From NCBI GenBank assembly GCA_030407005.1, contig JAUDYN010000009.1, forward strand, positions 1,178,001 to 1,242,000: a DNA stretch of 64,000 bases, written 5' to 3'. Positions 1-64,000 of the stretch are shown one piece after another. The notes below the pieces were generated by a model, which did not search any database, had not been told where the DNA came from, and saw only the letters and a list, made by a program, of their open reading frames with translations. How positions within the stretch are numbered: position 1 is the first letter of the stretch; the number at the start of each line of letters is the position of its first letter. The DNA comes from Desarmillaria ectypa (lineage: Eukaryota; Basidiomycota; Agaricomycetes; Agaricales; Physalacriaceae). The translations under genes and the position numbers were made by a program.

Positions 1-1640
1 TCTTGATTGTCTTCTTTTTCCTGATCATGATTGTCTCTTCAACTGAGAAGATCAGCCTTCTTGTTAGCAATTCCAGCTTTGTGTTGAAGGACAAAGTGGT
101 ATTCTGCCAGCTCAGTAACCCATCGGGCTTGTCATCAGTTCAGCTTCTGGGGTTTTCAGAAGTATTGGAGATTTTGATGATCTGTCCAGATTTTAATAGT
201 CTCTTTGGTGCCCATGAGGTAATGGCACCATTCCTCCAAAGCTAGCATGATGGCCAGTAATTCTTTGTCATAGATTTCATAGTTGCATTCAGTGACTGTT
301 AATGCTTTGGACATAAATACAACTGGCCTCCATTTGCCATTCTGTTCTTAGCTTAGGACAGCTCTGATGGCTCCGTCACTAGCATCAGCTTCTACTTGGA
401 ATTTCCTGTTATCAGAGGGAATAGTTAGAACTATGTTTGTGGTCATCAACTTCTTGAGTTATGTGAATGCCTGTTCTTATTCTATTTTCCATATCCAATC
501 AACTTTGCCCGTCAACTGCATGAGAGGTCATACTACCTTAGAGTAGTCATGTATGAACTTTCAGTAAAAATTTGTGAATCCTAAAAATGATTGGAGCTCC
601 TTCTTTTTGGTTGGAGTGGGCCACTCTGAAATTCCAGTGACTTTGACCAGATCTATGCAGATTGTGTTTTTGCTAATAATTACTCTAAGGTACTCCATCT
701 CAAGTACTTCGAACTCACATTTCTCTGCTTTGAGGAACAATTTGATTTCTCATAGGTGTTGGAGAACTTGTCAAATAATGATTCAATGTTTGGACAGAGA
801 TTTTATGAAGATAAGGATATCATCAAGATATATAGTAACTTTTCCTCTGGTGATCAGGTCCTTAAAGATGTCATTCATCATCCACTGGAAAGTAGCTGGT
901 GAGTTTGTGAGGCTGAAGAACATAACCATAGGCTCAAAGAGTCCTCGGTTGATTCTGAACATGGCTTTTTCTTTGTCTCCTTCATGGATTTGTATGTTAT
1001 TGTATCCCCATCAAACATCCAGTTTAGAGAAGTACTTGGCTCCACATAGTTTGTTGATGAGTTCTGATATCAATGGGAGTGGATATCGATTCTTTATTAT
1101 CATTTTATTCAGTTTTTGGTAATCCTGAATAGGACACAGTGAACCATCTTTTTTCTTGACAAAGAAGAAGGGGGACACAAAAGGAGATTTGAACAGATAA
1201 ATCTGTCCAGAGTCGAGGTTTTCATCAAGGAATTTGTTGAGTTGTTCCTGTTCATTTCGATTGAGTGGATAGACTTTACAATCTAGCATGGATTTGGCAT
1301 TGGGGGTCAACTCAATGGCATGATCCCAAGGTTTCTGATCTGGGAGTTTGTCAAAGCTTTCTTTAGAGAACAAGTCTCTAAAACTTTGATACTAAGGAGG
1401 CACAAGCTCCTCGAAGGTCTTTTTTGGTTTTTCTGCATTTGCAGCTGCCACCAATTTGTTTGTGTGATGTATGGCTTGAAGAATGATTTTCTCTTGCATG
1501 TTTACTGCAAGAATGGTTTCGCCTTCTTCAAGTTCTTCATCCCACCTGTCTTCTTCATCAGAATCAGAAAGCATGAAATAGTTTTTGATATAATGACATC
1601 ATCCAAATGTCATGGATCCTGTTTTCCAGTTGACTAGTGG
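1..1640 (-). pseudogene. TE-A reverse transcriptase and partial RNase H
   Basis: Decayed pol segment. The RT palm motif reads YLDD near 820-831 (minus), inside the context IYLDDILIF. Upstream (about 1011-1373) are the conserved blocks SPFVSPFFFVKKKDGSL and YPLPLISELINKL, typical of Ty3 RT. RNase H sequence (YEIYDKELLAIMLALEE-like) follows towards base 1. The longest open stretch is 120 codons. Stops and frameshifts rule out a working enzyme. Confidence 0.85.
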
Positions 1641-1689
1641 ATTATAGCATTTAAGCCAGTCATGGTCCAAGTATATGGTTTTGGAGCCT

Positions 1690-1960
1690 AAGTCCATGAC
1701 TGTGAGGTCAATTTGTTCAATATGATCTCTGATTGTCATTCAGAGCTCTACAAATTCAGTTATATCACCTGCCTTATTGTGGGTTCCATCTGCATTGTAA
1801 ACAGATATGGAAGTAGCAGCTTTTCTAGTATTCAACTGGTGTTGTTGGATATAGGTTTGGTTGATAGAGCTGCCTGTGCAACCACTATCTAACAATGCTC
1901 GGATTGTTAATATCTTTTTCCCAGTACAGAGAGCAAGTTGGATATCCACCAGGAAGTCCT
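1690..1960 (-). pseudogene. TE-A retropepsin-like protease domain
   Basis: Aspartic protease segment of Pol. The active-site triad is seen as ALLDSGCTGSSIN on the minus strand within 1740-1949, followed by the conserved YNADGTHNKAGDITEFVEL block. The catalytic DSG is intact although the surrounding frame is broken. It sits between the gag/pol spacer and RT, as in the other copies. Confidence 0.8.
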
Positions 1961-2828
1961 GTCCAGAACTTTTGGTACCTTAGATATACTGGATCAGTTC
2001 ATGAAGTTCATAAAGTTGCTCACAGGCAAGGCTTTCTTTGTTATTCAGGCTTTGGATGAGCTTATTCATGATTTCTCCAAGTCATTTGGGATAGACCCAA
2101 GTGGAGAGGACTGCTTTGGTGACTGCCAAGTTCTTGATGGTATGAATAGCATATAGAGTCCAGTCAACTCTGAAGGGCTTATACCACATGTGATTGAGTA
2201 CCCCCATGACCAGTGGGATTTTGGGATTCAGTACCCTCTTGTTAGGCAGGATTTTGGGTGTCAGGATTCTGGCTTTAAACTGTTTTGCCTTCCATTGCAG
2301 GAAGGCTGTGTCATCCTCTTCATCAGGTACTTCAACAATGGTAGTGGTTCTGTTGGAGTGCCCTCTTTTTACTGCCTGGGTGCTAGTAGCTTCTCTCTGT
2401 TCTTTGGCTTGAGTTGCTTTTGGAAGTCAAACTATCTTGAGAGGAGATAGAACTCAGCTTGATGCTTCCAGGGTTCTGCTACTATCTCTTCCAGTGGAGT
2501 ACTCAGCCATGGTACCAGGTGTGAATCTTGTCAGCATTGCAGTCAGTTCCACCACAGGGTTTCTCCTGACTGGACCAGATAGTGCATGGCCCCAATCCTG
2601 GCCTTGGTAGGCACTTGTTTCCCCCACTGACCCTGATGAGGTTAGTGGACTTAGCTCCCTAAGTGGTGGCACTGGGGCATTTGGACTTCTGGAAGGTCTA
2701 AGGATGTTCTGCCTACTTGCCCCAGTCTATGGTTTTACCCACATATCTGGTGAGTCTATTAAGGTAGACTCAGTGGACTTCATGGCAGTGCCAGCACCAC
2801 CTGGCAAATCCTGCACCTCATCGGGGGC

Positions 2829-3020
2829 TCAGGATTCACTATAAATTACAGTGTCAGTTTCTTTCAGGAGTGTGATGTACCTGTTTGTGTTCAATTCTTT
2901 GGTGTTCTTTGGCTTTGATGGCTGTGACAAAGTTGTATTTTTATTTGGTATAATGAAATGTCTGTGTTTATAATATTCAGTCTGACCTGCAGAAGCTGAG
3001 GACTCACCACTAGGAGACAT
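2829..3020 (-). CDS. TE-A start of the pol ORF
   Basis: A 63-codon open frame starts at the ATG next to the gag-stop hairpin (hairpin 3021-3053). Its N-terminus, MSPSGESSASAGQTEYY, recurs with changes at the same place in TE-E (18783) and TE-I (39599), which supports this ATG as the true start of Pol. The frame is -1 relative to gag. The ORF stops at 2829 after an SES ending that TE-E shares; the rest of the gag-protease spacer is broken. Confidence 0.55.
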   Translation of the reverse strand: MSPSGESSASAGQTEYYKHRHFIIPNKNTTLSQPSKPKNTKELNTNRYITLLKETDTVIYSES

Positions 3021-3053
3021 GATCGAGCAAGGGGCATTGAACTCTTGTTGACC
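3021..3053 (-). other. Gag-stop hairpin, TE-A
   Basis: 33-nt inverted repeat directly after gag. The gag stop TAG is 3053-3055 (minus) and its G is the first base of the stem. The outer stem is GGTCAA against TCGATC, the inner stem CAAGAG against CCCTTG, with an unpaired C between them on the 3' side. A few pairs are lost to G-to-A changes. The pol ATG (3018-3020) follows at once. Confidence 0.6.
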
Positions 3054-5510
3054 TAATCTTTTGTCTCCTCAATTTTGGTCATAGGTGGCACCACTTCATT
3101 AGTGGGCCCTACTGACCTAATGTCCTTGAAGTCCTTTCTCCTAGGATAATCCTTGGCCAGGTGACCTTTCTCATCACACTGGAAACACCTTTCTTCTGCT
3201 CATTGTTGATCTATCTCCATGGGTTTATCTGACCCTCTGTATATCATCCACCAACCCATTCTGGCATCCTGACTCACCCTTGTGTTAGCAGTCAGCTTTG
3301 GAGCTGAGGAACTTGTTGCTCTAGTGGCTGCTTTGCTGCTAGGGTGCTGTTGTGAGGGGTTGGAGTGAGAGTCCTTCTTCTGCCTGTCCTGAGGCATGCT
3401 GGTGGTCTGGTCAAAGACTCACTTGCATTGGTGCTCTTCATACATTCATGAGATATGCTCCTTCCATTCTAGATACGAGTATGGAATATTGATGCCCATG
3501 TTTGAAATGAAGGTCATGTAGGAGGATGGTACTCCTAGTCAGACCACCTTTACCATAGTGCCATGCTCATTCTCATCAGTTCATTAGCCCACCAATTTAG
3601 CTTCCTCTTCCAGCTTCTGGAAGTAATGAGAGGTGGGCTGCATTCCTATTCAGAGGTCAAACATCCACTTTTTATGGACTTCTTTAATTGCAGGGTCTCT
3701 AAATTGGCAAGAGACTATTTCAATGAAGTTATCCCAAGCAGGATATTGAAAGTGGATGATGGTGCCATCATAGACATTGCTGACCCAAAATTCAGGTCTC
3801 TTGTAGACCCACCAGTCCTTTGTGGCTCCTTTAAAGTGTGAAGTTGTGAATAGTACCAGATGTGACAGTACCTGGAAATAATATTGGAATACTTTGAAAT
3901 AGATGATGCAATCACCAATAAAGCATTCAATATCATCATGGTCCCCTTTGAACAGATTTGGGGCCTTGATAAGGACCAGCTTGATGCCCAGATATGGGGC
4001 ATCATCAGGCACATTGCCAATGAGATTGGGGATGGGGTCAGGAGGTTCTTTCCCTGAGGGTGGTCTTAGGATCAAGAATCAATCCAGCCATGGACCTGAG
4101 TAGCCTCTTGGTGGCTCCATTGGTCTTCCTCTTTTAGGCTCCTTTCCCTTCTTGTTTTTACGAAGATAATCTGCCATCATCTTCTGGACAGCTTCTTCTT
4201 CTGCAAGTTTCTCATGTATTTTCCTTATGCATTGTTCTTTTTCAGCCAATGCAGTCCTTGTGCATTGCCAAATTTCTTCTGCCATCTTTGGAATTGATGA
4301 TGGATCTGCAGAGGTGGGGTCTACAGGTGTCATGTCAGCTTCAGCGCTTTCTTCTGCACCTGTGAAGAGAAGGCTACCACTCTGATAGGGGTGATAGCCT
4401 TGTTGTCATGCCTGACTGATAGATGGCAAGTCAGGCAGGGGTTTTAGTCTTGCAACTAGGGTGTCAGATGGATAATCAGAAAAATTTATATATTGGGGCT
4501 GGAAATATTCCAGCCTGCCATAATGTCTGTCATTGTATCTACTTCTTTCAAAGTTGGACATCAGATCCATTCTTCTTCTGTCAGGTGAGTTCCAGTCACC
4601 ATAGTTGTTGAAGGGAGTGACCCAGCTCCTATTGCTCCTCTGCTATCCTTGGGCATAGCCCTGGTACCATGTCACCAATGGCAGGGCAATAAAGCTCCCA
4701 GTTCCTGTTTGCATGGATCTGGGCACAAATGATAGAGTTGGCATTTAGGTCTTATATGAGGTCATCCCTGTTGAGGGCCAACCACTCATCCATGTCTGGA
4801 TGGTGCTCTGGCCATCCCATTCAGGCCTCAATATCCACTCTTTGGAGTTCCCAGATGGTGGATATGAGGGGGCTGAGTATCTGCTAATTAATATCAGTGA
4901 GTGCAGGCCAGGTTCTATTGGTCCCATCAGGATTGTAAGGACTGTTGGGAGAGAGGGGAGAGGTCTTGGATGCAGCATCAGAGCTTTCATCAGAGTCTGA
5001 GGAGAGCTTGATAATTGGGAGTGAGAAGGAGGAGTTGGTTCCTCCACTGTGCCAGGAGCTTCTTCCTTGAGCCCAGGATTCATATAGGTGTCTTTGATCC
5101 ATTTTGGGATCATTGGAGTGAAGGGCCCTGAGGTAGGGCTGGGCAGGGGTAGGAGAATAGGGACAGGCAGAAAGTGAGTATGGGGGTGGGGGGTCATTGA
5201 TCTCAGCCTGTACATCTCATATGTATTCCTCAGCTGGGGTGAGGGTGGATTGTTCCATCCTATAGTTTGCAAAGATTGCTCTTGTGGAAGTCTGGTTGGT
5301 GTCCTCAGAGGAGGACGAAGAGGATGAGGAGGCTATGAAGCAGGCTCAGAGGCAGAATAGTGGAGTCTCCTCTCTTGTTCTCAGTCAGATGGGGGATATT
5401 CTTCTGGGAAGGACATGGTCTGGATGGCGAGGTGGGCAGAGAGAGGGTTGTGGATGGTGGGGTCACCTTTCTTAGTGAATAAGTGCTTGTACTTCTTCAT
5501 ACATTAGTAC
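3053..5510 (-). pseudogene. TE-A Gag with CCHC zinc knuckle
   Basis: Gag pseudogene. The central Gag domain, with the FKGDHDDIECFIGDC and KDWWVYKRPEFW blocks, lies within 3650-4075. The nucleic-acid-binding knuckle at 3146-3187 reads CX2CX4HX4Y: the last Cys is TAT instead of TGT/TGC. A coiled-coil-like stretch (AEKEQCIRKIHEKLAEEE) is at about 4170-4270. The N-terminal block MDEWLALN is at about 4770-4793, in a different frame from the later YGRLEYFQPQY block (see findings). The likely start is near 5500. Confidence 0.8.
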
Positions 5511-5653
5511 TAGAAGAGCTGTGAGAAGTATGAGGAGTGTGGTGCCACTGATTGCAACACTAAGAGTGATTGTTCATTGGTTTTCTTGGTTATTATTATT
5601 TTTGGTCATAGATTTGTTGCATTTTTACAGCTAGTGTAGAAGATGTGGGAGGA

Positions 5654-5667
5654 AACTTTTCAACTAA
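5654..5667 (-). promoter_or_regulatory. TE-A probable self-priming primer-binding site
   Basis: The 14 nt next to the LTR read TTAGTTGAAAAGTT in sense. The LTR carries TTAGTCGAAAGATA on the plus strand (5803-5816), giving a partial match of about ten positions. One mismatch is a CG-to-TG change. It is weaker than in TE-H and TE-I but in the identical position. Confidence 0.45.
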
Positions 5668-6065
5668 TGTTATGGCCCTGTCTAACACATGACTTGGGAT
5701 ATAAGCTGTTCTCTGGGCTGTCTCACATTCAGACAATCACCCTTTAATAGAGAGTTAGGCTTGGTCTTTAATGTGGTGTAATAGAAGGTATGTGATTGTA
5801 ATTTAGTCGAAAGATAGAGTACAATGGTGGAAACTACTCTACTTATATACTATAAGTACAGTGTTATTAATAGATGGGAAACAATGAGGTTACATGAAGA
5901 AACTTTGAGGAACTTGGATGTCTGAGAATCAATAGGACTGAACAGGGATGACAACCATGTAAAACTAGGGTGGTTGTTGGTGAATACATCATCGCAGAGT
6001 GATAACAATGCAAGATAAGATGTGAGAAGTCATGAACAAGATAAGATAAGGGAAAAATTGTAACA
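5668..6065 (-). repeat. TE-A 5' LTR
   Basis: 398 bp, bounded by TG and CA (plus-strand TGTTATGG to TTGTAACA). It aligns along its length with the TE-H LTRs, including the shared CATTCAGACAATCACC block. A TATATAAG box (sense) is at 5842-5849. A segment 33 nt downstream (5803-5816) is partly complementary to the primer-binding site at 5654-5667. Confidence 0.85.
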
Positions 6066-6413
6066 TGTCTCATGTTCAGACAATCACCTAAGAGAATGTG
6101 GCTAATATCATCTGGAGACCCATTAAAGAGGGACTAAGTTATTAGTTGAGTCTTTGAGTAAAGCACTGGTATAGCTTGAAGCTAGAGACTATACAGTGAG
6201 AGCTACCCTACTTATATATAAAACTAAGAGTTCTAATGCAGATATAGTAGTATATAGTCTATGTGTGAAACAATAAGAAACATCTGTTAAGTTGACAACC
6301 ATCACATGTCATAGTACAATTGCTGAAGTTGTCTAATATAGTCAAGATGATGGTAGCATGGCAATGACATAATGGTAATTACTGAGATAAGATAGATAGA
6401 AAAAATCATAATA
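6066..6413 (-). repeat. Truncated LTR fragment (TE-C-like)
   Basis: Starts inside an LTR (its first bases, TGTCTCATGTTCAGACAATCACC, match the interior of the TE-A LTR) and runs to an LTR end, AATCATAATA. The interior resembles the 432-bp LTR at 11741-12172. It abuts the TE-A LTR directly, with no spacer, and ends inside a TE-B family LTR, so both ends are rearrangement or insertion junctions. Confidence 0.6.
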
Positions 6414-6571
6414 CTAACTACTTTTATCTCCATGCACTTCCATCTATACTTATCCTTAGGGCTTTGGCTTAAAGGTGATATTACTAATAGCTTCACCAAG
6501 GCCCATATACTCTATAGCTTCTGCTATATGCATTCATTCCTATCTTTATTAGCACAACTCTAACAGTATAT
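6414..6571 (+). repeat. TE-B 5' LTR, 3' portion only
   Basis: Matches the last half of the TE-B family LTR (compare 11374-11685 and, reversed, 60174-60535), through TATCTCCATGCACTTCC to the end CTCTAACA. The first half is missing at the junction with the preceding LTR fragment. The adjacent bases GTATATTTAAACTC are the family's primer-binding site. Confidence 0.7.
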
Positions 6572-6669
6572 TTAAACTCAAACTCTCAAGTCAAAACTTC
6601 TTGAAATATCAGGTACTTTCACTATTCTATCTGAAGCTGACTGCACTTTTGCAGCCAGTAACACTATTA

Positions 6670-8830
6670 TCATGAATGATATTCTCACTTTCACTTTTCA
6701 AGAAGATCAATTTTTATTTGATTTAGACTCTATGTCAGACCAAAGGTCCTATAGGAAAACCTATGTTCACTCTGGTTTTATGGCTTAACAATCTGAAATT
6801 TCCACTCTTAATCCATTTATCCCTTCTAGCAAGTCAGATACCAGTGGAGCTTAGGGTCAATCATTCATTTACTATATCACTCTCTTCTGAGATCAGCTCT
6901 AGATAGAAGCCCAATAATTCTCCTGTTATTTTCATTCTTCATTTTCTTAGTCTTATTGACTCTAGTTTAAGCCATTGCTTTATTGATTCAAAGTATGTTG
7001 AAGACCACAACCTTCCTACTATTCTCATTTCTGCTATTTAACTTCAGCTTCTTGATGGCTCTGCCAGATGACATATTTTCCAATTTATTACTCTCCTTCT
7101 ATAGTTTCCAATGGAAGACATTCTTCCTGTTGACTTTTACAGCATACATCTAGATTCATCCTGTAATATTGTCCTGGGATATAACTGGCTTTCCTGCTAT
7201 AATCTATTGATTGGATAAAGTATAGTATCACTTTCTATTCACTATTATCAGATGCTTCTTGTTTAAGCACTTCCATAGTCTCCAATGCACATGCATCAGA
7301 CTGCACAGACACTCTTAGTCTATACAAATCTTTCCATCTGAGATCTCAATAGACTCTACTGCCTTATAAACTTATATATTCCTACTCTTCTATTCTATTC
7401 TTTTCTGCTTTGGTTATTCCCAAGATTTAATCATTTTAGTTACCACTTTCATCTGAGCTTATGCACAAGAAGGTGCTCAACAGTTTACACTACAATATTC
7501 CATGTCAGATATTAATAGCAAGACTGCCTCTATGGTCTCTATTGATATAATAAATGTATTAATAGAATATTATGACTTTACCAATGTGTTCAGTGATTCC
7601 CTCTCAGAAAAACTCTTTGAGTATTGTCCTTATAATCTCCAGATTAATCTTGAAAAAGAGACTTCATCTTTACTTGGTCCTATCTACTCTCTTTCCTAAT
7701 CCAAACTTCAATTCTTGCATGAGTTTATTAATAATAACCTGTATAATAGGTTTATTACTCCCTTACATTCTCCTCACAGAACTCCAGTTCTTTTCATTAA
7801 GACAAAGACTAGCAAACTTTAACTCTATGTAGATTTCTATGGCCTGAATAAAATTTTCAAGAAAAACTGTTACTCACTTCCTCTTATTTCTGATCTCCTT
7901 GACTCTGTGTGCTCCACTTGTATTTTATTAATGATATCTTTGCAGATATGCTCAATGTCTCTATTGTTGTCTATATTGATGACATCCTCATTTACTCTGA
8001 TAAGTCTATAAAGTACTAAAAACATATATATGAGGTTTTGCACAGATTAAGAGCTAATAGCCTTTACTACAATAGATTCAAGTATGAGTTTCATCAGGAC
8101 TCCATAGAGTATCTTGGATACATTCTTTCACCTGAAGAAGGCTTATGCATGACTGAAAACAAAGTCAAAGCTATTCTAGATTGGCCAGTTTTATGAAAGA
8201 TTAAGGATTTTCAATCCTTTCTTGACTTTTCCAATTTATACTACTGTTTTATTCATGAGTATAGTAATATTATCATACCCTTGACTCAACTCACTCACAA
8301 AGGTATTCTATGAAAATTCAACAACAAATGCTTAGCTACTTTTAATGAGTTGAAGCAAGCTTTCACCTATGCTTCTATCCTTACTCATTGAGTCCCCAAT
8401 CATCAACTAGTCATAGAGACTGATGCCTCTGACTATACTATTGCTGCTATCCTTTCTATCTGTCTTGACAATAGCAAAATCCATCCCATTTCCTTTCTCT
8501 CTCACAGTCTCTATAAAGCTGAGATTAACTATAATATCTATGACAAAGAGCTTCTCACTATTTTTAAAGCCTTTAAATATTAGCATCATTATCTTGAAGA
8601 CTCTGTGGACCTGATTGATATTGTTACAGATCATAAGAACCTTGAGTATTTCTTTATTATGAAGATGATAACATGATAACAAGTTTGATGGTCTGAATTC
8701 TTATCTCAGTTTAATATTGTCATTCAGTTCTTATCAGAGAAACTTGGTGAAAAACTAGATCTACTTACTAGACAATATCAGAACTACATATCCTACTGTG
8801 AAATTTGCTGAGAAAATTCTGGAATCATTC
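6670..8830 (+). pseudogene. TE-B gag remnant, protease, RT and RNase H
   Basis: Stop-ridden coding relic. A Gag piece (QEDQFLFDLDSMSDQRSYRK, from about 6676) matches TE-N at 58500-58700. The protease site reads LIDSSLSHCFID (about 6955-6990), with DSS where DSG is expected. The RT palm motif YIDD is at 7972-7983 in VYIDDILIYSD. RNase H shows VIETDASDYTIAAIL and YNIYDKELLTIFKAF (about 8400-8580). The domain order is that of Ty3 Pol. No frame stays open beyond about 90 codons. Confidence 0.8.
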
Positions 8831-9500
8831 AAAATTATTACTATGCCAGAATCTTATTTTTTCACTCTTAAACTCCCATCAGACCTCTGATCCATTCACC
8901 TAGTATTCTATATTTTACAACTCAACTCTGTAGAGATTAACACTATTCCTAATCATTTACAATCTCTATCACCTTCAGTTAAAGTTGATGGTGAAGAGCA
9001 GTATAAAATTGCTCAGATTCTTGACTCAAACCTTGATTATTAGTTCTGATGTTCACTTTCCTATAGGGTTTAGTGGCTGGATTATAAAGATACTAATAAA
9101 GAATTTTTCTGGTTACCTGCTACCAAATTCTCTGTGGATGACTACATTGAAGATTTCCATCATTATTATTCTATTAAACTAGGACTATTAGCTAAAGTCA
9201 CTATTCACAAATCTTCACTCTACTCCTCCAAATCATTCTCTATCATTTCTTGATTTACTCTCAACTTATCAGGCCTCTGTTAGAGCTAGTCCACTCTAAT
9301 TTCAAATTAAATCTATAAAAACTATTGTAAATTCATTATTTAATATAAACTAGTCTCTATAGATTCTGCTCTTTATATTTATTTCTTACTTTTTATTTTA
9401 AATTATTTACTTTTCACTATTTTGTACAAGTCAAAAAAGGATCAGGCTCTATAAGGCCCAGCATATTCAAAATATTATAAAAAAATATTATAAGATATAT
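8831..9500. other. AT-rich stretch, no gene recognised
   Basis: Very AT-rich with no convincing open frame. It may hold eroded TE-B connection or integrase sequence, but I could not recognise motifs. The end (9430-9510) contains A-rich runs. Confidence 0.4.
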
Positions 9501-11050
9501 AAAAAAGATGAAGTCCAAGAAAATTTAGGTGTCTAATAATTCTGCCACTGCTACTTCTTCTTCCTCTTCTACATCCATCTTTATCAACTCTAATATGACC
9601 ACCTTTATCTGCTGGTTAGCCTCTGAAACATATCTCCCCACTAAGGATAATGAGTTTTTAATAATAATATTCAGCTTTTAAAATACTAACAGACTCTGCT
9701 TCAGATAGTATTTTTTATCTGGCCTCTTTTTTTTTTTCCTTTTCATCTTTAGACTCTATAGAGTCATCCATGTAAAATCCTTCCTCATCATATGGCAAGA
9801 TCTTTCACAACTGTCACTCTTTCTAAAGGCCTTTAATCTCATAAAACTTTTTACAGACTTCAAGAAATTTTTTTCTCTCTGCTTTCAACTTCTCAAAGTC
9901 TTTCTTTCTGATAGCACTGATCTAAAACTCCTTATTCATCACCTCATATAAATCTTGGAGTGCTGCAAGCTTCAGGATTATACTTTTATTTTTCATAATT
10001 ACCAACTCTTGATTAAGATGAAGTTTAACAACTCATTGAAGGGTCTCAGTGTTCAAACTACTCATCTCTTTTAATTCCACTCTTGAGGCCTTGTATTCTT
10101 CATGTATTGGCTCAGCAATAAAGTTCATGGGGTAGCAAATATTTTTGTCAATATAATTATCAACAATATTTTCAAATTAGGCTCCAAGAGCATTGGTCTT
10201 GTCTTCTATTCTCTCCAACTCCATCTTCATATAGTCTATCTTCTCTGTGACTATTCACATTAACCCCAGTAACTTCTTGGAGACTGCAGGCTCCACTCCA
10301 CTATCTGACTCCTTTATATTGAAGGAGCACTTTACTTTTTTCATCTTGCAATACTAGTAAATAATTGCAGACCCACAGACAAAACATCTGATGCTGTTTA
10401 TATGGCACTTGCTATAATATATTAGAAAATATCAAATTAATAAAGTATTCAGAGTCCTAAAAATATAAAACACTTACTATTACCTATAAACTTTATATTG
10501 TTCTCCTGTATCCTCAGTTTTATCTTCAATTTTTTGATTGGCCTTAAAGACCCTATAGATACTGACTCATCATTATTATTTTCCACCATACTAGTGGACT
10601 TGTGTTTTTATTTTCTTAAGTCTTCTGTGACTCTTAAATCTGTCATCTTTTTCTTTTTATCTCTCTTTTTCCTCAAAGCATTTGAGGCCTTCTTCTTCTT
10701 TAAACTTTTAAGGTGATAATGAAGCCTTGTTGTTTTTATTTAAATCACTTTTTTAAGCCTTCATAGCCTCTAACCTCTGCCTCTCTAATTTTTCCTTAGC
10801 TATATATTTCTTTTCTACTTTCTTTTTCTCTGCAATCCTCTTGATCTCTATAGCCTTCTTCAGTCTTTTTTATTTCTTCAAATTCACTAAATTCCTTGTC
10901 TTCACCTCCCTATTAGCTTTTTTCTTCACTAACTTCTAGGTAGCATGAGCCTCTAAGACTATCAAAAATATCTTCTCTGCCTCTTCACACTTCTGATATA
11001 GTCATTTCAAGTTATCAAGCAAAATATTCTTAGGAGTCAGAGTATTCTCA
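9500..11050 (-). pseudogene. Lys/Glu-rich coiled-coil coding relic
   Basis: Minus-strand translation gives long, charged, helix-forming stretches broken by stops. The upstream part (about 10940-10700) is Lys-rich, with runs such as KKAIEIKRIAEKKKVEKKYIAKEK. The downstream part (about 10340-9500) includes LAALQDLYEVMNKEF, DFEKLKAERKKFLEVCKKFYEIKG and an acidic tail. Similar Lys/Glu-rich proteins ride with transposable elements in mushroom genomes, but I do not recognise a specific family. The plus-strand ORFs here are shadows of this low-complexity DNA. Confidence 0.4.
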
Positions 11051-11373
11051 TATAGTTCAGAGATGATAGACAAATGATAAATCTAATAAAGATAATGATG
11101 GTAAGAGATTCAGTTGTAAAAGGCTTATATAACTACTGTGCAGTTTTATATGCAGTTTATGATTGGCCATTAAGATCAGTAGTTCTTGAAGGCAAAGAAT
11201 GCTAAGAGAGAAATATTATTATACTCATACTATAAATCACACTTCAACTAATTCACTTAATCTTAGACTCAACCTTGTCAGCCTCTGTGGCCTCTGATTT
11301 CTAGTTTCTTTTGTTATTCTAATTACTACTTATTCATTTATCAAATTTAAACTCTATATTGATAATAAATAAG
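11051..11373. other. No gene recognised
   Basis: AT-rich sequence between the Lys-rich relic and the TE-B 3' LTR. I see no motif, RNA gene or repeat boundary in it. Confidence 0.4.
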
Positions 11374-11685
11374 TGTTATATTAGAGTCCTTAAAAATCCC
11401 AACTCTCTTAGATTCTAATATAATAACAAATAGGACTCAACTTGGACTATCTCAGTTTGAATATTAACTTGATTCAGCTAATATACTTTCTCTCTTACTA
11501 TCATTTCAGTCTGCAGAATCTAATCTGTAGAACTAACTCTTGTCTCTAACTACTCTTATCTCTATAGACTTTCATTCATACTATCCTTAGAGCTTCAGCT
11601 TAAGAGTAATATTGTTAAGGCTCTTACACTTTTATGATCTCTACTATATATATTTATTCCTATCTCTATTAGCATGACTCTAATA
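11374..11685 (+). repeat. TE-B 3' LTR
   Basis: 312 bp, from TGTTATATTAGAGTCC to GACTCTAATA. It aligns with the 362-bp LTR of TE-N (60174-60535, opposite strand) apart from a deletion of about 45 bp that removed the TATA region. It retains AGTTTGAATAT, complementary to the family's primer-binding site once CG deamination is allowed for. Confidence 0.75.
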
Positions 11686-11740
11686 GGTTCTTTGAAATAT
11701 GTGTATTCTGTAAATTGTCAATGATATCAAAGTGCTGTTT

Positions 11741-12172
11741 TGTTAGACCTAAACTTCAGTACAATAATCAAGTATAAACAATAGGCTGTATTGTATTCAT
11801 ACAGTCACTCACTGAGTCATAAGATGATTATTATATAAGAATGAGGATGCTAAGGCTTAGTCTAGGTGAGAATGAGAGTCAATGAGTAAGTCTGATATAG
11901 ATTAACTTTAGCTCAAAGCTGGAGAATATACAACAAGAGCTACACTACTTATATATTGAAGTTCTAGTCCTAATAATAGAGATGAATACTATGTAGATAA
12001 TGAGATAAGTGAGTGACTATCATGAACTGTAGCATAATGGCTCATTGTTGCTTGATAACAATGAGATGATTAGCCTATGATCTATAATAGATGCTGAGAT
12101 TAGATATGATAAGATCAGTATCTAAAATAAGATAAGATAAGATAAATATAAAAAATAGATGAAATCATAACA
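11741..12172 (-). repeat. TE-C 3' LTR
   Basis: 432 bp, from TGTTAGACCTAAAC to ATCATAACA on the plus strand. It is closely related to the LTR at 57532-57975, which lies in the opposite orientation. It contains repeated GATAAGATAA motifs near its left (sense 5') end, as do the other LTRs. Confidence 0.8.
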
Positions 12173-14478
12173 ATACTCTTTTATTAAGATAGGTGTCCTG
12201 ACTGTTATTATGACCTGACTATCAGTTTTTCTAAGAGGCTCCCTTGGGCATTCTGCATATTGACATCTCTATTCCACTGATTATCTCCTTCATCTTCATC
12301 CTAGTTGTTGGCCTTCCAGTATGCCTTGATAAGGAGTTTTAATTCAGGAATCTTCTTCTCTTCATACCAGTATTCAATAGCTAGATATTTTTTGACTAAA
12401 TATCACTATTTAATGCTATCACTCTTAGCATTGATGATTACAGTGGCTTTAGTGAGAACTACTACCATCACTTAGACTTCTATTGCTCCCTTCACTTTGA
12501 GGTACTTAGCAATCACTTCTTTTACATTACCTAAATTCCTTTCTGCTACTCATTGATTTTCTTCAGGACTATAACCTTTCCATTTAATGAGATAGTCTGT
12601 GATCATCTTGGCTAGTTGTCTTTTTCTTCCACAGACTTTGTGTGATTTGTCATTAAAAATAGCCTCTACTTTATATTCTTCTTTACTATGAATAATATCT
12701 GATAAAGAAGATGGCAGTTGTTTCTGGTTAGGAAAGGCTGGTGGAATATAGACAGTTAGAAGAGTCTCATTGAAGATGAGGTATATTTTCTATATAAGTG
12801 GAAGTTTCAGCTTGTATGCAGAGAGGCTATATTTTTTAAGAATAAAAAAGGAGCTAACTCACTTATCATCAAGCTTCTTCTTAGAATATAGCAAATGTAG
12901 GTCATAGTGTTCTTAAATAGTTCTGATATGAGAGTGAAAAGAGAGGAATGGGTGTTTGAGTTAAAGGCAACTTGGAGGTTCCCTCTATAGTTGTCCTGGA
13001 AGAGGCTTTTGCCTATAGCTGAATGTATGCAGTTATTGTGTTGAAATACTGTGAGTGGTAGCTATTCAGCTCAGTCAGTTTGTTGGTGATTAATAAATAT
13101 CTGAAGATATTTCTCAATCTCTTAGTTAACATATTTTATTTATCTATCTATTTAGAGGTAAAATGCAGTTGAGACATTTCTCTTGATTTGAACTATATTA
13201 TACAAGTCTTTAAGAAACTTGGATACAAATTGGGGTTCTCAATCAGATATGATAGTAACAGGCATGCTATACTTTGCATAGACTTTGTTATGCAAGATCA
13301 TAGCCTATTCTTTGGATGAAAGCTCTGTACTGCAAGCAATAGGAATAATTTCTTTGGAAAATTGGTCAATAATAACAAGAATAACATTGTGGCCATTTGA
13401 AAATGATAGTCCTATGATCATATTGATGAATATATACATCTATAGTTCTGAGGGTATCTTATTTGAGTAAAAAGGAGAGTGTCTGGCCTATATACTTGAC
13501 TTGGTTCTTGCATATATTTTACAGGCTCAAATGTAGGTTTCAATATTCTTCTTTATCTTTGGCCATCAGTAATCTCTTAGAATCAATTTTTTTATCTTCT
13601 CTACTCCTGAGTGTCTTACTGTAATATGATTGTGACAGCAGGTAATAATTTCTCTATGAACTGCATAGTCTCAAAGAATGTAGATCCTTTGGTTATAGTA
13701 TAAAAGACTGCTTTTCTCCTGGAATCCTTTTTTATGATTGAGTGAAGTGGCAATCCCTTGATCCCATCTTTGATGATTATAGGTCACACTTTTGATGCAC
13801 TTATGAGTTTCATCCATTATAGCCATGATCATGATCATAGTATTGAAGAACTCAGACTTGAGGATGATAACCTCTTTATTATCATTCTTACCCTGCTCAT
13901 AGTCTGCTCTTCTGCTGAGGAGGTCCACCTTCTTGTTGACAGTTTCAGGTTTATGGTAGAGTGTGAAGTGATACTCTGCAAGTTTGGTTATCCACCACAC
14001 TTGTTAGCAGTTGAGTTTCTGAGGTTTTCTGAAGTATTGTAGGTTTTAATAATCTGTCTAGATCTCAAAATCTACAGCAGCATCTATCAGATAGTGTCTC
14101 CATTTGTCAAGAGTGAGCATGATAATAAGTAGTTTCTTATCCTATATCTCATAATTATGTTTAGTGACAGTTAATGCCTTTGATAAGAATGCTACTAGTC
14201 TCCATTTGCCCTCTTGTTCTTCTGATTGCTCTCTTGCTAGAGTCTGCTTCTACATAGAATTGACCTTCCTCTGTTGGAATTATTAGGACTATATCTATAG
14301 CTAGTTGAGCTTTAAGTTGTTGAAACATGACTTGTTGAGTGGCTCTCTAAGTTTACTGCTCCTTGCTAGTGAGGTATGTTATCAGGTGAATAATTTCACT
14401 GTAGCTCTTGATGAATCATCAGTAGAAGTTGGTGAATCTAAGGAATGATTGTAACTCCTATTTTTTAGTTAAGACTAG
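12173..14478 (-). pseudogene. TE-C integrase, RNase H and RT end
   Basis: Integrase C-terminal and chromodomain-type sequence at 12200-13000, the integrase core at about 13000-13700, then the RNase H/connection region. The frame within 13671-14000 reads WWITKLAEYHFTLYHKPETV followed by DLLSRRADYEQGK, the conserved end of Ty3 RNase H. RT-end sequence resembling LQSFLRFTNFYW lies at about 14400-14470, just before R. Many stops. Confidence 0.7.
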
Positions 14479-15154
14479 TGTAAGGCTGGCAAACTCCCTG
14501 ATGAGAGAATTACAGTTTGCTTTTATAAGATCTTTTTGTATATAGTAAGTATACAAGAAGATGCAAGAACCACCTGCTTTAAATAGGTATGGATCCACTT
14601 CTGATAGTGGAGAAGAGTGAAAGAGTGGAACTCAATATCCTTTCAAGGGATTGAGCTTTTAAAGCTGGTTCTGGAGTAATGGCAATGAGCTTCTGTGCTA
14701 TCCACTAGCAATACTAAGTGCAAGGCTATTAAAGTATGCTAAGCTGAAGGCTTAGATAAGAAATTTATTCCTTTAGTGTACTATGAGCTTGATTGATTTT
14801 TTCTCTAATTATATTTAATACTTTTATACTTCTTAGAACCAAGCTGACTTCTTACTCCTATACCTATCCACTCTGATAAATCTTGCCAAGTAGCAACCCA
14901 CTCTATTGTTAGTTCTGTGGCAAGTACTAGCTTGGTAAAAGCCAAAATTTAGTGCACATATATATATAGTGCAGCACACCTGAGAGGAGAAAATATTATG
15001 AGTATCTCTGCTCACTCATCTGATTATAGACATAATTGCAATAGCATTGAGTCAATGGTGTAGAGGTATGACAGGCTAAGATAAAAGGTAGAATGATATT
15101 CTAGAAGAATATACTGCTATATATATATTCCTGAGCTTAATTTCTTTCTAGCTA
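14479..15154 (+). repeat. Repeat R, copy 1 (internally deleted)
   Basis: First of three copies of a dispersed repeat starting TGTAAGGCTGGCAAACTC and ending near CTTTCTAGCTA. Copy 3 (48914-49836) is 924 bp. This copy lacks about 250-350 bp in the middle, jumping from ACTCTATTGTTAG to the GTACTAGCTTGG block. It has no coding potential. TG at the start and a CA-like end suggest a solo LTR. Confidence 0.65.
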
Positions 15155-15161
15155 TATTGAC

Positions 15162-15451
15162 TGTTATGATTTTTTCTATTATCTTATTTTCAGGCACCTA
15201 TCTTATCACTCTGATCTCCATCACTATTCATGGCCATCACTATTGTCTTGCCCACAAAACATGACTTCAGCTATTATGCTCACAGCTTATGACAGTTGCT
15301 CACCCAATGAACATTTCTTATTGTTTCATGCATAGACTACTCATGGATGGACTTATTATTAGCTACATGGTTTTTATATATAAGCAAGATAGTTCTCACT
15401 GTACAATCCCTAGTTTTGAACTAAAGTTTATTCATATCAAAGCTCCACTTC
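15162..15451 (+). repeat. LTR fragment, plus orientation
   Basis: Begins TGTTATGATTTTTTCT, a typical LTR start in sense orientation, and is cut by the TE-D LTR at 15452. The section with TTTCATGCATAGACTAC and AGTTCTCACTGTA is shared with the LTR fragment at 57236-57525. Confidence 0.55.
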
Positions 15452-15823
15452 TGTTAAGACCCAGTTATCATGTGATCTTGGGACTATATACTTACTCCCA
15501 GGCTGTCTTGCATTCAGACAATCACCCTTGTTAGGAGAGCAGTTTAAGTCTTTAGAAGAGTGGATAATAGTATAGTGATTTAATTTAGTTTGAAGATGTA
15601 GAACATACATGAAGACTATGCTACTTATATATGAAAGTATGATGCATGTGTATGTTTGCACATTATCCATATGGTACAGTCAGATGGTCAAAAGAGGGTT
15701 GCTTCATGGTAGAAAGAGGGTTAAAATGTGATGGCATGAGTGAATCCAGTGGATGAGCAATGCCAGATAACAAAGGATGATAAGATTCTGGATTAGATTT
15801 GGAAAAATGGAAAAATTGTAATA
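15452..15823 (-). repeat. TE-D 3' LTR
   Basis: 372 bp, from TGTTAAGACCCAG to AAATTGTAATA (CA end changed to TA). It has the shared CATTCAGACAATCACCC block and an ACTTATATATG TATA-like box. The adjacent internal sequence gives a purine-rich tract in sense, as expected beside a 3' LTR. Confidence 0.8.
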
Positions 15824-16735
15824 TTAACCTCTTGTTAAAGTAGTCATCCCAACTGCTAAGACTCTTCTTGTGAGGTTTTGAGCTGTTTTTTGATTTGGTT
15901 AGACCAATATTGGTCAGTTATCGATTTCCATCTTTTCTTTGGGCAAGATACATGATATCTCCATTGTCTGAATACTCATAGTCAAGTATATAGGTTACTG
16001 CCTTTTTATTGGTTATAATTTTGGTGGAGTATAGAGTTCAGTTAACGTGCTTCTCATACTCTGTGATCACTTTCTGAGCATTATCTATTTCAGTGTCCTG
16101 GACCCAAAAGTTATGTTCTTGTATCCATCCTTTCCACTTTACGAAGTAGTCAGTGACTTCCTTCGATGGCTATCCCCTTTTTTCTTATACCCAGCAAGCT
16201 CTAGAATCCAATACTTCTTCGATTTCATATTCTTCCTGTCCCTCCACCAGGTCTGGAGGGGGCAGGGGCAGTTGTTGTTGGTTGGGGAATGTGGGAGGAG
16301 TGTATGGTGTTAATAGTTTTTCATTGAACCAGGGATGGATTTTCCAGTGTGGCAGTAATTTCAGCTTGTAAGTGGAGGCACCAGCCTTTTGAAGGATTAT
16401 AAACAGTCCAGTTCATTTATTATCCAGTTTTTTCTTTAGATGCAGAAGATGAAGATTGGCAGTATCAAGCCAAACTTTATCACTGACTTGGAATTCTCGG
16501 GCTACTTGTTTTCTTTTGTCATACTGATGTTTCATCTGTATCACTGCTTTTTCTAATGCATTGTGTACTTCTTTATATATGGTTGCTATTGTTTTAGTGA
16601 ATTCCATGGCCACTGGATTGGTGAATGGAGTCATTTAACTGTATTTGGGTTCTTGGATTTCATCCATATAAAGTCATGAAGGGAGTCTTGCCTGTGGCTG
16701 AATGAATGTGATTATTGTGAGCAAATTCAGATGCA
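15824..16735 (-). pseudogene. TE-D integrase C-terminus and chromodomain
   Basis: The minus frame in 16413-16634 reads MKHQYDKRKQVAREFQVSD then KVWLDTANLHLLHLKKKLD, the conserved domain after the integrase core. Chromodomain-type sequence lies at 15900-16250. It is truncated upstream at the junction with TE-E and broken by stops. Confidence 0.75.
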
Positions 16736-18750
16736 GGACATTTAGTCTGAGATCAAGGACCCCCCACCCCTGTACACCACACCCTGCCATTCCTGTTCCC
16801 CCACCCCTGCTAGGCCCTACTTTAGGACCTTACACTCTGACAATCCTAAAATGGATTGAAACCATCTATATGGACTCTGGGCTGGAGCAAGAGACTCCTG
16901 GGCCCAAGGAGGAACTGATTCCTCCTCCCTCCCAATCATCGAGCTCTCCAGCGACTCTGAAAGCTCTGACTCTGAAACCCTGTCTGCTCTCCTCCCTCTC
17001 AATAGTCCCTTCAATGCAAATGGGACTGATCACACCTAGCCCAAGCTTACTGACATTGATCAGCAAATACTCAGCCTCTTCATATCTGCCACCTGGGAAC
17101 TTTGAAGGGCTGATGTCAAGGCCAGAATGGCCTGGCTAGAACTTCATCCTGAGATGGATGAGTGGTTGGCCCTCAATTGAGGTGATCCAATATGGGGTTC
17201 AAACCCCAACACCACAGTCTGCACCCAGATTCATGCAAACAGGAACTGGAAGCTTTATCATCCCACTATCAGTGATTTGGTACCAGGGCTACACCCAAAG
17301 ATGGCAGAGAAACAATGGGAGCTGGGTCATTCCCTTCAACAGTTATGGTGACTGGAACTCACCAGAAGGGAGGAGAATGGACTTGATATCCAACTTTGAA
17401 AAAGCTAGATACGAACATAGATACTATGGGGGGCTGGGACACTTCCAGCCTCAATATATGAATCTCCCTGATTACTCTCCCAATACCCCAGTCATAAGAC
17501 CACAGCCCCTGCCTGATTCACCACCATGCAATCAGGCACATCAACAAGGCTATCACCCCTAACTGCACTAGCTGAAAAAGAACAACACATACAAAAGATG
17601 CATGAAAAACTCATAGAGGAAGAAGCTACCCAGAAACTAATGGCAGAATATCTTCACAAAAATGAGAAGGGGAAGGAACCCAAAAGGGGAAGACTGTCAG
17701 AGCCACCAAGAGGCTACTCCAGTCCATGGCTGGATCATTATTCAATCCTGAAACTGCTCCCTGGGAAAGGTCCCCCCAACCCTATCTCCAATCCCATTGA
17801 AAATGTGCCTGATGATGCCCTATATCTGGGCATCAAGCTGGTCCTCATTAAGGCCCCCAACCCATTCAAAGGGGACTATGATGATATCGAATGCTTCATA
17901 GGTGATTGCATTGCCTACTTCGAAGTGTTCTGACACTATTTCCAGATGCTATCACACCTGGTATTATTTGTGACCTTGCACTTCAAAAGGGCCACAAAGG
18001 ACTGGTGGGTCTACAAGAGACCCAAGTTTTGGGTCAGCGATGCCTATAATGGCACTGCCACCCACTTTTGATATTCCACTTGGGATGACTTCATTAAAAT
18101 GGTCTCTCAACAATTCAGAGACCCCATGATCAAAGAAGTCCATGAGAAACAAATGTTTGACCTCCAGATAGAAATGCAGTCCACCTCCCACTATTTCCAG
18201 AAGCTGGAGGAAGAAACCAAATTGGTGGGCTGACAGACCAATGAGAATGAGCATGGCACCATAGTGAAGGCCATTCGACTAGGAGTACCATCCTCCTACA
18301 TAACCTTTATCTCAAACATGGGTGTCAACATTCCACACTCATATCTAGAGTGGAAAGAGTGAATCTCACAAATGTATGAGGAGCACCAGAGAAAATGGGT
18401 CTTTGACCAGACCACCAGTATGCTCCAGGACAGGCAGAAGAAGGACTCTCACCCCAACCCCCAGCAGCAAGACCACTGCTGGGGCAACAAGTTCCTCAGC
18501 ACCAAAGCTGACTGCTAATGCAGGGGTCAGTCAGGATTCTGGAACTGGTAGATGAATGACATATGGAGGGGCAGGCAAGCCTATGGAAATCAACTGATAA
18601 AAGGCAAAAGGCTAATGCTTTAGATGTGATGAAAAAGGTCACATGGTGAAGGATTGCCCTAGAAGAAAAGAGTTCAAGGATGTTAGGTCAGTAGGGCCCA
18701 CTAATGAAGTGGTGCCATCTACAACCAAGATTGAGGAGACAAAAGATTAG
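16736..18750 (+). pseudogene. TE-E Gag with intact CCHC knuckle
   Basis: The N-terminal block MDEWLALN starts at 17154. The YYGGLGHFQPQYMN block (about 17430) is in a different frame. A helical region, LAEKEQHIQKMHEKLIEEE, is at about 17570-17630. The core block PFKGDYDDIECFIGDCIAYF is near 17860-17920. The knuckle CFRCDEKGHMVKDC is complete at 18616-18657. The natural stop is TAG at 18748-18750. There are several in-frame stops upstream. Confidence 0.8.
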
Positions 18751-18782
18751 GTTGACAAGGGTTCGATTCCCCTTGCTCAACC
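18750..18782 (+). other. Gag-stop hairpin, TE-E
   Basis: Perfectly paired copy. The outer stem is GGTTGA with TCAACC, the inner stem CAAGGG with CCCTTG, with a single bulged C and the loop TTCGATTC. Gag TAG is 18748-18750, with its G as the first stem base. The pol ATG is 18783-18785, right after the last paired base. Confidence 0.75.
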
Positions 18783-18974
18783 ATGTCTCCTAGTGATGAG
18801 TCCTCAGCTTCCATGGGTCAGACTGATTATCATAAACACAGACATTCACATATGCTGCTTAAATATACAACTTTATCACAGTTGTTGAAGCCAAAGAACA
18901 CCAAAGAATTGAACACAAACAGGTACATCACACTCCTGAAAGAAACTGACACAGTAATCTATAGAGAATCCTGA
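18783..18974 (+). CDS. TE-E start of the pol ORF
   Basis: 63-codon frame opening at the ATG after the hairpin: MSPSDESSASMGQTDYHKHR, similar to the same position in TE-A and TE-I. It includes LNTNRYITLLKETDTVIY, shared with TE-A. It lies in the -1 frame relative to gag and is closed by TGA. The function of this N-terminal Pol segment is unknown. Confidence 0.55.
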   Translation: MSPSDESSASMGQTDYHKHRHSHMLLKYTTLSQLLKPKNTKELNTNRYITLLKETDTVIYRES

Positions 18975-20284
18975 GCCCCTGACGAGGTGCAGGATTTGCC
19001 AGGTGGTGCTGGCACTGCCATGAAGTCCACTGAGTCTACTTTGGTAGACTCACTGGATATGCAGGTAAAACTGCAGATAGAGGCAAGTAGGCAAGACATC
19101 CTCAGACCTCTCAGAAGTCTGAACACCCCAGTGCCCCCACTTAGGGAGCTAAGTCCACCAACCTTGCCAGGGTCAGTGGGGAAAACAAGCATCTATTAAG
19201 GCCAGAGCTGAGGCCATGCCACTATCCAGTCCAGTTGGGAGAAATCAGATGGCAGAACTGACCACAATGATGGTATTCATATTCGCACCTGGTACCATCT
19301 CTGAGTACTCTGCCAGAATGGGTAGTAGCAGAACCTTAGACACATCAAGACAAGTCTAGCATCCTTCCAATGTCATTTGAGTTCTGAAAGCAACTCAAGC
19401 TAAAGAATAGAGGGAAGCCGCTAGCATCCAGGTGATAAAAAGGGGGCATCTGAACCAGGATCTGAAAGTTCAGCTGAGCCTGGCAAGACCTCAGTCTAGC
19501 TCCATCAAGGAAAGTGCTAACCAGGGATATAGTAGCAAGCTCCCTGACTCAGAGGAGAAGGTATCAGTTGAGCTGCTAGTACCAGCAGATCCTAACTCTG
19601 ACAATGTGGAATGAATGCCGGCTTTGCCAGTTGACATCCCTGAAGATCAGAGTGTGGTGATTAAGTGTAGAGTAGTAAGAGATTTAGTGTGATTGGTGTT
19701 TATTGCTATTTCCTAATTCTTTTGTCACTCACTATTACCAAGCATATCACTGAGTCTGGTGATTCACTGCTTTTCCTTCAGTTAGTGTCCAAGAGAACCT
19801 CCACATATTTGCTAGTCTGGCTCTGGGAATTTCATGAGTCAGGTGCTCTGGTCCTGTCTTTGGGGAGTTCTCATATTCAGCCATAGTGGATGCTTGGTTC
19901 CTCCATAGGCCCTGGTGAAGCAGGACTTGATCCCCTAAGTGGGGATGCTGAAGCTTTTGGCTTTAGAGACTCTAAGACATCTCACCAACTTGCTCTGGTC
20001 CACCATGTTAACCATGTAGTTGGTGGACTCAGAGAGTCCAGTGACTTTTATGCAGTGTCAGCACCACCTGGCAGAACCCACACTTTATTGGAGGGATAAG
20101 ATTCATTATATATAGTTGTATCATCACACTCTTGGAGTGCATGGTATCAGTTCTTTTTTGATTCTTTGGAGACACTTGAGATTGAAGTTTGTAATAAAGT
20201 CATATTTCTTTGTGTATTTAAGTGTCCTAGTGCATGTATATAAGTCTGACCCATAGAGACTGAGGACACACCACTGGAGGCTTT

Positions 20285-20317
20285 GGCCATGCAAGAGGAA
20301 TCGAACTCTTGATGGCC
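20285..20317 (-). other. Gag-stop hairpin, TE-F (compensated inner stem)
   Basis: The outer stem is GGCCAT with ATGGCC and the inner stem CAAGAG with CTCTTG. The inner stem differs from the usual CAAGGG/CCCTTG by a G:C to A:U replacement on both strands. The loop is TTCGATTC and the bulge C is retained. Gag TAG is 20317-20319 (minus). The pol ATG (20288-20290) lies inside the 3' strand of the outer stem. Confidence 0.75.
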
Positions 20318-22474
20318 TAGTCTTTTGTCTCTTTCATCTTAGCCATAGTACTTTTCACTATGTTAGCTGTACTTACTAACTGAATGTCCCTGAAATCCCT
20401 TTTCTTAGGGCAATCTTTGGCCATGTGGCCCTTCTCATTGCAATACAAACATCTACCCTTGGCCTTTCATCAATCCACTTCCATCAGCTATCCCAACCCA
20501 CTATAGGTTGTCTATCAACCAGTACTGGAATCCCAACTGGGTCTGGTATTGGCCATTGGCTTGGAGGCCAAGAAACTTGTTGCTCCAGCAGCTGGCTTGC
20601 TGCTGGGTTGGATAGAGCAGGAGTCCTTCTGGCCTTCTCATGGCATTCCAGCAGTTTGGTCAAAGACCTATTTTCTTTGTCTCTCCTCATACATGTGCAT
20701 GATATGCTCCTTCCATTCCAGGTATATACAGAGAATGTTAATGCCCATGTTGGATATAAATGTGATGTATGAAGAGAAAACTCCTAATCATACTGCTTTG
20801 ACTATTGCACTGCAGTTGTTCTTGTTGGCCCATCTTTCCACCAGCTTAGCTTCTTCTTTTAACTTTTAGAAATAGTGGGAAGCAGGTTGTATTCCCATCC
20901 AGAGATCAAACATCCTTTTCTCATAGATTTCTTCAATCACTGGGTCTTAGAACTGTTGAGTGATGAGGTCAATGAATTCCTCCCAGCTCGGATATCAGAA
21001 TTAGGGGGCCATGCCATTATGGGTATTGGCTACCCAGTATTCAGGTCTCTTATAGATCCACCAGTCCTTGGTAGCCTCTTTAAAGTGGGAGGTCACAAAC
21101 AATACCAGATGTGGGGGCAGCTGGAAGTAATGATGGAACACTTTGAAATAGGCAATACAATCACCTATGAAGTCTTCAATGTCATCATGATCCCCCTTGA
21201 ATAGTGGGGCATCATTGGGCACATTCCTGATAGGATTTGGATAAGGGTCAGGTGGGGCCTATCCCAGAAGCAGTCTTAGGATCAAAAATTGATCTGGCCT
21301 TGGGATTGGAGCTTGCAGGGGCTCCACAGGTCTTTCTTGTTCAGGGTCTTTACCCTTGTCCCTGAGTTGCTATATCATTGAATGGACCACTTTGTCTGCT
21401 TCTGCTGTGGCTAGTTCTTCACAGAGTTTTTCAATCCATTGTTCCTTTTGAGCTAATTTTTCTTTAGCCTCTTTGATTTGCTCTTCCACTGATGGTTGTG
21501 GCAGTACTGCAGATGTAATGCTTGGTCTGGGATCTTCTCCAGCACTTGCAAATAGAAGGCTGCCACTCTGATAGAGATGGTAACTGGGTTGTTGGGCTCA
21601 CCTTATCAGAGGTAAGTTGGGTAGTGATTGTGGCTGATTAGCCAGAGTGTTGAGGGGATAGTGTGAGAAATTCATATATTGAGACTGGGATGATTCCAGT
21701 CTGTCATAGTATCCTGAGTATGTAAAATTTTCAAAATTCAGCCTTGGGATCTTCCTCTGCCAGTCAGTTTGCCTCTCTTTAGGCCAAGTCTCAAAGGGAG
21801 CATTCCAGTTCTCACTGCCTCTGCATCTGCCCTTCTAAGTTCCCAGATAGTGGTTCGGAAGGGGCCAAATAGGGCTCTGTCAATGTCAGAGAGGTCTGGC
21901 CACTTGTAGTTAGCCCCATTGAGATTGAAGGGGTTGTCAGGGGCTGTGGGAGTGGCTGGGGCCATAGTATCATTGGAGTCATTATCAATAGTGATGACTA
22001 GGAGGGAGAAGGAGGAATTGGTTCTTCCACTAGGCCAAGAGCCTCACTTCTGAGTGGTGATAGCCTATGGACTATAGAAATGGATGCTGGGATAGAGTAT
22101 ACCCATTCTGAGGTCATTTGCCTGTTGTACCCTTCTCTGAGCTGGATGAGGCAGAGTATAGGTGGGAGGGGAGGACTCTCTGGCAATTCAGAATACATCC
22201 TATATGTTCCTCCCATATTCTAGCATGGGAGAGAAGGGTTGTTCCACCTTGATGTCAGAGGAGGTGGGAGTGCTCCTGCATAGAGGAAACTTCTTAGAGG
22301 AGTTTGTGAAGCAGACCTGAGGGATCCTTTCTTCTTTCTCAGATGCCAGATTTGAGGAATCCATCTTGGCAGAGGCTGGTCATCTTGGTAAGACATGGAG
22401 AGGGTGTCAGGGTGGGTGAGATGAAATGTGCAGTTGTCATTGCTGGCATAGGCATGCCCATATTTCTTCTTCAT
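20317..22474 (-). pseudogene. TE-F Gag
   Basis: The N-terminus is probably MKKKYGHAYASN at 22474 (compare MKKNYEPSS in TE-H and MRKKSGHC in TE-I). The block FNLNGANYKWPDLSDIDRAL is at 21840-21930. The core FKGDHDDIEDFIGDCIAYF and KDWWIYKRPEYW are within 21001-21222. The knuckle at 20410-20451 reads CLYCNEKGHMAKDC and is complete. Interrupted by stops and frameshifts. Confidence 0.75.
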
Positions 22475-22633
22475 ATGCTAATATAAAAAGTGCTGTAAAT
22501 AGCACTAATAAGACTGCACTGCTGATGGTGGTACTGATAGTGATGGTTTGTTTTTCTTCTTGATATTTAGGCATAAAGGGTGCTCCTTTGTGGCTAATGG
22601 TGAAGGAGTGGGTAGGAAATCTTTCAACTAATG

Positions 22634-22737
22634 TTAGGATCCAATCTATTGCTAATAATAGTGGACAGCATGGTAGAATCAATGAGTGATAGCAATTGGT
22701 TTTGGATAAGATAAAGGAAGATGGAAAAATTGTAACA
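22634..22737 (-). repeat. TE-F 5' LTR with internal deletion
   Basis: Both LTR ends are present (TGTTAGGATCC and AAATTGTAACA on the plus strand), but only 104 bp lie between them, against 372-432 bp in related LTRs. About 300 bp including the TATA box are gone. Adjacent TTTCAACTAA resembles the TE-A primer-binding site. Confidence 0.65.
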
Positions 22738-23264
22738 CAATAGACTGACAAAAGTGAGCATGATGCAATAGTTAAAGCCATGTGAATCAGGGTCCTCTTC
22801 TCATACACAACATTTATCTCAAACATGGGGGTCACCATTCTTTAAACATACCCCAAGTAAAAGGAGCACATCCTCTGGATGTATGAAGAAAGACAATGAA
22901 AATAGGTCTTTGACCAGACCTCCAGCATCTCTCATGACCAGTAGAAGAAGGAAGCCCTCAGCCTCAAACACACCCTAGAAGTAAACCAGCTTCTGGGATA
23001 TCAAGTTCCACAGCTCCAAAATTGACAACAAGCACAGATCCTGGACGGGATATATCAATAGGCTGATAGACAATGTATGGAGGGTTGGGACAACCAATGG
23101 AGGTTGACCATTAAAAAGTGGAAGGCTGATGCTTTCACTGCAATGAAAAAGGACACATGGTGAAGGATTGTCTCAAAAGGAAAGAATATCAGGACATCTG
23201 ATCAGTAGCAGTCATCAAGGAGGAGGAGAAATGCGAGGTGAAGATTGAGGAAGTAAAAGCTTAG
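22738..23264 (+). pseudogene. TE-G Gag C-terminal part
   Basis: Begins at the Gag segment that reads LAGQRTDE in TE-I and ends at TAG (23262-23264). The complete CX2CX4HX4C knuckle is at 23130-23171, but the codon just before it is TGA. Strongly decayed. Confidence 0.7.
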
Positions 23265-23296
23265 GTTGCCAAAAGTTTGATTCCCCTTGTGCAACC
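23264..23296 (+). other. Gag-stop hairpin, TE-G
   Basis: The outer stem GGTTGC/GCAACC is fully paired and differs from every other copy, a covariation. The inner stem CAAAAG/CCCTTG has lost two pairs through G-to-A changes. The gag stop is TAG at 23262-23264. No ATG is preserved at the pol start. Confidence 0.65.
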
Positions 23297-24500
23297 AAAG
23301 TCTCAATTGGTATGTTCCTAATTCTTGCTGAACAGACTCATTGTATACTTGTAGAACTGAATGTATCTACATGTGTACCCAAATCTGATTTTATTTCAAC
23401 CTCTTCTACTCTAAATGCACCAAAAAAATCAAAAGCAACAAACTGATACAATGCATTAGCTGAGTATTATGATACAATAATATATATTGAACTCTGAGTC
23501 TCTGACAAAGCATAGGATTTGCCAGGTAGTGCTGGCACTGCAATATGGGCTATGCCCAGGACAGAGACAAGTTGGCAGAATACCTTTGGGTCTCTGAAGC
23601 CAAATATCTTAGCACTCCTCCAGGAGTCAAGTCCTGCTTTGCCAGGGTCAGTGGAGGATGGATTAAGCATTTACTAAGGCTGAAATATGAAGGGGCCTCT
23701 CAATGATGCTATAAGAGTGGCCATTTTCTGAGTTGGCAATTCTGGGAGGAGTGGGTTATACAACCTGCAGAAAAAGAGGAAGCCTAAACTATTGGCACTG
23801 ATGACCCAGGGCAACCCCACTGTCCTCGATTGATCCTTCAACATAGAGAATGGCACCTACAAGAAGTATGACCCAGTTTCCCTTATCCCTCTATCAGGCA
23901 CCAACACCCTGTTGGACAATAAGAAAGCCAAAGAATAGGCAGAATCCACTAGTGCCCAGGTGGTAAAAAGAGGGCTGAGGATTACTATGGTTGAGATACC
24001 TGATGAAGAAGATGACACAGCATTCCTTTGTTAGAAGGAGCAACAGATGAAGAACAGAGAAGCACTGGCACCTGAAGCACCTCCTAACAAGAGGATGCCC
24101 AACCACATCTGGTACAAGCCATTTGGAGTTGACTGGACTCTATAAGCCATTCAAACAGCTAAAACCATGGCCACTGCCAAGGCTGCACCTTCCACTTGGA
24201 TCCATCCCAAATGATTTGGCAAGATCACTAAGGAGCTGGTTCAAAACCTGCAGAACAAAGAAAATGATGCCCAGGAGCAACTCTATGAGCTCCAAGAACC
24301 TATCCAGTACATCCATGGCACCAAGAGTTTGAAAGGGACTTTATAGTTGATATACAAATTACCCCATGCACAAAAAAGAAGACCCTCACTACCAGAGCCC
24401 TACTTGATAGTGGCTGTACTAGCAGTTTGATTAATTGTGACTATGGAACCCATAACAAAGCTAGTATCAGGTTATTTGAGTATGAGTTGATATACTCTAG

Positions 24501-24816
24501 GTCTGAATTTGAGCATTGGTAGATGGATAACTCTATAGGTACACTCTTCAAATGTGATTGTTCTGATAATGAGGACTCAAAGATAACCTGTAGTTCTTAT
24601 TTATATGTGGATGAGAAGGTTATATTATAATAAAAGTGTCTTGACTTGTTATTCAGTACTAAGTCAAATAGATCTTTCTCATTGAATATCCTATTACCCA
24701 TGGCAGCCTGTAGGATAGCTCTGAATGCTTCCACTTTTAAGCATCATAGAATCAGATAAAGGGTCCTTCTTTCTTCTGCAATTGTGATTCAATCCTCTTT
24801 CACAGTAGGCTTCACT
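24501..24816. other. Nothing recognised
   Basis: 316 bp between the TE-G protease fragment and repeat R. I see no open frame, inverted repeat or LTR boundary. Confidence 0.4.
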
Positions 24817-25637
24817 TGTAAGGCTGGTAAACCTCTGGTGAGAGAATTACAGTTTGCTTTTACAAAATCTTTTTGTATACGGTAAGTATATGAGAAGGTG
24901 CAAGAACCACCCCTTTCAGATGAGTATGGACCTGCTTCTGATAGCAGAGAGGAGTGAAAGAGTGGGACTCAATGTCCTTTCAAGGGATTGAGCTTTTAGA
25001 GCTGATTCTGAACAATAGCAATGAGCTTCCATGCTGTCTGCTAGCAATATTAAGCATAAGGCTGCTAAAGCATACTAAGCTGGAGGCTTGGATAAAGAAT
25101 TTATTTCTTTAGTATGCTATGAGCTTGATTGATTTTTTCTCTAGTTACATTTAATGCTTTTATACTTCTCAGAACCAAGCCAACTTCCTACCCCTATACC
25201 TATCTACTCTGATAAATCTTGCCAAGTAGCAACCTGCTCTATTGTGTTCACCTCCTTTTTACACTCCTAAATAATTCTCTTAGAGGGAAACTATATAGAA
25301 TCACCATTCTTGGTAATATTAAGGCAGAGGTGTGGGCTTCCACTAGCAGATAGCCATCCATTATGCCTAATGCAATCTCTAGTCTGGTGGAAAAGTGGGT
25401 TACTGATAGCAGATGGTAGTGCAGATAGCAGTCCATTGCCTTCTGATTTCTAGTGTGGTGGAAAAGCAGGTTACTGATAACAGTGCAGATGGCAGTGTAT
25501 TGTCCTCTAATCTTCATTTCTAGCAGATCTTAGTCCTGTATTCATATTAACTGAGCAGATGGATGTTGTTATTTCTGTGGTGAGTACTAGCTTGGCAGAA
25601 GCCAAAATTTGATGCACATATATATGTGGTGTAGCAC
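24817..25637 (+). repeat. Repeat R, copy 2 (3' truncated)
   Basis: Same start (TGTAAGGCTGG) and the full middle section that copy 1 lacks. It stops matching after GTGTAGCAC, where unrelated sequence follows. At least 821 bp. No coding potential. Confidence 0.65.
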
Positions 25638-26200
25638 AATACTTCTGATAGTGTTTCAGTACCACCTTCAGCAATATGTCTCATTGTCTTTGCCTAGTAG
25701 TTAGCTACTAATAGCATAGTAAGCATCATTAGTAAGTATATGCTCTCAGCAATACTGGTCCCATGCTTCCTGTGTGTGGATGTCAAGTTGATGGAGATGC
25801 TTGATAAGCTTGTTATAGCACTCTCTAATAATAGGATGATCCTTAGAGTGTAGAAACTCAGTGAATTCCATAGGTTGGTAGAAGCTGCTGAGATTGATAG
25901 AGCTTGTCTGCTGAAGAACTCTTTTATAGCTATCAGCAGTGAGTCTTTTTAGGGCTGCCTTGGTGTGACTGTATCTGAGGATAGAGAAATTGCATTGCTT
26001 AATAATGGTACAAGTGTTGAAGGCTTTGTACTCAGACTATGTGGGGGAGTGAGAGTGATAGGAATCTTTGTCATCATAGGAGGGGATCTCAATAATAGGG
26101 AGAGAATTTGCATATAATTCAAGTGAGTTGTAGACTTGGAGGCCTAGGCTGAATCTGCTTGGAACATTACTGTCTTGACGGGATTCAGCATTGATGACTT
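25638..26200 (-). pseudogene. Unrecognised coding relic
   Basis: The minus strand between about 26030 and 25720 reads as a plausible protein with one late stop: segments FYQPMEFTEFLHSKDHPIIR and LIKHLHQLDIHTQEAWDQYC. There is no ATG-bounded ORF and no family that I recognise. It may be the coding part of the older element, TE-J, into which TE-H inserted, or an unrelated host or transposon gene. Confidence 0.35.
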
Positions 26201-26291
26201 CTGGGACTGGGTTTTATGAATGCTCTTTCAGAAGAATGTGTCTTCTTTCTTTCTCAATGTCTATTTCAGTAAGTTGATAATTGACTGAGTT

Positions 26292-26688
26292 TGTTAGGAC
26301 CCTGTCTAACACATGATCTTGGGACTGTGCATCACTCTTGGGCTGTCTTGCATTCAGACAATCACCCATAATAAGAGGACAGCTTGATCTTTAGAGGAGT
26401 GTAGAAGAAGATATATAGATTGAATTTAGTCAGAAGATAGAGAGAGTAAGTACAAAACTACTCTGCTTTATATATGAAAGTACTGGGTTTATTAATAGGT
26501 GAAATGCTAAGGTCCATGCATAAAACATTAGAAGTCAGATGACTGTGGACCAACCATGGTGGAGATATTAGAAATATATGAGACATGAGAGGTTTGGTAG
26601 AACTGAATACTAGGGTTTTGGTGGATACATTGATGATGTGTGAGCGATGTGATGTAGAATGTGATAAGATAAAGAAAAAATTGTGACA
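26292..26688 (-). repeat. TE-H 3' LTR
   Basis: 397 bp, TGTTAGGACCC to TTGTGACA on the plus strand. TATATAAA (sense) is at 26467-26474. The segment TTAGTCAGAAGATA (26426-26439) is complementary to the element's primer-binding site over 14 of 14 positions. Confidence 0.92.
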
Positions 26689-28560
26689 TTACCCTCTTGT
26701 TAAAGCAGTTGTCCTGACTGCTATAGTTTTTCTTCAGAGGTTTTGAATTGTGATTCTGCTTGATTGATCCAGTACTGGTCAATCAGTTGTTTCTATATGT
26801 CTTTATCCAGATTAATGATCCATTTTCAAAGTCCATCCTTGTGTTGGGCTAGGTATGTGATATTCCTGTTGTTGGAATATTTATAATCAAGTAAATAAGT
26901 TATGATTTTGGTATGTAGAGCTCAGTTAACATTTGCTTCATACTCCATGATTGCATTCTTGGTGTTGGTCATTTCCATTTCTTAGACCCAGGAATTGTGT
27001 TCTCTCGTCCATCCTTTCTATTTGACCAAGTAGTTGGTGACTGTTTTGGATAGTTATCCTTTTTTTGCTCATACTCATTGAGTACATGAGTCCAATACTT
27101 CTTCAATTTTGTACTCCTCTTGTCCATCGATGAGGTCAGGGGGAGGAGGAGATGGCTGGTGTTGATTTATGAATGAAGGAGTAATGTAGGGAGTTAATAA
27201 TTTCTTGTTGAACCTGGGATGTATCTTCCAGTGTGGTGGTAATTTCAATTTGTATGCTGCTGCTCCTGCTTTCTTGAGGATTTTGAATGGTCCTGTTCAT
27301 TTGTTGTTGAGTTTTTTCTTTGGCCATGGAAGATGGAGGTTGGCTGTATTAAGCCATATCTTGTCACTGATTTGATATTGATGAGTTGGTTGTTTCTTTT
27401 TGTTGTATTGCACCTTTATTTGCACCACTGCTCTTTTTAATGCATTATGAATCTCTTTGTGAACTTGTGCCATGGTTTCAGTGAATTCTACTGCCAACAG
27501 ATTAGTGAATTGGGTTTTTTACATGGAATCAGGAATAAGTCATAGATTTCTACCATATAAGGTCATGAACAGACTTTTCCCCATCACTGAGTGAACTCAG
27601 TTATTGTGTGCGAATTTAGCAAGTGGTAGCCATTCTACCCAGTTGGTTTGTCTGTGATTGACAAAGATTCATAGGTATTTCTCAATTTCCTGATTGACTC
27701 ATTCTGTTTGTCTGTCAGTCTGTGGATGATAAGCCATGGATGTATTCTGGATGATGTCCAATATTTTATACAGTTCTGTCATGAATGCAGACATGAACTG
27801 AGAGCCTTGGTCTGAAATGATAACTTGCAACATTCTGTATCTTGCATAGACCTGATTTTGAAGTATGCAGGCCCATCCTTCTGCAGATAATTCTTTGTGA
27901 CATGGGATAAGAATAATATTTTTTGAGAATCAATTGATGATGATAAGTAGAGCATCATAGCCTTCTGATTCTGGGAGTCCAGTGATCATATCAACTGAAA
28001 TATGGGTCCAAGGGGCATCAGGAATTGTATTGGGGTAGAGGGGAGTGGTCTTCACCTGTGTATTATTCTTGGTCCTTTGACATACTTTACATTCTTTAAC
28101 ATAAGTATCTATATCTCATTTTATTTTGGGCCACCAGTAATCCTGTAGGATTAACTTGGTAGTCTTGGTGATTCCAGGATGACTAGCCACAATATGATCA
28201 TGGTGTTGAGTGATAATTTCTACTTGAAGGGATTCATCTTTGAGTATGTAGATGTGCCTATCATACCATAGTAGTCCCTCTTCCTATGTGATTCCTTGTT
28301 CATGATTAAGGGATTGAAAAATCCCTTGATCTCATTGAGTCCTTGACTGGGTTGCATCTCTTATATGCATAATCTGCTTATTGGTGGTGGGTAGTATGAG
28401 TGCCCTAAAATGCTCTGGAGCTAGTACAATCATATCTTGATTGTCTGTCTTTCCTTGATCATGGTCATCTTGTCGACTGAGTAGGTCAGCTTTTTTGTTT
28501 GCCATTCCAGCCTTGTGTTGGAGAGTAAAATGGTATTCTGCTAACTCAGTAACCCATCGA
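26689..28560 (-). pseudogene. TE-H integrase and chromodomain
   Basis: The post-core block is seen as QYQISDKIWLNTANLHLPWP within 27297-27497. The integrase core and HHCC region lie at about 27550-28400. The C-terminal block before the LTR (QYWISQ) matches TE-I. The purine-rich tract AACAAGAGGGTAA (sense) directly precedes the 3' LTR. Multiple stops. Confidence 0.8.
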
Positions 28561-29960
28561 GCTTATTGGTGATTCAATTTTTGTGGTTTTTGAAAGTATT
28601 AGAGATTTTGATGATCTGTCCAAATCTCAATCTCCTCTTTAGTGCCCATCAAGTAATGCCACCATTCTTCTAGTGCTAGCATGATCATCAGCAACTCCTT
28701 GTCATAAATTTCATAATTTCATTTGGTGATGGTCAAGGCTTTGGACATGAATGCAATGGGTCTCTATTTGCCATTCTGTTCCTGAGAGAGAATAGTGCTG
28801 ATAGCTCCATCGCTCGAATCTGCTTCCACCCTGAATTTTTCTTCATCTGAGGGATGAATGCTTGTTCTTGCTCCAATTCTTATGTCCAGTCCACTTTACC
28901 AGTCAACTGCATTAGGGGTCTGACTATTTTGGAATAGTTGTGGATGAATTTGTGATAGAAGTTAGTAAACCCTAAAAAGGATTGGAGTTCCTTTTTCCTG
29001 GTAGGGGTCAGCCATTCTGCAATTCCAGTGACTTTGATGGGATCTATGCAGATAGCATTTTGGCTGATGATTACTCCTAAGTACTCAGTTTCGAGTACTT
29101 TGAATTTGCATTTCTCAGCTTTTAGAAATAATTTGTTTTCTCATAGTCATTGAAGAACTTGTCATACAATGATTTGGTGTTTGGAAAGGGATTTAGTGAA
29201 AATGAGAATATCATCAAGATAGATGGTGACCTTTCCTCCAGCAATGAGGTCTTTAAAGATATCATTCATCATTCACTAGAATGTGGCTGGTGAATTTGTA
29301 AGACCAAAGAATATTACTGTTAGTTTGAAGAGACCTTGATTGGTCTTGAATGTGGCTTTTTCTTCATCTCCATTCTGGATGCATATATTATTATATCCCT
29401 ATCAGACATTCAATTTTAAGAAGTATTTGGCTCCTCATAGCTTGTCAATTAGTTTGGATATAAGGGAAAGTGGATATCATTTTTTAATAGTCATCTCATT
29501 CAATTTTCAATAATCCTGAACAGGGTGTAGAGATCTGTCTTTTTTCTTGATGAAGAAGAATGGTGATGCAAAAGGGGATTTGGAGGGGCAAATACATCCT
29601 GAATCCAAATTTTCATTGAGAACCTATCAGGCTGTTCTTGTTCATTCTGGTTTAGCAGATAGATTTTACAGTCTAATGTTGATTTTGCATTAGGGACTAG
29701 CTCAATTGCATGATCCTGTGGTTTCTGCTCTGGGAGCTTGTCAAAGCTTTCCTTAGAGAATAAATCTCTAAAGCTTTGATATTGGGGCAGTACTAGTTCT
29801 TTGAATGATTTCTTTGGTTTTTCTATGTTTACTGCAGCAGTCAATTTGTTGGCATGATGTATGGCTCACAACACCAGTTCCTCCTGCATATTGACTGCGA
29901 GAATGCCACCTTCTTCTAATTCTTCATCCCATTGATCTTTGCTATCTGTGTCAGGAAGGG
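28560..29960 (-). pseudogene. TE-H reverse transcriptase and RNase H
   Basis: The RT palm motif YLDD lies near 29210-29225 (minus) in the context TIYLDDILIF. The N-terminal RT region FRDLFSKESFDKLPEQKPQD is within 29500-29844. RNase H follows to about 28560. Broken frames. Confidence 0.8.
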
Positions 29961-30059
29961 AAAATAGACCTTTGATGCAAGAGCATCATCTGAAGATTAT
30001 TTGACCTATTTTCCAATTGATTAACATGTTATAGCATTTAAGCCAGTCATGCCCCAGAT

Positions 30060-30340
30060 ACATTATTTTGGAGCCTAGATCCATGACCACTAGGTCAATT
30101 CATTTAGTGTAATCTCTGATAGTCATTTGAATTTCCATAAATTCAGTAATATCACCTACTTTATTGTGGGTTCTATCTGCATTATAGACTGGAATAGGAA
30201 TGGCAGCTTTTTGGGTGTCCAACTGGTGTTGTTCAATGTAACTTCTGTTGATCAAGCTGTCTGTGCAGCCACTGTCCAACAATGCTCTGGTTGTCAATGT
30301 CTGTTTCCCAGTGCAGGGGACTAATTTGATATCTACCAAA
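30060..30340 (-). pseudogene. TE-H protease domain
   Basis: 79-codon open stretch with the retropepsin site RALLDSGCTDSLINRSY and the downstream YNADRTHNKVGDITEF block. The catalytic DSG is intact. It sits between the spacer and RT as in the other copies. Confidence 0.8.
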
Positions 30341-31510
30341 AAATCCTGTCTGGAATTATTGGTACCTCAGATGTAGCAAATTGGTTTGTGAAGTTCATAG
30401 AGTCTTTCACAGGCTAGGCTCTCTTTGGTCTGTAAACTCTGTATGAGTTCTTTGGTGAGTTCTCCAAGTTATTTAGGATATATCTAAATGGAGAGTATGG
30501 CTTTAGCAACTGCTAAATTCTTGATGGTATGGACAGCACATAGAGTCCAATCAACTCCAAATGGTTTATACCACATGTGATCTAGAATTCTCATGATAGA
30601 TGGGATTTCAGGTTTTGGGACCCCCTTATTAAGGAGTGGTTTGGGTTTTGGGGTTCAGGATTTAGATTGTTTGGCTTTTTAGATTTGGAATGCTATATCA
30701 TCTTCTTTGTTGGGTATTTTGACAATGGTGGTGATTCTGCTGATATGCCTCCTTTTCACCACCTGGGTGCTAGCAGTTTCCCTCTGTTCTTTAGCTGTCA
30801 CTATCATGGGTTGAGTGGAAGTCATGGTACTTTCCTCTTTGGAGGTGTCAACATAGTCATCATGGTCAGGTCCCACCATGGTCACAATATCCATCAACAC
30901 CAGCATTTCAACTGACCTCTTTCCTCAGGCTGAGTCTGGCAGCATGAGACTTCCTTGGGGGGTAGTGTGCCCTATACTGAGAGGGTATAGTGGCCTATTT
31001 TGAGGTTTTGGGGAATTCTTCTGATCAGGTGTCCTGCTTGTGATCAGATCCTCCCAGGAGTCCTGAGAGCTGACCTTCCTGATTGTCATCCTTGGAGTTC
31101 CCCAAGGCTGGGCTTGGTAGGCCACTTCATCCCCCACTGACCCTGGTGAAGTGTGGCTTGGTCCCTCAGAGAGGGGCATGGGGGCATACAGCATTGAGCT
31201 CTGCCTTCTTGCTCCAGCCTGCAGTGTTACTCATGTATCCAGTGAGCCTCACATAGCAGGCTCATTGGACTTTGTTGCCCTATCAGCACCACCTGATAGG
31301 ATGGCCACTTTGTTGGGGGCTTAGGATTCACTATATATAGTTGTGTCAACATCTTTTTAGGAGTGTGACATACCTGTTTTGATTTGATTCTTCAGGGTTC
31401 TTCAGCTTTGGAGTCTGTAATAAAGTCATATATTTTTTTGTGCTTTTATATCCTAATGCATATATATAAGTCCGACCCACAGAAACCAAGGACTCACCAC
31501 TGGAGGTATT

Positions 31511-31543
31511 GGTTAAGTAAGGGAAATCAAACTCTTGTCAATC
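31511..31543 (-). other. Gag-stop hairpin, TE-H (decayed)
   Basis: Same 33-nt frame and position: TAG at 31543-31545 (minus), outer stem GATTGA/TTAACC, inner CAAGAG/CCCTTA. Several pairs are lost, each explicable by one C-to-T or G-to-A change from a paired ancestor. Confidence 0.55.
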
Positions 31544-33655
31544 TATTCTTTTACCTCCTCAATCTTGGCCATAGGCAGCACCACTTCATTAGTGGGCCCT
31601 ACTGACCAAATATGTCCTTGAAGTCTTTTCTCTTAGGACAATCCTTGGCCATATGGCCCTTCTCATTACATCTAAAACATCTTTCTTTGGCTCTTCATTG
31701 ATCAATCTCTATTGGTCATTCTGCCCCTCTATATGTTATTCATCAGCTCATACCAAATCTTAACTGGGACTGGTATGGGCTGTTGGCTTTGGAGCTGAGA
31801 AACTTATCACCCCAGTGGTGGCTTTGCCACTGGGATGTGATTGGGGGTTGGGATGGGAGTTCTTCTTCTGCCCATTTCAGGGAATTCCTGCCATTTGGTT
31901 GAAGACCCACTTGCACTGTCATTCTTCATATATGCGCAAAATTCTCTCCTTCCATTCTGGATACATGCATGGAATGTTGATGCCCATGTTGGAGATAAAG
32001 GTTATATAGGAGGTTGGTACTCCTAGCCATACAGTCTTCACCATAGTGCCATGCTCATGTTCATCTGTCCTCTGGCCTGCTAGCTTTGCTTCCTCTTTCA
32101 GTTTCTGGAAGTAATGGGAAGCAGGCTGCATTCCCATTCAGAGGTCAAACATCCTTTTCTCATAGACTTCCTTGATCACAGGGTCTCTGAATTGCCAAGA
32201 GACCATATTGATGAAATCCTCCCAAGAAGAATATCAGAAATGGGTGAGGGTCCCATCATAGGCATTCCCAACCTAGAATTTGGGTCTCTTGTAGACCCAC
32301 CAATCTTGTAGACCCACCAATCTTTAGTGGCCCCTTCAAAATGGGAGGTCACAAAAAACACCAGATGCAACAGCAACTGGAAGAAGTGATAGAACACTTC
32401 AAAGTAGGTGATGTAATCATCTATAAAGTGTTCAATGTCATCGTGATCCCCCTTGAATGGTTTTGGGGGCTGGATGAGGATTGGTTTTATCCCCATGTAG
32501 AGGGCATCATCAGGAGTAATCCCAACAGGATTGGGTAAGGGATCAGGAGGACCTCTTTTGGGGCCAGTCTTAGGATAAAAAAATGATCTGACCAGGGAGT
32601 GAGATATCCTCTGGGAGGTTCTGTCAGTCTCCTATGCTCAGGCTCCTTTCCCTTGTCATTCTCACAGAGATAATCCATCATTTCTTTCTGGATGGCTTTC
32701 TCCTTAGTGAGTTCTTCACATATCTCCTTGATGTGCTGTTCCTTCTCAGCTAAGGTTCTGGTTGACATGCCTGACTGTATGGTGGCGAGTCAGATAAAGG
32801 TTGTGGCTGTTGAGCTGGGGTGTCAGAGGGATAATTGGGATAATTCATGTATTGGGGCTGGAAATATTCCAGTCCCCCATAGTAGCCTGTTCTGTATGTA
32901 AATTTATCAAAATTGGGCATCATGCCCATTCTCCTCCCATCTATCAACCTCTAATCTCCAAAGTTGTTGAAGAGAGTGACCCAGTTCCCATTGCTCCTCC
33001 ACTGTCTGAGGGCATAGTCTGGGTACCAAATCTCCTGTGGCAGGAGGGAAAAGGTTTTAATGCTGATTGGCATGTATGCAGGCCTGAATGGTGGCACCCA
33101 GATTGAGTCCCCATATGGGGTCATCCTGGTTGAGTGCTAGCCACTCATCCATGTCCAGTCTGGTCTCAGGCCAGTCTATACAGGCTTCAATGTTGGCTCA
33201 TCAAAGGTTCCAGGCAGTGGCCCTAAAGGGGCCAAATATCTCCTGATTGACATTAGAGAGCTCAGGCCAATTATAATTGGCTCCATCAACATTGAAGAGG
33301 CTGTTGGGAGGGAAGGGAGCTGCCATGGTCGAGCTGTTAGGGAATATGCAGGGTGAGGGATCCTCAAATATAGCCCATACATTCCTTGCATATTCTTGGG
33401 TGGGGGTAGAGGGTTGTTCCATCTGGTTGTTTGTTGTGGGTTCCTCATGGATTGTGAACTCCTCAGAGGAGGAGAAATTGATGAATCAGACCTGAAGATG
33501 AGGGAGTAATTCTTCTTCTCTTGGTTCCATTCAGATGGGGGAAGGCCTCCTGGAAAGGCCATGTTGGGGATGTCAGAGTGGTCAGGGTGGTAATTGCAGT
33601 TGTGAATGGTGAGTTTGCCATTCTTGATGGAGGAGGGTTCATAGTTCTTCTTCAT
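31543..33655 (-). pseudogene. TE-H Gag
   Basis: The likely start is MKKNYEPSSIKNG at 33655, with the frame open for 159 codons. The N-terminal block NVDGANYNWPELSNVNQEIF is at 33220-33310. The YYGGLEYFQPQYMN block is within 32750-32947. The core FKGDHDDIEHFIDDYITYF is near 32400-32480. The knuckle CFRCNEKGHMAKDC is complete at 31638-31679. A 17-bp tandem duplication (32288-32321) disrupts the KDWWVYKR block. Confidence 0.8.
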
Positions 33656-33802
33656 ATGCTAGTATGAAGAGCACAGTGAAAATTACTAGTAGTGCAGTGC
33701 TGCTGATTGCAACACTGAGGAAAATGGTTTGTTTGTTTTCATTTTGTTTGGATATGAAGTTTTTTGCTGCTTTTATAGCTAGCATATAAGGAGTGGGTGG
33801 TA

Positions 33803-33816
33803 TATCTTCTGACTAA
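33803..33816 (-). promoter_or_regulatory. TE-H self-priming primer-binding site
   Basis: The sense sequence TTAGTCAGAAGATA begins immediately after the 5' LTR. The LTR itself carries the same bases on the plus strand (26426-26439 exact; 33949-33962 with one mismatch), so the element's own RNA start could pair with it. The paired LTR segment begins 35 nt after the TATA box. No tRNA 3'-end match (TGG start) is present. Confidence 0.8.
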
Positions 33817-34209
33817 TGTTAGAACCCTGTCTAACATGTGATCTTGGGACTGCATCACTCCTGGGCTGTCTTGCATTTGGACAATCACCTGTGATAAGAG
33901 GATGGCTTGGTCTTTAGAGAAGTGTAGAAGAAGATATACAAATTGAATTTAGTCAGTAGATAGAGAGTAAGTACAAAACTACTCTGCTTTATATATGAAA
34001 GTACTAGGTTTATTAATAGGTGAAATGCTAAGATCCATGCATAAAACATTAGAAGTCAGATGATCATAGACCAATTATGGTGGAGATATTAGGAATATAT
34101 GGGACATGAGAGGTTTGGTAGAACTGAATACCAGAGTTTTGGTGGATACATTGATGATGTGTGAGCAATGTGACATAGAATGTGATAAGATAATGGAAAA
34201 ATCATGACA
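33817..34209 (-). repeat. TE-H 5' LTR
   Basis: 393 bp, TGTTAGAACCC to AATCATGACA on the plus strand, followed by the target duplication GAGTT. The TATA box is at 33988-33995. It differs from its partner mainly by transitions and a few small indels. Confidence 0.92.
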
Positions 34210-34462
34210 GAGTTTGACTCTTTTTTAGTTTGAATAAGAGGCAGAGTGGTGTGAAGATGCTTCCTTAGAGCTGGACAGTGATATAATGATGCAAGAGGTA
34301 GATATATGGACAGGGGTTTGTGTTTCACTGAATGAGGATGATTACACCTTTACAGATAAAAAGCTTGTATGAAAAGCATGCAGAAATTCAAGCTGCTTAA
34401 CTTATGGCTTGTGTAGAGGATCAGCAAGATGAGAAAGAGGAAGATAAAGACCCCACTATGAG
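34210..34462 (+). pseudogene. TE-J segment between TE-H and TE-I
   Basis: 253 bp of the older element into which both large insertions fell. It continues on the other side of TE-I at 42801 with the shared target bases ATGAG. Plus-strand translation gives acidic/basic stretches (LQIKSLYEKHAEIQAA and CVEDQQDEKEEDKD). It likely encodes Gag of the TE-J element, upstream of its protease at 43290-43600. Confidence 0.5.
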
Positions 34463-34885
34463 TGTTAGGTACTGACTTGGGCACATGACTTGGGATGGTC
34501 AGCTGATCTCTCTGGGCCATTACGCATTCAAATGATCACCCAAGATGAGAGATAGAAGCTAAGAGTCTTCAGTGTTGTGTGAACAAGAAGTATATGATGG
34601 TAATTTAAACAAGAGATAGAGTACAACTGTCTAGTTTACTCTGTTTATATAGTATTTCTACGGCATTATAATTAGATGAAATGCTATGGTCCATGCACAA
34701 ATGGTGTCGAAGTAAGACAATCCAGGAGGATCATAGAATCAATAGGGAGCATCTGGGGTAACAGACAGTGAGAACTAGGATTATAGCCAGTGAATAGCTG
34801 GATACGAGTCGGTTTCTTGAACAGATTAGATGGATGAGTCATGGATATGACTTGGATAAGATAAGATAACAGAAAAATCATAACA
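34463..34885 (-). repeat. TE-I 3' LTR
   Basis: 423 bp, TGTTAGGTACTG to AATCATAACA. It differs from the 5' LTR at roughly 18 positions, apparently all transitions. TATATAAA (sense) is at 34644-34651. The 14-nt segment complementary to the primer-binding site is 34605-34618. Confidence 0.95.
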
Positions 34886-34899
34886 TTACCCCCCTTGTT
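34886..34899 (-). promoter_or_regulatory. TE-I polypurine tract
   Basis: In sense, AACAAGGGGGGTAA directly precedes the 3' LTR, the expected site for plus-strand DNA priming in LTR elements. TE-H (AACAAGAGGGTAA) and TE-D have matching tracts in the same position. Confidence 0.7.
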
Positions 34900-36720
34900 A
34901 AAGCAGTTGTCCTGACTGCTAAGGCTCTTCCAAAGGGGTGTCGAACTGTGTTGCGATTTGACTGATCCAGTACTGATCAATCAGTTTCTTCCATATTTCT
35001 TCATCTGGATTAATAATCCACTTGGTATATCCATCTTTTCTTTTGGCGAGGTAGGCTACATTGCCGTGTTCCGAGTATTCATGGTCCAGTATCTTGACCA
35101 CTGCTTTGTCCTTGATTGTGATTTTTGGAGTGTATATGGTGCGGTTTACACTAGCCTGATACTCTTGGATCACTTCCAAGGCATTCGTCATTTCATTCTC
35201 TCGGACCCATGAATTGTACTCACAGGTCCATCCTTTCCATTTGACTAGATAGTCTGTGACTTCCCTGGATGGTTGTCCTCGCTTGGATTGTACCTTTCTG
35301 GTGCACAAATCCAAGACTTCTTTGATTTCGTATTCTTCTTGACTGTCGACGAGGTCCGGACAAGGAGGCAGCAGTAATTCTTGGTTCATGAATGAAGGTG
35401 CGATGTATGGAGTCAACAATTTTTCATTGAACCAAGGGTGAATCTTCCAATGGGGTGGCAGCTTTAGCTTGTATGCTGCTGCTCCTGATTTCTCGATGAT
35501 CTCGAACAGTCCCATTCATTTATCGTCAAGCTTTTTCTTTGGTTGTGGAAGATGGAGGTTGGCAGTGTCTAGCCATACCTTATCTCCAATTTGATACTCT
35601 CTTGAAGTCTGTTTTCTTTTGTCGTATTGTGCCTTCATTTGTGCCGCTGCTTTTTCCAATGCTTCATGGACTTCTTTATGAACCTTGGCCATAGTTTCCA
35701 TAAAGTCGACAGCTGCAGGATTCGCGAAGCTGGTTTTCTGAATTGATTCCGGAATGAGTCAGGGGTTTCATCCATATAGGGCCATGAAAGGACTTTTGCC
35801 CATAGCCAAGTGAACTCGGTTGTTGTGGGCGAATTTGGCAAGGGGTAACCATGCTACCCAGTCTGTTTGACAGTGGTTGACAAAGATCTGGAGATACTTT
35901 TCAACTTCTTGATTTACCCTCTCCATTTGTCCATCTGTTTGAGGGTGGTATGTTGTTGAGGCATTCTGCTTGATGTCTAGCATTTGGTATAGTTCCTTCA
36001 TGAATGCTGAGATGAACTGGAGTCCTCAGTCAGAGATAACTACTTGTGGCATTCCATGCTTCACATATACGTGGTTGCGAAGTATTAGTGCCCATCCTTC
36101 AGCAGATAACTCCTCACTGCATGGAATAAGGAGGATGTTCTTGGAGAAATGGTCTATGATGACTAGTAAAGCATCATGTCCTTCTGACTCTGGTAGTCCT
36201 GTCACCATGTCGACTGAGATATGGGTCCATGGAGTGTCAGGTATTGCATTGGGATGAAGAGGTACAGCCTTGGTCTGCATATTGTTCTTTGTTCTCTGAC
36301 AAGTCTCGCATCCTTTGATATAAGACTCCACATCCTTCTTCATCTTTGGCCACTAATACTCACGAAGAATGAGTTCCTTGGTCTTGGCGATTCCTGGATG
36401 TCTGGCAGTGATATGATCATGGAATTGTGCAATGATCTCCCTGCATAGAATAGAGTCGTTAGGAATGTAGACTCGTCCATTGTACCACAGGATTTCGTCT
36501 TCCTGGGTGATTCCTCATTCATGGTTGAGGGATTTCTCGATCCCTTGGTCCCACTGATCTTTCTGTTTTGTTGCGTCTCTTATACGCGTGATCCTTTCTT
36601 CAGTTGTTGGTAATACCAATGCTCAGAAATGTTCTGGGGATAGGACAACAATATTTTGATTGTCACTTTTTCCCTGATCGTGATCATCTCATCTGCTGAG
36701 AAGATCGGCCTTCTGATTAG
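34900..36720 (-). pseudogene. TE-I integrase with chromodomain
   Basis: The zinc-binding H-H-C-C region is near 36300-36440 (HDHITARHPG, then CETC). The catalytic triad is D (36209-36211), D (36029-36031) and E (35921-35923), with 35 residues between the last two, as in D-D-35-E integrases. TGA follows the second D. The post-core block KVWLDTANLHLPQPKKKLDD is at about 35520-35580. The last 198 codons (35515-34919) are open and hold a chromodomain with VTDYLVKWKGW and, further on, a second chromo-like stretch (VAYLAKRKDGYTKW). Chromodomains steer integration to heterochromatin in chromoviruses. Isolated stops leave it inactive. Confidence 0.88.
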
Positions 36721-38250
36721 CAGTTCCAGCTTTGTGTTGAAGAACAAAGTGGTATTCCACTAGTTCAGTGACCCACTGAGCTTGTCAGCGATTCAACTTC
36801 TGGGGTTTCTGGAAGTATTGGAGATTCTGGTGGTCAGTCCAGATCTCAATGGTCTCTTTGGCGCCCATGAGGTAGTGACGCCATTCTTCTAGTGCCAACA
36901 TGATTGCTAGCAACTCCTTGTCGTAGATTTCATAATTATGCTCAGTGACGGTGAGCGCTTTTGACATGAAGGTGACTGGTCTCCATTTTTCTTCCTTTTC
37001 TTGACTTAGGATGGCACCAATGGCTCTGTCACTAGTGTCGGCCTCGACTCGGAACTTTCCATCATCCGAGGGAATTGTAAGAACTACGTTTGTTGTCATC
37101 AACTTCTTGAGTTGATTAAATGCCTGTTCCTGTTCTGATCCCCATGTCCAGTCTACCTTTCTGGTTAACTGAGTAAGAGGATGCACTATCTTGGAGTAGT
37201 CCTTGATGAACTTCCAGTAGAAGTTCATGAATCCCAAGAATGACTGTAGCTCCTTCTTTTTTGTTGGGGTTGGCCATTCTGCTATGCCTGCAATCTTGAT
37301 TGGGTCCATGCGAATGGCATCTTCGCTGATGATTACTCCAAGGTATTTGGTCTCAAGTACCTTGAACTCACATTTCTCTGCCTTGAGGAACAATTTGTTT
37401 TCTCGAAGATGTTGGAGTACTTGTCGTACTACATCTCAGTGTTCTGACAAGGATTTGGTGAATATAAGTATATCATCGAGGTAAATCATGACTTTTCCTC
37501 CAGCGATCAAATCCTTGAATATGTCATTCATCATCCACTGGAACGTGGCTGGTGAGTTTGTAAGTCTGAAGAACATAACCGTAGGCTCAAAGAGTCCTCG
37601 ATTAGTTCTGAATGTGGCCTTCTCTTCGTCTCCATCTCGAATATGGACATTGTTATATCCCCAGCGGACGTCCAGCTTTGAGAAGTACTTGGCTCCCCAT
37701 AATTTGTCAATAAGCTCAGAGATGAGTGGAAGGGGATAACAATTCTTGATTGTCATTTCATTCAGTTTTCGGTAGTCCTGAACTGGTCGTAAGGAGCCAT
37801 CCTTTTTCTTGACAAAGAAGAAAGGAGAAGCGAAAGGGGATTTCGAGGGACAAATACATCCTGAGTCTAAGTTCTCATCTAAGAACTTGTCCAATTGTTC
37901 TTGCTCATTTCGATTGAGTGGGTACACCTTGCAATCCAAGGTAGATTTTGTGTTAGGGACCAATTCGATTGCATGGTCCCAGGGTCTTCTCTCTGGTAAT
38001 TTGTCAAAGCTTTCTTTAGAGAATAGATCTCTGAAGCTTTGATACTGAGGAGGCATGAGCTCCTCAAATGTCTGTTTCAGTTTTTCAGCGTTGGCGGCTG
38101 TGGCCAGCTCGTTTGCATGATGGATGGCACGGAGTATGATTTCTTCTTGCATATTTATGGCAAGAATACTTTCTCCTTCTTCGAGCTCTTTGTCCCATCA
38201 GTCTTCTTCATCTGCATTGGGCAAAGTGAAATGGTTTTGGACGCAATGAC
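36720..38250 (-). pseudogene. TE-I reverse transcriptase and RNase H
   Basis: RT starts after FRDLFSKESFDKLPERRPWD and includes [19 protein letters not shown] and the palm motif YLDD at 37472-37483 (IYLDDILIFTK). The connection SFLGFMNFYWKFIKDYSK leads to RNase H with FRVEADTSDRAIGAILSQ and YEIYDKELLAIMLALEEW, ending KADLLSR. The open stretches are 238 and 202 codons, separated by one TGA (SEH stop DVVRQ). Polymerase and RNase H make the DNA copy of the element RNA in cytoplasmic particles. Confidence 0.9.
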
Positions 38251-38299
38251 ATTGTCCGAATGTCAAAGTCCCCACCTTCCAGTTGACGAAAGGGTTATG

Positions 38300-38640
38300 G
38301 CATTTAAGCCAGTCATGGCCCAAGTACACAGTCTTGGAGCCTAGGTCAGTGACCACAAGGTCAATTCATTCGCTATGTCCTCCAATGGTCATTCGGAGTT
38401 CTATGAATTCTGTAATGTCCCCTGCCTTATTGCATGTTCTGTCAGCATTATAGACCGGTATAGGGGCTGTGGCCTTCCTGGTGTCCAACCAATGTTGCTG
38501 GACATAAGTTCAGTTGATAGAGCTGCCTGTGTAGCCACTATCCAACAATGCTCAGGTTGTCAAGGTCTGTTTCCCAGTACATGGGGAAAGTTGGATATCC
38601 ACCAAGAAGTCCTGTCCGGAACTCTTGGTACCATGAATGT
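38300..38640 (-). pseudogene. TE-I protease domain
   Basis: Retropepsin-type domain. The active site ALLDSGYTGSSIN is intact. TGA stops occur just before ALLDSG and inside INxTYVQQ, both where related copies have Arg or Gln. The conserved YNADRTCNKAGDITEFIEL and LGHDWLKCHNPFVNW blocks follow. It would mature Gag and Pol. Confidence 0.85.
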
Positions 38641-39599
38641 AATGAATCAGTTCATGTAGTTCATAGAGCTGTTCTCGGGCTATACTCCCTCCTGTCTTTA
38701 AGCTTTGAATAAGCTCATCATTGATTTCTCCAAGTCATTTGGGATGTACCCAAATGGAGAGAACTGCCTTGGCGATTGCCAAATTCTTGGAGTCGCATAC
38801 TGCATGCATTGTCCAGTCAATTCTGAATGGTCTAAACCATTGGAAATCATTCTGCTTCCCTGTATGTTCGGAAGACTTGTCTTGCTTCCCTGTGCATTTG
38901 GAAGTGTCTGATACCCCCTTGTTAGGATAGGTGTCGGGTTTGACGCTTCCCCTTGCATTTGGAAGGTCAATGGTCTGTGGTTCCGGTGTTCTGGATATCG
39001 GGGTACTGGCTTTGGATTGGCTGACTTGCCACATCCTAAAAGCCATGTCATCTTCTTCGTCGGGTACTTTAATGATAGTAGTTCTGCTGAAATGCCCCCT
39101 TTTTACCACCTGGGCACTAGCGGGATCCTGTTCCTTTTCTTCAGCCGGCACCACTCGCAACGGAGTTTGAATTTCCTTGGTCATTGACTCCCAGCTAGTG
39201 CCTAAGGTGACCTTTGCTTGCCCTGCTGCTTGAGGTGGGTACTGGGACGGTCGGACTTCTTGGAGGCCCGAAGGAGTCCTGCCTACTGGTCCCTGCTCAT
39301 CACTGTGCGCTCAGCGGCATATCTGGTGAGCTCTGCTTGTTGGACTTTGTTGTGGCACCAACACCACTTGGCAAGTCCCGCTCCAGTTCGTCGGAGGCTC
39401 GGGATTTGTCACTACAGATACTTGTGTCAGCATCTTCTAGGAGGATGACGTACCTGTTTGTTCTTGCTGATTCTTGTTCAGTCTTCGGCTTTGATTTCTG
39501 TGAAGTCATAGATATATTTGTTTTCATACGTAATTGTCTGTTTTCATAGTAATCAGTCTGACCCGCAGAAACCAAGGACACACCTTGAGACTTGGGCAT
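38640..39599 (-). pseudogene. TE-I N-terminal Pol spacer
   Basis: Pol opens at the ATG 39599-39597, inside the 3' strand of the gag-stop hairpin: MPKSQGVSLVSAGQTDYYEN, 99 codons to a TGA at 39300. Further conserved blocks (QVVKRGHFSRTTIIKVPDEE, WFRPFRIDWTMHAV) lie at 38735-39184. I recognise no domain. Imperfect 20-bp direct repeats (38852, 38882, 38944) interrupt it and are not seen in the other copies. Confidence 0.55.
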
Positions 39600-39626
39600 G
39601 CAAGGGGAATCGAACCCTTGATGCCC
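39594..39626 (-). other. Gag-stop hairpin, TE-I
   Basis: Fully paired. The outer stem is GGGCAT/ATGCCC, the inner stem CAAGGG/CCCTTG, with one bulged C and the loop TTCGATTC. The gag stop TAG is 39626-39628 (minus) and supplies the first stem base. The pol ATG (39597-39599) is in the 3' strand of the outer stem, in the -1 frame relative to gag. Confidence 0.8.
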
Positions 39627-42209
39627 TACTCTTTTACCTCCTCGATCTTGGAGGTGCTTGGCACCACTGCATCAGTGGGCCCCACATATCTCACAATGTT
39701 CTTCTCTTTTCTCATAGGGCAATCCCTGCTCAGGTGACCCTTTTGATCACACCTGAAGCAGTGCCCCTCGGCTCATTGCCGGTCTAAGTCCATGGGCTTC
39801 CCTGCCCCTCCGTACATCATCCACTTACTGGTTCCAGCATCGCGACTGGTTCCTCCACTCCCAGCAGTCAGCTTTGGAGCCAAGGAACTTGTCGCCCCAG
39901 TGGTGTTCTTGCCACTGGGCTGCTGTTGTTGGGGATGTGGGCCCTGCTTCTGGCTGTCCTGAGGCGTACTAGTGGTCTGGTCAAAGACCCATTTCCGCTG
40001 CCTCTCTTCATACATCCAGAGGATGCATTCTTTCCACTCTGGATATGAGCACGGAATACTCATGCCCATATTTGATATAAAGGTCATGTATGAGCTAGGC
40101 ACTCCTAGTCACACTGCCTTCACCATTGTGCCATGTTCGGCCTCATCAGTTCTTTGGCCTGCTAACTTGGCTTCTTCTTCCAGCTTCTGGAAGTAGTGGG
40201 AGGCGGGTTGTGCTCCCATGTGCTTTTCATGGATCTCCTCGATGGCGGGATCCCAGAATTGTCTTGTGATGAGGTCGACGAAGTTGGCCCAGTTGGGGTA
40301 TCGGAAGTGGGTGACAGTGCTGTCAAAGGCATTGCCTACCCAGTATTCGGGTCTCTTGTAGACCCACCAGTCCTTGGCGGCGCCTTCAAAATGAGACATC
40401 GTGAATAGTACCAGGTGTGATGGCACCTGGAAATAGTGTCGAAACACTTCGAAATAGGTGATGCAATTGCCTATGAAGCATTCAATGTCATCATGGTCCC
40501 CCTTGAATGGGGCGGGGACCTTGACGAGGGTCGGCTTGATGCCCAGATAGGGGGCATCAGCAGTGGCATTCCCGACAGGGTTCGGGATTGGGTCAGGAGG
40601 TCCCTGACTGGGGGGTGGTCTTGGGATCAAGTATCGATCCAGCCTGTAACCTGGGTAGCCTCTTGGCAGCCCCATTGGTCTTCTCCATTCCGGTTCTTTC
40701 TCCTTCTCCTGAACCTTGAGGTAGTCCGCCAATGTCTTGCAGGCAGAATCCTCCCTGTTGAGTTCTTCATGCATCTCTGCAATGCACCGTTCCTTTTCCA
40801 GCAACTCACTTCTCATCTGTTGCCAGACTTCTTCTGCCGTGGCAGGGGTTCTTGATGCCCCTACAGTGGTGTTTCCTGCAGGGGCTCCTTCTGCTTCCAT
40901 TTCTTCTCCTGCCCCTGCAAAGAGAGGACTACCACCCTGATAAGGGTGGTATCCTTGGTGACATGCCCTATGGTGTGGGGGCGAATCAGGGAGTGGCCAT
41001 GGGTTTGCGACCGGGGTATCCGGTGGATGATCCGGATGTATTTCATATTGGGGATGGTGGTATTCCATCCTGCCATAGTAACCTGTATCATAGGTTAACA
41101 TATCATACTGGGGCCTTTGCCCCCAATCACTCCTCTCTTGCCACCTCCAACCTCCATAAGTGTCAGAGGGTCCTCTCCAGTTCTCACTGCTCCTCTGGAT
41201 CTCTGGGCTGAAGCCCTGGAAAGAAATCCCCTGCGGAGGGGCGGAAAATGGTCTGGTCATGATTTGCACATATCCGGAGGTTGACGATATTGGCCCTGGC
41301 AGAGCTGGGCCCATCGAAGGGAATTCTGATGGGGTTGCCCCTGTTAAGGGCCAACCACTCATCCATGTCGATCCTGGGTTCTTTCCAGAGATCTCAGGCT
41401 TCGACATTCCATCGTCGAACCTCCCATGCTGCAGTCTGGAATGGACCGAAAATTCTTCGGTTGACCTCAGAGAGGTCGGGCCAGATGAAGTCTTCCCTGT
41501 GCAGGTTGAAGGGGTCATCGGCAGCACAGGGAGGGGCTAGGACCAGGGCGTCATCTCCGATGATGTCATCATTGGACTCATCATTGGAGATTTCGATGAT
41601 GGGGAGAGAGGAGAGAGAGATGGACTCTCCTTCCTCTGGCCAGGCCTCATGACCCCAGGGGCCATAAGGGTGGTTTCAATCCATGGCAGGATCGTCAGGG
41701 TGGTGGGGTCTGACTATGCTGGACCCTCTATTATTATTGCTGTTGGGCGATGGGGAATCTGATCTCCACTGGGATATGCGGAGGGTGGGGGTTCTTGGAT
41801 GAGAGGGGGGGCTGGGGTTCATCCAGTGCAAGCTGAATGTCCCGCATGTATTCTTGGGCCGCTGTGTGGGCAGCTGTTGGTCGCTCCAGTGTGACAGTGG
41901 GTCGTTCCATCTGGTAGCAGAGGAGGACAGCTCTCACATTATGTATGTGAGCAGAGGAGGGCCCGGCAACTGGGGTCCGAATTGTTGAGGGCCCTGGAGT
42001 TGGGGGCCTCAGGTCAGTGCTCCCCTCAGAGGAGGAGGCAATTGTGAAATGGGCATGGGGATGGACAAGTGATACTTTCTCTCATTCTCCCAATCTTGCA
42101 GGGGGTATCCCCCGGGGAACGACATGGGTGGTTGGTGGGGCGGGGCAGGGTAGTGGGTCGGATTGTCAGGGCTGCCTTTGTCTAAGCAGTGCCCAGATTT
42201 CTTCCTCAT
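39626..42209 (-). pseudogene. TE-I Gag
   Basis: Capsid/nucleocapsid precursor. The likely start is MRKKSGHCLDKG at 42209. The N-terminal blocks are DDPFNLHREDFIWPDL (about 41490) and MDEWLALN (41366). The longest open stretch is 472 codons (41527-40109), with YDTGYYGRMEYHHPQY, a helical LEKERCIAEMHEELNRE and the core FKGDHDDIECFIGNCITYF, KDWWVYKRPEYW. A TGA at 40106-40108 replaces Arg in VKAV-R-LGVPSSY; the frame then continues to the intact knuckle CFRCDQKGHLSRDC (39719-39760) and TAG 39626-39628. MDEWLALN is in a different frame from the later blocks. Confidence 0.88.
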
Positions 42210-42363
42210 AAATTAATATGGCGAGGACCATAAAAAATGACAAAAGTATGGCACCACTGATAGCGATGCCAAGAGACATGGTTCAGGGTTCTTGGGGGTT
42301 TCTTTCTTCTCTGGGTATGGAGAAGTGCTTCTATACAGCTGGCATTAAAGAAGCAGAGGATGA

Positions 42364-42377
42364 TATCTCTTGTTTAA
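42364..42377 (-). promoter_or_regulatory. TE-I self-priming primer-binding site
   Basis: Sense TTAAACAAGAGATA starts right after the 5' LTR and is perfectly complementary (14/14) to the sense LTR segment TATCTCTTGTTTAA at 34618-34605. The 5' LTR copy (42533-42520) has one C-to-T mismatch. The paired LTR segment lies 33 nt after TATATAAA, where transcription should start, so the 5' end of the RNA could fold back and prime, as shown for Tf1 and sushi elements. Confidence 0.85.
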
Positions 42378-42800
42378 TATTAGGTACTGACTTGGGCACA
42401 TGACTTGGGACAGTCAGCTGATCTCTCTGGGCCATTATGTATTCAAACAATCACCCAAGATGAGAGATAGAAGCTAAGAGTCTTCAGTGTTGTGCGAACA
42501 AGAAGTATATGATGGTAATTTAAATAAGAGATAGAGTACAACTGTCTAGTTTACTCTGTTTATATAGTATTTCTATGGCATTATAATTAGATGAAATGCT
42601 ATGGTCCATGCACAAATGGTGTCGAAGTAGGACAATCCAGGAGGATCATAGAACCAATAGGGAGCGTCTAGGGTGACAGACAGTGAGAACTAGGGTTATA
42701 GCCAGTGAATAGCTGGATACGAGTCGGTTTCTTGAACAGATTAGATGGATGAGTCATGGATATGACTCGGATAAGATAAGATAATGGAAAAATCATAACA
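42378..42800 (-). repeat. TE-I 5' LTR
   Basis: 423 bp. The first base pair of the terminal TG is changed (TATTAGG). It ends AATCATAACA and is followed by the target duplication ATGAG. TATATAAA (sense) is at 42559-42566 and should drive the element. Confidence 0.95.
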
Positions 42801-43610
42801 ATGAGATCCTTGAACAGATCCTTCAGGAGTGGGTCAAAGCAAAGAAAGATGCTAAAGTGCAGGGAAGAAAACAAGAATGATTATTCAAGAAGGTCAAAGG
42901 TATGATATAATCTGCTAGAGAAAATCAGCCATCTGCTACAATATCAGCTTAACCTGAGCCAATAGCCAAAGGAAACACAAAGATACAGGATCTGCCCACT
43001 AAAGCTAAAGAACAGCAAGTGAAAATGAAGAAGGATCCATGTCAATACAAGCATGCAGCTCCCATCCTTCAGCCTGGTACAATAAAGGAACTCTATAACA
43101 GAGTACTAGACTCTAAGTTTGAAGTATCCATTAAGAAGTTGTATAAAGAGAGTCTAGCAATATGCTACAAGTTGAAAGAAGCTCTTACCAACTATAAAGT
43201 ACCTATAGAGATGCTGAAAGACACTAGAGCAGCTGCTGTTAGGCAAGATTCACTAGTCATAATGACTTTACAAAAAAGATGATATATGCATATAGTTATA
43301 GCAGATGAAGCAGCTGGATTATGAGTCTTAACTCTAGTCATTGATGGTCTGCATGAAGTGAAGGCAGTGTTAGATGAAGGCTCTCAAGTGGTAGCTATAT
43401 CTGCTGAAGTTTGAGAAAAATGCAGACTACCATTAGATCCATCTATCAAGATCTCTCTGACTAGTGCCAATGGTGAGACAAAATAGTCTCTAGACTTATA
43501 CAGAGATGTATCCTTCAACTTCAAAGGGTTAGAAGTTCATCTTCAAGTACATATTATAGAATACACTGTATATGATATTCTTCTGGAATAACTCTTCAGT
43601 ATTCTGATAA
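42801..43610 (+). pseudogene. TE-J Gag C-terminus and aspartic protease domain
   Basis: Continuation of the element split by TE-I. A Gag-like stretch (EILEQILQEWVKAKKDAKVQ) is followed by an 87-codon frame at 43019-43282. A protease-like domain with LDEGSQVVAISAEV (about 43375-43410) stands where related fungal Ty3 elements have LDSGSQIVAM, so the active-site Ser is replaced by Glu. It then runs through VHIIEYTVYDILLE to the junction with TE-K near 43610. This belongs to a Ty3 group different from TE-I, probably the same as TE-L. Confidence 0.65.
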
Positions 43611-43614
43611 GGAG

Positions 43615-45580
43615 AGCAGCAACTCTAGCTCCTCTCTTTTCCTCATCAAACTCCCAGATGATATCCTGCCCACACCTGCCCCCTAAGCTGATGATGACCC
43701 CCTTAATGCTCATGGCTCTAATTATGAGTGGCCAGAGCTCACCAATGTTGACTGGAGAATCCTTGAGACTTTCTAAACCAAAGCTTGAGAAATCAGAAGA
43801 TGAGATGTCAAGGCTAGAACCCCCTAGCCAGGAATCTGTCCTGATATAGACAAATACCTCATCCTCAATTGAGGAGATCTGATCTGAGGCTCCAGTGCCA
43901 ATACCACCATATGCATCTAAATACATGCCAACTAGAACCATAGCCTATATCCTCTATCAGCAGGAGATAGACTACTAGAATTATGACCAAAGACAGCTGA
44001 GGAATAGCAGAATCTGGAGTTCACTCTCCTGGTTCTCACCCATGAAGAGGGAGATCAGTCAGACCTAAACAGCTGAGGGCTTCAATTTTAAAATAAATAA
44101 TTTTATATATAATTATAGCACCTATCAGGGGTTGGGATCATATCAATCCCAATATTCCTTCTTGAACCAGTATGATTATCTGCCTGACACTCTCACAAAT
44201 CCTTCACAACCCCTCTCAGATTTACCACCATTCCTGCTAACTAGCTGAATCTGACAACACAACTTCTATCTCTATCAAGAAAGAAGTCTCTTATTTATGG
44301 AAGCAGGCAAAGACCCTGGCAGAAGTATAACACTACCAGAACCACCACAACTAATCTGAGAAGAACATCTCTAATAGGCCAAAGAAGAAATGATCTGAAA
44401 AAACCAGAAGATTGAGGAACTAAGATGGAAACTTGCTGCAGCTGAGGAACAGCATGACAGACATGCTATGATCTGGCAGTTCCCCATCAAGAGTAAGCAA
44501 CCAGACTGAGGATACCTCTAGAACCCACCCTTTGACCCACTCCTCTGACCTGATCAGTATTCAATTCTGCATCTACCCCCTGGGACAAGTGTCTCCTGAC
44601 CCCTCTCTCTATCCAGTCAGCAATACACCTGATGATGCACCCTACCTTGGTATCAAGCCCATGCTGGTACAACCCCCAAAGCTGTTCAAGAGTGACCATA
44701 ATGATATCAAATGATTTATAGGTGACTACATTGTCTATTTTGAAGTCTTCTGATATTACTTTCAGCTGCTCTCATATCTAGTATTATTCACAACCTCCCA
44801 CTTTCAGAGAGCCACTAAGGACTGGTGAGTGTACAAATGCCCTAAATACTGGGTATCCACCAACTCCACTGGTATCTCCACTCACTTTTGATATCTAGGC
44901 TGGGATGACTTTATGGAACTCATCATTCAGCAATTTCATGATTCTGCCATCAAAAGATTCATGAGAAGAAAATGTTTGATCTTCACATAGGGAATCAATC
45001 TGCCAGCCATTATTTCCAGAAGTTGGAGAAAGAAACAAAGCTTACCAGATGACACACTGATGAGAACAAACATGGCATTCTGGTAAAAGCAGTACAACTA
45101 AGAGTCTCCAGCTTCTATACCTTCTTCATCTCTAATATGGGTATTAATATCCTGCATACTTATCTCAAATAAAAAGAATGCATTCTCAGGATGTATGAGG
45201 AGTGCCAATGTAAGTGAGTCTTTGATCAAACTATAGGAGTCCTGCATAACAACCAGTGATGAGAAGACTATTGATTCTAACAGAATCCCAATAGTAAATC
45301 AACTACTGGGGTGACAAGTTTATTGACAGTCAAACTAGCTGCCAATTTTGGGATAGGCCATGACATAGCAACAGAAAGATGGATAATCTACAGGAGACAG
45401 GGGTGGCCTATGGAAATAAACAGATGCAGGATAGAAGGAAGGTGCTACCAATGCAATGAGAAGGGCCATATAGTCAAGGACTGCTCAAAAAAGAAAGGGT
45501 TTAGGGATGTGCACTCACTAGTGGTGACACCAAAGAATAAGAAGAAGATAGACTTGAAGGTAGAAGAGGTAAAAGACTAG
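43615..45580 (+). pseudogene. TE-K Gag
   Basis: The N-terminal block DDPLNAHGSNYEWPELTNVD is at about 43690-43750. The core FKSDHNDIK and the following FQLLSYLVLFTTSHFQRATKDW-like region lie at 44680-44830. The knuckle CYQCNEKGHIVKDC is complete at 45443-45484. The terminal TAG is 45578-45580. An 89-codon open stretch covers the C-terminus. Confidence 0.75.
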
Positions 45581-45612
45581 ACTGTCAAGAGTATGATTCT
45601 CCTTCAATAGCC
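45580..45612 (+). other. Gag-stop hairpin, TE-K (decayed)
   Basis: Same place and length, TAG at 45578-45580. The outer stem GACTGT/ATAGCC keeps three Watson-Crick pairs and a wobble. The inner stem CAAGAG/TCCTTC is partly lost. It is recognisable mainly by alignment with the intact copies. Confidence 0.45.
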
Positions 45613-46729
45613 AAGAATGATGCTGGTGTGCTCTCATCTTCTGCTAGTCAGACTTATAATACATTTTTAGATACTGCTGTAAATATTTCTACAAGCATTT
45701 GCAATAAGGATAGTACCCTTGCTTCTAATGTCACTTGCATGATTAGCAAACTAGTATAAGAATCAACAACCTGAAACCACTATAGTAAGCTGTTGAGCAG
45801 CAAGAATATGACTATTTATAACAAATCTCAATTCTCTGATAAAGCATGGGACATGCTAGGTGGTGCTAGAGCTGCAATATGAGCTATGCTCAGGATGAAG
45901 GCAAGTAGATGGGATGCTCTCAGGCCTCTAAAGTCAAAAATCTTAGCATCCTGCAGAAGGCCAAGTCATGCTTTGTCAGAGCTGATGGAGGAATCCTCAA
46001 GCATCTACCAAGACCAAGCAGGAGTAACAAACTCCAGAAAGATTATTGATGATGCTACAAGAGTGGCCACTTCCTGAGTCAGTAATCTTGGGAGTGGTCC
46101 AAGTGAATTGCTAGGCTCAGAGAAAAAGGGGCAAGCCAATCAGTCAATGGGTTAGGCCCAACCCATTATCTCAGAGCAACTCTTTGCCACCAGAAATGAC
46201 TCCTCCAGAAATCATGAATCCCACCCTAACTACTCTCTATCAGATGCTGATATAGCTGAAGAAGAGGAAGGATCTGCTAGCACTCAAGCAGTAAAAAGAG
46301 GGCTGAAGATCACTATGGTAGAGGTGCCCAATGAAGATGATGATACTGCCTTTCACATATGAGAGGAGAAGCAGCACAAGGCATAGGAAGATAATATGCT
46401 ATCTGCATCATTAGCTGAAGATGCTCAAACTATGATTTACAAAGAATTCATGATCTGCTCTAATGAGGGGGTATCCACCAACACTTGGTACAAACCCTTT
46501 GAGATAGACTGGACTCTGTGAGCAGTCTGAAATGCAAAAAACATGGCTGTTGTAAGAGCTGCTCTTTCTATATAGGTACATCCTAAATATACTAGTGAGA
46601 TTACTGATGAGCTTGTTGGAGAACTAAGAAGCAGAGATAAAAGTGCAAGGGAGCAATTCTTCAAGCTCTGCAAACCTATTTGCTATATTTGTGGCATAAA
46701 GAGCTCAGAATATGACTTCATAATAGAAG

Positions 46730-46990
46730 TACAACTTATCCTGTGTACCAGAATGCAGACCCTTTCTACCAAAGCATTATTCAATAGTGGCTACACTAGC
46801 AGCTCAATCAACTATTCCTATGTCCTGGAGTATGATCTCAGCACCTGAAAGGCCACTGCCTTCATTCTCATATACAACACTGATAGAACCCACAATAAAG
46901 TGAGTGATATCACTGAATTTGTCAAACTATGTATAACCATCAGAGAATATAATAAATGAATCAACCTTGCAGTCATGGATCTTGGCTCTA
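46730..46990 (+). pseudogene. TE-K protease, catalytic Asp changed to Asn
   Basis: Reads STKALFNSGYTSSSINYSY where the other copies have ALLDSG: the catalytic Asp codon is AAT, a single G-to-A change. The downstream YNTDRTHNKVSDITEFVKL block is conserved. Confidence 0.75.
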
Positions 46991-47049
46991 AGACAATCTA
47001 CTTGGGCCATGACTGGTTGAAGTGCCACAACCCAGTAATCAACTGAAAG

Positions 47050-48500
47050 ACAGGCATGATGATTTTTGAACATTGTCAATACACAAGGAATCCTCTTTCT
47101 CTTTCTGATGCAGATGATAATGACAGATGGAACAAAGAGTTGGAGAATGGCAAGACCATTCTTGCTATCAATATGCAAGAGGAACTGACTGTTCATGCCA
47201 TCTATCACACTAACAACCTCACCATTATCACCAATGTAGAGAAACCAAAGAAAATGTTTAAGAAACTTGTACCTTCTCAGTATCAGAGTTTCAGGGACCT
47301 ATTCTCAAAGAAGAACTTCAACAAACTCTCTAAGCAAAAACCATGCAACTACACCATTGAGCTGGTGCCCAATGCAAAATCAACACTAGACTGCAAGGTC
47401 TATCCATTGAATTGAAGTGAATAAGAACAACTTGATAAGTTTCTTAATGAAAATCTCAGCTCTAAATGCATTTACCTCTCAAAGTCACTGTTTAAGCTCA
47501 ATGTCTGCTGGGAGTATAACAATGTATAAATTCAAGAAGACAACAAAGAAAAAGCTACCTTTCATATGAACTACAGATTGTTTGAACTCACCATCATGTT
47601 CTTTGAGCTGACTAACTCTCCAGCCACTTTTCAATGGATGATGAATAACATTTTCTATGATCTCATTATGGAGGGGAAAGTTATGATCTATCTAGATGAC
47701 ATCCTAATCTTCACAAAAGATCTAGACAAACACCAACAAATTATATGCTGCATCCTTCAATATCTATGCAAAAATAAGCTCTTTCTCAAGGCAGAGAAAT
47801 GTGAATTTGAGATGTTAGAGACTAAGTACCTAGGCATCATCATCAGTCAGGACTCAATATGAATGGACCTGATTAAGATCACTGAGATCACAGGATGGCC
47901 AATACTGATAAAAAAAAAAGAACTTCAATTATTCTTAGACTTCACAAATTTCTATTATAAATTTATATGTGATTATTTGAAAATTATCAAACCCCTCACC
48001 CAATTAACAGGCAATGCCAAATGAGAATGAGGAAAAGCCCAGAAACAGGTGTTCTCCAGACTAAAAAAACAAATGGCAGAGGACATAATCCTAGCCATCT
48101 TGATCAATGATGGAAAGTTCATGATAGAAGCTGATTCCAGTGACAAGGCAATCAGTGTGGTACTCAGCTAGTATCAGAATGGGAGATAGTGACCAGTTAC
48201 ATTCATGTTCAAGACTCTAACTGTGACAGAATGCAACTATGAGATTTATAACAAGAAGTTACTTGCCATTATGCTCACTCTCAAGAAATAGTGCCATTAT
48301 TTTATGGGTGCCATCAAAGATGTCAAAATATGGACAGATCACCAGAACCTTCAATATTTCTGAAAACCCCAAAAACTAAACCACTGTCAAGTGTGCTGGA
48401 TTACTGAGCTCACCAAATATCACTTTGTTCTCAAGCATAAACCTGAAATCATGAACAAGAAGGCTGACTTACTCAGCCAATGAGATGATCATGATCAAGG
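47050..48500 (+). pseudogene. TE-K reverse transcriptase and RNase H
   Basis: RT N-terminal block (YQSFRDLFSKKNFNKLSKQK) within 47056-47415. RT palm motif YLDD in VMIYLDDILIFTKDL within 47566-47862. About 40 codons between finger and palm are missing (FKLNVCWEYNNV joins early), a deletion of the FFFVKKKDGS block. RNase H follows, with IEADSSDKAISVVL and YEIYNKKLLAIMLTLKK. Confidence 0.8.
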
Positions 48501-48913
48501 AAAGAAGGACAATTACAATATTGTGGTTCTCCAACTGAAACACTTTTGCATCTTCATCATGCCCACAATAATCAAAGAACATGTAAGGATTCAGAATGCC
48601 ACACACTAGAAGAAACTATGAGACTAAGGCATTGTCATATTCCTTGACCATGAATATGGTATTATCCAGAAGAATGGGATCCTGTATTATAATAGTCATA
48701 TCTATATGCCAAGAAAGAAATTATTACATGATGAGATTATCACCAATAGCTATAATCACATCCTTATCAGACATCCTGGCATTGTCAATACTACAGAACT
48801 TATCCTCAGAGAATACTGATGGCTGAAGCTGAAGAAAGACATGGAGGCCTACATTAAGAGATGCAAAATCTGTCAGCACACAAAAATCAGTATGCAGGCT
48901 AGAGTAGTGCTAT
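48500..48913 (+). pseudogene. TE-K integrase N-terminus, truncated
   Basis: The HHCC zinc-binding region is present (NHILIRHPGIVNTTELILRE, then CKICQHTK). It stops at NMQARVVLL where repeat R begins. The catalytic core is absent and does not resume after R, so R is not a simple insertion here. Confidence 0.7.
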
Positions 48914-49836
48914 TGTAAGGCTGGCAAACTCTCTGGTGAGAGAATTACAGTTTGCTTTTGCAAGATCTTTTATATACAGCAAGTATATAAGAAGGTGCAA
49001 GGACCACCCACTTCAGATCAGCAAGGATCTGCTTTGGATAGTGGAGAAGAGTGAAAGAGTGGGACTCAACATCCTTTCAAGAGATTTGAGTTTTGAGAGT
49101 AATTTCTGAGTGATAGTAATGAGCTTTCATGCTGTCTGCTAGTGATACTAGGCATGAGGCTGCTAAAGTATGCTTAGCTAGAGGCTTGGATAAGGCATTT
49201 ATTTCTTTAGTGTGTTATAAGCTTGATTGTCCTTTTTCTCTAGTTACATTGGTGTTTTTATACTTCTTCAACTTCTTACTCCTATACCTGTCTGCTCTGA
49301 CAATCTTGCCAAGTAGCAACCCACTCTATTATATTCACCTCTTTTTACACTCTTGAATGATTTCCAAGGGAAAACTATATGGGATCACTATCCTTGATGA
49401 TATTAAGATGGAGGTGCAGGCTTCCACTGGTGGACAGTAGTGTAGATGGCAGTCCATTGGCCTCTAGTTCCTAGTCTGATAGAAAAGTAGATTACTAACA
49501 ATAGATAGCCATGCAGATGGCAGTCTGTTATCCCCTGACCTTTATTTCCTTTATTTCTAGTGGATCCTAGTCCTATATTCCTGTTAACTGAGCAGATGGT
49601 TGTTCTTAGTCCTGTAGCTTGGCAGAAGCCAAAATTTGCACATATATATATGATGCAGCACCACTAGAAGGAGAAGATATTGTGAGCATCCCCACTCACC
49701 TATCCAATTGTAGACATGATTGCAGCAGTATTCAGTTGATGATGTATAGGTATGATGGGTCAGGAAAAAAGTAGAATTCCATCCTAGAAGAACATACTGC
49801 TATATACATTCTCTGAGCCCAATTCCTTTCTAGTCA
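48914..49836 (+). repeat. Repeat R, copy 3 (full length)
   Basis: About 923 bp from TGTAAGGCTGGCAAACTC to TTTCTAGTCA. TG and CA ends suit an LTR. It contains TTGCACATATATATATGATGCAGCAC near its right part, shared with copy 1. No ORF. Flanks TGCTAT and TGCTAA are nearly equal but are probably chance, because the disrupted integrase does not continue on the far side. Confidence 0.65.
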
Positions 49837-50640
49837 TGCTAACTTTACAAATGTTGAATCTGCCCTCACACACCTCAAGATGTGTATGGATGTTTGAAAA
49901 AGTTGAGAAGCAAATGCTTTCATGAAGAAGATTAACATCAACTTGCAGTCTACTATTTCTTCTGCATTAACTGAAATACTTGCTGCATGCTTCCTAATGC
50001 AGACCCCTAGAGAGCAGATAGCAGACTGGCTGAACAACTATCTTGCATATAATGTGAGTGCTCTTACTATTGTTTCTCTCAGACTCCCCACTCATTTGAC
50101 CAATAGCAGATGTATGAGACATGCCAAACCTATATGCAAGGCACTGGCATTATTGTCTATCAGTTCTTTGATGTGGGCATCCTAAATCTAGCCCTTATTA
50201 AATAAGTAACCCTTTTTCTGAGCCTATATTGATTTGGTCAGATAACAACTCTTATATGCTATGAATACCATCACATTCAAGATGACCACAATGCAAAGAA
50301 AGTACAAGCTTTTGAAAAAGCATATGCAGCAGAAGTGGATGCCTCAGTGCTAAATGATGTATATAGAGCCACTCTTATACCTATCCTAAGGATGTCCCCT
50401 AATAGCCAAATTCTAGCAGATTGGGAGGTTGAATCCACCTATAGACAGGTGCAGAAAAGTGGATAGGATAGTGAATATGATGAAGAAGAAAATAAGAATA
50501 TAGCAGATGAGAACTTGCAAGCAGATCATGATTTCCATAGTCCTGATCTTGGTAAATTAGAGTATTCTTCATTTTAGAATATATACAGCAGGCCATGAGC
50601 ATGATAGCTATAGCCAAGACATCTCTCTTGAATGGTCTTG
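49837..50640 (+). pseudogene. Unrecognised coding relic
   Basis: An 87-codon open frame (49922-50185) includes LTEILAACFLMQTPREQIAD and NNYLAYNVSALTIVSLRLPT. Preceding and following codons in the same frame contain stops. It resembles decayed transposon or host coding DNA, but I recognise no family. It may extend to about 50420. Confidence 0.3.
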
Positions 50641-51420
50641 AAATTTTCTAAACAAGTTTATAAGCATCAGCCTTAGAGAAAGCCTATACTCATGAGTATA
50701 GTCACTAGTGTGGCAAGAGTGGATCATTAACATGGACCCTACACATTGTCAGCATAGAAGTGAGCATCTGAGATACACTCTCTATTGAGCATGATATAGA
50801 TTTTCTGTCTTGGTGAGATATATATCATTAGATGGAGCCAATTAAATACATATGGAGCACTCAAGATGCATCCATATTTGTGTATAGCAAGTGTATATGT
50901 GTGCATGTGTATTCAGGTGCAGACACAAGATTTAGGGTTTGGTCACCTCTGAATAGCCAGAATATGCAGAATCCCATCCCAACCTATTATCAAAGTCTAT
51001 AAACTGCCCTGAACTATAAAAGAACTCTAAAACACCAGGGTCAAGAGTAAAAACCAAAGAAAATAACAATTGAGGTATTCTATGTCTATTCTCACAGTTC
51101 ATTAAACTGTTTTGAACCAAGAAAGAACCTTAGAATATCAGGGTTTAGGATGATGAAAAAGAACACAATCCTTCAGACATTTTATGTTTCATGAATGGTA
51201 AAATCACAGTCATAAGATGAGAATAGGCACAGGGCATGTAATCATTAGAAACATTCCAGAAAGTAAAATGTTGAATAGGATATGACAACTGACAATAGAT
51301 CTGCTGCTGTGAATGTCCCACTACTGTCATATGCATAGCTTGTGATCCTATAAAGTTGATATATTCTTGAAGACAGGATCTGCATTTCTTTTCTACTCCC
51401 TTCATAATCTCATCCCCTAA
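50641..51420. other. No gene recognised
   Basis: 780 bp of AT-rich sequence with short frames only. No LTR, RNA gene or inverted repeat was seen. Confidence 0.35.
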
Positions 51421-53240
51421 ACTATGTCTATCTTCTATGACATCATTCACTTTACCTTCAAACTAACTGAAGACATATCAGTGATTTGGATACCTGCTCA
51501 TGCATCTGCCATGTATGACACACTAAAAGCAGATACAGTGCATAAGGTGGATAGCTGGGGCTCTGCTCATGTACAGTGGGTCATGAAGGTAATCTGGTTT
51601 TGCATAAGCCTTTCTATCTGTTTTGTCCTCTTGTTTTCTCATCTCACCCTATAGGATAAAATCTACTGTATTTCAAAAGTAACAGGTATCTCATATCTGG
51701 CTCTTCACTCTCAGCAGATCAGCATTATTCATTGATTGTGCCTGCTCCTTGCTCATGGTGGAACTATGAGCCTTCAACATTTTATAAGGTGGAGTTTCAG
51801 GTTCTACAAGGAACTTTTTGAAATGATTAATATTGGTCAGCCTTTCTTTATTTCTTCAATCTGCTTCTTTCACTCATTACAACTGTTTAGAATGGAAAGA
51901 ATCATCAGATCTGCCCTCATCTGATGATGAGACAGGGGATAAAGAATCAGATGAAGAGGAGAGAGAGGCAGATGATAGAGAAACAACATCCAAAGCAGAT
52001 AGAGAAGATGATAAGGTGGATACTGAGTATGAAGATGAAGAAAGTGACCCAGAGAACAGAAAGGAGTGGGCTTCATCTATGGGTCCTATGGACATTAATG
52101 AAGCAGTTGATGAGCAGCCTCAAGTGACTAGTAAGCACTCTCCCCCCCCCTATCTATACCTATACTAACATAAGCTTCACAGATAAAGGGTATACAAAAA
52201 CAGGTTGGCCACTTGACCTCAACCAGCAGCTCCAGCAGAGCAAGACTCAGCCTATAATGTGTCAAAATCTAGTAGTATTGGAGGAAGAAGGTCTTATTAC
52301 TGTAAGCTTCCATTCATCTTTCCTCTACTCCAGAACACTCAACAACTTGCTGAAGGTTGCAGCAAGCAAATGCAAGAACTGCTGAGGAGCAGGTGGCTGT
52401 TTATACTGCATTCCCACTGATTCTGACAATAGGCACCCAGCTTGTACTGAGTGTTTAATTAGCAGCCACAGCTGTCCCAATTGGGTATACAATAGTACCA
52501 ACCCCTCACTCATCTAACCCACTCACTCAACCTGCTTGGACAAGGGCAAACAGAGAGCAGCTGTAGTGAGTCTTAGAGAGCAACACTATCTTCCATGTCA
52601 TGTTCCAGCCATGGGTCCCTCATCTGTACTAATGATTGTGGGTGTTCAATCAGATTACAATACATATCATAATATGCCTAGGGTTTCTCACCTACCAGTT
52701 GAGAATAATAAGTCTATATTTTCTGTCCCATGCAAGTTCTTTCAATTGGCTTGTAGATCCTACCACAGATTTCATGTTCAGGCTCATGAATCATTTGGGA
52801 GGTATTTACTCCCATTCCCACAATATCACATGAGATTGCATACTCACTCTAAATAAGCAGTTTGTATCCACTCATTGAGCTCTGTCATATAAGCTCGACA
52901 ACTATGGGTCTTTCTCTGAGTCTGAGATCATCTGCTTGCTAGTGACCCACTTCCCTAATAGCTTCTACCTGTCAAACAAACAGGATGAACAGAGAAATGG
53001 CCCAGCCTGAGCATGCCTCTCAGGCAAGTATATTCCTAGCCCAGTTGTTGACTCATCTGAATAAGCACTGTTAGCAGTTATCTAAACAGGCAAGGTGGAG
53101 ATCCAATATGGGCTGACTTTCTTGGTGGGCAAAGCACTTGAACAACATTATGCATCTTGGACCAAGGGGAGCCAGTGAAGTTGAAGGAGGAGGATATGAA
53201 TGTACTTATAGAGTGCAGTTTCTTGCATCTTCTTGACAAA
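51421..53240 (+). pseudogene. Acidic and Cys-rich coding relic
   Basis: Several plus-strand open stretches follow each other in different frames. The first is a 76-codon frame (51424-51654). Next comes a strongly acidic segment rich in D, E and K within 51833-52168 (SDDETGDKESDEEEREADD). Then comes a cysteine-rich segment at 52370-52480 with KCKNC, CLYC, CTEC and C-rich spacing, and finally a 106-codon frame at 52536-52856. Cys clusters of this kind occur in transposon-associated proteins of mushroom fungi. I do not recognise the family; introns may explain some frame changes. Confidence 0.35.
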
Positions 53241-53338
53241 TAGTTTTATGTTTTGTATATCTTGGGTTTTAAAATTTAATTCTTCTTAAGCATTTAAAAA
53301 AAATATGAATGACTTAGTTTACTATAATATGAAGTGTG

Positions 53339-53420
53339 AAAAGGAATGGGTAGTATTGCCTCAGTAAATTATCACAGGTAAAAGGAATGGGTAGTATTGC
53401 CTCAGTAAATTATCACAGGT
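53339..53420. repeat. Perfect 41-bp tandem duplication
   Basis: Two identical 41-bp units, 53339-53379 and 53380-53420, each containing AAGGAATGGGTAGTATTGCC. No difference between units, in a region otherwise full of substitutions, implies a recent slippage event or an assembly artefact. Confidence 0.9.
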
Positions 53421-53619
53421 AATATTTTTATATGCTGTGTATATATCATATATAGAAAAAAAAAGATTATAAGAGTAAGTAAAAGCAATCTGCTGAGCAG
53501 GCTCATGCATGGTTAGATATCTTGAATGCATATATGAAAAACAATAAAATAAAATAAATAAGTTGAGCAGGTTACACAAAGCATGCTAGCATATAGATGG
53601 GCAAAAATTCATAGCCTGT

Positions 53620-54900
53620 TGTCCACTTAACCTAGATCCAAGTCATTCTTGTAAAACATTGTAGTATTCCTCAAAGCTTCTATCTGCATGAGCAGTTGGT
53701 CAATAAAATCTGCTATGTCAGATATTAGAATATAGTTATGTAGGTGGTAAGGTATGCAGTAGAAAGCAGCTACTGGATCTGCTAGTACTGTTCCATCCAG
53801 ATCACAGAGAATATATGCTCTGTCCCTGTTCTTTATGATATGTACCAGCAGTCTTAGGTATCTAGGCTTGAATTTCCTACTGAGTTTATACTCAATCCTT
53901 GTGTTTTATACAAGGACAAGTGAATCCAGTTAAAATGCCCAGTTAATAATTCAAGCAGTGTGTTTCTTTTCTCATCTTTCTACTGTTTTGACCCTGGCCT
54001 CAGATACTTTGGAGTGGATATGCTCAAGATCAGCAGGTCACTTCTGAAGTGTGATAGCATGTCTAGCAATAAGGTCAGATAAAGTCAAAGATAAATCTGG
54101 TGGTTCTATAAAAAAGGATGCTTCTGCTATGTTCAATAGTAGAGTAGGCACTACTCCTATGGCCACTTCATAAGAACTTCATCCTATTGTCCACAGCAGG
54201 GTAACTCTTTTCACCCATATGACTGAGTGAGCTACTTGACTCCACTTATTTTGTACTCCACCACAAGCTTTGAACAAGGATTCACAAAAGTTTAGATGTC
54301 TCCTTTTAATTACACTTTGTGCTTGAGAATTGTAAGCAGATATTGTGATATGGTGGATGTCATATGTTGGGGCCAGCAGATCAAGAGCAGCTTTGAAAGT
54401 GAGTCTAATATCCATAACAATTTTGTGTAGACTTCTCCAGTGGCAAATGATATCTTCAAATATAAAGCATGTGATACTCTTCATATTCTCATGTCTAAGC
54501 ATCTTAAATTCAGGGTATGCACTCATAGAGTATTGGGCATACACAATATACTTGAACCCATTGGATTTAAGAAGGTGGAAAGTGTCTATGTAGACTTTGG
54601 AGAAAAGTGGGGCTGGATAAGCCAGTATAGGCAGAATATGCTATTTGCTTGTCTGGCAGATTTGACACATGTGGCAAGTCTTGATGAACCACTTAACATC
54701 ATCTAGCAATTGAGGTGACCAATATCTCTTCAATAGATGTGCTCACACTGAATAGACTCCTTTGTATCTAAGCTCATCATGTGCTATCTGCAGCAGTTGA
54801 TACTGTCATTCTAGTGGTATAACCAGCTTGTGTTCTCCACTATTGTCTCTTTTCCACAGTTTTCTATTTATTAAAAAAAAATTCTAATGTGTAGTTGATG
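53620..54900 (-). pseudogene. TE-L integrase
   Basis: The zinc region includes WAHLLKRYWSPQLLDDVKWF and CHMC (54665-54676). The core follows with YIDTFHL, VMDIRLTFKAALDLLAPTYD and NSQAQSVIKRRHLNF (54179-54544, 121 open codons). Where the catalytic Glu is expected (VERRH) the copy has Lys, so it is inactive. The C-terminal part (RAYILCDLDGTVLADPVAAF) lies at 53730-53850. Confidence 0.75.
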
Positions 54901-57230
54901 AATATCCACTTCTGATTCTCTGTCATTGAAGCAGATACTTGAAAATCTGCTAGAAATGCTCAGACTAGATCAATTCTTGTATCATTTAATTTAGTCTTTG
55001 CACTCCTTGGAATTTCTATCTCTGTATCTTCTGAAAAGAGATCTGCTGCTAGCAGATGGATGGTTTGTTGCTTCCCATTCCCTTGCCCTGTAGCCAATAT
55101 GCACATTGAAGATAGTATCTTCCAACTGAACATATACTCCTCTATGAGTGGGTTGATAATATGTATGAACCTATACATGTTATCCACCTATTTTAGATCA
55201 TCTCCTTCTGCAGACTCATTCCTAGGTTGTGGATGGCATCTGGATAAACCATTTATACCATGTTTTGTCCCAGGAATATGCACAAGCTTGAAATTGAATA
55301 GAAGTATGCCTGCTACTCACTGGTTAATTATTGCACTTGGATTCATGTCTGAATTATTAATCATTCTCTTGATAGCTGTAGCATTTACTTCAACTACCAA
55401 GTTCTTGACTCCAATTATTCATATAGTAGCCTCTTTCAATGCCCTATATAGGCCATAGAGTTCAAGCTTGGGCTGGCTATATTTGAACTTTGTGTTATTA
55501 AGTGGTATTGAACCAAAGTGGGATGAATATCTTCATTTTGTATTTTATGAGTCTTGTTGGAAAATAGTATATCCAACTGCTTGTGAGCTTGTATCAACTG
55601 CTAGGATGATAGGAGCATCCAATTTATAGTCAATAGAATAAAGAGCAGGTGACTCAACAATTGCATTTTTCAAGGCTTCTTGAGTAGCATCTTGATCAGG
55701 GCTCCAGTAGAACTCAACCTCTTTGCAGGTGAGGTTAACTAGTGATCATGTGAGCAAACTATAGTTGCAGATATAAATCTATAGGATTCCCATGGTTCCA
55801 AAGAACAAGTGGATATCCATCAAGTTCTGTCATGATCCCCAATTCTTGATTTTGTCAATCTTTCTATTCTTGGATACTCTCCCTTTATAGGTATACTTGT
55901 GTCTGACTATGATTGCTTTAGGAATGCAAAGATAGGCCTTCTTTCCTGACCAAGTACAACCAACATACTTCATCTGCTGTATAACCTGGTTGAGATTTTG
56001 GAAATATTCTCATATGAAACAGCAGATTCCAGGAAATCCTGGGATTATTTCATATCCACTGTCTGCTATCTCATAGTGGCTTTCTGGTCCTTTGATCCCA
56101 GTGTCATCAACAAAAGGAATTGTTAAATCTGAGCTTTCATCTTATAGTATGTAGGTTATGTCTCCTTGAAGTACTTGCATTGAATTGGTCTATCTCATTG
56201 GGAGCATGGTTAGATGAAAGGTTCTAAGAGGTGTTTGAAAAGTGGTTAAGTCTCAACTTTTAACAGAAAGTAACCTTTGGTCAAAAGTCATGAAGAGATC
56301 GAATACTCCATAGCAAGCATATCCACCAAAGGTTTCTGCTAGCTATTCTATAAACAGAGGGACTTCTGAGTTGTGGACTGTCACTACATTGAGCAGTTAG
56401 TGGTCATATACAATTCATAATGAGTGTTCATCTTTCTTGAATACTGTGAATCACTTGGATCAGTATGAAAAACTAGAAGGCTCATATATTCCAGAAGCTA
56501 TTTTGTCTTTGACAATGGCTATGACTTTGTGATATAGGCCTGAGGGAATAAGAATATTTTTGTATACCCATGGAATATGTTCTATGACAAGAATAGTCAT
56601 AGGAGGGAAGAAATCTTCTCTGAATTTCCCCTTCTGTGACTTGTCCCATGTGAATCTACTCTCTTACAGTATCATGAGATGATGCATGAGCTTCTGCTTT
56701 TCTGGCCACAGAAAGCTTTCTGGGTTATTTTCTTCTATTATGTTGTGGTTTTCTTGAGTATAGCATCTGACTAGATGAAATTCAGGTGAATTGGTAGATA
56801 GGATTGGAATATCTGCTAATGGGTCTCCAGTGATTTCTCATATGATTTGAAACTCTTCAGGCAGCATCATGAGTACAGATTTTACATGGTTTTTAATCTT
56901 TTTATATTTCTTCTTCCTGGACTTAAGATGAGTCACCTCAAATATGCCAGTAGGTTTGAAGGAAGAAGGTCCACTGTGCATGCTGTTTGCTCTGAATAGA
57001 TCCATGAATAAAAGCTCATGAGGGTGATCAATATACTGTAGAACTGACATGGAATGAAACTGAGTGGAGCTGATAGAATTGGAAAGGCTGTTATCTGCTA
57101 TAGCACAATCTGCTTGAGTGGAAACAAAATCAGTTTTAGTGACCAGAGGAGTATTGAGTTGTTGACAAGCTATTTTTCTAGCCTTGCTAATATAAGGCTG
57201 AGAATGATTAAGGCTATTCATGTGCTGCAC
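54900..57230 (-). pseudogene. TE-L reverse transcriptase and RNase H
   Basis: The linker LPEEFQII at 56840 precedes RT. RT reads ASGIYEPSSFSY and GVFDLF, and the palm motif FVDD at 56103-56114 (TIPFVDDTGIKGP) replaces the usual YVDD/YLDD. RNase H follows with PIILAVDTSSQAVGYTIFQQ and PKLELYGLYRALKEATI (55650-55430), then VHIPGTKHGINGLSR near 55250. Frames are broken throughout. Confidence 0.8.
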
Positions 57231-57235
57231 TTGAT

Positions 57236-57525
57236 TATTTATTATAGCAGATACATTGTTTCATGCATAGACTACATACCACTGTATTCATATTTAAGAC
57301 TTTCAATTTTATATATAAGTAGAGTAGTTCTCACTGTATAATCTCAGCTTTAAACTAAAGTTTATTCACACTAACTCTTCACTTGAAAGAACTTGGCTAA
57401 AGACTTAGCCTCTCTTCATCAGATCTCAATGACAGTAGCTGCAGACCCCTAGGTGATTGTCCAAATGTGAGACAGCCCTGGGATTTAGCACATTAGAAGA
57501 ATCACATGAAGATTCAGGTCTAACA
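57236..57525 (+). repeat. Truncated LTR fragment, plus orientation
   Basis: 3' part of an LTR ending CAGGTCTAACA. It shares TTTCATGCATAGACTAC and AGTTCTCACTGTA with 15162-15451, and the reverse of the GACAATCACC block. The left edge against TE-L is approximate. Confidence 0.6.
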
Positions 57526-57531
57526 TATAAG

Positions 57532-57975
57532 TGTTACAATTTCATTTATTTTTCATACTTATCTTATCTTATCTGGACACTGATCTTATCATATCTAATC
57601 TCAGTGCCTATCATGGATCACAGGCCAACCATCTCATTGTTATCAAGTGACAACCAGCCATTATGCTATAGCTTGTGATAGTTGTCTACTTATACTATTG
57701 TATTCATTATTTCACATATAACTATCTTACTTTTATTTCTATTATTAAAACTAAGACTTTAGTATATAAGTAGCATAGCTATTGCTATATATTCTCCAGC
57801 TTCAAGCTAAGGTTTAATTACATTGAACTTTTTTGTTGATTCACTCCTCTCACCTAAGGCCAAGACCTTAGTCTTGCATCTTCATTAATAATGTTCTGGG
57901 ACTCAGTTAATGACTGTACAAATATAATACAGCCTATTATTTACTCTTGTTGTCTATTGGAGTTCAGATCTAACA
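57532..57975 (+). repeat. Solo LTR related to the TE-C LTR
   Basis: 444 bp, TGTTACAATTTC to AGATCTAACA, closely related to 11741-12172 but in the opposite orientation. Flanking bases ATAAG and ATGAA could be a decayed 5-bp target duplication (two A/G differences); this is weak. No internal element sequence is attached. Confidence 0.7.
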
Positions 57976-57989
57976 ATGAAAATAGGCCT

Positions 57990-58713
57990 AAGCTAAGAGA
58001 TTAGCATGATTGGATTAGAGGATGTCCAGTTTGAATCAGTCAAGAGCTACTCCAGAGAGAAAGAAAATAGCATAATTAAATTTATTAGCATCCATGGTAA
58101 AGGCTTCCAGCCAATCATTGAAGTTGAGTTGGAGGGAGACAATGAACAGCTTGAGTTTTCATGGGTCTAATCTATCAAAAGAGTCAGGTTCCTTGACCTT
58201 AGTATGAACAGATTGAGGATGGGGATTGTTTACTAAGTTGAAAACTCCACAGAGGAGGTTCATAAAGACAATGAGGAGTTGCTGATTCTAGTTGAGTTGG
58301 TTGGCCTCATTACTATTATTACCAGATCCAGATAGTCCAGATAGTCCACCACTAGAGGCTCCATGTCCACTGGCTGGAGGCTATAGATTATGAGATAGAG
58401 TTTCAGGAATGTCATAACTATCATCTGAACCTAGGTTAGAGTCAGGATTAGGATTCTGGAAGATATTAGGAGTGGGAGTATTGGCTCATAGAGGAGGGTC
58501 ATTACAATATTGACCTCAAGCTTCACTGGTGTCCAACTTGCTAGGAGGGGCAAATGGATTAAGAGTGGGAATTTCAGATCGCTGGGCCATAAAACCAGAA
58601 TGAACATAGGTTTCTCTATGGGATCTTTGGCCTGGCATGGAGTCTGAACCAAATAAGAACTGATCTTTTTGAGAAGCAGAAATGAGAATATCATTCATAG
58701 TAATAGTGTTACT
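57990..58713 (-). pseudogene. TE-N Gag
   Basis: The Gag core reads KVKEPDSFDRLDP then LKLFIVSLQLNFNDWLEAF (about 58210-58110), the classic Ty3 capsid motif (DxFDGxDPxKLxxF). The upstream segment SQKDQFLFGSDSMPGQRSHR (58690-58600) matches TE-B. An asparagine/serine-rich linker is at 58290-58370. Truncated at the LTR ending at 57975. Confidence 0.75.
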
Positions 58714-58888
58714 TGTTGCAGAGAATGAGGCTAGAAAAAGGCAGAGAGAGGAAAGAAGGACTAAGAGAGAGAGAGAAGCTCAGACACAGACATGAACATG
58801 CAGATGATTGTTAGATTAGACAGTACTGCAGAGCTACATAATCATATTTGTATCTATTGACTATAGATGACTTTAGCATATCACAACA
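58714..58888 (-). repeat. TE-M 3' LTR
   Basis: 175 bp, TGTTGCAGAGAATGAGG to ATCACAACA. It differs from the 5' LTR at about a dozen sites, nearly all transitions. It contains a GA-rich block AAGAGAGAGAGAGAAGC. Confidence 0.92.
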
Positions 58889-59187
58889 TTTCCACCTGAT
58901 GAAGATATTCTACCAAACAAAAAAAAACTCCTACTAAATAAAATAACCAAACAGATGAACCACTAATCTAGATGACAAGCTAACCTACAGCTAGATCATG
59001 GTCCTCAAGCTCATACTCATAGCTCTCAGAATCTGATCTGATGGTGCACTAGAGAATAGACTAACATTAGCCAATAAAGTGAAGACTATGTTGGCAGAAG
59101 CTGTCTCCAAGTGCCAAGAACCATTTAAAACCCAATCCTTCACTTGCTGAGACATATCATAAATACAGTAGACTGCATATGATTTTG

Positions 59188-59736
59188 TCATCCACAATGA
59201 TGACAGTGGTCATCTGGCTTACAACCAAGAGCCTTAAGGATAGCATAGACATCCTTTACAGTCTGGATGTAGACGGTGATGAGCTGAGACACATTATGTT
59301 CAACATTGAAGAAGCAGCAGCATGCTTCAATATGGTGTGCCATAGTTGATGTCTCAAAGAGTGTAACAAATCCCTTCCAAGCATCCAGGGTAGTATCAGC
59401 CTCAAGGATAGGCTGCTGAGAGTCCTCCTTAATCATACCCAGGAGATGGATCTGCATGAAATTATCCAGGTCCATCTTCAAAGCAGGAACAGACTTTACA
59501 CTAGTGTTAGTGACATAGGAGGCACTAATACTCTTGAACCACATCTTCATGAAATGGGAGAAGGTGAACCAGTTCTTCTCTGAAACCAGGCCATTTTTAT
59601 TGGTCCAGACAGTAAGAGAATGAATACTGGCTGAGGTGACAATAGGGGACTGGGTGACAGAGGCTGGATCAGGCATGATTGTGATAGTGTGACTGTGACA
59701 GCAGCAGAAGAGGAGAAAGTGCTGAAAATATGGCAA
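59188..59736 (-). CDS. TE-M Gag (copia type) ending in a zinc-knuckle remnant
   Basis: 182-codon open frame. The start may be the first ATG (59736) or the second, MPDPASVTQ, 20 codons later, which removes a hydrophobic lead. The core DTTLDAWKGFVTLFETSTMA and SQLITVYIQTVKDVYAIL match the copia-type Gag pattern (A-W-L-F-E then I-YI-L). The C-terminus CHHCG runs into TGA, then QNHMQST, so the CX2CX4H of a knuckle is visible across the stop and the last Cys is missing. Gag would form the particle. The frame is unusually intact given the divergence of the LTRs. Confidence 0.7.
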   Translation of the reverse strand: MPYFQHFLLFCCCHSHTITIMPDPASVTQSPIVTSASIHSLTVWTNKNGLVSEKNWFTFSHFMKMWFKSISASYVTNTSVKSVPALKMDLDNFMQIHLLGMIKEDSQQPILEADTTLDAWKGFVTLFETSTMAHHIEACCCFFNVEHNVSQLITVYIQTVKDVYAILKALGCKPDDHCHHCG

Positions 59737-59886
59737 GACAAATAGATCTGAGAGTGGGTGGATGAATATCTATAGAGACTTCTGAGAGATGAAATAGGAT
59801 GGATTGAGAGGCAGAATGGGTTGGAATGAAAGTGGAGGTTCAGAGTGATGTTGACAAGTATCTGAATGAACTTTTGAGGGGGGCCA

Positions 59887-59898
59887 GGGCTCATAACC
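59887..59898 (-). promoter_or_regulatory. TE-M primer-binding site for half tRNA-iMet
   Basis: Sense GGTTATGAGCCC directly follows the 5' LTR. It is complementary to GGGCTCATAACC, the anticodon stem-loop of initiator tRNA-Met (CAT anticodon). Copia-type elements prime from the cleaved 5' half of this tRNA, so position and sequence both fit. Confidence 0.8.
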
Positions 59899-60073
59899 TG
59901 TTGCAGGAAATGAGGCTAGGAAAAGGCAGAGAGAGGGAAGAAGGACTAAGAGAGAGAGAGAAGCTTAGACACAGACATGAACATGCAGATGATTGTTAGA
60001 TTGGACAGTACTGCAGAGCTATATAATCATGTTTGTACCTATTGACTATAGATGACTTCAGCATATTACAACA
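59899..60073 (-). repeat. TE-M 5' LTR
   Basis: 175 bp, TGTTGCAGGAAATGAGG to ATTACAACA, followed by the target duplication TTACT. It should hold the element's promoter, but I could not place a clear TATA box. Confidence 0.92.
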
Positions 60074-60159
60074 TTACTGGCCACAGAAGAGTGTGGTCAG
60101 CTTCAGATAGAATGGTGAAGGTATCTGACATTTTAAGAAAAACTTTGACTCAAGGGTTT

Positions 60160-60173
60160 GAGTTCAAATATAC
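60160..60173 (-). promoter_or_regulatory. TE-N primer-binding site
   Basis: Sense GTATATTTGAACTC directly after the 5' LTR. The LTR segment AGTTCAAGTAT (sense, 60419-60409) pairs with ATATTTGAACT over 10 of 11 bases plus a G:U pair, and begins 32 nt after TATATAAG. A CG in the ancestor (ATATTCGAACT) would explain all variants in TE-B and TE-N. Confidence 0.5.
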
Positions 60174-60535
60174 TATTAGAGTTATACTAATAGAGATAGT
60201 AACAAATGCATATAGCAGAGGCCATGAAAATGTGAGGGCCTTGGCAAAGCTATTAGCAATATCACCCTTAAGCTGAAGCCCTAAGGATGAGTATCAATGG
60301 AAGTCCATGGAGACAAGAGTAGTTAGGGACAAGAGTTAGTCCTATGGATCAGAGTTCACAGACTGAAAATGATAGTGAGGGAGAAAGAGTATTAGCTGAA
60401 TCAAGTTGATACTTGAACTGAGGTAGTACATGTAATTCTACATCTTATATACTGGTTTGTAGTCCAAGTTAAGTCCTATTCATTACTGTATTGGAATCTA
60501 GAGAAGTCGGGATTTCTAGAGGCTCCAACATAACA
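60174..60535 (-). repeat. TE-N 5' LTR
   Basis: 362 bp, sense TGTTATGTTGGAGCC to ACTCTAATA. TATATAAG (sense) is at 60444-60451. It aligns with 11374-11685 (opposite strand) apart from a deletion of about 45 bp in the latter. Confidence 0.8.
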
Positions 60536-61078
60536 CCCATTTGTTACTAATATGGGTTCTGGAATTGATAAATGAATAAGTAGGTGAAATAGAAATGAAA
60601 TAGTAATTGGAATAACAAATGAAAACTGGGAATTGGAGGCCACGGAGGCTGACAAGGTTGAGTCCAAGATTAAGGGAATTAGTTGAAGTGTGGTTTGAAT
60701 CAGAGGTCCACAGCATGAGCATGACAGGACCATCCAATGAAGAAACCTTGTATTTGGTGAGAATTTCACTCAACATACGAAATGTAATTTATCAGCATTC
60801 TTTTGCAGTGTGGCCAGTTCCTCAGGTGAAACAGAAGAAAGTAGACTAGCATCAAGAACTGATGAGGAGAGGGGTAAAGGTGACAAGGAGCAGAGCAATG
60901 ATGAGGGAAAGCAAAGCGACACTATTGAAAGTGTCCAACCACATGCTGGTGTTTGAATGGAGCCAGCATTTCCCATTTGACCGGTTGGTAGTGGTTGCGT
61001 CTGAAAATATTACAATGGTCAAATCATACAATGCACCTAATACGTATTACCAGTAAATAACTTATCTGCAGTCAAGGA
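60536..61078. other. Host DNA between the TE cluster and SMC2
   Basis: CG dinucleotides reappear here and no transposon motif is seen. It includes a possible plus-strand exon (next entry) and the 3' flank of SMC2. Since SMC2 is on the minus strand, any plus-strand gene here would converge on it. Confidence 0.5.
60619..60956 (+). other. Possible 3' end of a truncated host gene
   Basis: A frame from 60619 includes LRELVEVWFESEVHSMSMTG and stays open to 60849. Alternatively, a 52-nt intron with GT-AG ends (60757-60808), the same size as SMC2 introns, would join to a 48-codon polar terminal exon (SSGETEESRLASRTDEERG onward, stop at 60954-60956). I could not connect the two in one frame. It may be the tail of a gene cut off by TE-N. 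Confidence 0.25.
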
Positions 61079-64000
61079 TCATCTTCTCCTGCCTCCCCTT
61101 CCCTCCTGGCCCTCCTCCGCATACAGTGTCGATCCACTCCTACTAGCGGTCCGCTCGACAATCGATGTCCCATCCCTAAACCTTGCCCTGAACAGCACAT
61201 TTGCATTTGTAAACAACCCCTCCTTCAATGACACCACGATAAACTGCGACCCTTTGAACCGGGTCCGGAATAGATGCCCGATGTGCTGCGTATGTGACAG
61301 ATCCAGCGCGGCGTCGATCTCGTCGAGGATGTACATTGGCGCAGGTTTGAATTGGAGCAAGGCCATGATAAGCGACAGAGCAATGAGGGATCTAGACCAG
61401 TGTCAGATCCACGTAAACGAGGTAAATGTGTCCTTGATTTTTGCGTACCTCTGCCCTCCACTCAACTCCGTCAAGCTCTGCTTCCACACCGTGCCGAGCT
61501 GGACTTTGACTTCTAGGCCCTCAGTCATGTCGAGGCCTTCGGGCGGTTGGAGCTTGGCGTAATTTCCTGGCAGGAGCTCTCGGAAGATCTCGCCAAAGTC
61601 CCTGGTGTGCGACGTCAGCATTGGGGATCAATCAAATGAGTAGCCGAAAGACCTACTTAGACACCTTCGTCCACGTATTCTGAAGTGCATCCCGCTTATA
61701 TCGATCAAGCTCCTCGATAGTCTGTTCAATCTTCTTTTTGTCACCCAGCACTGTCTCAAGCATCTTTTGTAAAGATGACTCCTTCTTTTCAACGCTACAA
61801 GGCCCGATCAGCCAGCCATAAGGAAACAAATACGAAAATACTAACTCATCAATCATATTCACCACCTTATAATTAATCTTCTTCTTCTGCGCCTTCTGCT
61901 TGTTCTCCAGCTCGATCACCTCCTCCCTGAGTTTGCTCATATCACACTGCCGAAAGTCATACTTGCCTCCGGGTCTGTTGAACTGACTAGAAATGGGACA
62001 CATCAGCTCAAGCTCCCAGAGAGGAAGCAAGACCTACTCGTGCTCCTGCAAAATCCACTCGTAATTCTTCTCCAGCGAATCAACCTGATGGACTGAGGCT
62101 TTCCGCTCCTTTTCCAAATTCTGTATCGCATGGTCCAACTTGGTCAAATCAGCATCAGCGTCAACAATGGCCTTCTTCTTTGCCCTGATGACCCCTTCGA
62201 GCTCCTTCTGTTGACCGTCAAACCGGAAGAGCGTCGCCCGTTCTTGTTCAAGCTCATGGTATGCTGTCTCATACAGCCTCTATTTATGACGCTCAGTCGG
62301 TATCGGCCAAGAAAGCAGTGTGATCAAAGTACCTGTTCATTCGCAACGCGCTGCACGAGTCTCTCAAGCTCCTTTCGTAGTTTGGCACCACCTGCGACAA
62401 CCTCCTCAAGTGTGGCCTTCGCAGTGTTGATATCGGCTTGCATTTGCTCTTCCGTGACCATCAGCGTCTCTTCGTCTACAGCAGGAATAAATATGGCAGA
62501 CCTAGCTCCAGCGCCGCAGTTTGCAGCTCCTTTTGCGTTTCTTTCACCACTACAGCATGCTTCTGTAGCGCCGCCTTTTGCTTCTGGATACCGGCCTAAA
62601 ACAATACATTAGCAAAATACTCGACTCCAAGCAGCATTGCAGCTCAACACCTTTAACTCATCGATCTTGCCATCCTTGTTATTCTTGAACTCGTCCATGT
62701 CGCGTTGAAGCTTCTTGCATTCCTGTTCGGCTGCCTTTTGCTTCTCCTTCGCATCATGGACGTTCTTCTGCAGCGTTTGAATGCTCTGTAATAGTGTCTT
62801 GATATCTTCCTCGAGCTACATATACAGTCAGGCTCAGTCCACTCGAGAATAAGCATGAACTCTTACCCTACCAGCAGTACTTCCCCCAACCTGACCTTCC
62901 AATAACTGTAACTCATGCTCCTTCATCTCAATCTGCCTCTCCAAGGCCTTCCAATCTGCCCTCTTCTTTCGGTTCTTCTCTCCGCTTGTCTCATGTACCG
63001 TCAGCTGGTCCTGGATATCGGCTAGCTTCGCCTCTGCATCGATGAGCTCCTGCACCCTCAACAATACACCACTACTCTGCGACGCCGACCCTCCACTCAA
63101 CGTCCCCGAAGGCTCGTACACATCACCCTCCAACGTCACGGCACGCGCTCCAATCTCCCTGTTGAACGTCACAGTCTTCGCCGTCTGAGCGTCCTCGCAG
63201 ACGAAGGTGCTTCCAAACGCGTACGCCATGGCATTCTTCACCTCGTCAGGGTAGCCAACCAATGAGAGTGCAACCTTGGCTTTTCCCGGCACGAGCTGTT
63301 CTACTCGAGAGACCTTTTGAGGAGGGACCGAGGAGGGCTGAATCTTGTTGAGAGGAATAATCGTCACTTTCTTTCGAAGGTTCCCGTTTGTCAGTAGGTC
63401 CTTACCGACTTTCTCATCCTTGACGACGACGTTGTACAGCCGTCCACCAGCTGTAGCCTCCAAAGCGGCGGCTTTATTGTAGTTGTCCTTGTCGAGGGAG
63501 ACGAGCGTCGCTAGACGACCCTTAACGTTCCGCCGGTCGAAGTTGGGTGGTGCCTGGTAATCAAAGTCAAGCCCTCCTAGATTCTGCTTGACGTAGTCGC
63601 GTCTCTGTCCAAGCGAGGTCACAAAAGTATGATTCGCAAAGAAAGACGACTTACGTCGATGAGCTGGCGAACAAGGGCTTTCAGCTCCCCAAGTCGGCTC
63701 TCGAAAGTCTCCTCCATTTCCCTGTTCCATCCGCATCTTTCGACCTGCTGCCTATATCGCTCGAGCTCTGTCTTGAGTGCTTGAATCTTCCGCTTGCCTT
63801 CCCCCGCGTCACGTTCGACCTCCTTCCACCGATTTTGTCGATCCTTGAGGTCCTTCTCCTGCATCGACAGCGTAATTCTGCTCTGACCTTCCTCTGCTCG
63901 GGCCTGGGCAACCTTGGCTCGCACTTCTGCGATCTGGCCCAAGTAACCTCCGCCGTTAGTATTTGTACTGCTCGAAGAAAGCCCAGTTAACAATGACTGC
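61079..64000 (-). CDS. SMC2: SMC2, condensin ATPase subunit (C-terminal two thirds)
   Basis: SMC2 pairs with SMC4 at the hinge to form the condensin core that compacts mitotic chromosomes. About 814 residues lie in the window; the N-terminal Walker A half is beyond base 64000. Exons (minus): 64000-63655, 63604-62867, 62815-62651, 62595-62502, 62448-62333, 62279-62038, 61986-61846, 61794-61657, 61601-61449, 61391-61079. All junctions are GT-AG with introns of 50-57 nt, and the joined length keeps one frame. Coiled coil comes first ([18 protein letters not shown]), then the hinge at about 63560-63050 ([37 protein letters not shown]), then coiled coil and the ATPase head: [15 protein letters not shown], signature LSGGQR split by the last intron, and Walker [13 protein letters not shown] near 61300-61336. 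The stop is TGA at 61079. One boundary (62449-62501) is less certain: a 26-nt intron using the same donor is also in frame. Confidence 0.95.

Follow-up and report, generated by a model that had tools for sequence, protein, structure and literature searches.

HIV-1 gag-pol and E. coli dnaX carry −1 frameshift stem-loops of 11-12 bp, and in dnaX the stem-loop follows a 5-nt spacer and an A-run with lysine codons (AAAAAAG), according to the accessible part of PMC8861025. The fungal gag-pol junction described here resembles both in its stem-loop, HIV in its use at gag-pol, and dnaX in its spacer and A-run. Both known signals, in the same part of that source, have canonical tandem heptamers, whereas the fungal N_NNA_AAA permits re-pairing of the A-site tRNA alone. 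The fungal hairpin also differs from theirs in starting at the stop codon of the zero frame and, in most clades, in carrying a bulge on its 3' side. Single-tRNA −1 sites (for example A_AAG, IS1222) are alike in a Z_ZZN shift by tRNA-Lys; the examples in the accessible part of PMC5009743 are mostly bacterial or synthetic, with mutant herpes viruses mentioned, whereas here the site is A_AAA in a eukaryotic LTR retrotransposon and a covarying 3' stem follows it. A plant RNA virus site, as far as the accessible part of its source goes, likewise has a stop codon 3 nt past the shift site, reported there to be important for frameshifting, and differs in its U-run.

Two further comparisons are with LTR retrotransposon systems. 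Plant sireviruses have an inverted repeat at the gag-pol boundary, with a conserved 27-nt motif and an 11-bp covariant stem, but they are Ty1/copia elements of plants with pol in the +1 frame and a 4-nt loop, for which bypass or internal entry is suggested (accessible parts of PMC5009743 and PMC2829016). Candida albicans Tca2 is a fungal LTR element with a predicted structure just past the gag stop; it differs in being copia-like, in its UGA and in having gag and pol in one frame, and in S. cerevisiae its gag-UGA-pol junction directed no readthrough (accessible parts of PMC2194720 and PMC7175516). The novelty implied by a preliminary description of the fungal hairpin was overrated, since gag-pol junctions with frameshift-stimulating stem-loops have been described before and a covariant stem occurs at this place in plant sireviruses (accessible part of PMC5009743).

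The retrotransposon and its hairpin

The junction lies in the window, that is, the whole 64-kb stretch of DNA analysed, within an element that is a Ty3/gypsy chromovirus: it combines gag, protease, reverse transcriptase-RNase H before integrase, a chromodomain, and LTRs with a target-site duplication. The window copy has the domain order RT, RNase H, integrase, Chromo. The aspartyl protease is found in the −1 ORF of copy L055, which also has CCHC and a Retrotrans_gag match of 22 bits, below the cut-off of 24.1. The parts of the window copy are as follows.

42378..42800, (−): 5' LTR, 423 nt, TG...TA, target-site duplication CTCAT at 42801-42805
39680..40588 (contig 1217680-1218588), (−): gag stretch, matching the A. 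ostoyae gag-like protein P0139; two internal TGA, a decayed copy
39594..39626, (−): hairpin, 33 nt, 12 bp as two 6-bp helices with one bulged C on the 3' side and an 8-nt loop; intact; its first base is the G of the gag TAG
36785..38197, (−): pol reverse transcriptase and RNase H stretches (Pfam RVT_1, RT_RNaseH_2, RT_RNaseH)
36029..36352, (−): pol integrase stretch, Integrase_H2C2 above cut-off and rve core below cut-off
34925..35515, (−): pol 3' end with chromodomain (Pfam Chromo)
34463..34885, (−): 3' LTR, 423 nt, TG...CA, target-site duplication CTCAT at 34458-34462

Six further hairpins in the window, each matched by a covariance model, are preceded by the same A_AAA.

18750..18782, (+): intact copy, A_AAA at 18741-18744
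20285..20317, (−): intact copy, A_AAA at 20323-20326
23264..23296, (+): outer stem intact, inner stem decayed, A_AAA at 23255-23258
31511..31543, (−): decayed copy, A_AAA at 31549-31552
3021..3053, (−): decayed copy, A_AAA at 3059-3062
45580..45612, (+): decayed copy, A_AAA at 45571-45574

All seven positions given in the preliminary description are right, and each of the seven begins with the G of a TAG that closes gag in frame. Its statement that every copy has two stacked 6-bp stems holds for three (18750, 20285 and 39594); pairs are broken in 3021, 23264, 31511 and 45580.

Conservation and covariation of the hairpin

A covariance model was trained on 59 copies from outside the window and recovers the same seven window hairpins (E 1.9e-15 to 7.6e-11); it finds no eighth in the 64-kb window, where the next match has E 2.1. 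Across the 40.6-Mb genome, the pattern AAAGNNTAG-N11-TTCGATTC with at most one mismatch occurs 400 times (190 + 210), against 0 for the reversed pattern. In nine copies tested, folding gives z = −2.9 to −5.4 relative to dinucleotide-shuffled sequences. The hairpin is genuine and far above chance. A genomic set of 124 copies, all from this one genome, aligns with zero gaps from −12 to +32 (relative to the hairpin) in every copy. Folded one by one, 95 of the 124 copies lose no more than one of the 6 outer pairs, and the stem is 12 bp long in 61 copies and 11 bp in 29. The 20-base hairpin core has 0 matches in the viral_contigs collection, and one Armillaria protein queried there and one queried in genome_contigs gave no confirmed relative. 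A search for a distal partner of the loop, as in a pseudoknot, found no conserved one, the best fixed offset being shared by 39 of the 124 copies.

Covariation is concentrated in the outer stem. Among 10,731 column pairs in the 124 copies, outer-stem pairs 6-28 and 3-31 rank first and second, with scores of 128.8 and 120.5 against a null-maximum 95th percentile of 108; none as high arose in 60 null alignments, and the third-ranked pair has E=0.5. A shuffle test on 59 copies agrees: 90.9% of cells are paired, versus 83.3% in shuffled and 36-51% in slid alignments, and the covariation score of 0.370, versus 0.223 when shuffled, is reached in 0 of 500 shuffles. Two of the five measures on these 59 copies are not above shuffles, namely pairs with two-sided change (6 vs 5.2; 192/500) and further pair types (17 vs 17.4; 413/500). 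The claim that compensating changes reflect selection for RNA structure is thus borne out for the outer stem, where such changes indicate selection for pairing. Significant covariation is confined to 2 of the 12 pairs in the 124 copies, with none in the inner stem, and unconstrained RNAalifold retains the outer stem while drawing the inner part differently. The inner-stem switch from CAAGGG/CCCTTG to CAAGAG/CTCTTG, earlier read as covariation, does not stand as such: pair 11-22 ranks 7356 of 10,731 and is GC in 63, AC in 30, GT in 22 and AT in 9 of the 124 copies. These copies are mutually related because all the DNA comes from one genome; other species are known by proteins alone.

The putative shift site and the reading frames

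Three further features on the same strand lie at the junction.

39632..39638, (−): putative −1 shift site G_GTA_AAA, with proposed tRNA-Lys re-pairing on A_AAA at 39632-39635, from sequence and column conservation
39627..39631, (−): spacer GAGTA, 5 nt, from shift site to hairpin, read from the sequence
39626..39628, (−): gag stop TAG, 3 nt (one codon) past the shift site

Columns −9 to −5 read A124 A124 A123 A122 G122 in the 124 copies, and A94 A94 A93 A92 G92 in the 94 copies retrieved without the AAAG-containing motif. Column −9 is the sole gag third position of 64 with zero inferred substitutions; the count for the 17 other columns that are mostly fourfold is 12-38. The preliminary description makes no mention of this A_AAA_G 5 bases before the stem. 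The A_AAA_G points to −1 frameshifting. A_AAA conforms to Z_ZZN, the minimum for −1 tRNA re-pairing, and a 3' structure at the customary 5-9 nt downstream is present (5-nt spacer, 12-bp stem, covariation), for which a stimulating role is predicted. The canonical tandem heptamer X_XXY_YYZ is not found at the shift site in the 124 copies, where the heptamers are GGTAAAA (53), GGCAAAA (28), AGTAAAA (20), GACAAAA (15) and others (8); the accessible part of the review PMC5009743 does not demand it of every −1 site. Frameshift efficiency may be low because the P-site tRNA re-pairs poorly in −1 (GUA to GGU, GCA to GGC).

The gag codon preceding AAA varies, being GTA in 74 copies, GCA in 29, ACA in 16, ATA in 4 and GAA in 1 of the 124. 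An intron in place of a frameshift was considered on sequence grounds and rejected, as these variants do not all preserve the GT of GAG-GTAAAA.

In 102 of the 124 copies the −1 frame remains open across the hairpin, compared with 73 and 74 for the other two frames. From −6 to +150 it is free of stops in 78 copies, versus 0 for the gag frame, which holds the TAG, and 2 for the +1 frame; from +33 to +150 the counts are 98, 8 and 3. A −1-frame stop between −6 and +33 occurs in 23 copies, and 24 of the 25 stops there fall at two 5'-strand codons, as TGA or TAA. Past the hairpin, L043, L055, L058 and L062, all little decayed, have at least 495 codons of uninterrupted −1 frame. In 56 of the 124 copies a −1-frame stop at −18 is the closest one upstream, so that there a −1 shift is confined to the last codons before TAG. 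Between +33 and +117, −1 reading rests on stop avoidance, as codon-level constraint is weak there in all frames. The −1-frame hairpin residues, G-x-Q-G/E-F-D/N-S-P, are largely conserved, and this peptide appears as GFDSP or GSDSP in two A. ostoyae gene models. Among 36 related proteins ending at most 120 residues past the last CCHC knuckle, 15 end in KE, 14 in VKE/VKD plus a short tail, and 7 in neither.

The junction is very probably a −1 programmed ribosomal frameshift signal for gag-pol in this chromodomain Ty3/gypsy family. Ribosomes translating gag would arrive at N_NNA_AAA with AAA, a lysine codon, in the A site. The 12-bp stem-loop would then sit at the mRNA entry and, counted from the start of the P-site codon, begin at +12. 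The resulting pause may let tRNA-Lys slip back one base onto the preceding A (A_AAA). Some ribosomes would then read AGA-NTA-GGN... in the −1 frame, across the hairpin and into Pol, and the rest would terminate at the UAG one codon past the shift site, giving Gag. The scheme sets out from observed features: the hairpin is conserved and its outer stem covaries, A_AAA_G is conserved as well, spacer length (5 nt) and UAG are constant, and the −1 frame stays open from the shift site onwards. From them we infer the slip itself, its efficiency, the identity of the slipping tRNA and the stimulating role of the hairpin.

Alternative readings and implications

Conserved structure alone does not name a function, and the hairpin could have another RNA role (packaging, dimerisation, reverse transcription) or a tRNA/TFIIIC-like one, with A_AAA frameshifting proceeding without it. 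The upper stem and loop read GGTTCGATTCC, which resembles the B-box/T-arm consensus. Such roles are nevertheless very unlikely: the 5-nt distance to the shift site is fixed, and the 12-bp length and position match those of frameshift stem-loops. The first loop base is C, not T, in 17 of the 124 copies, and the whole window has no match with ARAGORN (bacterial code) or with Rfam at gathering score. Unlikely too, if a little less so, is an elaboration in which a eukaryotic −1 shift would depend on a single tRNA (Lys on A_AAA, the P-site codon being free) and be driven by the hairpin, which, as a mimic of tRNA acceptor/T-arm size (12 bp, TTCGATT cap), would dock in the A site of the ribosome; hairpin, stop codon and shift site together would make a compact 45-nt switch conserved among mushroom Ty3 elements.

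The preliminary description proposed that the hairpin governs Pol synthesis by hopping, reinitiation or readthrough; its location where gag meets pol is compatible with such control, but none of the three routes is supported. Hopping, or bypassing as at T4 gene 60, would have peptidyl-tRNA-Lys leave AAA, skip UAG and hairpin, and land on AAG or AAA at +33 in the −1 frame. A hairpin at a stop codon resembles known bypass sites, a likeness that speaks for this route, as does the codon at +33, which is AAA or AAG in 90 of the 124 copies. It is ATG, AAT or another codon in the remaining 34, however, and bypassing has little probability: it leaves the open −1 frame inside the hairpin (102 of 124) unexplained, gives no role to the fourth A before AAA, and would not lead one to expect conserved −1 residues within the hairpin, partly shared with the two A. 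ostoyae models, if these were never translated. The codon before TAG varies, and it recurs as a −1-frame codon from +33 to +60 in only 14 of the 124 copies.

Termination-reinitiation, in which ribosomes stop at the gag UAG, are retained by the hairpin and restart at a nearby −1-frame pol AUG, is most improbable; it is unsupported because pol has no conserved AUG and the hairpin itself can mostly be read in the −1 frame (102 of 124). The pol ATG reported in or just after the 3' strand is there in four of the seven window copies (3021, 18750, 20285 and 39594), and an ATG stands at +33 in 17 of the 124, but the first −1-frame ATG is scattered: it falls at or in the 3' strand in only 48 of the 124, lies at +114 in L043, L055 and L062, and is missing from the stretch read in 14. 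Where family A has an ATG in its stem, the little-decayed copies L043, L055, L058 and L062 carry ACG. Ahead of such ATGs the −1 frame is kept open, GFDSP/GSDSP is common to the two A. ostoyae models, and the conserved A_AAA is left unexplained. Some readthrough signals have a hairpin directly at UAG, a likeness in favour of hairpin-stimulated readthrough, which is scarcely credible here because pol lies in the −1 frame and the gag frame, from +33, reaches a stop by +150 in 116 of the 124 copies.

The −1 frameshift signal is most likely a fungal version of a trick known from retroviruses rather than a new mechanism, unusual in its single-tRNA (Lys) site and in the UAG one codon downstream. No description of this fungal element is among the literature matches listed, and the main survey (Gao et al. 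2003, RNA 9:1422) may include −1 examples from fungi. An ATG in decayed repeats may mislead as a start codon; in one family it is a decayed ACG. If the frameshift reading is true, the junction would be a compact natural −1 frameshift cassette of one fungal Ty3/gypsy family, supported by covariation and present in hundreds of variants in a single genome. With only A-site re-pairing kept, the weight of the P-site tRNA in eukaryotic −1 frameshifting would become directly testable.

The retrotransposon and its decay

The hairpin that starts at 39594 is carried by an element in the window:

34463-42800, minus strand, LTR retrotransposon carrying the 39594 hairpin (LTRs 423 nt, TSD CTCAT)

Its domain order (RT, RNase H, integrase, chromodomain) is that of Ty3/gypsy elements, with an integrase core match that scores below the curated cut-off. 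The two LTRs differ at 19 sites, and all 19 differences are transitions. The 5' LTR is followed (42362-42377, minus strand) by TTAAACAAGAGATATC, which lacks the initial TGG with which tRNA primer sites usually begin. In copy L055, which is little decayed, a CCHC knuckle lies toward the end of the gag piece, whose Retrotrans_gag match is below cut-off, and the ORF in the -1 frame, that of pol, encodes an aspartyl protease. In several other copies the gag match sits within a stop-free frame of 856-865 codons. The best protein matches are Armillaria (Agaricales) retrotransposon proteins, at 47% identity over 98% for the gag piece and 51% over 58% for the -1 ORF, and the organism-named matches in both searches are Armillaria species, which makes a relative of the mushrooms the probable host.

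In the window (1-64000) the CpG observed/expected ratio is 0.16, compared with 0.94 near tRNA genes and 0.93 for four copies with little decay (L043, L055, L058 and L062), which were compared together with loci L009-L038. Because CpG is depleted, C-to-T and G-to-A changes predominate; the loss looks like methylation decay or CpG-type RIP. One-sided changes, such as C-G to U-G, are scattered over the whole stem of the hairpin, where transversions and two-sided changes were counted as informative.

Hairpin copies and covariation

The window hairpins (starting at 3021, 18750, 20285, 23264, 31511, 39594 and 45580) lie where the preliminary description placed them, and all seven begin on the G of a gag-ending TAG. 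Intact stems, claimed for every copy, are found in 18750, 20285 and 39594; pairs are broken in the other four. When trained on 59 copies from outside the window, a covariance model retrieves these seven hairpins within it and no eighth. From the genome holding the window (40.6 Mb, 32 contigs), 124 copies were aligned: the seven, another seven that matched the 39594 junction in a DNA search, the first 30 among the 400 places of a motif search, and 80 from the listings of DNA searches in which four divergent window copies served as queries. No two aligned copies are identical, and the 45-nt cassette takes 107 forms.

Covariation was tested with our own R-scape-style script, using a tree from the flanks minus the hairpin and 60 null alignments in which the substitutions of each column were redistributed over the tree. 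Pairs 6-28 and 3-31 rank first and second of 10,731 column pairs (128.8 and 120.5), values that no null reaches, with paired change on both sides on seven and six tree branches, respectively. The third-ranked column pair has E = 0.5, and the remaining ten hairpin pairs are without significance among the 10,731 pairs in 124 copies. In pair 3-31, the 5' partner occupies the third position of a -1-frame glycine codon (GGT, GGG, GGC) and the 3' partner the first position of a codon whose amino acid changes to match (ACC in 50, CCC in 29 and GCC in 8 of 124). The covariation of this pair is beyond what coding alone explains.

A separate count over 59 copies (54 distinct) gave 90.9% pairing cells versus 83.3% in shuffled alignments, a covariation score of 0.370 versus 0.223 and 74 two-sided cells versus 33.9, each unequalled in 500 shuffles; with slid partners, 36-51% of cells pair. 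In these 59 copies, neither pairs with two-sided change (6 versus 5.2) nor further pair types (17 versus 17.4) rose clearly above the shuffles. Unconstrained RNAalifold recovers the outer stem and gives a different inner part, and copy L070, from a bulge-free clade, retains a 12-bp fold.

The sequence of hairpin bases 11-21 (39606-39616, minus strand), spanning the upper stem and the loop, is GGTTCGATTCC and fits the Pol III B-box/tRNA T-arm consensus; beside this likeness, the loop opens with C in 17 of 124 copies.

A candidate shift site and the reading of pol

Numbered from the hairpin start, the five columns from -9 through -5 hold A, A, A, A and G in 124, 124, 123, 122 and 122 of 124 copies. 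The motif search constrains AAAG, the TAG and the loop (at most one mismatch), leaving the stem and the base before AAA free; among the 94 copies chosen otherwise, the corresponding counts are 94, 94, 93, 92 and 92. The codon ending in the first A of A_AAA_G depends on the clade (GTA, GCA, ACA, ATA or GAA). Column -9 is the sole gag third position of 64 aligned with zero inferred substitutions; 17 other mostly fourfold gag columns have 12 to 38, and spacer base -3 has 40. No gaps occur between -12 and +32 in the 124 copies.

We infer that the ribosome slips at A_AAA_G. According to a review (PMC5009743), nearly all -1 sites have Z_ZZN as their minimal form, with A_AAG as a lysine example, spacers measure 5-9 nt, and the stop codon of pea enation mosaic virus lies 3 nt downstream of the shift site. 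Here the AAA ends five bases 5' of the stem; if the codon that precedes AAA is placed in the P site, the hairpin begins 11 nt farther downstream by the count of Bao et al. 2022 (PMC8861025).

Between -6 and +150, stops are absent from the -1 frame in 78 of 124 copies and from the +1 frame in 2; the gag frame, with its TAG, is interrupted in all of them. Over +33 to +150, the -1, gag and +1 frames are stop-free in 98, 8 and 3 copies. An NRY-like motif farther downstream belongs to the -1 frame in 71 of the 124 copies, at slightly differing distances; 2 and 3 copies have it in the other two frames. Codon-position statistics clearly favor gag upstream and the -1 frame beyond about +159. The closest upstream -1-frame stop is at -18 in 56 of 124 copies, which confines a -1 shift there to the last gag codons. 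Against -1 reading, these statistics single out no frame from +33 to +117, and a stop interrupts the -1 frame between -6 and +33 in 23 of 124 copies.

Among the routes to Pol proposed in the preliminary description, hopping, for instance from the AAA to the codon after the hairpin (+33), which is AAA or AAG, matching the shift codon, in 90 of 124 copies, is very improbable: it would leave the hairpin untranslated, yet the -1-frame residues of the hairpin are largely conserved, and the junction peptides GLGFDSP-MITKDLHT and GLGSDSP-MIAKDLYT are present in two A. ostoyae gene models, seen as protein only. Reinitiation finds no conserved start codon near the hairpin, and the "ATG" of family A reads ACG in little-decayed copies. 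Readthrough yields the wrong frame for pol.

Related junctions in Armillaria

Both +1 and -1 shifts occur in fungal elements, per a 2003 survey as given in the review PMC5009743, which also describes a covariant 11-bp stem at the gag-pol junction of sireviruses. Among the matches listed in open-licence literature (titles and abstract starts), there was no description of the present hairpin element. In both A. ostoyae junction peptides, the latter half is similar to the way other pol models begin (P0053, MIAKDLHT; P0064, MTKDLYT). By gene models rather than DNA, 15 of 36 proteins ending within 120 residues after the last knuckle end in KE, 14 in VKE/VKD plus a short tail and 7 in neither, 3 of these 7 being cut off just past the knuckle. 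Within P0110-P0153, whose named members are Armillaria, gag models terminate with KE in some cases and with a tail, for example VKEEKAAAT, in others. The gag-pol junction seems to vary within Armillaria.
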